Positions 1 to 43,808 of a stretch of 43,808 nucleotides of DNA are shown here, in pieces; within the stretch, counting starts at the first letter, position 1; each line of letters begins with the position of its first letter. Under the pieces are notes generated by a model, which was not told where the DNA came from, did no database searches, and was given only the letters and a program-made list of their open reading frames with translations. This DNA is from Okeania sp. KiyG1 (GTDB lineage: Bacteria > Cyanobacteriota > Cyanobacteriia > Cyanobacteriales > Microcoleaceae), in assembly GCF_014132355.1 (NCBI RefSeq), contig NZ_BLZO01000012.1, positions 1 through 43,808 of the forward strand. The letters are read 5' to 3'. The translations under genes and the position numbers were made by a program.

Positions 1-152
1 AAGGTACTTACGCCTATCGCGGTCGCTGGTTCTGTTGCTTTTTTATCTCTTTGATTCACTCTCTTCCACTCGTCTTTGTCAAGTAATTTGAATATGATTG
101 GACAGCCCATTGTCCCTGTGCCAATGAATGAAACGTTAGTTTGATTTTCCAT
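1..152 (-). CDS. N-terminus of an NAD(P)-binding beta-hydroxyacid dehydrogenase-like protein (partial)
   Basis: An open frame of 50 codons runs off the left edge of the window. It begins at an ATG with an AGGA-like ribosome site about nine bases upstream. The start of the protein carries VSFIGTGTMGCPIIFKLL, a Rossmann beta-alpha-beta with GxGxMG as in the 6-phosphogluconate/3-hydroxyisobutyrate dehydrogenase family, followed by QRDKKATEPATAIGVST, which resembles the usual NR-x-K-x-x-P-L-x-x-x-GA stretch. It lies downstream of enolase on the same strand, about 195 bp away. The substrate cannot be told from the fragment. The segment between the glycine motif and the NQRDKK part looks slightly atypical, so a decayed copy is possible. 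Confidence 0.5.
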   Translation of the reverse strand, partial: MENQTNVSFIGTGTMGCPIIFKLLDKDEWKRVNQRDKKATEPATAIGVST

Positions 153-261
153 CAAAAACTTTCCTGATTAAGGATTTAACAGATTTGATAGTTTCAAGTT
201 TAGTTGAGAAAGTTACTATAGTCAACAGTCAACTTTTGGCTTAATTGGTGATAAATGGGAA

Positions 262-291
262 GAAACTCTGGTATTAACCCATTTGAGTTTC
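262..291. terminator. Inverted repeat between enolase and the next gene
   Basis: GAAACTC (262-268) pairs with GAGTTTC (285-291), with a possible inner TGG/CCA extension. It lies about 60 bp past the enolase stop and could be a transcription terminator. There is no clear T-tract on either side, so this is a weak call. Confidence 0.3.
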
Positions 292-347
292 TATCCCTCA
301 TAGTTTTCCTGTTGTTGCTTAGTTTTTGATGATATTAGACCACTAAC

Positions 348-2002
<1,655 letters not shown>

Positions 2003-2458
2003 TTAGGCAGATTTGGGATTAAAGCTAATTGCCGATGCCCAACTTTGAAAATCTGGTGCTACACGAATTAATTTTTTATGGATTTCATCTGTCACCCACA
2101 ATACTAATGGAAAGTGAAAGTTTTGGAATTTATTTCTGAGTAGGTTAGCTGCTATTAATAATCTGTCTAGAGTATTAACTGATTCTAAACTTTTAACCAT
2201 CAAAGCTTTTGGGGAAATCGGGCCTAAATTTTGGTTGATACTAGAGTAAAGGGTATCAGTAGAGTGGTCTAATGCTAACTCTTGGTATTCTACAGGGTAT
2301 TCTTGTTTAAGTTTTTCGAGAATCTGTTCTCTTAATTCTGGAGAATTACAACGGACTAAAATTAGGGAAAAATCACCCTCAGACATAGTTAAAGCTCTAG
2401 CTAATGTTCTAAGCGATCGCTCGTTATATTCAATTTTACTTTTGCTGATATTAGACAT
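2003..2458 (-). CDS. Small conserved-looking cyanobacterial protein of unknown function
   Basis: A 151-residue acidic/mixed protein without signal peptide or membrane segment. It has well-formed alternating helix and strand patterns: SLRTLARALTMSEGDFSLILV, KALMVKSLESVNTLDRLLIAA and FPLVLWVTDEIHKKLIRVAPD. The FSLILVRCN and FPLVLWV strands resemble core strands of a P-loop-like fold, but no Walker A motif is present. From memory, similar segments form the N-terminus of larger cyanobacterial NTPase or TPR proteins, so this may be a stand-alone or truncated version. The frame ends cleanly with no coding remnant behind it. An HIP1 octamer lies inside the gene at 2413-2420. Function not assigned. 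Confidence 0.75.
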   Translation of the reverse strand: MSNISKSKIEYNERSLRTLARALTMSEGDFSLILVRCNSPELREQILEKLKQEYPVEYQELALDHSTDTLYSSINQNLGPISPKALMVKSLESVNTLDRLLIAANLLRNKFQNFHFPLVLWVTDEIHKKLIRVAPDFQSWASAISFNPKSA

Positions 2459-3340
2459 TTTTAGTCTGTCCTCAATTTTATACTTATATGATTGACGATC
2501 TAAGTTATTTTATTAATTTATATATACCAGTAATTGTATTGTAAGAATAGTGATTTGGATCTCGGGGTGTTAGTGAGCATTATGGCGTAAATTTTGTTCT
2601 ATATCACTAGGTCATAGTGACTCAGCTCAAGGCAAATCACATTATTTGTATCATTTTATTCAATATTTAGTTGTATTTACTTATAATTTATAATTAATAA
2701 ATTTAAAATTATACATTTAATAATCAGTAAAATTACTTAATTTTGTACTCATATCAAAATTATGAGTTCTAGTTGAATATTAATGATGAGTTGATTTTCC
2801 CAAATATACTGTTTTTTACTATACAAAAATTGATTGAAGGGTTTGATATATACTATCTCTATTTGTATAAACAACTAGAAAAATTTAGATAATAGCTTTA
2901 CTTAAAGTTAAGAAAAATCAATGTATTTTTGGCTTTTTTTGATGAAAAAACATCCAATTTGCTTAAGATTCTATATTTTTATAGGAATAGGATAAAGAGT
3001 ATATCTGTTGGTTTAGCTAGGTAAAGATTGTCAAAGATAGTAAAGATTAGATAGACACTTAAAAAACTACTTTTTGATCGGTAGATTTGAGTTCTGGAAA
3101 ATTTAACCGCTCTTTGATTCAAAGTGCAAAAACTTAATACTAAATTAATATAAAGTTGCATAGAATAATATCTTAATCAGAGTTAACTGTAGATCGAAAC
3201 AGACAAGTTAATAAATTTCATCATTCTGTGGAGTCTCACATCAAATTGGTATAGCACCTAATAGGTAACACCTAACTCTGTAGGATTTACGCAAATTTAC
3301 TTTTAATATCAAATTCGGTTAAACAGTTATAGATTGCTTA
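2459..3340. other. AT-rich gene-free stretch
   Basis: About 0.9 kb with very high A+T. The few short open frames here have no recognisable motif and biased composition (a 60-residue frame at 2979-3161 is Phe/Leu/Ile-rich noise). I see no tRNA or other RNA gene. Confidence 0.5.
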
Positions 3341-3349
3341 TAGCAGTTT

Positions 3350-3658
3350 TCATCGTAAAATTTCGGTAAGTGGGAAACCACCGTCTTTTAAGCAGTGGAT
3401 GGAAACGACGGGCGCGGATTTTAATCCGTAGTCAAAAAATGTGTTATAATTAACCTTAAACTTAAAAAGTAGGCTCAATGGTCTTTTGGCCGGAGAGAGT
3501 AGTGGCAATTGACACCGTAAGCGTGGACTGCTGTTGTATACGTACTACGGTATGGTACTGGCAATGTGGTTGTTGCGAGCAATTTGAAAATCGAGGTTTT
3601 AACCCGATTTACAACTCCTAGTCACGAATCCACGCGGATTTATCCCGTGGAGTGTCAA
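3350..3658 (+). mobile_element. Remnant of an IS200/IS605-type (TnpB-associated) element, no coding gene
   Basis: A roughly 310-bp stretch of much higher GC than its surroundings contains three hairpins: CGGATT/AATCCG (3415-3428), AAATCG with GGTT/AACC and CGATTT (3588-3610), and CCACG/CGTGG (3630-3650). The last is followed directly by AGTGTCAA. A terminal hairpin ending in a G-rich strand and (A)GTGTCAA is typical of right ends of IS605/IS1341-type elements, where the TnpB guide-RNA scaffold is encoded. No tnpA or tnpB frame remains. The left boundary is approximate. Confidence 0.5.
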
Positions 3659-3786
3659 TAACTAGGGTTTGCGCTCAAACGGATTTGATATTAGTGGCAG
3701 CTCTGCGGAACGCAAATGGCATTAGTACTACACTAATTATAATCTTGTGCCGGGAAGGGAGTAGCTATCTGTAGAGTCCCTGCGTA

Positions 3787-3906
3787 ATACCAAATCCGAG
3801 TCCAACAGACCCGTTTTGAAAAAACCGCGAAAACTCTGTAGATACCTTGCATACAAAGTCTCTATAGGGTGGAATATAACGGGTATATCTGTACGGGATT
3901 TGGTAT
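3787..3906. mobile_element. Short fold-back element with ATACCAAATCC ends
   Basis: Terminal inverted repeats ATACCAAATCC (3787-3797) and GGATTTGGTAT (3896-3906) bound a 120-bp element without coding capacity. The short frames read here are translations of this repeat and not genes. Confidence 0.6.
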
Positions 3907-4500
3907 AAGTCCTGTTCTGTAAAGTCTCGCATTAAATTGGTATGATTATAAATAAAAAAATAAGTTGTTCTGAATTCATTGATTTTATTTAGCATAAAAA
4001 GTTATACCAATCTTAAAAATACGATTATGATATGATTTTGCTACTAGCACCTCTAGCTTTAGAATTTAGGTAAGTTTGAGAAAATGAAGACCTCTCCCAA
4101 CCCCCCTTTCTAAGCTATGCTTTATAAACATCTTTCTTAACATAAAACGCGGACATTAGTGAGAAGTTATGTGTAAATCATTTGAGAGGCTTTTTCCTCA
4201 GAAAAGTGTATTGAATTAGATGTTTTTTTGAATATTCTTACGGACCACACTCCCCACACCTCCCCATCCTCCCCACCCTCCCATCAAGGTTTCAGGAGTT
4301 CCTTATCAGGGATAGTTTTCTAAGGGCAGGGCTGTTTCAAAGTATTGTAGATTAACGATGAGCGAGAGAACGGGAGTAATGGGGATCGTGGAACAGTGAA
4401 ATTTATCAAAATTTGCCGATTTTTCAGCCAATAAGCGTCCCTTTTGCTCTGACTAAAATGGTGAAAAGTCAACTTAATATCATAAATTATAGCAGAAGAA

Positions 4501-4528
4501 AGAAGGAAGAAGGAAGAAGGAAGAAGGA
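4501..4528. repeat. Heptameric tandem repeat (AGAAGGA)x4
   Basis: Four exact AGAAGGA units, preceded by degenerate units. This is the 7-bp short tandem repeat type common in filamentous cyanobacteria. Confidence 0.85.
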
Positions 4529-4646
4529 AAAGTATTACGTTGTCTGAGTTTTAAGCTTTTGACCTGTCCTAACCTTTACTTCGACTGCTATAAAAGCCTC
4601 TATCCCCGTGTCTCCGCGTCCCCGTGTCTACGGAGAATAAAACAGT

Positions 4647-4665
4647 CCCCCCTTTCTAAGGGGGG
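4647..4665. repeat. C6/G6 hairpin
   Basis: CCCCCC (4647-4652) and GGGGGG (4660-4665) flank TTTCTAA, followed by more G-runs. It lies about 180 bp beyond the stop of the permease gene and could act as a terminator, but such hairpins are dispersed repeats in these genomes. Confidence 0.5.
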
Positions 4666-4843
4666 ATAGGGGGGATCGGAGGGTTAGATTTTACTCACAA
4701 TTTTAGTCTAGACGCCCTACTACTACTACTTTACTAGGTGTTGTTAGCTCCCATATACCATTACGCGACCAGAACTACCAAACTTAAAACTACCACCTAC
4801 AACCTTCTTCAAATCGACTTGCGACCAACAATTGAAATTATCT

Positions 4844-6091
4844 CTAAGCTTTAAATACAATTGCAGGATCGATACGAGTTACTTTTTGAATAGCAAAGAA
4901 AGCTGACCCGACACACATAAAAACAGTTACACCTAATACTCCAAGTGCAGACAAAGGTGTAATCAAAATAATAATTCCTTTACTTGCCACCCAACCACTC
5001 AACCCTAAACACACCAACATCCCAGGGAGATAACCTAAAACTGCCATCCAAATTGCTTGCTCCACAATTACTGCATACAACTCCTTATCAGATGCACCCA
5101 TTGCCTTGAGAGTACCAAATTCTTTCAGGTGGTCAGACACAGATGAATACAAAATCTGGGCAACCACTACTATGCCTACAATTACACCTACTACTGCACC
5201 CATTCCCAAAACTAAACCAATATTTGTTCGTGCCAACCAAAAAAATCTGGTTTTTTCAGATAATTCATTTTTAGTGTAAGCATTGGTATCTGGTATCGCC
5301 TCTTCTATTCTTTGTTTTAATACTTGTAAATCTTCACCTGGTTTAGCTTTGACTAATATATAAGCGATCGGATCTGCTACTTCTAAATTTTTTGGTGCTG
5401 GTGTTTCTTCCAACTTTTGAGTGGGGTCTTTTTTTTCTACTACTTTTGTACATTGAAGATTTCCTGCTCCTACAACTTTGCAGTTAACTTCAGCGTTAAT
5501 ACCTGCACTAATATATGTGTTAGCGTTTTCTAGGGATGTAAATAATAAGGTACTTGATACAATTGATTGAGTACCTTTTGTCACTGCCACTAATTTTGCT
5601 GGTAGGGAACCTGCGATCGCCGTTGTTCCTACTCCCTCTGCAAGCATACTGGATAATCTGCTTTGGTCGGCCATCACTGCGAAAGGTTGCTTTAGGTCCC
5701 TGACGTTACCCTCAATGACTTTTCCTGGGTTAAACAGTTGTCCATCTGGATTAAATCCCACCACCATTAATGGACTCATTTCTCCATTCTGAGGCCGCCA
5801 TCTCACTGAGCCTAAAATTAAAGCTTCTGCTTGTTGGACACCTTCTATTGTTTTAGCTTGATTCAATTGACCATAAATTAGGGGTTCTGTCAGCTCGAAG
5901 TTGACCATTTCATTAGAGGCGATCCAAATATCTGCATTGGATTTATCTATTAGTAGGGTTGTGGAACGAGCAAACCCATTTAATATGCCTGTTTGAATTG
6001 TCACTAAGCTGACTGCAAATAATATTCCTGCTTGGGCTACGATAAATCGAGGAATATCTTCTAATAAATTTTTGCGAGCTATAGAAGCCAT
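4844..6091 (-). CDS. DevC-like FtsX/MacB-type ABC transporter permease (orphan)
   Basis: Inner-membrane permease subunit of a DevBCA/MacB-like exporter. The N-terminus MASIARKNLLEDIPRF followed by a hydrophobic segment matches the DevC family start. A long periplasmic MacB-like domain follows. The last ~130 residues hold three membrane segments (IGLVLGMGAVVGVIVGIVVV, a second around AIWMAVLGYLPGMLVCLGL, a third around ALGVLGVTVFMCVGSAFF) with the FtsX-type SDHLKEFGTLKAMGAS coupling loop. I chose the ATG at 6091. The frame continues 42 bp upstream to a TTG, but that part runs into the inverted repeat of a mobile element at 6132. The usual partners, a DevB-like membrane-fusion protein and a DevA-like ATPase, are absent on both sides, so partners must be elsewhere or the locus has been broken up. 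Confidence 0.9.
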   Translation of the reverse strand: MASIARKNLLEDIPRFIVAQAGILFAVSLVTIQTGILNGFARSTTLLIDKSNADIWIASNEMVNFELTEPLIYGQLNQAKTIEGVQQAEALILGSVRWRPQNGEMSPLMVVGFNPDGQLFNPGKVIEGNVRDLKQPFAVMADQSRLSSMLAEGVGTTAIAGSLPAKLVAVTKGTQSIVSSTLLFTSLENANTYISAGINAEVNCKVVGAGNLQCTKVVEKKDPTQKLEETPAPKNLEVADPIAYILVKAKPGEDLQVLKQRIEEAIPDTNAYTKNELSEKTRFFWLARTNIGLVLGMGAVVGVIVGIVVVAQILYSSVSDHLKEFGTLKAMGASDKELYAVIVEQAIWMAVLGYLPGMLVCLGLSGWVASKGIIILITPLSALGVLGVTVFMCVGSAFFAIQKVTRIDPAIVFKA

Positions 6092-6131
6092 TTTGTTTTG
6101 GTCAAAGGTACTAATAGATGGGTTGATCAAC

Positions 6132-6429
6132 AATTAGGGTTTGCTGAAAAAGTCTTATGGGTAAGGGTAGGAGACAACCCACCCCTCGCCCCTCCCCTCC
6201 CAGGAGGGGTTAGGGTGGGTCTTCCCCTCCCAGGAGGGGGAGACAGGAGAAATGGGAATTATAGAGGAGGTAGGAGGAAGAATAATCCCTTGATTATTCT
6301 GGGCAACAAAGCCGCCTAAAATGCTAATTTTTTGAACCATTATGACCATTAAGCTTGGACTTTTTTAACTAAAAAATGCTAAAATCTTTATATTTCAGTA
6401 CTTTTAGATTTAATCAGCAAACCTTAATT
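6132..6429. mobile_element. Fold-back element, family 1 (AATTAGGGTTTGCTGA ends), copy 1
   Basis: The ends AATTAGGGTTTGCTGA (6132-6147) and TCAGCAAACCTTAATT (6414-6429) are inverted repeats with one mismatch. The ~298-bp interior contains two CCCCTCCCAGGAGGGG-like palindromes near 6190-6240 and no plausible gene. A second copy sits at 16996-17373, and a solo end lies near 17552. It is non-autonomous, and no matching transposase is in the window. Confidence 0.75.
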
Positions 6430-6544
6430 ATTCGGGAAGTAGAAAATCAAAAATCAAATCTTTCTCTTATGCCGTTGGATTTACAGCGTATTTCATATTA
6501 TTTAAGGTACACCAGTCTAACACTTCACCATTCATAATTTTTAC

Positions 6545-6585
6545 AACTAATAACTAATAACTGATAACTGATAACTGATAACTGA
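6545..6585. repeat. Heptameric tandem repeat (TAACTGA/TAACTAA)
   Basis: About six 7-bp units: TAACTAA variants followed by four TAACTGA units at 6558-6585. Confidence 0.85.
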
Positions 6586-6605
6586 AAAGGGAGAGGGTTG
6601 AAGCT

Positions 6606-6634
6606 CAAGGAAAAAAAGAAATTTTTTCCCCTTG
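6606..6634 (-). terminator. Possible terminator after the polysaccharide deacetylase gene
   Basis: CAAGG (6606-6610) pairs with CCTTG (6630-6634), with inner A-run/T-run pairing. It lies about 50 bp beyond the deacetylase stop. On the minus strand the hairpin contains a T-rich arm, but a clean trailing T-tract is lacking. Confidence 0.4.
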
Positions 6635-6681
6635 AAAGGGAAGGATTTTAACCTGAATTATTTAATTATTAATTATATAGT

Positions 6682-7716
6682 TTACTCCTTGTTCGCTTCT
6701 GCCTTTGTTTCTTGTTTTTTAATTTCTCTTTTTTTTGCTAATTCTTCCTGATGTAGCTCTCTATCTTTAATTGTTAGTAATTCTGGTATGGTAACAAATT
6801 CATAACCTTGCTTTTTCAACCCAGCAATAATATTGGGTAGAGCTTCAACAACGTGACCTCTTGGGCCACCACCATCATGTAGTAAGACAATTCCACCATT
6901 ACTGGCTTTATTCAAAACTTTTTTAGTAATTTTTTGGGCTGACCTGTAATACCAGTCTACGGAATCAGCAGACCATAAGACTACAGTGTGTTTCCGTTCT
7001 TTAGCGTAGTCAGCTAAACCATTAACCAGGACACCTCCAGGAGGACGAAATAGGTTGGTAGTCCTACCTGTGATTTTATATATGAGGTCTGCTGTACGTC
7101 CAATTTCGCTTTTGATCCGGTCTGAACTCATTTTACTACTTCTAGAAGGGTGGTTCCATGTGTGGTTAGCAATAACGTGACCTTCTTCCACAATTTTTTT
7201 GCCTATTTCTTGACGTACGTTTAAATGTTGGCCGACTACGAAAAAAGTTGCTCGAATATTATGTTTTTTGAGAATCTCTAATATTTGTTCTGTGGTTTTG
7301 TTCCACGGACCGTCGTCAAAGGTTAAGGAAATAACTTTTTGTTTGCTATTAAGAGTAACATTTTTAATTGTTTGACTTTGGAATCTTTTGGGCACGCTAA
7401 AATTAAAGGTTTTTAATTCTAATTCCCTCAGTTGTTGTTTGGTATTATTAATTTTTTTAGCAACAACAGAACTAATTTTAATTACTTCTAATGGAGTTTC
7501 TTTGTTATTTGCTGACTGATTTATTTGTTTTGTATTTGTTGCTATTTTAACTGTATCTGTATTTGTTGCTGTTTTAACTGTAGTTGCTTTTGTATTTGTT
7601 TGTTGATTTGTCCATATTTCCATGGGCAATAACATCCCGATTAAGAAACTTCCACTAGCAGCTATCACTGTTGCTAAAGATTTTCCTTGTCTGGATAGTG
7701 AATCTAAATTTGTCAT
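6682..7716 (-). CDS. Polysaccharide deacetylase (NodB domain, carbohydrate esterase 4 type), membrane-anchored or secreted
   Basis: Predicted metal-dependent N-deacetylase acting on cell-wall or extracellular polysaccharide. About 344 residues. An N-terminal hydrophobic segment (LATVIAASGSFLIGMLLPM) acts as a signal anchor. A Thr/Asn/Lys-rich linker follows, then the NodB domain with TFDDGPW (~132-138, catalytic Asp plus metal Asp), NHTWNHPS (the two metal His), a RPPGG motif, DSVDWYYR and LLHDGGG. All catalytic motifs are present. The C-terminal tail is rich in Lys and Glu and probably unstructured or coiled. I chose the ATG at 7716 because an AGGAG ribosome site lies four bases upstream. 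A GTG 15 bp further upstream is in frame but would contain that site. Confidence 0.93.
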   Translation of the reverse strand: MTNLDSLSRQGKSLATVIAASGSFLIGMLLPMEIWTNQQTNTKATTVKTATNTDTVKIATNTKQINQSANNKETPLEVIKISSVVAKKINNTKQQLRELELKTFNFSVPKRFQSQTIKNVTLNSKQKVISLTFDDGPWNKTTEQILEILKKHNIRATFFVVGQHLNVRQEIGKKIVEEGHVIANHTWNHPSRSSKMSSDRIKSEIGRTADLIYKITGRTTNLFRPPGGVLVNGLADYAKERKHTVVLWSADSVDWYYRSAQKITKKVLNKASNGGIVLLHDGGGPRGHVVEALPNIIAGLKKQGYEFVTIPELLTIKDRELHQEELAKKREIKKQETKAEANKE

Positions 7717-7731
7717 ATTTCTCCTACACAC

Positions 7732-8092
7732 CTTTGTGATTCTAATTGTTTGATTTTTTCAGCTATCTTTAAGTTTTTTTCTAGTTTTTAGGCGACATAA
7801 CTATTATTTTTACCGAATAATTAATAAAATAATAATAATTAATAATTAAATAATTATGGTTTAAAGCCGACCCTTTTAATGGTAAAAAAAGTGCTAGGAT
7901 ATTTCCTTATATTCAATTCCGTAACGGTTAAAACCCGAGGTAATTATCAATTATCCATTATCAATTATCAATTAATGAAAATAATAGCTATTCTTAAAAA
8001 TATTTTTATTGAGAAAAATAATATACTTGATTCTCCTCCTGAGTTTCATCTCACTAATCTTAATCTAATAAGTATTTTCCGGATTAAATGAA
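7732..8092. other. Intergenic region with a heptamer repeat
   Basis: Upstream region of the deacetylase. Positions 7942-7974 contain about 4.7 AATTATC units (one with C for A), another 7-bp tandem repeat. A 70-residue frame here is not credible. Confidence 0.5.
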
Positions 8093-9658
8093 CTATATTT
8101 GTGGATTTTTTTGTGTGTAAAGTTCTACAATTTTCTGAGTAACTTCAGCTATGCTTAAACCATCGGTACTAATTTCTATAGCGTCTGGAGCTTTTCTTAA
8201 GGGAGAAATTTTCCGGTTGGCATCTTTTTGGTCTCGTTGAATAATATCTTTTTTTACCTGTTCTAAACTGATATTAGTTTGACCTTTTTGTTGTAACTCT
8301 AGCAGTCGTCGTCGCGATCGCTCTTCAGCAGAAGCTGTTAAAAAAATCTTTAGTTCAGCATTGGGAAATACATGAGTACCAATATCTCGTCCTTCTGCTA
8401 CTATTCCTCCTTTCGTTCCAAATTTTTGTTGTTGTTCTACCATAAAATACCTGACAGTTGCCTGAGCTGCAATAGCTGAAACATTATTTGTAACTTCCCT
8501 GGTCCGAATTGCTTCTGTAACATCCTGGCCATTAATAATGACATGGTTATTTTCAGGGTCATTAAAGCTAATCTGACATTGACTGACTAATTCTGCTACT
8601 TGGGGTTCATCTTCTACTGGGATATTAGCCTGTAAAACCATCCATGTTACGGCTCGATACATTGCCCCTGTGTCCAAGTACAAAAGTCCTAATTTTTGTG
8701 CGACTAATTTAGTTACTGTTGATTTGCCAGCTCCAGCAGGACCATCAATGGCAATTATTGGTTTGCGGTTTCTCAAAAGTATATTATCTATTAAACGGCA
8801 AGAACCAATATGAGCAGCGATCGCTAATAAACCTATATCCTGAATATTTTCTAAAGGTTGTAAATTCTCTGGATTTACTATTTCTACATACTCTAGTTTT
8901 ATAAATGGTAAAGTTGCCAATTGTTCCTGCACAGCATTTTTAATTTTTTCTACAATATTTGCTGCATTTAGATTTTCTAAAAATACTTTTCTACCATGAC
9001 AAAGAGAGCTATATAATATGGCAGCTTGTTGTTTTTGTTCGACAGTTAAATATTGATTGCGAGAACTAATAGCTAATCCTGAAGCTTCACGAACTATTGG
9101 ACAAGAAATAATATTAACTGACAAACTGAGGTCTTTTACTAGCCGCTTAATAATTGCTAATTGTTGAGCATCTTTTTGCCCAAAATAAGCATTATTTGGC
9201 TGAACTAAACTCAATAATTTAGTTACAATAGTGGCAATTCCTTGAAAAAAATCAGGTCTAGAAAGACTACACATAATTGATGTCATGCTAGATGGAGGAA
9301 CAACTGTAGTTGTCTGATTTTGAGCATTAGTAGACAGCTCATTTTCCATCCCCATCGTTCCAGGAGTGGGAGCAAAAATAATATCTACTCCTTCTTGTTC
9401 GCATAGTTCTTTATCTGTTTCTAACTGTCGAGGATATTGTTGGAAATCTTCAGTAGGAGAAAACTGTAAAGGATTAATAAAAATAGTTACAACAGTAATT
9501 TTATTCTCTTCTCTAGCACGCTTAATCAAGCTTAAATGTCCTTGGTGTAAAGCTCCCATTGTTGGTACTAAACCAACAGTATGTGGAGATTTTTTGAGGT
9601 CATTTTTCAATAAGTTTAAATAGCATTGCAAACCTGCAATAGTAGTAAATAAACGCAT
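8093..9658 (-). CDS. panC/cmk: Bifunctional pantoate-beta-alanine ligase / cytidylate kinase
   Basis: A fusion of two enzymes typical of cyanobacteria. Residues ~1-290 are pantothenate synthetase (ATP-dependent joining of pantoate and beta-alanine for coenzyme A): VPTMGALHQGHLSLI contains the HxGH nucleotide-binding motif, and FGQKDAQQLAII and ISSRNQYL are family motifs. Residues ~300-521 are CMP/dCMP kinase, with the P-loop GPAGAGKST at 306-314, LYLDTGAMYRAVTW and VAEGRDIGTHVFP. The 521-residue length fits the fused form. The ATG at 9658 gives the expected start (MRLFTTIAGL). It is monocistronic as far as the window shows. Both active sites look intact. Confidence 0.97.
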   Translation of the reverse strand: MRLFTTIAGLQCYLNLLKNDLKKSPHTVGLVPTMGALHQGHLSLIKRAREENKITVVTIFINPLQFSPTEDFQQYPRQLETDKELCEQEGVDIIFAPTPGTMGMENELSTNAQNQTTTVVPPSSMTSIMCSLSRPDFFQGIATIVTKLLSLVQPNNAYFGQKDAQQLAIIKRLVKDLSLSVNIISCPIVREASGLAISSRNQYLTVEQKQQAAILYSSLCHGRKVFLENLNAANIVEKIKNAVQEQLATLPFIKLEYVEIVNPENLQPLENIQDIGLLAIAAHIGSCRLIDNILLRNRKPIIAIDGPAGAGKSTVTKLVAQKLGLLYLDTGAMYRAVTWMVLQANIPVEDEPQVAELVSQCQISFNDPENNHVIINGQDVTEAIRTREVTNNVSAIAAQATVRYFMVEQQQKFGTKGGIVAEGRDIGTHVFPNAELKIFLTASAEERSRRRLLELQQKGQTNISLEQVKKDIIQRDQKDANRKISPLRKAPDAIEISTDGLSIAEVTQKIVELYTQKNPQI

Positions 9659-9763
9659 TTTTTATAAAAATAATATTGATAATTGGGTCTTGGTAATAGT
9701 AACAGAAATATTTTTTCCTAGGAGAGAATAGAAGAAAGTTATTATGATTTACCAGTAAAAACA

Positions 9764-9898
9764 TTACAGCGCTTTTGCCGATCTCTAAACCACATCGTCA
9801 CAACAAAACAAAAATTGTGTAGGGGCGTTAGCGCAGCTTTGCGTTAGCAAATGGCCATTCGTCCCTACAATAGTCTATCGAAATGAAAAGCGCTGTAA
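9764..9898. mobile_element. Fold-back element with TTACAGCGCTTTT ends
   Basis: Perfect 13-bp inverted repeats TTACAGCGCTTTT (9764-9776) and AAAAGCGCTGTAA (9886-9898) bound a 135-bp non-coding element. It sits just upstream of panC/cmk. Confidence 0.75.
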
Positions 9899-9997
9899 AA
9901 TCATATCTAATATTGATGAAGCTGCATATAACTAGAGCTTTTAAAAGCATTGCCTTACTCAAGTTTATTTTGTACAAATTCACATGAATTTGCCTCC

Positions 9998-10199
9998 GAT
10001 TACCGAAAAATCGTGGTTGAAAGCCTCCTCTTTTAAGAGGATAAAAAGCGGTCGTAGCGCAGCTTCCCGAAGGGTGGGATGGATGGGTTTTCTAACCATA
10101 TCCATCAGACCAAGAGAAGAAAAATTTTCATGATTAATCAATCCTATCCGTTTTAAAGGAGAGGTAATTCTAAATTCGCGCATTCTTAATTCTAAATTC
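9998..10199 (-). repeat. ~200-bp dispersed repeat, copy 1 (inverted relative to 11272-11485)
   Basis: The reverse complement of this stretch matches 11272-11485 closely over most of its length. Shared blocks include GCGCGAATTTAGAATTACC, CCTTTAAAACGGATAGGATT, CCCACCCTTCGGGAAGCTGC and ACGACCGCTTTTTATCC. Short frames in both copies translate to similar peptides only because the DNA is repeated. Confidence 0.8.
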
Positions 10200-10263
10200 T
10201 TGAATAATTACCCAAGTAGTCAAGTAAAATTACAAAATTAATTGTATATTTGATTGTCATCTT

Positions 10264-10371
10264 ATATCATGTCCGGATAATTAGTGATAAAAAAAACTTT
10301 CTCTTTCTTCTTCTTTCTTTCCTCCTGAGTCCTGAGTCGTTTATTTATAACTATTCAACCGGACATGATAT
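10264..10371. mobile_element. Fold-back element, family 2 (ATATCATGTCCGG ends), copy 1
   Basis: Perfect 13-bp inverted repeats ATATCATGTCCGG (10264-10276) and CCGGACATGATAT (10359-10371) with a polypyrimidine interior. It has the same ends as the element at 17064-17206, which differs in its interior. Confidence 0.8.
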
Positions 10372-10435
10372 TAGAGGCTATTTGTAAACAAAAGATTAAG
10401 TAGTGGCGTGACACACCTAAAATGTTGCAATAGTA

Positions 10436-10490
10436 GGGGCGGGTTTCACCTTAAATTAATAAGTCTTAACCAATTAGATGAACCCGCCCC
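10436..10490. repeat. Inverted repeat GGGGCGGGTT / AACCCGCCCC
   Basis: Perfect 10-bp arms at 10436-10445 and 10481-10490 with a 35-bp loop. It is part of the repeat island. Confidence 0.6.
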
Positions 10491-10506
10491 CACCCCAATA
10501 ATCTAA

Positions 10507-10814
<308 letters not shown>

Positions 10815-10892
10815 ATGCTCTTTTAAATAAGTAAGGAAATTGATTTTTAGACCGACTGCTCAAACATAAGCATATTTTATTTCTTATTCCCT

Positions 10893-10985
10893 CAGGACTT
10901 ACGCACCAAGCGCCATATCTAGTAGGGGTTAACGGCCGTTAACCCCTACCGATAGCGTATTGTCTAAGAATTTGCGTAAGTCCTG
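10893..10985. mobile_element. Fold-back element, family 3 (CAGGACTTACGCA ends), copy 1
   Basis: Inverted repeats CAGGACTTACGCA (10893-10905) and TGCGTAAGTCCTG (10973-10985) bound 93 bp. The centre is a perfect 28-bp palindrome at 10922-10949 whose half is GTAGGGGTTAACGG. A second copy lies at 11646-11736. Confidence 0.8.
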
Positions 10986-11271
10986 TCCCTATTCCCTATT
11001 TCCTAGTGACAAATGTTAAATTAATTTTGCACAGGTACTTACTTAAACAACAGAAAAAAGGAGGCTAATTAACTATTGTTGATTTACTAATATTTATATA
11101 TATTGATACAGCTATACCGACCTAGTTGTATAGATTATGCTAAAATCTAGCAAACAGAGTAGTTTGTGGTGCGCTCACCAGACCACTAAGTAACCGCTAT
11201 CCTGATAAGTTGCCGCGCTTCATGGTCAAGTAATTAAAACTTCTGTTGAGCCGATAACCAAGGCGATTTCA

Positions 11272-11485
11272 AGAATTTAGAATGCGCGAATTTAGAATGC
11301 GCGAATTTAGAATTACCTCTCCTTTAAAACGGATAGGATTGACTAATCATGAAATTTTTTCTTCTCTTGGTCGATTGGATATGGCGCAGGTTTCCTCGCC
11401 ATCCCACCCTTCGGGAAGCTGCACTACGACCGCTTTTTATCCCCTTAAAAGGGGAGGCTTTATACCACAAATTTTCGGTAAGTAA
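11272..11485 (+). repeat. ~200-bp dispersed repeat, copy 2
   Basis: Inverted partner of 9998-10199. It begins with three tandem copies of a ~15-bp unit (GAATTTAGAATGCGC), where the other copy has fewer. It is non-coding. Confidence 0.8.
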
Positions 11486-11645
11486 TTCATTTGCGTCTAC
11501 AGGTTTTCTTGTAGACATTGGGAGATACCCCTGAAGCAGGTTAATCTTGCTGTGCATTGTTAGCAAACCTTAACAAAACAGTATCGGATGTCAATAGAGT
11601 CACTACTCCTGTAGTCATGTAGAGTGAAAAATTAAATAAATAAAT

Positions 11646-11736
11646 CAGGACTTACCCAGGGACTCTACTTATGGCTAGGGCGAATGCCATTCGCCCCTAC
11701 AGATGGTGCTTCAAAGGTCAATTTGCGTAAGTCCTG
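11646..11736. mobile_element. Fold-back element, family 3, copy 2
   Basis: Ends CAGGACTTAC (11646-11655) and GCGTAAGTCCTG (to 11736). The interior holds a GGGCGAAT/ATTCGCCC hairpin. It lies 12 bp past the stop of the RlpA-like gene and could influence its 3' end. Confidence 0.75.
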
Positions 11737-11748
11737 TAAATACCAAAA

Positions 11749-12786
11749 TTAAGACCCACGAGTATCAATAACTTCAACTTTTACAGGAGCAACTCCACTC
11801 TGAATCATACCTAAAATACGAGCCGCCGCAGCAGATAAATCAATAACTCTGCCTCGAATAAATGGACCACGATCGTTAATCCTGACAATGACTGAACTAC
11901 CATTATTGAGATTAGTTACTCGTACCTTGGTTCCAAAAGGCAGAGTTTTATGGGCTGCTGTCATGGCATATTGATTGTAACGTTCGCCACTGGCACTTAA
12001 GTTACCATGAAATCCAGGGCCGTACCAAGAAGCCCAACCTTGATATTGGAAAGTAATAGGTCCAACAGCTATTTTTTGTGGTTCTGGCTGTGGTTTTGGT
12101 TTTGGTTTACCCATTATTTCTTTTAAAGGAGGGGCATTATTAACCTGTCGTCTTAGACGGTTAGTTGCTTGTAGGGTATCTGTGGCTAAATCGTTAGTAG
12201 TATCTGGAAGAATAGTTTGTCCATCTATTTTTACTAACTTTTGGTCATTGACCAGAATCATGTAGCTTTCGGTATATGTATCCCACTTAGCTGTAATCTC
12301 CAGATCGGGACTTTCCTGCATCAATTGATTTAGTTTCGAGGCAACTATTGATGCTCGCCACACAGGATCTTTTTGTTGATTGGAATGAGAAGATTGAATA
12401 GTAGCTACTTTCACCGAAGAGTCTGAGTTAGACTCTGAACTAATATTATTTGCCTTCTTATCCTGAGAATCAAGAAAAGTAAGAACTGGAATATTACGAA
12501 CATAGAGAGTTGCAGCTTGACGACCAGTTAGTTCATGGGCCAAAATTTCAGTGACAGTATCTTTCCCTTGTCCTGTATTTAACTGGTATTCTCCAACTTT
12601 CATCACATCTGTCTGCCTATTGGCAACAGTTTTCTGTAAGTTATCATTTGTTTCTAAGCTTTTATCTATTGGTTCGTTTTTTTTATAAAAGTTGTCTTCT
12701 TGAAGAGTCTCTGCATAAGAGTAACCTACACCTACACTAGAAAATATCAAGAAAGTAGTAAGAAAAGTCCAAATTTTGTGCTTCAT
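11749..12786 (-). CDS. RlpA-like secreted protein with double-psi beta-barrel domain
   Basis: Predicted periplasmic or outer-surface protein of the RlpA (rare lipoprotein A) family. Some members are lytic transglycosylases of naked glycan strands at the septum. Residues 1-25 form a signal peptide (hydrophobic core [16 protein letters not shown], likely cleavage after SYA). There is no lipobox cysteine. A long Ser/Asn/Gln-rich middle region has no known motif. The C-terminal ~95 residues are the DPBB domain: [37 protein letters not shown] and [20 protein letters not shown]. There is no SPOR domain at the end. The ATG at 12786 directly precedes the signal peptide. The family is clear; enzymatic activity in cyanobacterial members is inference. 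Confidence 0.92.
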
Positions 12787-12799
12787 AAACCTATTTTTT

Positions 12800-12983
12800 T
12801 AACTTTCCTGGCGGGAATTCCCGCGCTGTAATATTTGATTCAGCGCCGTATGGGAGAGCCAGAACATTGTATACTGAGGGAGACAGGGGGAGGACATCAC
12901 CTCTCTCTGTATAAACTGCAACTCCGCGTGCGGGTTGAAGAATCCCCGATTGTCGCTAAAGTACAACGTCGGGAGTATGTCAA
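12800..12983 (+). mobile_element. Right-end remnant of an IS200/IS605-type (TnpB-associated) element
   Basis: The stretch ends in the arrangement GAATCCCCGATTGT, loop, ACAACGTCGGGAGTATGTCAA. CCCGA (12945-12949) with TTGT pairs with ACAA and TCGGG (12969-12973), followed by AGTATGTCAA. This hairpin plus G(A/T)GT-rich tail is characteristic of IS605/IS1341 right ends, the region that also encodes the TnpB guide-RNA scaffold. Only a short, stop-interrupted frame remains upstream (+ strand), so tnpB is gone. A 63-residue frame on the other strand is a shadow of this repeat. Confidence 0.5.
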
Positions 12984-13296
12984 GGAGCACTCGTTGAATT
13001 GAACTTATCTGGGCATAGTCCAGCTAAGACTATTCCGGATAACCCAAACTCTTCGATGTTTAAGTATTATTAAGAGACTGCAATAGAGTATCACAAACTT
13101 TTCAGATTGGGAATCAAATTAGAAAAAAAATTTGGTTAATTTCATAGAGGCAATACAGATGATAAACTTCTAAAGGCTAGACATCCTGACAAAAGCAGGG
13201 ATTTATGAAATTGCCTTTGTAAGATCGAGAGTCTTTCAGAAATGGGTTTCTTAATATTTTGTTGTCTAGCGCACAATCAAAGTTTTGGCCTAAGAC
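12984..13296. other. Intergenic region upstream of purM
   Basis: About 310 bp, AT-rich towards the gene. It should contain the purM promoter. No riboswitch or repeat is recognised, and no clear ribosome site precedes the purM start. Confidence 0.4.
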
Positions 13297-14295
13297 ATGA
13301 TGGATTATAAACAAGCTGGTGTTGATGTTGAAGCGGGTCGTGAATTTGTAGATAATATCCGCAATATGGTTATTAGCACCCACCGACCAGAAGTTTTAGG
13401 AGCATTAGGTGGGTTTAGTGGTTTATTTGCTTTGCCGAGTGGCTACACAGAACCTGTTTTGGTTTCGGGTACTGATGGTGTGGGCACAAAATTAAAATTA
13501 GCAAATACTCTTAACCGTCATCATACTGTTGGTATTGATTTGGTTGCTATGTGTGTTAATGATGTGTTGACATCGGGGGCGGAACCTCTATTTTTTTTGG
13601 ATTATTTAGCAACAGGAAAATTGAATCAGCAACAGTTAACTGAAGTGGTTTCTGGTATTGCTGAAGGATGTCGTTTAGCGGGGTGTGCTTTAATTGGAGG
13701 AGAGACTGCTGAAATGCCTGGTTTTTATCCACCTGGTGAGTACGACTTAGCTGGTTTTTGTGTGGGAATTGTGGAAAAAAGCTTGATTTTGGATTGCTCT
13801 CAGGTACAAGTGGGCGATGTGGCGATCGGGTTGGAAAGTAGTGGTGTTCATAGTAATGGTTTTAGTTTGGTGAGAAAGATTATTGACGAGTACAATATTT
13901 CTCTACAAGATTGCCCAGATTATTTGAATAAAACAAGTTTAGGAGAGGCATTATTAACTCCAACAAAAATTTATGTCAAACCAATTTTAGCAGCACAAAA
14001 AGCAGGTTTAGATATTCATGGTATGGCTCATATTACTGGGGGTGGTTTACCAGAAAATTTACCTCGTTGTTTGCCAAAGGGAATGTCTATTGATATAGAT
14101 AAAAGCAGTTGGGATATTCCTCCTATTTTTAAGTGGATTTCCGCCGTTGGAAATGTTGAAGAGGAGGCGATGTTTAATACTTTTAATATGGGGATTGGTT
14201 TTGTGGTTTTGGTGTCACCGACTCAAGCAGAAATAACGATTAATTGGTTTGCCTCTCAGGGGATAAAAGCTTATTGTATAGGTGAAGTTAGTTAG
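13297..14295 (+). CDS. purM: Phosphoribosylformylglycinamidine cyclo-ligase (AIR synthetase)
   Basis: Fifth step of de novo purine synthesis: ATP-dependent ring closure of FGAM to AIR in the cytosol. The 332-residue length is slightly short of the common ~345 but complete. Motifs: [10 protein letters not shown] (57-66), [12 protein letters not shown] (79-90), [11 protein letters not shown] (134-144), [24 protein letters not shown] and a C-terminal FNMGIGFVV. Two ATGs in tandem (MMDYKQAG) make either a possible start. It stands alone on the plus strand, diverging from the RlpA-like gene. Confidence 0.97.
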
Positions 14296-15219
14296 TTTTT
14301 GATAATGGATTGAGCAAAAATTAGGGAGGAATTTATTGATGAGGGAGTAGGCGTTCACGGAGCGTTGCGTCAGCAGTATCGCTAAAGTAATTTATTCAAT
14401 TATCAATCTTTGTTATTGTTGTCAAGTTTATAATTTTAAATTACCGAAATCACCAAAATATATTTAATTTTTTTATAAAAAAAAGATAAAAATCAGCGAG
14501 CAATTAGTATGATATTTGCATCATATAAATTGACGCAAAGAGTTGATTTTGTTATTGAACGATGAATCCAAACCTAATTAAAATGAGACTTTAATATTGC
14601 GACCGCAATATTTAATCTTAGATTAGCTAAATTTACGATAGTTAATGATGATTTATTTGAGTAAAAATTTCCTTGATTTGATACCTAAGTAAATAAGTAT
14701 GAAATAAAAAATTAGTTAGCGATCGTTGTTGCATACAATATTTGATATCTAGCAATTTTTCCAAAATAATTAAAGAGTTTTCACTATATAGTTAATTAAA
14801 TATGATAATATTCATTATGAAAAATATTACTTTAAAGGTGTAACTGATCTACAGTTTGATAACTAAAAAAGTATTGTAAATGAATTTTAGATTTTTCAAA
14901 ATCTGAGTGTTTTTAATATGAACTCTGAGTAATTTTCTAGACTTTAATCAAAAGTAAATCTAAAAAGTCAACGGTGAAACAAAGTAGTGGGACTTACAAA
15001 AAATAAAGCCATAAATATAGACTCAAATTATAGATGGGTAGAGGCTTTTACGTCAAAAAGGTATAAATCCTGAATAAGGATATGTTCTAGCCATTTTTAA
15101 GGCATCGACGTAATTCCCTTGTCTAGACTGATTTGGAAGTATTTTTCCTGCAAAAAAATGTGTAAGTACCAATAGTAAAGTACACAATTAATAAATAATT
15201 TATTAGTATAGTCGAAAAT
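14296..15219. other. AT-rich gene-free stretch between purM and the UbiB-like gene
   Basis: More than 900 bp of AT-rich DNA. I see no coding frame, RNA gene or strong inverted repeat, apart from a small ATCCTGAATAAGGAT hairpin near 15066. Promoter elements for the downstream gene are expected here but cannot be placed. Confidence 0.5.
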
Positions 15220-17001
15220 ATGATAAAGAAGAAGTATATTCCTACACCTATAGTTGAAAAAAAAGACCGAAAAAAAGTCAAAATTGTGGAGAATCTTGAT
15301 GACCGTCGGTTATCAACCCCCTACGTTATTTGGCGATTCATAGTTTATTTTTTAGGAGTACAATATCGCAAATTTACTGGTAAGTCGGATGTGCAAAAAA
15401 CAGCCACTCAATTACGAGAAGTTTTTGAAGAGTTTGGTGGTTTTTGGGTAAAAGCAGGTCAAATACTAGCACTGCGAAGTGACTTATTTCCAGATGAAGT
15501 ATGTGATGAACTACTCAAGTTACAGTATGAAGCTATTGGGTTTCCTTTTAATATAGTACGGTCAACTATTGAATCAGAATTAGGTAAACCAATAGAGAAG
15601 ATATTTGAGTCTTTTGATGAGGAACCTTTAGCAGCTGCATCTATTGGTCAAGTTCATAAAGCCATTTTGCGGAAGCGGAAAAAGCTAATTCCTGTGGTGG
15701 TCAAGATTCAGCGTCCTGGTTTAGAAGATACTTTTAAACGAGATTTAGACATAATTAAGGTTTTTATCAATTTGTTGATATCTTTAAATGTTGGTAGTTA
15801 TTTACGTTTAGATGAAGCTGTATTAGAACTTGAGAAAACTTTTAGAGAAGAGTTAGATTTTCGCTATGAAGCATCTAGTATTCGTCAGATGAAAAAAACA
15901 CTAAAGGCACACAAGATATATGCTCCGAAAGTTTATGATAAATATTCTAAACGTCGAGTCTTGGTGATGGAATTTATTGATGGTGTATTGATGTCAGATT
16001 ATATTAGGACTTATCAACGCGATCGCGCCAAAGCCAGAAGATGGGAGGACGAAAACGACGTAGACCCAGAAAAGGTAGGGGAAAGGTTATACTTATCATT
16101 ATTGCGACAGATATATGAAGATAATCTCTATCATGGTGACTTACATCCAGGTAACATTATTTTGTTGCGTAAGAACAAGTTTGTGCTGATTGATTTAGGA
16201 AGTACGGGTTCTCTAGACAAAGAATTGAGAATTACATATGTGAAATACAATAATGCCTTATCAGAGGGAGATTTTACTAAAGCTGCTGATTATATTATAC
16301 GGTTGGCTGTGGATATACCCAAGGTAAATATTTCTAAAGCACGGGTAGAGATAGCACAAGCAACTCAGACTTGGGCAGCTAGATCGGGACTTAAGGGGTT
16401 ATCATACAAGGAAAAATCTCTGGGTGGAGCTACAGCAGAATTTTCTCAAGTTTTAATTAAATATGGTATTCCCAGTAACTGGTCATTTCTGAAAGTTAGT
16501 CGGTCTCTTTTAACGTTAGATGGTTCGCTTCAGTATTTGTTGCCAGATTTTGATTACTTCAAGGTTAGCAAAAAGTATAGTAAAGAATCGGGGCGTCGTG
16601 CTTTAATTCAAAGTTTGCGCCCGGAGAGTATGATGGCATCAATGAATATATTATCAGAAACTGTTGCTGAGTATAACGATCTGATTCTGCCTCAAGTCCG
16701 ACAGCGAACTATACCTTTTGAGTTAACAGTTAACAAGTTTGCTTTATCGTTGGCGGTGATTTTGCGTACTTTGTCATCTGTATTGCTGATAGGTGGGTTT
16801 GGAACACTGTATGTATTCCTCTATCAGCAATATTTTGGGGTTATTCAACCTATTAATGTTGAAGTTGTTGATGAAGTTGTAAGACAGTTGCCTCGTTTAC
16901 CATATTTGGAGTGGGTAGGAATATTAATTGGTGGGGGTTTGACTTTTAGAGTCTTATTAGCTTGTGTAAATATTCTGGAGCGTAAGGAGTTTGGTAATTA
17001 G
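15220..17001 (+). CDS. UbiB/AarF/ABC1-family atypical kinase
   Basis: Protein-kinase-like ATPase of the UbiB family, linked to quinone and other isoprenoid-lipid metabolism in bacteria and plastids. 593 residues. The family-defining KxGQ motif is at 78-81 (GFWVKAGQILALRSDLFP), the Ala-rich loop AAASIGQVH at 138-146, the lysine in VVVKIQRPG at 162, ELDFRYEA near 211, the catalytic-loop equivalent GDLHPGNI at 306-313, and DLGSTG at 325-330 in place of DFG. Two hydrophobic segments near 510-540 and 562-585 would anchor the C-terminus in a membrane. The ATG at 15220 gives a normal N-terminus. The last codon and the stop (AAT TAG) lie within the terminal repeat of the mobile element that begins at 16996, so the natural C-terminus may have been trimmed by that insertion. 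Confidence 0.93.
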   Translation: MIKKKYIPTPIVEKKDRKKVKIVENLDDRRLSTPYVIWRFIVYFLGVQYRKFTGKSDVQKTATQLREVFEEFGGFWVKAGQILALRSDLFPDEVCDELLKLQYEAIGFPFNIVRSTIESELGKPIEKIFESFDEEPLAAASIGQVHKAILRKRKKLIPVVVKIQRPGLEDTFKRDLDIIKVFINLLISLNVGSYLRLDEAVLELEKTFREELDFRYEASSIRQMKKTLKAHKIYAPKVYDKYSKRRVLVMEFIDGVLMSDYIRTYQRDRAKARRWEDENDVDPEKVGERLYLSLLRQIYEDNLYHGDLHPGNIILLRKNKFVLIDLGSTGSLDKELRITYVKYNNALSEGDFTKAADYIIRLAVDIPKVNISKARVEIAQATQTWAARSGLKGLSYKEKSLGGATAEFSQVLIKYGIPSNWSFLKVSRSLLTLDGSLQYLLPDFDYFKVSKKYSKESGRRALIQSLRPESMMASMNILSETVAEYNDLILPQVRQRTIPFELTVNKFALSLAVILRTLSSVLLIGGFGTLYVFLYQQYFGVIQPINVEVVDEVVRQLPRLPYLEWVGILIGGGLTFRVLLACVNILERKEFGN

Positions 17002-17373
17002 GGTTTGCTGAAAAAGTCTTGTAGGTGAGGGTAGGAGACAGGAGACAGGAGAAAAGGGAATTTATATCATGTCCGGATAATCAGTGATGAAAAAACTTAT
17101 CACGAGTGCTTAAACAGTAAATCTTTCTATTTTCCCTACTCCCCTACTCCCCTACTCCCCTACTCCCCTACTACCTTAATAATAAGTATTCAACCGGACA
17201 TGATATTAGAGGAGGTAGGAGTAAGAATTGTCCCAAGATTATTCTGCCCAACTATGCGCCTAAAATACGCTCCTTTTTGAGCGTGAAGAGCTGAAAACCA
17301 GGCACTTTTTCAAGGCCCCAAAAAGGCTAAAACCTTTATCTGTAAATACAGATTTAATCAGCAAGGCCTAATT
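16996..17373. mobile_element. Fold-back element, family 1, copy 2, interrupted by a family 2 element
   Basis: Left end AATTAGGGTTTGCTGA (16996-17011), right end TCAGCAAGGCCTAATT (17358-17373), two mismatches to the family consensus. Outside the nested element it aligns with copy 1 at 6132-6429 through shared blocks (GGGTAGGAGACA, TAGAGGAGGTAGGAG, GATTATTCTG, GCCTAAAAT, TTTAATCAGCAA). Confidence 0.75.
17064..17206. mobile_element. Fold-back element, family 2, copy 2, nested inside family 1 copy 2
   Basis: Perfect 13-bp ends ATATCATGTCCGG (17064-17076) and CCGGACATGATAT (17194-17206). Family 1 copy 1 reads GGGAATTATAGAGGAGG without interruption at the corresponding place. The interior carries about five CCCCTACT units near 17134-17172. 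Confidence 0.85.
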
Positions 17374-17374
17374 G

Positions 17375-17461
17375 GATGCGGTCGGCTTGACCGTTGATGC
17401 CTGTGGACGGAGTGCTGCCGACAGTTCCGGTGGAATGTGGGATGGAAGCTATCTACAATAG
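17375..17461 (+). pseudogene. C-terminal fragment of a TnpB/IS1341-type protein
   Basis: The plus-strand frame reads DAVGLTVDACGRSAADSS and continues to a TAG at 17459-17461. This resembles the usual ...G.TV.ACG... C-terminus of IS200/IS605 OrfB (TnpB) proteins. It has no start and is cut off on its left by the mobile element ending at 17373. Only 28 residues, so the family call is tentative. Confidence 0.4.
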
Positions 17462-17689
17462 CTTCCTGTCCTGTCTAGTTGATGCTAGCAAGGGAAAAAT
17501 ATAACGCCAGAGAAGTTAAAATCGACTTATGCACCTATAATCTATCAATCTATTAGGGTTTGCTAAAAAAGTCTTTTGCAGATAGCAGAACCAAGCCTTT
17601 TATGACGATTTAGGTATTGCAGCCTTGATAACTTAGCTTCAAATCTCCCACACTTCTTCAATAAACTAACTGTTAGCTCTCCAGTGTGT
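17462..17689. other. Gap between the NRPS operon end and the repeat island
   Basis: Contains a solo family 1 end (ATTAGGGTTTGCTAA at 17552-17566) with no partner end nearby. The operon on the minus strand stops at 17690. I see no strong terminator, only a weak CTAAC/GTTAG inverted repeat close to the stop. Confidence 0.4.
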
Positions 17690-18781
17690 TTAAGCTAATC
17701 CATAGTAACGCAAAGGATTATCATGGAGAATTTTCTTGATAGTATCCTCTGGTAACCTTTCTCGAAGTGCTAGAGCTTCATCCACACTTTCGATAAAATT
17801 CGGATGATCCATATGTGGAAAGTCTGAACCAAATAGTAATTTATCAGCACCAATATATTCAATTAATTGTGCTAAATAAGGCTCATCAACCTCAAAACCG
17901 ATATAACATTGGCGATGGAAATACTCTGAAGGTTTCATCTTGACATTATCTTTTACCTCAAAATAAAGGTTTTCATATTCCTCGTCTAATCTCCATAACC
18001 AGTAAGGAAGCCAACCACAACCTGATTCAAAAAATCCCACTCTGAGTTGTGGATGACGTTCTAAAACTCCCCCTTCAATTAGTGCCAAAAGTGCCATCAT
18101 TTGCTCCATAGGATGGGAGCAAGCATGAAGAGCAAAGCGAGTGTTAAATCTGTCTGCACCAGTAGTAGGTAGACGACTGTGAGTTCCTTCGTGAACAGTT
18201 ACTGCTACATTCAGACGTTCGCATTCGCTCCAAAATGGTTCGTAGGCGGGATCGCTTAAAATCCTTCCCTTTACAGGGTTAGGACGGATAAATACAGCCT
18301 TCCAACCAAATTCCACAATCCGTTGTAACTCAGGTACCATTTCTTCTGGGTCGTGTTGGTTAATGGCTCCTATACCCCTCAATTTTTGAGGAGCGTGATT
18401 GCAAAAATCATGTAACCAATTGTTATAGGAGCGAACAAAAGCTCCTGCTAACTTCGAGTCCATTGTATCAATAGACCACATCCACAATCCCATTGATGGA
18501 TAGAGAAAAGTCATGTTAGAACCCATCTTATCCATCAACTCAACTCGTGCTTGAGGGTCATAAGCTCCCTTATACATATCTGGGTCTTTTTGCGCAGTTT
18601 TAGCCGCTTCTGACTCCACAAAATCAGATGGGTTGAACTTATACAATATAGATTCACCATCAAGCATATAGTTTTCTTTAGGAGCAAAATGTTTAAACTC
18701 TGGTTCTAGATATTTTTCCCAGAGGTCTAATGGTTCTAAAACATGGCTGTCAGCATCAATAATTTCGTAGTTTTTGAGCAT
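17690..18781 (-). CDS. Amidohydrolase-2 family (ACMSD-like TIM-barrel) protein at the end of the NRPS operon
   Basis: A 363-residue metal-dependent TIM-barrel protein of the amidohydrolase-2 family, which includes aminocarboxymuconate-semialdehyde-type decarboxylases as well as hydrolases. It begins YEIIDADSHVLEP (D9-x-D11-x-H13, replacing the usual HxH). Further candidate metal ligands are His197 and His201 in TVHEGTH, His219/His223 in ALHACSHP, and the C-terminal FGSDFPHMDH aspartate. There is no signal peptide. It starts 33 bp after the thioesterase-ending NRPS gene on the same strand with no visible terminator, so it is probably co-transcribed. A tailoring role, possibly decarboxylation of the C-terminal thiazoline carboxylate, is inference from position and family. 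Simple amide hydrolysis is the alternative. Confidence 0.85.
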   Translation of the reverse strand: MLKNYEIIDADSHVLEPLDLWEKYLEPEFKHFAPKENYMLDGESILYKFNPSDFVESEAAKTAQKDPDMYKGAYDPQARVELMDKMGSNMTFLYPSMGLWMWSIDTMDSKLAGAFVRSYNNWLHDFCNHAPQKLRGIGAINQHDPEEMVPELQRIVEFGWKAVFIRPNPVKGRILSDPAYEPFWSECERLNVAVTVHEGTHSRLPTTGADRFNTRFALHACSHPMEQMMALLALIEGGVLERHPQLRVGFFESGCGWLPYWLWRLDEEYENLYFEVKDNVKMKPSEYFHRQCYIGFEVDEPYLAQLIEYIGADKLLFGSDFPHMDHPNFIESVDEALALRERLPEDTIKKILHDNPLRYYGLA

Positions 18782-18814
18782 AGTAAAAATTTTCAGTTAA
18801 TGTGGCAACAAAAA

Positions 18815-21800
18815 TCATCCCTGGGATGAATTCTGCTGATATGTACTCAGAGATTTTTCAATGCAGGATGCTAGCTGGTCAGCTAGAATGGCTACATTGG
18901 GCTGGTGAACCATGTATTCGTGATAACCAGGAACAGTGTATACATCAACACCAGAGATCGCTACTTCTTTCCAACCTAAAGTGGCATCAACTGTCACTAC
19001 TTCTGGTGAAATAGCAACTGAACCTGCTTCGGCTCGCAACAAAGTAATCATGCCAGGATAAGTTGGTGGTGAGTAACTGCGCATAGCCTTGTGATTAAGC
19101 TTCATTATATGCAAAAGCCGTTCTAACTGAGTTGCGTCAAAATCAGGAGGAACTAGATTCGCCTGTCGAGCTTGCTCCCAAATTAGAGCCACCTGTTTCT
19201 CCTGTGGGAGTTGCCGAATTTCCTCCCAAGGTAATGAAAGGTCCCCCCCAAACAACTCTAACACAACTTCTACATTTTCTGATAAATTTTCCTCATCGGG
19301 CATTTGAGAGGGAGCATAGGTATCAATCAAACCCAAAAAAGCAACTTGCTCACCTTCGACTAGCAAATTGTTAGCCATCTCTAATGCTACCATGCCTCCA
19401 AAAGACCAACCCATCAAAATATAAGGACCTTTTGGTTGGACTTCTCGAATAGCTTTCTGGTAAACAGCGGCCATATCTTCTACAGAGGTCAAAGGTTCTT
19501 CTCCCTCTACTTGACCCAAGCATTGCAAACCATAGAATGGTTGTTCTGTACCCAAAAGTTGGGCTAGCTCAAAGTAGCAGAACACTGTACCACCAGCAGG
19601 ATGTACGCAGAATATGGGTAGTTGGGAACCTTGAGGCTGAATTGGAACTAGAGGAGAAGGGTCAGAAACCACTTGCTCTTGATGTAAAATCCTAGCTAGC
19701 TGCTCCACAGTTGAAGACTGAAATAGAGTTGATAAAGGTAAAGATCGTCCCAATTCTTGCTCTATTCGGTTCATTAAGCGTACTGCTAGGAGTGAGTGAC
19801 CACCCAAATCAAAGAAATTGCTACAAACACCTACTGGCTGAACACCTAATATATCTTCCCACATTTTGACTAATTGTAGTTCCTGACTATTACGAGGTGG
19901 GACATAATTCTCAGTAGTTGGAGCAAATTTCAGCTCAGGAGCAGGCAACCGCTTGCGATCTACCTTACCATTTGGAGTCAGAGGCAGTGCTTCTAGGAAA
20001 ATATAATTAGGAGGAACCATATATTCAGGCAAACACTGCTGTAAGTAGTCGCGCAATTCATCTATTGTAGCAGTTGTTTCTGGGTGAAGAACTATATAAG
20101 CGACAAGCTGCTTATTCTCTAATTCACCTACTGCTGTGACTACCGTTTCTTTGACAGCAGGATGTTTCTGTAAGGAAACTTCTATCTCTCCAAGTTCAAT
20201 ACGGTAACCACTGATTTTTACTTGAAAATCTTCACGACCCAAAAACTCTGTATTCCCATCTGGTAAATATCGAGCTAAATCTCCAGTTTTATATAATTTC
20301 TCTCCAGTATGAGGATGAATAATAAAACTAGCATTTGTCTTTTCTTCATTGCGCCAATAACCTTGAGCTATACCAATACCACCAATATAGAGTTGACCGG
20401 GAACCCAATTCGGGCATGGTTCCATCCTTTCATTGAGTATATATAGACGTTGATTAGCTAGGGGTTTGCCATAAGGTATGCTCTTCCACTCTGGGTCTAC
20501 AGTAGTAATTGGGTAGTAGACTGACCAAATTGATGCTTCTGTTGCCCCTCCTAGACTCATTACTTGTGCTTGAGACCAGAAAGTTTTGATTTGTTCTGGT
20601 AAATTTAATGGAATCCAATCTCCACTCAATAGTGCTAATCTTAGTGGAAATGAGGAGCGGTCTGGGTGCTGGGATAGGTATTCTACCAACATTTGCATCA
20701 ATGCTGGCACTGTATTCCAGAGAGTGACTTGGTGTTTACTCATTAACTCTACCCAGTGTGCCGGGTCTTTGGCTCCATCTGGACTGGGCATGACTATAGT
20801 TCCTCCCGCTGCCAGAACACCAAAGATATCATATACTGACAAGTCAAAATTCAAGGCTGAGACAGCTAGTATTCGGTCATTAGGTTGAATTTCAAAGCGT
20901 TGGTTGATGTCTAATATAGTATTAACTGCCCCGCGATGGTCAATCATTACTCCTTTCGGGGTGCCTGTGGAACCGGAAGTAAAGATAACATAGGCTAAAT
21001 CAGAAACACTTGGCACTGAGTCTAAGGGATTCACTTCTATCGTTTCCCATTCCTCAGCACCAACAGACAAACATTGGATATGTTCTGGTAAAGATAAACT
21101 ACCAGTGAGATGAGCTTGAGTTAGAGCTAGCTTAACTTCTCCTTGCTCTAGTAAATGCCACTGCCTTTCCTGGGGCAATGTTGGGTCTATGGGTAAGTAA
21201 GCTGCTCCTGACATTAAAATGCCTAAAACTGCTGCGACTTGTTCCCAACCTTTCGTCATTAATACAGCTACTAAAGTGTTAGGGGTAGCTCCTAAGTGCT
21301 GTAACTTCTGCCCAATTTTGTGAGCTTGGGTGTAGAGTTCCTGATAGGTAAGGGTATGCTCTGGAGTGATGACGGCGATCGCTTCCCCAAGCTGTTTTAC
21401 TTGTTTAACAAAGAGACTGTGTAGAGTCTCCTCAGAAATCGGTACAGTAGTTTGATTGACTTCTGTTCGTTGGGTTATTTGAGCTGGTGGTAAAAGTTGG
21501 AGGTTAGTCTGAGACCAAGCTTCATCAGAGGTTGCTAACTGTTGTAACCAATTGCAGTAACTATTAAACATTTCGTCGAGCAGACCTTCTGGGAATAGTT
21601 CTTCCACCACATTCCAGATGAGGATTAAAGCTCCTTCTTGTTCAACAACTCCATGATCCAACCACACTTGAGGTGTTTTAGTAACCGAATATACCGGCTC
21701 TCCCAACTGTAGGAGTGGGAATTCCTCTGATTGGTCATCAGGTTTTCCATCATTCATGGAATCCAAAGCCAGAGTGCTGGTAAAAATGACTCCCATTGGT

Positions 21801-24800
21801 TGATAGCTGCCTCGGTGACGATGCAATTCTCGCTGTACTTCCACACCACCAACATAGCGATGGTCTAAATCTGACCACAGTTGCCCCTGTATACGTTGCG
21901 CCCGCTCCTGAAAAGGAAGAGCAACTGAATTATTGACTTCTAATAGAGTTAAAGAGGTAAAGTCTCCTACTATTTGATTGACTTGAGGATGCAAAGGTAA
22001 ACGGTTAAATAAGGTCAAATTAATCGTAAATTTAGGACTCTTACTCCAGCAAGTTAAGAAATCTGCAAAAGCAGTTAACAATACTCCCGAAGGAGTTAGA
22101 TTTGCTCTTTTAGCCCTTTGTTTTAATTTTTGCCAATCTGTTTTAGATAGTACATTGCCCTTAGATATAAACCGAGGTTGTTTGAGGGTGGAAAGTGGTT
22201 TAACTAGAGGTAGTTCTGGGGTTGGTGGTAGGGTATCTAAACGGTTCAACCAATATTGCTGAGAACGTCGATATTGAGGAGTTTCCTTCAGACTTACCTC
22301 CGCCATAATATAGTCGCGAAACGAAACTTCCACTTTTGGCAGTATAGTTTCTGGATTTTGATAAAGTTGTAACCATTGTTGCCATATTATTATCAAACTC
22401 CAGGCATCTGCAAGTAACATATCAAAACTCCAGTGCAAGCGGTAGAGCTTTTCATCTAAACGAGTAGTCGTGATTTTAAACAAAGGCCATTGGTCTGCAG
22501 GTAATATCTCATGGGATAATTGATGGCGAATTGCTTCCAGCTTGTTAGCAACTGTCTCTGATGACTGCTCGTGCAAGTCTAAAACTTCTATTTGATAGGG
22601 ATGCACTTGTTTGAGGACTTGCTGTTGACCATCTGGTAGTATGATAGCTCGCAGCATATCATGATGCTCAATTACTTGCTGCCAAGCTCTGCTTAACAGT
22701 TCTATATTTAAGTTTTCACAATCAAACTCCATATAACCATGAGTGGCAACATTGCCTAACTCAAAAGCACTACTGCGACCGATCCAATAAGCTTGTTGCA
22801 CCTCTGTGAGGGGAAATGGTTGATAGCGCTGCTCTGGTTCTAGCACAATTAAGGGTAGAGGTACATCAGATTCATACCCTAATGAGTCTTCCGTCTGAGA
22901 TGATTTCAACAAGGTTCGGTCTAATTGGGCAATAGTAGGAGATTCAAATAGGATTTTTAGAGGTACATCTTGCTCAAGAGATTGCCGAATACGGAAAATG
23001 AGTTGAGTTGCCAGTAAAGAATGTCCCCCCAAACTAAAGAAATTATCATGTATTCCCACCTTTTCTATTCCCAACACTTCTTGCCAAATCTCTGTTAATG
23101 CCTTCTGTGTCTCTGTCTGAGGAGCTACATACTCCGTTGACAAAGTACTTGCATTGTCTGGTGCTGGTAAAGCTTTACGGTCTACTTTTCCATTAGGAGT
23201 CAGAGGCAACTGCGACAATACCACATAGTTATTGGGTACCATATAGTCTGGCAACCTTGACTCCAGATACTCTCTCAGCTCTGGTATAACTTGTTTCGCT
23301 ATTTGTGATGCCAAAGGATTGTTTCCATAACTATACCAGTTATCAACTACTATGTTTTTTTGAGTAAGCGGTGTTAACATTATGCCGTCTGTTACTAACT
23401 CAGAACGTACAAACACTGCATCCATCAATTCTGGAGAACCACGATCAGACCAACACAACTCTAGAGAATACCCTAAAGATGAACTCAGTTCATATAACCT
23501 TTCTGGAGCGATGCTATTAACTGTCTGCAGCTGTAACTTCTGTTTCAACTGCTGCACATTCTTGATTTCCCCTGCTGCTGATAACAACTCTAAAGAGCGT
23601 ATATCCTCAGCCACTCTGCCATTGACTATACCACTCCAACAAATTGAATCTGGCTGTTTTTGTTGCAGGTAAGCTTCTATATCTTCATAACTCACACCTC
23701 TCCCACTTTTGACGGTAGCGACTTCTATCACAGTTGCTGGTTTAGCTTCTTTATACAACAACACATCATAGCGATACTTATTCAATTCGTTTTGCTCGCT
23801 TCCCCTCTGTAAACGTATCTGTATATGAGATATTTCAGGATACTTTTCTTTAATAGCAACAAACAACTCTGGTGATAGCAATAACTCTTTCTCTTGCTGC
23901 ATTTGTCGCTCTGTGCGTTGAATGAGTTCGGGTAGTGAGAGTGATGGACTAGCTTTATACAACTGCACTGAGCTGTGAAATGCTCTCATTAATGGGAAAC
24001 TACGAATATCTCCTAGAAAAATCATCCCACCAGGTTTGACTACTCTGATGCTGTTTTCTATTACTTGCAACAGATATTCTATGTTTGGAAAATACTGAAC
24101 TATAGAACTTAGAAGTATGACATCGAAACTGTTATCAGCTATCTCATCCATGTCATCAGCTTGTTTCTGAGCCAAGGTAACATGAGAATATTTGTCTGGT
24201 TGCTGTTCTATTTGTTTTTTGATGTACTCCAATGAGACATTGGAGATATCTGTACCGTAATAACTTTGTGTGTGTGGTGCGATTTGAAATAACAGCATTC
24301 CTGTACCACAACCTACTTCCCATACTTTCTGTGGCTTATGAGCTAATACTTGATACACTATATTCTCTGCCCAGACTCGCATTTGTGACTCTGGGATCGC
24401 TTCGTTATCATAACTGCTGCGCCAAATTGATGCATTGAATAAGGAGTCAGCTATATTACTATCTCTAGTCTCTACTTGTTGGTTGAATATGTCTTGCCAA
24501 CTATTAAGTTGAGTATTTGATAGTTCTGGGTTTGAACTGGCAGCAATTTCGGTTTCGGGTACTATGTATGCGACTAATCGTTTGTCTCCTGGGTTGTCTT
24601 CTCTTGCTACTACCACTGTTTTTTTGACTGTGGCATTTTGAGCTAGAACTGTTTCTATTTCCTGAGTTTCAATCCGGTAACCGCGAATTTTTACTTGATT
24701 GTCTATTCTCCCTAGATATTCTATCTGACCATCTGGCAAATATCTGGCTAAATCTCCTGTTTTGTAAAATAGAGTATTTGCTTGCTCTCTAAAGGGGTTG

Positions 24801-27487
24801 GGTATGAATTTTTCTTTGGTTAACTGTGGTTGATTCAAGTAGCCCCGTGCCAGTCCTTCTCCTCCTATGTATAATTCTCCCGTTACTCCCACAGGCACTG
24901 GTTGTAAGTTGGAGTCTAGGATGTACATTTGAGTATTATAAATTGGTTTACCTATAGACTGTATGGATTGTTTTTTACCGTTAACTTGCTGAGAACTCCC
25001 GTTTTTGTCACTGTTGGTTGAAGATTCTAATTTATTCACTGATGACCAGATAGTGGTTTCTGTTGGTCCATACATATTCCAGACTTCAGCTTGTGTCTCT
25101 AGAAGTTGATTTGCTAGTTTTTCTGGTAATGCTTCTCCTCCACAAAGAACTTTGAATTTTTTTTGTGGTGTGCTTGAAGATTTCTGAGAATTCTCTTGCC
25201 ATCCTGTACTCAGAAGCATTTGCCAGGTAGCCGGAGTTGCTTGCATTACTGTTGCACCAGAATTTTCCAGGGCGGACAACAATTGCCTACCGTCACTAGC
25301 TACTTCTCTAGTGACTATGATGACCACTGCTCCTACTATTAGAGGTAGATATAGTTCTAATGCTGCAATATCAAAACAGATGGTTGTCACTGCCAGAAGT
25401 TTATCTGAGTCTGTGATACCTGGTATCTGACTCATTGACTTTAAGAAATTTGTCAGGGAACCATGGTTAATTTGTACCCCTTTGGGCTTACCTGTGGAAC
25501 CTGAAGTATAGATTACATAGGCTTGGTTGTCTGGCCTTACCCCACTCTCCGTAATATCTGTGTCATTTTCTTGAGAAATTTTTCCCCAATCAGCATCTAG
25601 GTAAATTACTTGTTGCTTATTCAACAAAGGGTTTCCTGAAGCCTGATGTTCTTCTTTATTAACTAACTTTTCTGTGGTTAGTAATACAGATGCTTGAGAG
25701 TCAGCCAAAATGTAACTGATACGTTCTTGTGGATAGTTGGGGTCTAATGGCACATAAGCTCCTCCTGCTTTGAGTATGGCTAATAACCCAACTACCATCT
25801 CTACTGAACGCTCTACACTTATGCCCACTAGGGTTTCTGGAACTACTCCCAATTTTTGCAAGTAATGAGCTAGTTGATTAGCTTGGCGATTTAATTGGGA
25901 ATAGGTCAGCTTTTGCTCTTCAAATACTACTGCTATTGCATCTGGTGTTTTCTCTACCTGCTCTTCAAATAATTGATGGATACATTTGTCAGTAGGGTAA
26001 TCTGTTATAGTATTGTTCCATTCTATCAGAATCTTCTCTTGCTCTACCTCTGTCATTAATGGCAATTTGCCAACTGCTAACTCTGGTGTCTCTACTGCTG
26101 CCGCGAGCAAGTTTTGGTAATGTGACAGCATCCGACTAATTGTTTCGGCCTCAAATAAATCTCTATTATAAGCACAGAATCCTTTAATTTCTTCTCCTAC
26201 TGGCCACAAATGTAACTCTAAGTCAAACCTTACTGTCATCTCAGCTTCTGCCCCTTCATACCAACCTACCTCTAAGTTAGGTAAGTTGAAGGATGGTTTT
26301 AAGATTTCCTCTTGCTGCACCGCAAACATTACCTGAAATAAGGGGTTTTGGGATAGAGACCTTTCTGGCTGCAACTCTTCTACCAACTTCTCAAAGGGTA
26401 TATCTTGGTGAGAGTATGCTTCTAGAGCTGTTTGTTTGACTCTATTTAACACTTCTGTAAAACTTGGGAACCCTCCCAAGTCTGTGTGCATGACTAGGGA
26501 GTTGACAAAGAAACCTATTAACCCTTCTATTTCACTGCGGTTGCGGTTGGCTATCGGTGTTCCTACTGCTACACTTTCTTGACCACTGTAACTAGACAAC
26601 AATACTTTGAAGGCTGCTAGCAAGGTCATAAACAAAGTCGTTCCCTGCTTTTGGGTCAGTTGTCTAACTTTTGATGTTAGCGCTGCTGGTATATAGATGG
26701 GTATACCGGCCCCATTAAAAGTTTGAACTGCGGGTCGGGGATGGTCTGTGGGTAGTTGTAGTTGAGATAAATTTTGGAGCTTTTGCTTCCAGTAACTTAG
26801 TTGCTTTTCAAAAGTTTCTCCTTGTAAGTAGTTCCTTTGCCATACTGCAAAGTCTGCATATTGTATGGGTAGTGAGGGTAATGGAGATGGTCTATCTTCC
26901 ACGGTTGCAGTGTAAATGCCTGATAGTTCTTTTGGTAATACTGTCAGTGACCAGCCATCGCTTACTATGTGATGTAATGTGATTTGCAGTATGTGTTCTG
27001 TTGTTTCTAGTTGATACAACCGAGCCCGTATGGGGGGGTCTACTTCCAGATTAAATGTTTGTTCATTTTCTTCTTGGAGTAGTTGTTGTAGTTTGGTGGT
27101 AGCTTCTGATGGTGTTAACTCACTGAGGTCTTTTAATGGTAGTTGTAGTTCAAAGGAGGGTTTAATTATTTGTACTGGTGTGCCATCTATTTCACTGAAG
27201 GTGGTTCTCAGGGTTTCATGGCGAGCGATGATTTGGTTGAGACTTTTTTCTAGGGCTATATAGTCTAGCTTACCTACTAGATGTAGGGTTAATGGCATAT
27301 TGTAGGCGTTGCTACTCAAGGCCATTTTTTCTATAAACCATAGCCTTTGTTGCGCATAGGATAATGGGATCGTCTGTTCCCTAGAAATCATTGGAATAGC
27401 TTGACTTTCCTTGTCAGTTGGGAGCAACTGCTGCTGTCGGAGCTTTTCCAATACCTGTTCTCGTTGTTTTGGCGAAAGATTAGCCAA
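18815..27487 (-). CDS. Terminal bimodular NRPS: C-A(Gly)-nMT-T-Cy-A(Cys)-T-TE
   Basis: About 2890 residues. Module 1: C domain (HHIVSDGWS near 174), A domain (YTSGSTGKPKG near 663) with pocket residues read as D-I-L-Q-L-G-M-I-W (Gly), an N-methyltransferase inserted between A8 and A10 (VWEVGCGTGM near 1058), and T (GGHSL near 1487). Module 2: a heterocyclisation domain with DMLLADAW (DxxxxD, near 1690) instead of HHxxxDG, an A domain (FTSGSTGTPKG near 2171) with pocket D-L-Y-N-L-S-L-I-W (Cys), and T (GGHSLLA near 2562). The thioesterase has MGWSFGG (Ser near 2693) and PGYHEYMV (His near 2855). Expected output is N-methyl-Gly plus cyclised Cys, then release. There is no oxidase and no epimerase domain. 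The in-frame start is a TTG at 27487 with no ribosome site; an A8 run hides a better ATG at 27509 (see findings). Unlike the other four NRPS proteins there is no TubC-type docking domain. Confidence 0.95.
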   Translation of the reverse strand: MANLSPKQREQVLEKLRQQQLLPTDKESQAIPMISREQTIPLSYAQQRLWFIEKMALSSNAYNMPLTLHLVGKLDYIALEKSLNQIIARHETLRTTFSEIDGTPVQIIKPSFELQLPLKDLSELTPSEATTKLQQLLQEENEQTFNLEVDPPIRARLYQLETTEHILQITLHHIVSDGWSLTVLPKELSGIYTATVEDRPSPLPSLPIQYADFAVWQRNYLQGETFEKQLSYWKQKLQNLSQLQLPTDHPRPAVQTFNGAGIPIYIPAALTSKVRQLTQKQGTTLFMTLLAAFKVLLSSYSGQESVAVGTPIANRNRSEIEGLIGFFVNSLVMHTDLGGFPSFTEVLNRVKQTALEAYSHQDIPFEKLVEELQPERSLSQNPLFQVMFAVQQEEILKPSFNLPNLEVGWYEGAEAEMTVRFDLELHLWPVGEEIKGFCAYNRDLFEAETISRMLSHYQNLLAAAVETPELAVGKLPLMTEVEQEKILIEWNNTITDYPTDKCIHQLFEEQVEKTPDAIAVVFEEQKLTYSQLNRQANQLAHYLQKLGVVPETLVGISVERSVEMVVGLLAILKAGGAYVPLDPNYPQERISYILADSQASVLLTTEKLVNKEEHQASGNPLLNKQQVIYLDADWGKISQENDTDITESGVRPDNQAYVIYTSGSTGKPKGVQINHGSLTNFLKSMSQIPGITDSDKLLAVTTICFDIAALELYLPLIVGAVVIIVTREVASDGRQLLSALENSGATVMQATPATWQMLLSTGWQENSQKSSSTPQKKFKVLCGGEALPEKLANQLLETQAEVWNMYGPTETTIWSSVNKLESSTNSDKNGSSQQVNGKKQSIQSIGKPIYNTQMYILDSNLQPVPVGVTGELYIGGEGLARGYLNQPQLTKEKFIPNPFREQANTLFYKTGDLARYLPDGQIEYLGRIDNQVKIRGYRIETQEIETVLAQNATVKKTVVVAREDNPGDKRLVAYIVPETEIAASSNPELSNTQLNSWQDIFNQQVETRDSNIADSLFNASIWRSSYDNEAIPESQMRVWAENIVYQVLAHKPQKVWEVGCGTGMLLFQIAPHTQSYYGTDISNVSLEYIKKQIEQQPDKYSHVTLAQKQADDMDEIADNSFDVILLSSIVQYFPNIEYLLQVIENSIRVVKPGGMIFLGDIRSFPLMRAFHSSVQLYKASPSLSLPELIQRTERQMQQEKELLLSPELFVAIKEKYPEISHIQIRLQRGSEQNELNKYRYDVLLYKEAKPATVIEVATVKSGRGVSYEDIEAYLQQKQPDSICWSGIVNGRVAEDIRSLELLSAAGEIKNVQQLKQKLQLQTVNSIAPERLYELSSSLGYSLELCWSDRGSPELMDAVFVRSELVTDGIMLTPLTQKNIVVDNWYSYGNNPLASQIAKQVIPELREYLESRLPDYMVPNNYVVLSQLPLTPNGKVDRKALPAPDNASTLSTEYVAPQTETQKALTEIWQEVLGIEKVGIHDNFFSLGGHSLLATQLIFRIRQSLEQDVPLKILFESPTIAQLDRTLLKSSQTEDSLGYESDVPLPLIVLEPEQRYQPFPLTEVQQAYWIGRSSAFELGNVATHGYMEFDCENLNIELLSRAWQQVIEHHDMLRAIILPDGQQQVLKQVHPYQIEVLDLHEQSSETVANKLEAIRHQLSHEILPADQWPLFKITTTRLDEKLYRLHWSFDMLLADAWSLIIIWQQWLQLYQNPETILPKVEVSFRDYIMAEVSLKETPQYRRSQQYWLNRLDTLPPTPELPLVKPLSTLKQPRFISKGNVLSKTDWQKLKQRAKRANLTPSGVLLTAFADFLTCWSKSPKFTINLTLFNRLPLHPQVNQIVGDFTSLTLLEVNNSVALPFQERAQRIQGQLWSDLDHRYVGGVEVQRELHRHRGSYQPMGVIFTSTLALDSMNDGKPDDQSEEFPLLQLGEPVYSVTKTPQVWLDHGVVEQEGALILIWNVVEELFPEGLLDEMFNSYCNWLQQLATSDEAWSQTNLQLLPPAQITQRTEVNQTTVPISEETLHSLFVKQVKQLGEAIAVITPEHTLTYQELYTQAHKIGQKLQHLGATPNTLVAVLMTKGWEQVAAVLGILMSGAAYLPIDPTLPQERQWHLLEQGEVKLALTQAHLTGSLSLPEHIQCLSVGAEEWETIEVNPLDSVPSVSDLAYVIFTSGSTGTPKGVMIDHRGAVNTILDINQRFEIQPNDRILAVSALNFDLSVYDIFGVLAAGGTIVMPSPDGAKDPAHWVELMSKHQVTLWNTVPALMQMLVEYLSQHPDRSSFPLRLALLSGDWIPLNLPEQIKTFWSQAQVMSLGGATEASIWSVYYPITTVDPEWKSIPYGKPLANQRLYILNERMEPCPNWVPGQLYIGGIGIAQGYWRNEEKTNASFIIHPHTGEKLYKTGDLARYLPDGNTEFLGREDFQVKISGYRIELGEIEVSLQKHPAVKETVVTAVGELENKQLVAYIVLHPETTATIDELRDYLQQCLPEYMVPPNYIFLEALPLTPNGKVDRKRLPAPELKFAPTTENYVPPRNSQELQLVKMWEDILGVQPVGVCSNFFDLGGHSLLAVRLMNRIEQELGRSLPLSTLFQSSTVEQLARILHQEQVVSDPSPLVPIQPQGSQLPIFCVHPAGGTVFCYFELAQLLGTEQPFYGLQCLGQVEGEEPLTSVEDMAAVYQKAIREVQPKGPYILMGWSFGGMVALEMANNLLVEGEQVAFLGLIDTYAPSQMPDEENLSENVEVVLELFGGDLSLPWEEIRQLPQEKQVALIWEQARQANLVPPDFDATQLERLLHIMKLNHKAMRSYSPPTYPGMITLLRAEAGSVAISPEVVTVDATLGWKEVAISGVDVYTVPGYHEYMVHQPNVAILADQLASCIEKSLSTYQQNSSQG

Positions 27488-27508
27488 ACGTTTTTTTTAT
27501 ATCATTCA

Positions 27509-30500
27509 TTATTGATCAACCTCAGCTAAAATTTGTTCAAGTATATCGCTGTCCACTTGTTCCAATTGTTGTTCAACTAAAACTTCTGCTAGTTGAGCGA
27601 TAGTAGGATTTTCAAATAGGTTACTTACCGATAACTCCAGATTCAAAGTGCTTCGCACCCGAGACACAACTTGAGTTCCCATCAAAGAATGGCCACCCAA
27701 ATCAAAGAAGTTATCGTGTATTCCCACCTGTTCTATACCCAACACTTCGGCCCAAATCTCTGCTAATACCTTTTGTGTCTCCGTCTGAGGAGCTACATAC
27801 TCCGTTGACAGACTATTGGCAAAATCTGGGACAGGCAAAGCCTTACGGTCTACTTTACCGTTAGGAGTTAGAGGCAGTTGCGACAACACCATCAACCCTG
27901 ATGGCACCATATACTCTGGCAATTTTGACTCCAGATATTCTCTCAACTCTGGTATCAGTTGTTTTCTCAACTGAGAACTCAACGGATTATTACCATAATT
28001 ATTCCAGTTACCTCCTACCACCGATTTTTGAGTCAGCGGTGTTAACACTATCCCTTCTTTTGCTAAGAAACTGCGCACAAATACCGCATCCATTAATTCT
28101 CCTTTTCCCTGAGCTGACCAACACAACTCTAAACTGTACCCTAAATCCGAACTCAGTTCATATAACCTCTCTGGCTCTATGCTATTGACTTGCTTTGACT
28201 CTAAAAACTGCCTCAACTGCTGCACATTATCTTTTGATTCTGGCTGTGACAGCAACTCTACCAACTCTACATCATTTGCCACTCTGCTATTGACTAAACC
28301 ACTAAAGCATATTGATTCTGGCTCTTGCTCTCGCAGATAAGTTTCTATTTCTTCATAACTCATACCTGCTCCATTTTCTACTGTCCCTGGTATTATTGAT
28401 TCCGCTGGGGCTTCTATATGCAATAGTATACTATAGCGGTATTTATTCAGTTCATTTGTCTCCCTTCCCCTCTGTAAACGGATTTGTACATGAGTTATTT
28501 CTGGATGTTTTTCTTTGATAGCTACAAACAATTCTGGTGATACCAGTAACTCGGTCTCCTGCTCCATTTTTCTGTCTATCTTGGCCTTTAGTTGTTGTTG
28601 CGACAGTGATGAAGTTCCTTGATACAGTTGCACCGAAGAGTGAAATGCTTTCATTAATGGCTGACTGCGGATATCTCCTAGGAAAATCATTCCTCCTGGT
28701 TTTACTACCCTGATGCTTTCTTCTATTACTTGCAATAGATACTCCACACTAGGGAAATACTGAACTATGGAACTCAGTAATACGGCATCGAAACTGTTCT
28801 CAGCTATATCTGCCATGTCTTCCGCTCGTTTCTGTGCTAAGGATACATGACTATATTTGTCTGGTTCCTGTTCTATTTGTTTTTTGATGTATTCTAATGA
28901 GACATTGGAGATATCTGTTCCTAAATATTTTTTTGTCTGGGGTGCGATTTGAAATAGCAGCATTCCTGTGCCACAACCTATTTCCCATACACTCTCTGGT
29001 TTAGCTGCTAATACTTGAGTTACTATATCTCCTGCCCAGATGCGCATTTGCTCTACTGGTATGGGTTGGTTGTCGTAGTTGCTTATCCATCCTCTGGTGT
29101 TGAATAGGGGGTCACTTACTTCACTTAGTTGGTCGTATATTTGTTGGTTGAATATGTCTTGCCAACTGTCTACTTGAGTTTCTGATAGTTCGGGGTTGGT
29201 GGTTGTTGTGCTTTGGGTTTCTGGTACTATGTATGCTACTAAACGTTTGTCTCCTGCCTTGTCTTCTGTTGCTACTACTACTGTTTCTTTGACTTGAGGG
29301 GCTGAGTTCAGGACTGCTTCTATTTCTCCTGTTTCTATACGATAGCCTCGCACTTTTACCTGATGGTCTATTCTACCTAGAAATTCTATGTTGCCATCAC
29401 TTAGATAACGTCCTAAGTCTCCTGTTTTATATAATTTTGTGGCTTTTGAGTTTTCAAAAGGGTTGGGAATAAATTTGGAGGCTGTGAGTTCGGGGCGGTT
29501 GTGGTAGCCTTTTGCCAAACCATCTCCTCCAATATGAAGTTCTCCAGGCACTCCTATGGGGACTGTTTCGAGATTTGAGTCCAGGATATATATTTGGGTG
29601 TTCGATATTGGCTTACCTATGGGGACTGATTTTTCTAGGTTACTATCCGCCAAGACTTGGAAACAGCAGGTGAATGTTGTGTTTTCTGTTGGTCCGTAAC
29701 CGTTTATTAATTTACATCCAGGCAGTTTTTCTACGACTTTCTGCACATGAGTAACTGATAAGACGTCTCCTCCTGCTAATAGTTGCTTGAGTGAGAGTAA
29801 GTTTTCTAGTTCCTCTTCTACCATCAGTTGGAATAATCCTGCACTCAGCCATAGGGTTGTGACTTGGTTTTCCCTCACTGCTACTCCTATTTCTGCTAGG
29901 GAGGGTTTATGAGGTGGCATTACTACTAGAGTTCCTCCATTGAGCAGACTGCCCCAAATTTCCAATGTGGCTGCATCGAAGGATATGGGTGCTAATTGTA
30001 GGAATATATCTTCTTGTGTCAGGGTAATATAGTTGGTATTTTTTACCAGTCGCACTACTCCTTGATGTCTGATGTTTACTCCCTTGGGTTGACCTGTTGA
30101 CCCGGATGTATACATCATGTATGCTTGATGCTCTGATGTTATTGATACTTTTAGGTTTTCTCCGCTTTCTGTCTTGGCTTGATCTGACTCCAGACATATT
30201 ACTTGAGCTGTTGTTTGAGGTAGATGATGTTGCCATTTTTCTTGAGTCAAGATTACGGATAGTTGTGCATCTTCTACCATGTAATTGAGACGCGATGGGG
30301 GATAATGCGGGTCTAATGGTACATAAGCACCTCCGGCTTTAAGTATGGAGAGTAAACCTACTACCATTTCTACTGAACGCTCTACACATATTCCCACTAG
30401 GCTTTCTGAACCTACTCCCAACTTTTGCAAATAACAGGCTAGTTGATTGGCTTTACTATTTAATTCGGAATAGGTCAGCTTTTGTTGTTCAAATACTACT

Positions 30501-32167
30501 GCTATTGCATCCGGGGTTTTCTCCACCTGCTCTTCAAATAATTGATGGATACATTTGTCAGTTGGGTAATCTGTTATAGTATTGTTCCATTCTATCAGTA
30601 TCTTCTCTTGCTCTGCCTCTGTCATTAATGGCAATTTGCTAATAGGTTCCTCTGGTGTCTCTACTGCTGCCGTGAGCAAGTTTTGGTAATGTGACAGCAT
30701 CCGACTAATTGTTTCGGCCTCAAATAAATCTCTGTTATAAGCACAGAATCCTTTGATTTCTTCTCCTACTGGCCACAAATGTAACTCTAAGTCAAACCTT
30801 ACTGTCATCTCAGCTTCTGCCCCTTCATACCAACCTACCTCTAAGTTAGGTAAGTTGAAGGATGGTTTTAAGATTTCCTCTTGCTGCACCGCAAACATTA
30901 CCTGAAATAAGGGGTTTTGGGATAGAGACCTTTCTGGCTGCAACTCTTCTACCAACTTCTCAAAGGGTATGTCTTGGTGAGAGTATGCTTCTAGAGCTGT
31001 TTGTTTGACTCTATTTAACACTTCTGTAAAACTTGGGAACCCTCCCAAGTCTGTGTGCATGACTAGGGAGTTGACAAAGAAACCTATTAACCCTTCTATT
31101 TCACTGCGGTTGCGGTTGGCTATCGGTGTTCCTACTGCTACACTTTCTTGACCACTGTAACGAGACAGTAATACTTTGAATGCTGCTAGCAAGGTCATAA
31201 ATAGAGTGGTTCCCTGCTTTTGGGTCAGTTGTTTAACTTTTGATGTTAGTGCTGCTGGTATGTTGATCGGTATACCTGCTCCTCGAAAGGTTTCCACTGC
31301 AGGTCGGGGATGGTCTGTGGGTAGTTGGAGTTGGGGTACCTCTTGCAGCTTTTGCTTCCAGTAACTGAGTTGGGTTTCTAGGGTTTCACCTTGTAAGTAG
31401 TTCCTTTGCCACACTGCAAAGTCGGCATATTGTATGGGCAAATCTGGTAATGAGGATGGTTGGTCTTCCAGTTGGGCCGTGTAAATAGCTGATAGTTCTT
31501 TGGGTAATACTGTCAGTGACCAGCCATCGCTGGCTATGTGATGTAATGTGATTTGCAGTATGTGTTCTGTTGTTCCTAGTTGATACAACTGAGTGCGTAT
31601 GGGAGGGTCTACTTCTAGATTAAATGAAAGTTCATTTTCTTGTTGGAGTAGTTGTTGTAGTTTGGTGGTAGCTTCTGATGGTGTTAACTCACTCAGGTCT
31701 TTTAATGGTAGTTGTAGTTCAAAAGAGGGTTTAATTATTTGTACTGGTGTGCCGTTGATTTCACTGAAAGTGGTTCTCAGGGTTTCATGGCGAGCGATGA
31801 TTTGGTTGAGACTTTTTTCTAGGGCTATATAGTCTAGCTTACCTACTAGATGTAGGGTTAATGGCATATTGTAGGCGTTGCTACTCAAAGCCATTTTTTC
31901 TATAAACCATAGCCTTTGTTGTGCATAAGACAAGGGTGGAGGGTTGCCATTTAGCTCAATAGGTTTGATTTGGTTTTGCTGGGAGTCTGTCTTTAAATTA
32001 GCTTGTTGTAAAAAAGTAATAATTTCTTGCTTACGATCGCTTAGTTGAATGCGTAGTTCTGATGTCAATACTCCCTCTGGAGCATTACAACGCAAGCGTT
32101 CATCTTCAACCCATAATTTAACATCTTGACTAGCGAGTTCGTCTAAAAATTTCTCTAATGTTTTCAT
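27509..32167 (-). CDS. NRPS module: TubC-dock-C-A(Val)-nMT-T
   Basis: 1552 residues. N-terminal TubC-type docking domain (1-~55; MKTLEKFLDELASQDVKLWV). C domain with HHIASDGWS near 208, of the L-to-L type. A domain (MYTSGSTGQPKG near 690) with pocket residues D-A-L-W-L-G-G-T-F, a Val-type code. N-methyltransferase inserted in the A domain (VWEIGCGTGM near 1063). T domain with GGHSLMGTQ near 1491. Predicted to add N-methyl-Val. The C-terminal tail LEQVDSDILEQILAEVDQ differs from the acidic -EEIEL/-ERGEL tails upstream and is probably a different docking helix. The ATG overlaps the stop of the upstream NRPS (ATGA), with AGGAAA about eight bases before it, so the two are translationally coupled. 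Its stop TAA overlaps an ATG by one base. Confidence 0.95.
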   Translation of the reverse strand: MKTLEKFLDELASQDVKLWVEDERLRCNAPEGVLTSELRIQLSDRKQEIITFLQQANLKTDSQQNQIKPIELNGNPPPLSYAQQRLWFIEKMALSSNAYNMPLTLHLVGKLDYIALEKSLNQIIARHETLRTTFSEINGTPVQIIKPSFELQLPLKDLSELTPSEATTKLQQLLQQENELSFNLEVDPPIRTQLYQLGTTEHILQITLHHIASDGWSLTVLPKELSAIYTAQLEDQPSSLPDLPIQYADFAVWQRNYLQGETLETQLSYWKQKLQEVPQLQLPTDHPRPAVETFRGAGIPINIPAALTSKVKQLTQKQGTTLFMTLLAAFKVLLSRYSGQESVAVGTPIANRNRSEIEGLIGFFVNSLVMHTDLGGFPSFTEVLNRVKQTALEAYSHQDIPFEKLVEELQPERSLSQNPLFQVMFAVQQEEILKPSFNLPNLEVGWYEGAEAEMTVRFDLELHLWPVGEEIKGFCAYNRDLFEAETISRMLSHYQNLLTAAVETPEEPISKLPLMTEAEQEKILIEWNNTITDYPTDKCIHQLFEEQVEKTPDAIAVVFEQQKLTYSELNSKANQLACYLQKLGVGSESLVGICVERSVEMVVGLLSILKAGGAYVPLDPHYPPSRLNYMVEDAQLSVILTQEKWQHHLPQTTAQVICLESDQAKTESGENLKVSITSEHQAYMMYTSGSTGQPKGVNIRHQGVVRLVKNTNYITLTQEDIFLQLAPISFDAATLEIWGSLLNGGTLVVMPPHKPSLAEIGVAVRENQVTTLWLSAGLFQLMVEEELENLLSLKQLLAGGDVLSVTHVQKVVEKLPGCKLINGYGPTENTTFTCCFQVLADSNLEKSVPIGKPISNTQIYILDSNLETVPIGVPGELHIGGDGLAKGYHNRPELTASKFIPNPFENSKATKLYKTGDLGRYLSDGNIEFLGRIDHQVKVRGYRIETGEIEAVLNSAPQVKETVVVATEDKAGDKRLVAYIVPETQSTTTTNPELSETQVDSWQDIFNQQIYDQLSEVSDPLFNTRGWISNYDNQPIPVEQMRIWAGDIVTQVLAAKPESVWEIGCGTGMLLFQIAPQTKKYLGTDISNVSLEYIKKQIEQEPDKYSHVSLAQKRAEDMADIAENSFDAVLLSSIVQYFPSVEYLLQVIEESIRVVKPGGMIFLGDIRSQPLMKAFHSSVQLYQGTSSLSQQQLKAKIDRKMEQETELLVSPELFVAIKEKHPEITHVQIRLQRGRETNELNKYRYSILLHIEAPAESIIPGTVENGAGMSYEEIETYLREQEPESICFSGLVNSRVANDVELVELLSQPESKDNVQQLRQFLESKQVNSIEPERLYELSSDLGYSLELCWSAQGKGELMDAVFVRSFLAKEGIVLTPLTQKSVVGGNWNNYGNNPLSSQLRKQLIPELREYLESKLPEYMVPSGLMVLSQLPLTPNGKVDRKALPVPDFANSLSTEYVAPQTETQKVLAEIWAEVLGIEQVGIHDNFFDLGGHSLMGTQVVSRVRSTLNLELSVSNLFENPTIAQLAEVLVEQQLEQVDSDILEQILAEVDQ

Positions 32168-35100
32168 AGTTCTATTTCCTCTCGTTTTTCTTGGTTATTA
32201 GAAGTAGTTTGTAGTCGTTTTGCTAGAGATAGGTTATTGTCATCTATAGCTTCAAGGTCACTGCTTAATTGAGCGATAGTAGGGTTTTCAAATAGCTTAC
32301 TTACCGATAACTCCAGATTCAAAGTACTTCGCACCCTAGACACAACCTGAGTTGCTCTCAAAGAATGGCCTCCCAAATCAAAGAAGTTATCATAAACTCC
32401 CACCTTTTCTATTCCCAACACTTCGGCCCAAATCTCTGCTAATTCCTTCTGTGTCTCCGTCTCTGGAGCTACATACTCCGTTGACACACTACTGGCCACA
32501 TCCGGGACAGGTAGTGCTTTACGGTCTACCTTACCATTCGGTGTCAGTGGCAGTTGTGGCAACAGTACAAACCTACCAGGTATCATATATTCCGGCAACT
32601 GCTGTTTCAGATACCGTTTCACTTTATCTATTTGTTCTGCCTCTGATACTTCTGGAGTTTCACTTTCTAGCACTAGATAAGCTACTAAATCTTGATTACC
32701 AGAGTTATCTTCTCTTGCTAATACCACTGTTTCTTTAACTGTGGGATGTTGAGTTAGAGTCGCTTCTATTTCTCCTGTTTCAATACGGTATCCTCGCACT
32801 TTTACCTGATGGTCAATTCTACCCATAAATTCTATATTGCCATCACTTAGATAACGTCCTAAGTCTCCTGTCTTATATAACTTTGTGGCTTTTGAAAACT
32901 CAAAAGGGTTGGGAATAAATTTGGAGGCTGTGAGTTCGGGGCGGTTGTAGTACCCTATTGCTAAACTATCTCCTCCAATATGAAGTTCTCCTGCTACTCC
33001 TATGGGCACTGGTTGCAAATTTTTATCCAAAATATATACTTTGGTATTGGATATTGGTTTACCAATAGGTGGTGAAATAGTGCTTCCTTGACCTGAAACT
33101 ACCAACCCACAGGTAGTTACTACTGTATTCTCTGTCGGACCATAGTTATTAAATACACGGAATGGTAAAGCTGCCGATGGGTACTTTTGTAGCCGATCTC
33201 CTCCTGTGAGTACAGTTCTTAATTCGGTTTCGGCACTCCATTCTAAGGCACACAAATTCTCCAGTAGAGGCGTTGGGACAAAACTCATTGTTATTTTTTC
33301 TGAGATTAGCCAATTTCTCAATGCTTCTGGAGACAGACGAGTTTCTGAGTTTACTAAGTGCAAACTTGCACCTGCACTCAAGTAAGGCCAGATTTCCCAC
33401 ACAGAGGCATCAAAACCTACTCCTGCTATTTGAGACGCTCTATCTGATGGTTTCACTTCAAAAGTACGTTGATGCCAGAACACTAGATTTAATAATCCTT
33501 GATGAGGAATAGTTACTCCTTTTGGCTTGCCTGTCGAACCTGAAGTATAGATCGCGTAAGCTAACTGATTGGCTGTTACCTGATTTTTAGGCGTTTCCTG
33601 ACTCTGTTGAGCAATAATTTCGGAGTCTGTATCCAAACAAATCACAGATGCTTTTGTGTCCGATAGATGATGTTGCCATTTTTGTTGAGTCAGTAGTATA
33701 GATAGTTCTGCATCTTCTATCATGTAATTGAGACGCGATGGGGGATAATTTGGGTCTAATGGCACATAAGCTCCTCCTGCCTTGAGTATGGAGAGTAAAC
33801 CTACTACCATTTCTACTGAACGCTCTACACAGATACCCACTAAGGTTTCTGGTACTACTCCCAATTTTTGCAAATAATGTGCTAGTTGATTAGCTTTACT
33901 ATTTAATTCCGAATAGGTCAGCTTTTGCTCTTCAAATACTACTGCTACTGCATCTGGTGTTTTCTCTACCTGATATTCAAATAATTCATGGATACATTTG
34001 TCAGTAGGGTAATCTGTTTTCGTGTTGTTCCACTCTACCAATATTTGGTCTAGCTCTGCCTTTTTCATTAATGGCAACTTGCTCACAGGTTGCTCTGGAG
34101 TCTCTACTGCTGCTGATAGTAAGTTTTCATAATGTGACACCATGCGACTAATCGTTTGTGGCTCAAACAAGTCTCGGTTATAGACACATAATCCTTTGAT
34201 TTCTTCTCCTTCTAACCACAGATGTAACTCTAAGTCAAACCTCACTGTCATTTGATCTCCCATCCATCGCTCCCAACCTAACTCTACCTCTAAGTTAGGC
34301 AAGCTGAAGGATGGTTTCATTTGTTCACTCTGCTGAACTGCAAATATCACCTGAAATAAGGGGTTTTGCGATAGAGACCGTTCTGGTTGCAACTCTTGTA
34401 CCAATTTCTCAAAGGGTATATCTTGATGAGAGTATGCTTCTAGGGCTGTTTGTTTCACCCTGTTTAATATTTCTGTGAAACTACAGTCCCCTCCTAGGTC
34501 TGTGTACATGACTAGGGAGTTGACAAAGAAACCAATCAATCCTTCTATTTCACTGCGGTTGCGATTGGCTATCGGTGTTCCTACTGCTATAGTTTCTTGA
34601 CCACTGTAACGAGACAGTAATACTTTGAAGGCTGCTAGCAAAGTCATAAACAGGGTGGTTCCCTGCTTTTGGGTCAGTTGTCTAACTTTTGATGTTAGTG
34701 CTGCTGGTATGTTTATGGGTATACCTGCTCCATTAAAAGTTTGAACTGGGGGTCGGGGATGGTCTGTGGGTAGTTGTAGTTGAGATAAATTTTGGAGCTT
34801 TTGCTTCCAATAGCTAAGTTGGGTTTCGAGGGTTTCACCTTGTAAGTAGTTCTTTTGCCATACTGCAAAGTCTGCATATTGTATTGGTAGCTCTGGTAAT
34901 GGGAATGATTGCTCTTCCAGTTGGGCCGTGTAAATAGCTGATAGTTCTTTCGGTAATACTGTGAGTGACCAGCCATCGCTTGCTATGTGATGTAATGTGA
35001 TTTGCAGTATGTGTTCTGTTGTTCTTAGTTGAAATAACCGAGCGCGTATGGGAGGGTCTATTTCCAGATTAAATATTTGTTCATTTTCTTGTTGGAGTAG

Positions 35101-35616
35101 TTGTTGGAGTTTGGTAGTAGCTTCTGATGGTGTTAACTCACTTAGGTCTTTTTTCGTTAGTTCGAGTTCAAAGTGAGGTCGAATTATTTGTACTGGTGTG
35201 CCATCTATTTCACTGAAGGTAGTTCTCAGGGTTTCATGGCGAGCGATGATTTGATTGATACTTTTTTCTAGGGCTACATAGTCTAGTTGCCCTACCAGAT
35301 TTAGGGTTAATGGCATATTGTAGGCGTTGCTACTCAAGGCCATTTTTTCTAGGAACCATAGCCTTTGTTGTGCATAAGATAAGGGTGGAGGGTTGCCATT
35401 TCGCTCAATAGGTTTGATTTGCTCCTCAAAAATATTAGTAGTTTGTTTAATTTGAAGCATAAAGCTTAATATTTCAGCCTTCCGGTCAGCCAACTCACTG
35501 CGTAGTATAGATGTCATCTTTCCTTTTGGGGCACTATATTGTAGGCGGTTTTCCTCCACCCAAAGCTTAACCCCTAAACTACGAAGCTCTGACAATAACT
35601 GCTTAATAGTTTTCAT
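32164..35616 (-). CDS. NRPS module: TubC-dock-C-A(Leu)-T
   Basis: 1150 residues, the minimal C-A-T architecture without methylation. TubC-type docking domain at the N-terminus (MKTIKQLLSELRSLGVKLWV). C domain with HHIASDGWS near 210. A domain (IYTSGSTGKPKG near 694) with pocket D-A-W-F-L-G-N-V-V, identical to the Leu code I recall from microcystin McyB. T domain with GGHSLRATQ near 1083. Predicted to add L-Leu. The tail NNQEKREEIEL is acidic-hydrophobic, as expected for a peptide that binds a TubC domain. Four-base ATGA overlaps with both neighbouring NRPS genes indicate coupled translation. Confidence 0.95.
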   Translation of the reverse strand: MKTIKQLLSELRSLGVKLWVEENRLQYSAPKGKMTSILRSELADRKAEILSFMLQIKQTTNIFEEQIKPIERNGNPPPLSYAQQRLWFLEKMALSSNAYNMPLTLNLVGQLDYVALEKSINQIIARHETLRTTFSEIDGTPVQIIRPHFELELTKKDLSELTPSEATTKLQQLLQQENEQIFNLEIDPPIRARLFQLRTTEHILQITLHHIASDGWSLTVLPKELSAIYTAQLEEQSFPLPELPIQYADFAVWQKNYLQGETLETQLSYWKQKLQNLSQLQLPTDHPRPPVQTFNGAGIPINIPAALTSKVRQLTQKQGTTLFMTLLAAFKVLLSRYSGQETIAVGTPIANRNRSEIEGLIGFFVNSLVMYTDLGGDCSFTEILNRVKQTALEAYSHQDIPFEKLVQELQPERSLSQNPLFQVIFAVQQSEQMKPSFSLPNLEVELGWERWMGDQMTVRFDLELHLWLEGEEIKGLCVYNRDLFEPQTISRMVSHYENLLSAAVETPEQPVSKLPLMKKAELDQILVEWNNTKTDYPTDKCIHELFEYQVEKTPDAVAVVFEEQKLTYSELNSKANQLAHYLQKLGVVPETLVGICVERSVEMVVGLLSILKAGGAYVPLDPNYPPSRLNYMIEDAELSILLTQQKWQHHLSDTKASVICLDTDSEIIAQQSQETPKNQVTANQLAYAIYTSGSTGKPKGVTIPHQGLLNLVFWHQRTFEVKPSDRASQIAGVGFDASVWEIWPYLSAGASLHLVNSETRLSPEALRNWLISEKITMSFVPTPLLENLCALEWSAETELRTVLTGGDRLQKYPSAALPFRVFNNYGPTENTVVTTCGLVVSGQGSTISPPIGKPISNTKVYILDKNLQPVPIGVAGELHIGGDSLAIGYYNRPELTASKFIPNPFEFSKATKLYKTGDLGRYLSDGNIEFMGRIDHQVKVRGYRIETGEIEATLTQHPTVKETVVLAREDNSGNQDLVAYLVLESETPEVSEAEQIDKVKRYLKQQLPEYMIPGRFVLLPQLPLTPNGKVDRKALPVPDVASSVSTEYVAPETETQKELAEIWAEVLGIEKVGVYDNFFDLGGHSLRATQVVSRVRSTLNLELSVSKLFENPTIAQLSSDLEAIDDNNLSLAKRLQTTSNNQEKREEIEL

Positions 35617-38600
35617 AATTCTCCTCTTTCCTCATCTTCTTGTTGTACAGAACTTTCCCCTATACTCTGGAGAACATCTTTTGCTATCATTAATAAGGTG
35701 TCTATTTCCTGAGCCAGACTTGCCACATTTGAATTCTCAAATAGGTTTTGTAGGGATAATTCTAGATTCAAAGTATTTCGCACCCTAGATACAACCTGAG
35801 TTGCCATCAAAGAATGCCCACCCAAATCAAAGAAGTTATCATAAACTCCCACCTTTTCTATTCCCAACACTTCGGCCCAAATCTCTGCTAAGACTTTCTG
35901 TGTCTCTGTTTCAGGAGCTACATACTCCGTTGACACACTACTGGCCACATCCAGGTCAGGCAATACCTTACGGTCTACCTTACCATTCGGTGTCAGTGGC
36001 AGTTGTGACAACACCATCAACCCCGATGGCACCATATACTCTGGCAACCTCGACTCCAGATACTCTCTCAACTGCGGTATCAGTTCCTTTCTCAACTGGG
36101 AGATCAAAGGATTATTCCCATAATGAACCCAGTTTCCTCCTGGCACCGATTTTTGAGTTAGGGGTGTTAGCACTATCCCTTCTTTGGCTAACTCACTGCT
36201 GACAAATACCCCATCCATCAATTGGGGACTTCCCTGTCCTGACCAACACAACTCTAAACTATATCCTAAATCCGAACTCAGTTCATATAAACTTTCTGGG
36301 TCTATAGTTTTGACTCCCTTTGACTCTAACCTCTGCCTCAACTGTTGTACATTCTCTTTTGCTTTTGGCTGTGATAGCAACTCTACTAAATCTACATCCT
36401 TGGCCACTCTCTGATTCACTAAACCACTAAAGCAAATTGATTCTGGTTGCTTTTGTTGCAGATATGCTTTGATATCCTCATAACTCATATCCGCTCCACT
36501 TTCTACAGTCTGTGTGATTACTGATGCTGGCTGTACATTTATATGCAACAGTACGCTATACCTATATTTATTCAGTTCATTGTGTTCTGTTCCCCTCTGT
36601 AAACGGATTTGTACATGAGTTATTTCTGGATGTTTTTCTTTAAGAGCTACAAACAAATCTGGTGACACTAACAACTCTTTATCCTGTTGAATTTGTCTGT
36701 CTATCTTTGCCTTGAGTTGTTCTACTGACAGTGATGGAGTTCCTTGATACAGTTGCACCGAAGAGTGAAATGCTTTCATTAATGGCAAATTCCTGACATC
36801 TCCTAGGATAATCATCCCTCCTGGTTTGACTATCCGAATTGCCTGAGATATTACTTGTAACAAATACTCTACGTTCGGAAAATATTGAATCACCGAGTTT
36901 AAGAGCACCACGTCGAAGCTTTGAGCTGCTATGTCACCTATCTCATTTGCTCTTTTCTGTGCTAGATTAACATGAGCATATTTCTCTGGTTCGGCTAGTA
37001 TTTGTTGTTGGATATACTCTAGTGATATACTGGATATATCTATGCCTAAATAGGCTTGTGTGTGGGGGGCTATTTGAAATAGTAGCAACCCTGTTCCACA
37101 ACCTATTTCACATACTTTTTCCGGTTCATGTGCTAATACTTGAGCTACAATATCTCCTGCCCAGGTTCGCATTTGACTTTCTGGTAAGGATTGGTTGTCA
37201 TAACTGCTACTCCAACCTGAGATGTTGAATAATGGGTCGGTTACTTCACTCTTGTGTTCATCAATTTGTTGGTTAAATAGGTTTTGCCAACTGTTGATTT
37301 GAGTGTCTGATAGTTCTGGATTTGATGTGATGCTGCTTTCAACTTCAGGTACTATATATGCTACTAGACGTTGAGCATCTGAGTTATCTTCTCTTGCTAC
37401 TACTACTGTTTGCTTGACACTGGGATGTTGAGTTAGGGTAGCTTCTATTTCTCCTGTTTCTATTCGGTATCCTCGCACTTTCACTTGGTGGTCGAGGCGT
37501 CCCATAAATTCTATATTCCCATCAACTAGATAACGGCCTAAATCTCCTGTCTTGTATAATTTTGACTTTTGAGTGTTATCAAAGGGATTGGGGATAAACC
37601 TCTGAAGTGTTAAATCCTCTCGCTTGAGATACCCACGAGCTAAACCTATCCCACCTATATAAATTTCACCCGCTACTCCTGTGGGTACTGGTTGTAAATT
37701 TCTGTCTAGAATATAGATTTGAGTATTGCTGATCGGCCTACCTATGGGCGGTATTGAACATTCTGGTGAACATTCGGCCATTGTCGCACATACTGTTGAT
37801 TCTGTTGGTCCGTACGCATTCACAAATTGTCGCCCCTTTGCCCAGTACGATATTAGCTCTGGTGGGCAAGCTTCTCCTGCTACTACTATGGTCTTTAAAT
37901 CAGGTAATTCCTCTTTGGGCATCACTGCTAGAGCTGAAGGAGGAATCGTGATATGGGTGATTTTGTTGTTGTGCAACCACTTATTCATTCCTGCTCCTGG
38001 CATTAAGGTATCTCGGCTGCCCATATACAAACTCGCTCCTGAACCTAAAGCCATGACTATTTCCCAGATGGAGGCATCGAAACTTAATGAGGCGAACTGA
38101 ACCACTCTGCTGTTGGAGTTGACTTCAAATGCTCTACTTTGAACTCTTGTCAGATTACACAGTCCCTTGTGTTCTACTAATACTCCTTTGGGTTTACCTG
38201 TGGAACCTGATGTATAAATTACATAAGCTAAATTTTGGGGACTGACTTCACTCTTGACTTTTTCTGGTGTTTCTGTAGCTATTTTTTCCCAATCTCTATC
38301 TAGAAAAACTACTTGGGCTTGATGTTGGGGGAGTTGAGCTAATATTTGCTGTTGAGTTAGCAACACTGACACTTGGGAGTCAGCGAACATATATTCTAGG
38401 CGTTCTTGGGGATAGTTCGGGTCTAATGGCACATAAGCTCCTCCAGCTTTGAGTATGGAGAGTAAACCTATTACCATTTCTACTGAAGGCTCTACACAGA
38501 TACCAACCAGGGTTTCTGAAACTACTCCCAATTTTTGCAAGTAATGTGCTAGTTGATTTGCTTTAGTATTTAATTGAGAGTAAGTTAAGCTTTGCTCTTC

Positions 38601-40292
38601 AAATACTACTGCTATTGCATCTGGGTTTTTTTCTACCTGCTCTTCAAATAACTGATGGATACATTTGTCTTTTGGGTAATCTGTTGTTGTGTTGTTCCAC
38701 TCTATCAGAATCTTCTCTTGCTCTACCTCTGTCATTAATGGCAATTTGCCAACTGGTAACTCTGGACTCTCTACTGCTGCTGATAGTAAGTTTTCATAAT
38801 GTGACAGCATACGAGTAATTGTTTCCGCCTCAAACAAGTCTCGGTTATAGGCACAAAATCCTTTGATTTCTTCTCCTACTGGCCATAGATGTAACTCTAA
38901 GTCAAACCTCACTGTCATTAAATCTCCCATCCATCGCTCCCAACCTAACTCTACCTCTAAGTTAGGTAAGCTAAAGGATGGTTTCAATATTTCCTCCTGC
39001 TGCACCGCAAATACCACCTGAAACAAGGGGTTTTGGGATAGACTCCGTTCTGGTTGCAACTGTTCTACCAACTTCTCAAAGGGTATGTCTTGGTGAGAGT
39101 ATGCTTCTAGGGCTGTTTGTTTCACCCTGTTTAATATTTCTGTGAAACTACAGTCCCCTCCTAGGTCTGTGTACATGACTAGGGAGTTGACAAAGAAACC
39201 TATTAACCCTTCTATTTCACTGCGGTTGCGGTTGGCTATGGGTGAACCTACTGCTATACTTTCTTGACCACTGTAACGAGACAACAATACTTTGAAGGCT
39301 GCTAGCAAGGTCATAAATAGGGTCGTTCCCTGCTTTTGGGTCAGTTGTTTAACTTTTGATGTTAGTGCTGCTGGTATGTTTATCGGTATGCCTGCTCCTC
39401 GAAAAGTTTCAAAGGCAGGCCGGGGATGGTCTGTGGGTAATTGTAGTTGGGGTACCTCTTGCAGCTTTTGCTTCCAGTAGTTGAGTTGAGTTTCTAGGGT
39501 GTCACCTTGCAAGTAGTTCCTTTGCCAAATTGCAAAGTCGGCATATTGTATGGGCAAATCTGGTAATGGGGATGGTTCATCTTCCAGTTGGGCCGTATAA
39601 ATAGCTGATAGTTCTTTGGGTAGTACTGTCAGTGACCAGCCATCGCTGGCTATGTGATGTAATGTTATTTGCAGTATGTGTTCAGTAGCTCCTAGTTGAA
39701 ATAACCGAGCGCGTATGGGGGGGTCTACTTCCAGATTAAATGTTTGTTCATTTTCTTGTTGTAGTAGTTGTTGTAGTTTGGTGGTAGCTTCTGATGGTGT
39801 TAATCCACTGAGGTCTTTTAATGGTAGTTGTAGTTCAAAAGAGGGTTTAATTATTTGTACTGGTGTGCCGTTGATTTCACTGAAGGTGGTTCTCAGGGTT
39901 TCATGGCGAGCGATGATTTGGTTGAGACTTGTTTGTAAGGTTACATAATCTAGTTGACCTACTAGATCTAGGGTTAATGGCATATTGTAGGCGTTGCTAC
40001 TCAAAGCCATTTTTTCTATAAACCATAGCCTTTGTTGTGCATAAGACAAGGGTGGCAGGTTGCCGTTTCGCTCAGTAGGTTTTATTTGATACGGCTGTGA
40101 GTATACAGATTGTTTGGCACTGTACAAAAAGCTGAGGACTTCTGCTTTACGTTCCCGCAGTTGAGCTAGCAATGTGGGTGTAAGTTTTCCTTCAGGAGCA
40201 CTATAGTGTAGTTGATCTCCTTCAAGCCAAAGTTGAATGTCTTGGTTGCGAAGCTCAAATAAAAACTCTTCTATCATTTGTATTTGTTTCAT
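35613..40292 (-). CDS. NRPS module: TubC-dock-C-A(Phe)-nMT-T
   Basis: 1559 residues. TubC-type docking domain (FLFELRNQDIQLWLEGDQL). C domain with HHIASDGWS near 212. A domain (IYTSGSTGKPKG near 697) with pocket D-A-W-T-V-A-A-V-C, one or two conservative changes from the gramicidin Phe code D-A-W-T-I-A-A-I-C. N-methyltransferase insert (CEIGCGTGLL near 1066). T domain with GGHSLMATQ near 1492. Predicted to add N-methyl-Phe. The tail QEDEERGEL is acidic. The start at 40292 has GGAG ten bases upstream; an ATG 15 bp inside is a weaker alternative. It starts 2 bp after the previous NRPS stop and overlaps the next by 4 bp. Confidence 0.95.
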   Translation of the reverse strand: MKQIQMIEEFLFELRNQDIQLWLEGDQLHYSAPEGKLTPTLLAQLRERKAEVLSFLYSAKQSVYSQPYQIKPTERNGNLPPLSYAQQRLWFIEKMALSSNAYNMPLTLDLVGQLDYVTLQTSLNQIIARHETLRTTFSEINGTPVQIIKPSFELQLPLKDLSGLTPSEATTKLQQLLQQENEQTFNLEVDPPIRARLFQLGATEHILQITLHHIASDGWSLTVLPKELSAIYTAQLEDEPSPLPDLPIQYADFAIWQRNYLQGDTLETQLNYWKQKLQEVPQLQLPTDHPRPAFETFRGAGIPINIPAALTSKVKQLTQKQGTTLFMTLLAAFKVLLSRYSGQESIAVGSPIANRNRSEIEGLIGFFVNSLVMYTDLGGDCSFTEILNRVKQTALEAYSHQDIPFEKLVEQLQPERSLSQNPLFQVVFAVQQEEILKPSFSLPNLEVELGWERWMGDLMTVRFDLELHLWPVGEEIKGFCAYNRDLFEAETITRMLSHYENLLSAAVESPELPVGKLPLMTEVEQEKILIEWNNTTTDYPKDKCIHQLFEEQVEKNPDAIAVVFEEQSLTYSQLNTKANQLAHYLQKLGVVSETLVGICVEPSVEMVIGLLSILKAGGAYVPLDPNYPQERLEYMFADSQVSVLLTQQQILAQLPQHQAQVVFLDRDWEKIATETPEKVKSEVSPQNLAYVIYTSGSTGKPKGVLVEHKGLCNLTRVQSRAFEVNSNSRVVQFASLSFDASIWEIVMALGSGASLYMGSRDTLMPGAGMNKWLHNNKITHITIPPSALAVMPKEELPDLKTIVVAGEACPPELISYWAKGRQFVNAYGPTESTVCATMAECSPECSIPPIGRPISNTQIYILDRNLQPVPTGVAGEIYIGGIGLARGYLKREDLTLQRFIPNPFDNTQKSKLYKTGDLGRYLVDGNIEFMGRLDHQVKVRGYRIETGEIEATLTQHPSVKQTVVVAREDNSDAQRLVAYIVPEVESSITSNPELSDTQINSWQNLFNQQIDEHKSEVTDPLFNISGWSSSYDNQSLPESQMRTWAGDIVAQVLAHEPEKVCEIGCGTGLLLFQIAPHTQAYLGIDISSISLEYIQQQILAEPEKYAHVNLAQKRANEIGDIAAQSFDVVLLNSVIQYFPNVEYLLQVISQAIRIVKPGGMIILGDVRNLPLMKAFHSSVQLYQGTPSLSVEQLKAKIDRQIQQDKELLVSPDLFVALKEKHPEITHVQIRLQRGTEHNELNKYRYSVLLHINVQPASVITQTVESGADMSYEDIKAYLQQKQPESICFSGLVNQRVAKDVDLVELLSQPKAKENVQQLRQRLESKGVKTIDPESLYELSSDLGYSLELCWSGQGSPQLMDGVFVSSELAKEGIVLTPLTQKSVPGGNWVHYGNNPLISQLRKELIPQLREYLESRLPEYMVPSGLMVLSQLPLTPNGKVDRKVLPDLDVASSVSTEYVAPETETQKVLAEIWAEVLGIEKVGVYDNFFDLGGHSLMATQVVSRVRNTLNLELSLQNLFENSNVASLAQEIDTLLMIAKDVLQSIGESSVQQEDEERGEL

Positions 40293-40294
40293 AC

Positions 40295-43200
40295 CTAGAG
40301 AACTCCTTGATTACGTTTATTAGCTCTATTATCTTGGGTAATTGGAAGTGTTTTGGCTGCCCAAATAGAGGTATCTATATACTTACTTATACTTTCCACT
40401 GTAGAAGATTCAAATAGTTTTCTTAAAGGAAACTCTATCTCAAAGGCTTGTCGTATTCGAGACACAACTTGAGTTGCCAGTAAAGAATGCCCACCTAAAT
40501 CAAAGAAGTTATCATGTATTCCCACCTTTTCTATTCCCAACACCTCTGCCAAAATCTCTGCTAATACTTTCTGGGTCTCCGTCTCAGGAGCTATATACTC
40601 CGTTGACACACTACCGATATTATCCATTACAGGTAATGCCTTACGGTCTACCTTTCCACTAGGAGTCAGTGGCAGTTGTGACAACACTACAAACCCAGAA
40701 GGTATCATATACTCCGGCAACTGCTCTTGGAGATACTGTTTCACCCGATCTATTTGTTCGATCTCTGATACCTCTTGGTTTGAGCTAGCTGGAGTTTCAG
40801 TTTCTAGCGCTAGGTAAGCCACTAGACGTTTATTACCCTGGCGATCTTCTGTTGCTACTACTACTGTTTCTTTAACTGTCGGATATTGAGTTAAAGTGTA
40901 TTCTATTTCCCCTGTTTCAATACGGTATCCTCGCACTTTGACTTGGTGGTCAATGCGCCCTAAAAATTCTATGTTCCCATCAGCTAGATAACGGCATAAG
41001 TCTCCGGTTTTATATAATTTCGTGGCTTTTGAAAACTCAAAAGGATTGGGGATAAATTTCTCCGCTGTTAGTTCACGGCGCCTCAAATAACCATTGGCCA
41101 AACCTACTCCTCCAATGTAAAGTTCTCCTGGAACCCCCACTGGTACTGGTTGTTGCTCACGGCTGAGAATATAAAGTTGACTATTAGCGATCGCACGACC
41201 TATGGGAGGGAGTGTCGGCCAGTTATCCACATCTCCTTGTAATGTATAAGCAGAAACTACATGGCTTTCTGATGGTCCATATTGATTTTGTAGTCTACAC
41301 ACCGGTAGTCGCTGCATCATCTCCACTAGGTCTGGAGTTATCTGCAATTGTTCTCCTGCTGTGATCACCTCCCGCAATGGTGGCAAATTTTCGCACTCAC
41401 AAGCCACTGCTGCTAACTGTTGCAAACCTACAAATGGTAAAAATAGTCGCTCTACTTGGTTGTGAGTTAAGAATTCCATCAATGCTAACGGGTCACCCCT
41501 CAGCTCTGAAGACACTAACACCAGAGTCCCCCCATCACACCAAGTGGAGAATATTTCTTGGAAGGATACGTCAAAGCTAATGGGAGCAAATTGTAGAGTT
41601 TTTGCCCCTTGACTAACTACTGCTTCCTCCCGTTGCCAATGTATTAGGTTTACCAAAGCACCTTGACTCATGGCTACTCCTTTGGGTTTACCTGTGGAGC
41701 CAGAGGTATAAATGACATAGCCCAAGTTTGATGGTTTGACTTCACTGCTCAAATTACCTGGAGAACAATCAGACCATAGATTTTTATTACTATCCAAACA
41801 CACTATCTGACCTTGATGTTCTGGTAATAATGTTACTAATGATTCCTGGGTCAACAATACAGACACTTGGGCATCAGAAATCATATAAGCCAAACGTTCT
41901 GATGGATAAGTGGGGTCTAATGGTACATAAGCTCCTCCTGCTTTAAGTATGGAGAGTAAACCTATTACCATCTCTAACGAACGCTCTACACATATTCCCA
42001 CTAGGCTTTCTGAACCTACTCCCAATTTTTGCAAGTAATGTGCTAGTTGATTTGCTTTAGTATTTAATTGAGAGTAAGTTAAGCTTTGCTCTTCAAATAC
42101 TACTGCTATTGCATTGGGGTTGTTTTCTACCTGCTCTTCAAATAACTGATGGATACATTTGTCATCTGGATAATCTGTTGTGGTATTGTTCCATTCTCTC
42201 AGTATTTGCTCTAGCTCTGGCTGTGTCATTAATGGCAACTTGCTAATAGGTCTGTGTGGACTCTCTACTGCTGCTAATAGTAAGTTTTCATAATGTGACA
42301 GCATACGAGTAATTGTTTGTGGCTCAAACAAGTCTCGGTTATAGGCACAAAATCCTTTGATTTCCTCTCCTTCTGGCCACAGATGTAACTCTAAGTCCAT
42401 CCGCACTGTCATTTGAGCTCCCATCCATCGCTCCCAACCTAACTCTACCTCTAAGTTAGGCAGGCTGAATGATGGTTTCATTTGTTCACTCTGCTGAACT
42501 GCAAATATCACCTGAAATAAGGGATTTTGCGATAGAGACCTTTCTGGCTGCAACTCTTCTACCAATTTCTCAAAGGGTATGTCTTGGTGAGAGTATGCTT
42601 CTAGGGCTGTTTGTTTAACTCGGTTTAATACTTCTGTGAAACTCAAGTCCCCTCCCAGGTATGTGTGCATCACTAGGGAGTTGACAAAGAAACCAATTAA
42701 CTCTTCTATTTCTCGGCGGTTGCGGTTGGCTATGGGCGAACCTACTGCTATACTCTGTTGACCACTGTAACGAAATAACAATACCTTAAATACTGCGAGC
42801 AAGGTCATAAATAGGGTGCTTCCCTGCTTTTGGCTCAGTTGTTTAACTTTTGATGTTAGTGCTGCTGGTATGTTGATCGGTATACCTGCTCCATTAAAGG
42901 TTTGAACTGGGGGTCGCAGATGGTCTGTTGGTAGTTGCAGTTGGGGTAAGTTTTGTAGCTTTTGCTTCCAGTAGTTGAATTGGCTTTCGAGAGTTTCACC
43001 TTGTAAGTAGTTTCTTTGCCACACTGCAAAGTCGGCATATTGTATAGGTAGCTCTAGTAATGGGGATGGTTTCTCTTCCAGTGTAGCAGTATAAATGGCT
43101 GAGAGTTCTTTGGCTAATACTGTGAGTGACCAGCCATCACTTGCGATGTGATGTAATGTGATTTGCAGTATGTGTTCTGTTGTTCCTAGTTGAAACAACT

Positions 43201-43777
43201 GAGCCCGTATGGGGGGGTCTACTTCTAGATTAAATGTTTGTTCATTTTCTTGTGGGAGTAGTTGTTGTAGTTTGGTAGTTTGCTCAGATGCTGTTAACCC
43301 ACTGAGGTCTTTTTTGGGTAGTTGTAGTTCAAAGGGGGGTTGAATTATTTGTACTGGTGTGCCATTGATTTCCCTGAAGGTGGTTCTCAGGGTTTCATGG
43401 CGAGCTATAATTTGGTTGAGACTTTTTTCTAGGGCTACATAGTCTAGTTCTCCTACTAGATGTAGGGTCAATGGCATATTGTAGGCGTTGCTACTCAAGG
43501 CCATTTTTTCTATAAACCATAGCCTTTGTTGTGCATAGGATAACCGTGGAGGAGCGACATTTCGCTCTATAGGCTTAATTGGGTTTTCCTTGAAATTTCT
43601 CTTTAAATTAGCTTGTTGTAAAAAAGTAATAATTTCCTGCTTACGATTGCTTAATTGAGTCTGTAGCTCTGATGTCAATACTCCCTCTGGAGCTTTACAA
43701 CGCAAGCGTTCACCTTCAAGCCATAATTTGACATTTTGATTAGCCAGATTCTCTAAAAATTTCTCTAAGGTTTTCAC
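40295..43777 (-). CDS. NRPS module: TubC-dock-C-A(Pro-like)-T
   Basis: 1160 residues from a GTG start. TubC-type docking domain (KTLEKFLENLANQNVKLWLE). C domain with HHIASDGWS near 211; because it is an ordinary elongation C domain it must receive a peptide or acyl chain from an upstream protein. A domain (IYTSGSTGKPKG near 694) with pocket D-V-Q-F-I-A-Q-V-V. This is closest to Pro codes (D-V-Q-x-I-A-H-V-V), with Gln for His at position 322. T domain with GGHSLLATQ near 1096. The GTG at 43777 is preferred over the ATG at 43795: a GGAGG lies ten bases before it, it aligns with the ATG of the paralogous gene at 32167, and the sequence between the two codons encodes the tail of the previous gene in another frame. 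Confidence 0.92.
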   Translation of the reverse strand: MKTLEKFLENLANQNVKLWLEGERLRCKAPEGVLTSELQTQLSNRKQEIITFLQQANLKRNFKENPIKPIERNVAPPRLSYAQQRLWFIEKMALSSNAYNMPLTLHLVGELDYVALEKSLNQIIARHETLRTTFREINGTPVQIIQPPFELQLPKKDLSGLTASEQTTKLQQLLPQENEQTFNLEVDPPIRAQLFQLGTTEHILQITLHHIASDGWSLTVLAKELSAIYTATLEEKPSPLLELPIQYADFAVWQRNYLQGETLESQFNYWKQKLQNLPQLQLPTDHLRPPVQTFNGAGIPINIPAALTSKVKQLSQKQGSTLFMTLLAVFKVLLFRYSGQQSIAVGSPIANRNRREIEELIGFFVNSLVMHTYLGGDLSFTEVLNRVKQTALEAYSHQDIPFEKLVEELQPERSLSQNPLFQVIFAVQQSEQMKPSFSLPNLEVELGWERWMGAQMTVRMDLELHLWPEGEEIKGFCAYNRDLFEPQTITRMLSHYENLLLAAVESPHRPISKLPLMTQPELEQILREWNNTTTDYPDDKCIHQLFEEQVENNPNAIAVVFEEQSLTYSQLNTKANQLAHYLQKLGVGSESLVGICVERSLEMVIGLLSILKAGGAYVPLDPTYPSERLAYMISDAQVSVLLTQESLVTLLPEHQGQIVCLDSNKNLWSDCSPGNLSSEVKPSNLGYVIYTSGSTGKPKGVAMSQGALVNLIHWQREEAVVSQGAKTLQFAPISFDVSFQEIFSTWCDGGTLVLVSSELRGDPLALMEFLTHNQVERLFLPFVGLQQLAAVACECENLPPLREVITAGEQLQITPDLVEMMQRLPVCRLQNQYGPSESHVVSAYTLQGDVDNWPTLPPIGRAIANSQLYILSREQQPVPVGVPGELYIGGVGLANGYLRRRELTAEKFIPNPFEFSKATKLYKTGDLCRYLADGNIEFLGRIDHQVKVRGYRIETGEIEYTLTQYPTVKETVVVATEDRQGNKRLVAYLALETETPASSNQEVSEIEQIDRVKQYLQEQLPEYMIPSGFVVLSQLPLTPSGKVDRKALPVMDNIGSVSTEYIAPETETQKVLAEILAEVLGIEKVGIHDNFFDLGGHSLLATQVVSRIRQAFEIEFPLRKLFESSTVESISKYIDTSIWAAKTLPITQDNRANKRNQGVL

Positions 43778-43808
43778 AGTTCTATTTCCTCCCATTTTTC
43801 TTGATTGT
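43774..43808 (-). CDS. C-terminus of an upstream NRPS-operon protein (partial)
   Basis: On the minus strand the last 35 bp of the window read NQEKWEEIEL then TGA, overlapping the GTG start of the next NRPS by four bases (GTGA). The tail is almost identical to NQEKREEIEL at the end of the Leu-module NRPS (32164-35616), which also overlaps its downstream gene by four bases. I conclude that another protein of the assembly line, ending in a TubC-binding tail, lies directly upstream outside the window. Only ten residues are visible. Confidence 0.75.
   Translation of the reverse strand, partial: NQEKWEEIEL

Follow-up and report, generated by a model that had tools for sequence, protein, structure and literature searches.

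A duplicated and probably re-tuned docking cassette in an NRPS line of the cyanobacterium Okeania sp. KiyG1

Introduction

The vatiamide line, as described by Moss in 2019, reportedly branches through several near-identical docks of one class within a marine cyanobacterial locus. Moss 2019 has been cited for combinational docking-domain interactions (PMC10127204), and promiscuity is documented for the SLiM/beta-hairpin (TubC_N) docking type in two studies (PMC9113145; PMC6195595). Non-cognate pairs of the type can also function in vitro (PMC9113145; PMC13324335). The minutumamide study describes the exchange of tail and dock together in cyanobacterial NRPS evolution (PMC12184294).

The contacts between tail and dock are best described for the rhabdopeptide synthetase Kj12, where binding is assigned to the last five residues of the tail, with the contacts E(-2)-R24, G(-3)-Y27 and R(-4)-E28, so that residue 28 of the dock faces tail position -4 and not -6 (PMC6195595). 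The dock that carries Lys28 binds with a Kd of 62 µM and the other two with 8 µM, the E/K difference at position 28 was tied to this 8-fold weaker binding, and an Arg-to-Glu change in the tail restores binding to the K28 dock (13 µM) (PMC6195595). The synthetase makes mixed products with affinities that are spread over 8-fold and more, and the same source presents TubC as dimeric (PMC6195595).

Here we describe an NRPS line in which two joints carry near copies of one tail and one dock, and ask how the two compare with natural joints of the same type.

Results

Organisation of the locus

The window, by which we mean the whole stretch of DNA analysed, is the complete contig NZ_BLZO01000012.1 (43,808 bp; contig C12 of genome G000 in our sample) of the 11 Mb genome of Okeania sp. 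KiyG1. The ORF list and Pfam place five NRPS genes, N5, N4, N3, N2 and N1, on the minus strand, downstream of the tail of a protein whose carrier domain lies off the contig. Docks are numbered as in Kj12, by alignment.

43777..43806, minus strand: C-terminal tail (SLiM) NQEKWEEIEL of the upstream off-contig protein, by frame reading; stop TGA at 43776-43774
40295..43777, minus strand: N5, Pro NRPS, TubC_N dock-C-A-PCP, Pro-like A-domain code, tail RANKRNQGVL (Pfam, ORF, code)
43601..43777, minus strand: docking domain of the Pro NRPS, N15, C27 and K28 in Kj12 and own numbering (Pfam, alignment)
35613..40292, minus strand: N4, N-Me-Phe NRPS, dock-C-A-MT-PCP, Phe code, tail QQEDEERGEL (Pfam, code)
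40116..40280, minus strand: docking domain of the N-Me-Phe NRPS, of another class, Y27 and S28
32164..35616, minus strand: N3, Leu NRPS, dock-C-A-PCP, Leu-like code, tail NQEKREEIEL (Pfam, code)
35449..35616, minus strand: docking domain of the Leu NRPS, of another class, Y27 and S28
32167..32196, minus strand: C-terminal tail NQEKREEIEL of the Leu NRPS, by frame reading
27509..32167, minus strand: N2, N-Me-Val NRPS, dock-C-A-MT-PCP, Val-like code, without a SLiM-like tail (Pfam, code)
31991..32167, minus strand: docking domain of the N-Me-Val NRPS, D15, C27 and N28 (Pfam, alignment)
18815..27487, minus strand: N1, final NRPS, C-A-MT-PCP-C-A-PCP-TE, without a TubC_N match (Pfam); its first carrier, placed tentatively, is one of two PP-binding stretches

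PF18563 (TubC_N) was matched in four of the four proteins N2 to N5 at 66.7-79.0 bits, against a Pfam cut-off of 26. The stop of the upstream tail overlaps the GTG start of the Pro NRPS, as the stop of the Leu NRPS overlaps the ATG of the N-Me-Val NRPS. Three of the four tails end in a short, acidic and hydrophobic-ended stretch (EEIEL, EEIEL and ERGEL), and the fourth, NQGVL of the Pro NRPS, is atypical. The A-domain codes were read by motif, with some pocket positions re-read by eye, and fit Pro for N5, Phe for N4, Leu for N3 and Val for N2; the residue calls Pro, NMePhe, Leu and NMeVal made previously are plausible. In N1 the first A domain, the only one caught by the motif, looks Gly-like. 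The best 25 of 86-99 NCBIfam matches per protein are NRPS and acyl-activating models alone, and a PADLOC search of the flanking amidohydrolase gave no match. Among solved structures, the best relatives of the Pro dock are TubC (2JUG, E 1.3e-10), AerJ (8AQQ, E 1.8e-10) and EpoB (5T7Z, E 6.3e-5), and the Kj12 entries (PDB 6EWS-6EWV) match with E 9e-4 for Kj12B and 0.025-0.31 for the remaining ones. In the accounts consulted, TubC, AerJ and EpoB are not described with a pair of near-copy joints in a single line.

Two joints carry copies of one tail and dock

A preliminary description of this DNA had reported two near-copy joints, and frame reading and Pfam confirm both tails and both docks where it had placed them. 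The tails NQEKWEEIEL and NQEKREEIEL show a single difference, W/R at -6, the sixth residue from the end, and the Pro and N-Me-Val docks are identical at 49/64 positions (77%), compared with 26-30 of 62-64 (41-47%) for the five other dock pairs of the window. Our sample has 41 contigs with at least two docks, which give 69 dock pairs lying on one strand no more than 60 kb apart; ranked among them by identity over HMM-aligned columns, this pair came second (0.80; first 0.86, in G384:C11; median 0.48), and its likeness is therefore beyond chance. The two docks differ at 10/51 columns, and two of these ten, 28 and 15, are the covariation partners of the sole tail residue that differs.

It had further been proposed that the DNA across both junctions is duplicated, which is correct for the tail plus dock. 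Sliding DNA identity between the two joints is 83-93% from -31, where the contig ends, to roughly +180 relative to the start codon, an interval in which the other pairs reach 50-74%. Beyond the joint the likeness is common to all pairs: from +240 all six pairs show 65-100% per 60-base bin, mostly >80%, and on the upstream side the N2, N3 and N4 joints are mostly 83-93% alike over the three bins from -300, the last of which falls to 68-70% for two of the three pairs. Compared with one another, the five first condensation domains, one from each NRPS protein, reach 83-92% likeness; the first condensation domain is thus homogenised in every NRPS protein, and the DNA likeness past the joint is not specific to Pro/NMeVal. 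The second condensation domain of N1 scores much lower against Pfam. We also considered a module or C-domain duplication specific to the two joints and rejected it, since the Pro and N-Me-Val C domains are 84% alike and no closer than most of the nine other pairs.

The upstream joint of a congener (locus L099 of genome G002) resembles the N3/N2 joint of the window from about -120 to +180 at 88-95%, a span that sets the cassette at about 300 bp. For the dock pair, a single short pair, dS is 0.215 as against 0.28-0.40 for the C domains and dN/dS is 0.47 as against 0.20-0.22; by its lower dS the copying of the cassette seems to be more recent than the exchanges between C domains.

Tail and dock positions covary across natural junctions

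A junction set was assembled, each entry pairing a dock with the tail encoded by the ORF before it, from congeneric and order-level genomes plus named loci, with regions drawn from the best-scoring matches among those listed and not at random. The 320 dock matches gave 250 with a tail and 155 unique junctions; 13 of these, with a stop >40 bases upstream of the dock match, were dropped, and 142 were kept, 140 of them cyanobacterial and two from the named loci L081 and L084. A few probably false tails are left among the 142 (e.g. FIWIMGDI, from the ORF before the NRPS of contig C119). Measured as mutual information against shuffles, -3/27 (z 25.5) leads the 408 position pairs and -6/28 (z 20.2) comes next; average-product correction puts -3/27, -2/24, -6/28, -1/19 and -4/26 at the top. 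The top two after correction are contact pairs of Kj12, and -2/24, -4/26 and -6/28 keep one antiparallel register, in a method that used no structure. The E-R24 and I-C27 combinations of the window joints fit common types. Position -6 also covaries with dock 15, Asp15 being present in 63/70 Arg(-6) joints and in 4/14 Trp(-6) joints.

At -6/28 the preference is marked. Arg(-6) faces Asn (43), Ser (19), Asp (7) or His (1) and in 0/70 junctions Lys or Arg, whereas W/Y/L/M/I/V at -6 face K/R28 in 31/55; the remaining 17 of the 142 have other residues at -6. Among docks <70% identical, K/R28 is found in 0/32 Arg junctions versus 15/28 hydrophobic or aromatic ones (p 7e-7) and, for Cys27 docks only, in 0/25 versus 4/6 (p 5e-4); below 60% the counts are 0/12 versus 6/17 (Fisher p 0.028) and, within Cys27, 0/7 versus 1/3 (p 0.3). 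In the window class, defined by a [K/N]xEEIEL tail and a dock >60% identical to a window dock and counting the window's own two joints, 8/8 hydrophobic tails go with K/R28 and 7/7 Arg tails with N/S28 (15/15 together). Twenty further unique joints outside the 142 include 5 with Arg(-6), all on D28 without exception. The upstream-to-Pro joint of the window combines Trp(-6) with N15/K28 and the Leu-to-NMeVal joint Arg(-6) with D15/N28, so that the difference between the tails matches that between the docks.

The dock tree built without columns 15 and 28 (144 rows) has at least 20 changes of the -6 state. Over 5 contrasts on its supported branches, residue 28 follows -6 in 2.5 on average and opposes it in none; with only five independent supported contrasts this test cannot reach significance, and the -6/28 rule is consistent across the sequences and phylogenetically unproven. 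Among the papers listed in a literature search, none was on a -6/28 rule by its title or abstract opening.

The covariation predicts a colinear order

We then scored the possible wirings by log-odds over the coupled positions, training without docks at least 70% (or at least 90%) identical to the tested contig, in 24 settings. Over these settings the cognate dock is placed first in 46-55/57 cases (chance 26) from 26 contigs, part of which are orthologous to one another. In six held-out contigs a reduced seven-letter alphabet placed 11-12/14 correctly and the full alphabet 7-8/14 (chance 6). The Leu tail prefers its own dock over the Pro dock in 24/24 settings, with a margin of 5.4-7.4 nats; the upstream tail prefers its own over the N-Me-Val dock in 22/24, with a margin of 1.1-5.2 nats, the other two settings giving -1.7 and -1.8. 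Such margins are not affinities. The covariation score thus predicts a colinear order, with a strong preference against looping and a weaker one against skipping.

These data bear on the earlier suggestion that the two joints are functionally interchangeable, so that the line would skip or repeat Pro-NMePhe-Leu and make a family of peptides. The near-copy docks and the tails one residue apart are real, the first C domains are so alike that little else in the sequence would block a wrong partner, and cross-feeding is possible in principle, the docking type showing promiscuity in the rhabdopeptide synthetase, where Kd values of 8 and 62 µM occur side by side in a working system (PMC6195595). However, the differences between the copies fall at covarying positions (-6 against 28 and 15), both non-cognate combinations, Arg(-6) on Lys28 (0/70) and Trp(-6) on Asn28 (0/14), are absent from the 142 natural junctions, the pair score favours the cognate wiring, and three docks with the layout of branching, described below for G137:C3, have no such differences and one detected tail. 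Free interchange is in our view unlikely.

An asymmetric leak, in which looping is blocked (Arg tail facing the Lys28 dock) and skipping is appreciable enough to give a minor shortened congener, would fit the unequal margins of the two tails. Trp(-6) is also the less choosy residue in nature, its 14 junctions having K (6), G (4), Q (2), S (1) or R (1) at 28. None of these 14 carries Asn28, however, and every hydrophobic tail of the window class faces K/R28. We hold an appreciable leak to be still less likely than free interchange.

The end of the contig

The upstream protein is visible as its last 10 codons alone, because the contig breaks off within the repeat, at 43808. When the joint regions were searched as DNA against the assembly, no contig with the rest of the upstream gene was recognised, and a plasmid search returned homologues at <60% identity only. 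The ten codons might thus be foreign to the Pro NRPS, an artefact of a contig that stops 31 bases upstream of the Pro NRPS start, and the line would then have a single joint of this class and one unknown. Against this, the terminal bases differ from the other tail copy at several positions, so that the upstream tail is not simply a copy of the Leu NRPS tail; in L099 an ORF of 2293 codons that encodes NRPS domains ends in NQEKREEIEL directly before the Pro NRPS of that congener; and the W-K28 pair fits the general -6/28 rule. We regard an artefact as very improbable.

Contig C119 was examined as a carrier of the missing gene and rejected, as it encodes a dock-C-A-PCP protein with the start of an alpha/beta-hydrolase behind it. 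The NRPS of C119 is preceded by a 286-codon ORF that by eye has the look of a membrane transporter. Contig C14 encodes KS-AT and DH-ACP proteins, the tail KWIEVEL and then a cut dock-C protein; it could be the start of this cluster, though it has no linking sequence.

Near-copy docks in other lines

The L099 orthologue of the Pro NRPS (A domain 86%) has Arg(-6) with D15/N28 at its joint, as against Trp(-6) with N15/K28 in the window; tail and dock therefore differ together between genomes. A Val-like A domain follows the L099 Pro NRPS, so that line has been rearranged, and no counterpart of the N3/N2 joint turned up in L099. A dock in G137:C15 is 98% identical to the Pro dock and precedes a different A domain, which indicates that docks travel between modules.

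Eight within-contig dock pairs are at least 60% identical, and both tails are known in four (window, G169, G189 and G002:C300). In all four (4/4) the two joints are set apart by a matched charge pair, which lies at -6/28 for the window and at -5/32 for the other three; among all pairs of similar identity a matched charge difference occurs in 275/971. Pairs with a missing tail are mixed: G169 43815/52536 and G272 differ at dock 32, and G169 43815/49102 has just Asn versus Asp at dock 28. In G384:C11 the two docks, 86% alike, are the same at 28 and 32 and one tail was not found; near-copy docks within one locus are thus not always marked apart. As the positions were picked after looking, the matched-charge pattern within lines is a lead only.

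Three docks in G137:C3 share 96-98% identity and agree at the coupled positions; a tail was detected ahead of only one. This is the layout expected for true branching, in which one tail plausibly serves several docks. Judged by the identity at coupled positions seen in G137:C3, the window docks are apart (N15/K28 versus D15/N28).

Discussion

Taken together these data suggest that a docking cassette was copied within the line and re-tuned so as to stay orthogonal, and that the line is probably colinear; we consider this the probable explanation of the locus. Two of the four TubC-type joints carry copies of one cassette, made of a tail and the dock of the next gene and straddling the overlapping stop and start, and at what would be the recognition surface the differences between the copies match on the tail and dock sides. 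By analogy with a related solved complex, the tail is expected to add a beta-strand beside strand 2 of its dock. In such an arrangement Trp(-6) would probably pack on Lys28, and Arg(-6) would be kept away from Lys28 and probably pair with Asp15. The order would then be (upstream)-Pro-NMePhe-Leu-NMeVal-..., with looping back disfavoured and skipping ahead weakly disfavoured. Skipping at a low level is possible, because clear affinity differences still leave Kj12 productive, and a moderate leak is conceivable in view of the mixed products of the rhabdopeptide synthetase (PMC6195595).

The comparison with Kj12ABC brings out both common and distinct features. The coupled positions -2/24 and -3/27 are common and residue 28 is a specificity position in both systems. 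The Kj12B tail has Arg at -4 facing 28, whereas the window tails both have Glu at -4 and differ at -6 in step with 28. Kj12 makes libraries and is promiscuous, whereas the window pairs look separated. In the minutumamide case, PKS and NRPS are joined between clusters, whereas the copy in the window lies within one line. A vatiamide-type arrangement, in which one tail feeds several docks, has its likeness in G137:C3 with its near-identical docks and one detected tail, whereas in the window two tails face two docks and the differences on either side match.

As a tentative generalisation, which we hold as possible and somewhat short of even, cyanobacterial NRPS lines may contain a portable docking cassette of about 300 bp, divergent between homogenised carrier and condensation domains, whose within-line duplicates are re-orthogonalised by matched charge changes at -6/28 (with 15) or at -5/32. 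This would amount to a readable wiring code that predicts protein order and branching and extends the published five-residue rules. For the window itself, should the reading as a re-tuned, colinear line prove false, the locus would naturally produce peptides of varying length, which is also of interest. Should that reading hold, a seemingly negligible difference of one residue would help to keep a duplicated joint from rewiring the line; in genome mining, an identical code with one tail would point to a product family and matched differences would not; and engineering could obtain orthogonal tail-dock pairs from a single scaffold.

Possible start of the NRPS cluster, its final joint and flanking gene

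The start of the NRPS cluster in the window possibly lies on another contig of the same genome (G000:C14, region L019), which carries a split PKS:

L019 (G000:C14), 1523-5613: KS-AT ORF and DH-ACP ORF, with ~140 bases between them

The DH-ACP ORF closes with the tail KWIEVEL and overlaps an NRPS gene beginning with a docking (dock) and a condensation (C) domain, which is cut by the contig end.

At the other end of the line, the fifth joint, between the N2 and N1 proteins, seems from its sequence to use another mode, since the TubC_N docking domain had no match on N1 and the C-terminus of N2 is without a SLiM-like tail; the gap between the two genes is 21 bases (window 27487-27509). N1, the thioesterase NRPS, is followed after 33 bases by one further gene:

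Window 17690-18781: amidohydrolase-family gene (PF04909)

Homogenisation and near-copy docking joints

Among the five NRPS proteins, N1-N5 (window 18815-43777), the first condensation domains share 83-92% identity, whereas the first A domains share 51.5-62.5%; judged by these identities, the C domains are strongly homogenised within one NRPS line.

Two further contigs of the window's own genome, G000:C64 (L016) and G000:C82 (L017), apparently share one NRPS cluster, arranged on one as the mirror image of the other. Six condensation or docking matches have identical HMM scores between them, and their open frames are of the same length save one (2321 vs 2395). Their likeness could reflect assembly redundancy, mixed strains or true duplication.

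In a different genome, G137:C3 (L326) has three docks, 96-98% identical, inside about 18 kb. Just one of them has a detected tail ahead of it, and the locus could possibly be a branching one in which one tail serves many docks. Near-copy joints within one line were found in L203 (G169:C113), L284 (G189:C305) and the congener's L111 (G002:C300). Their tails show a K/E difference at position -5 from the C-terminal end and their docks an E/G difference at residue 32 (Kj12 numbering), making tail -5 and dock 32 a candidate second matched pair on sequence grounds.
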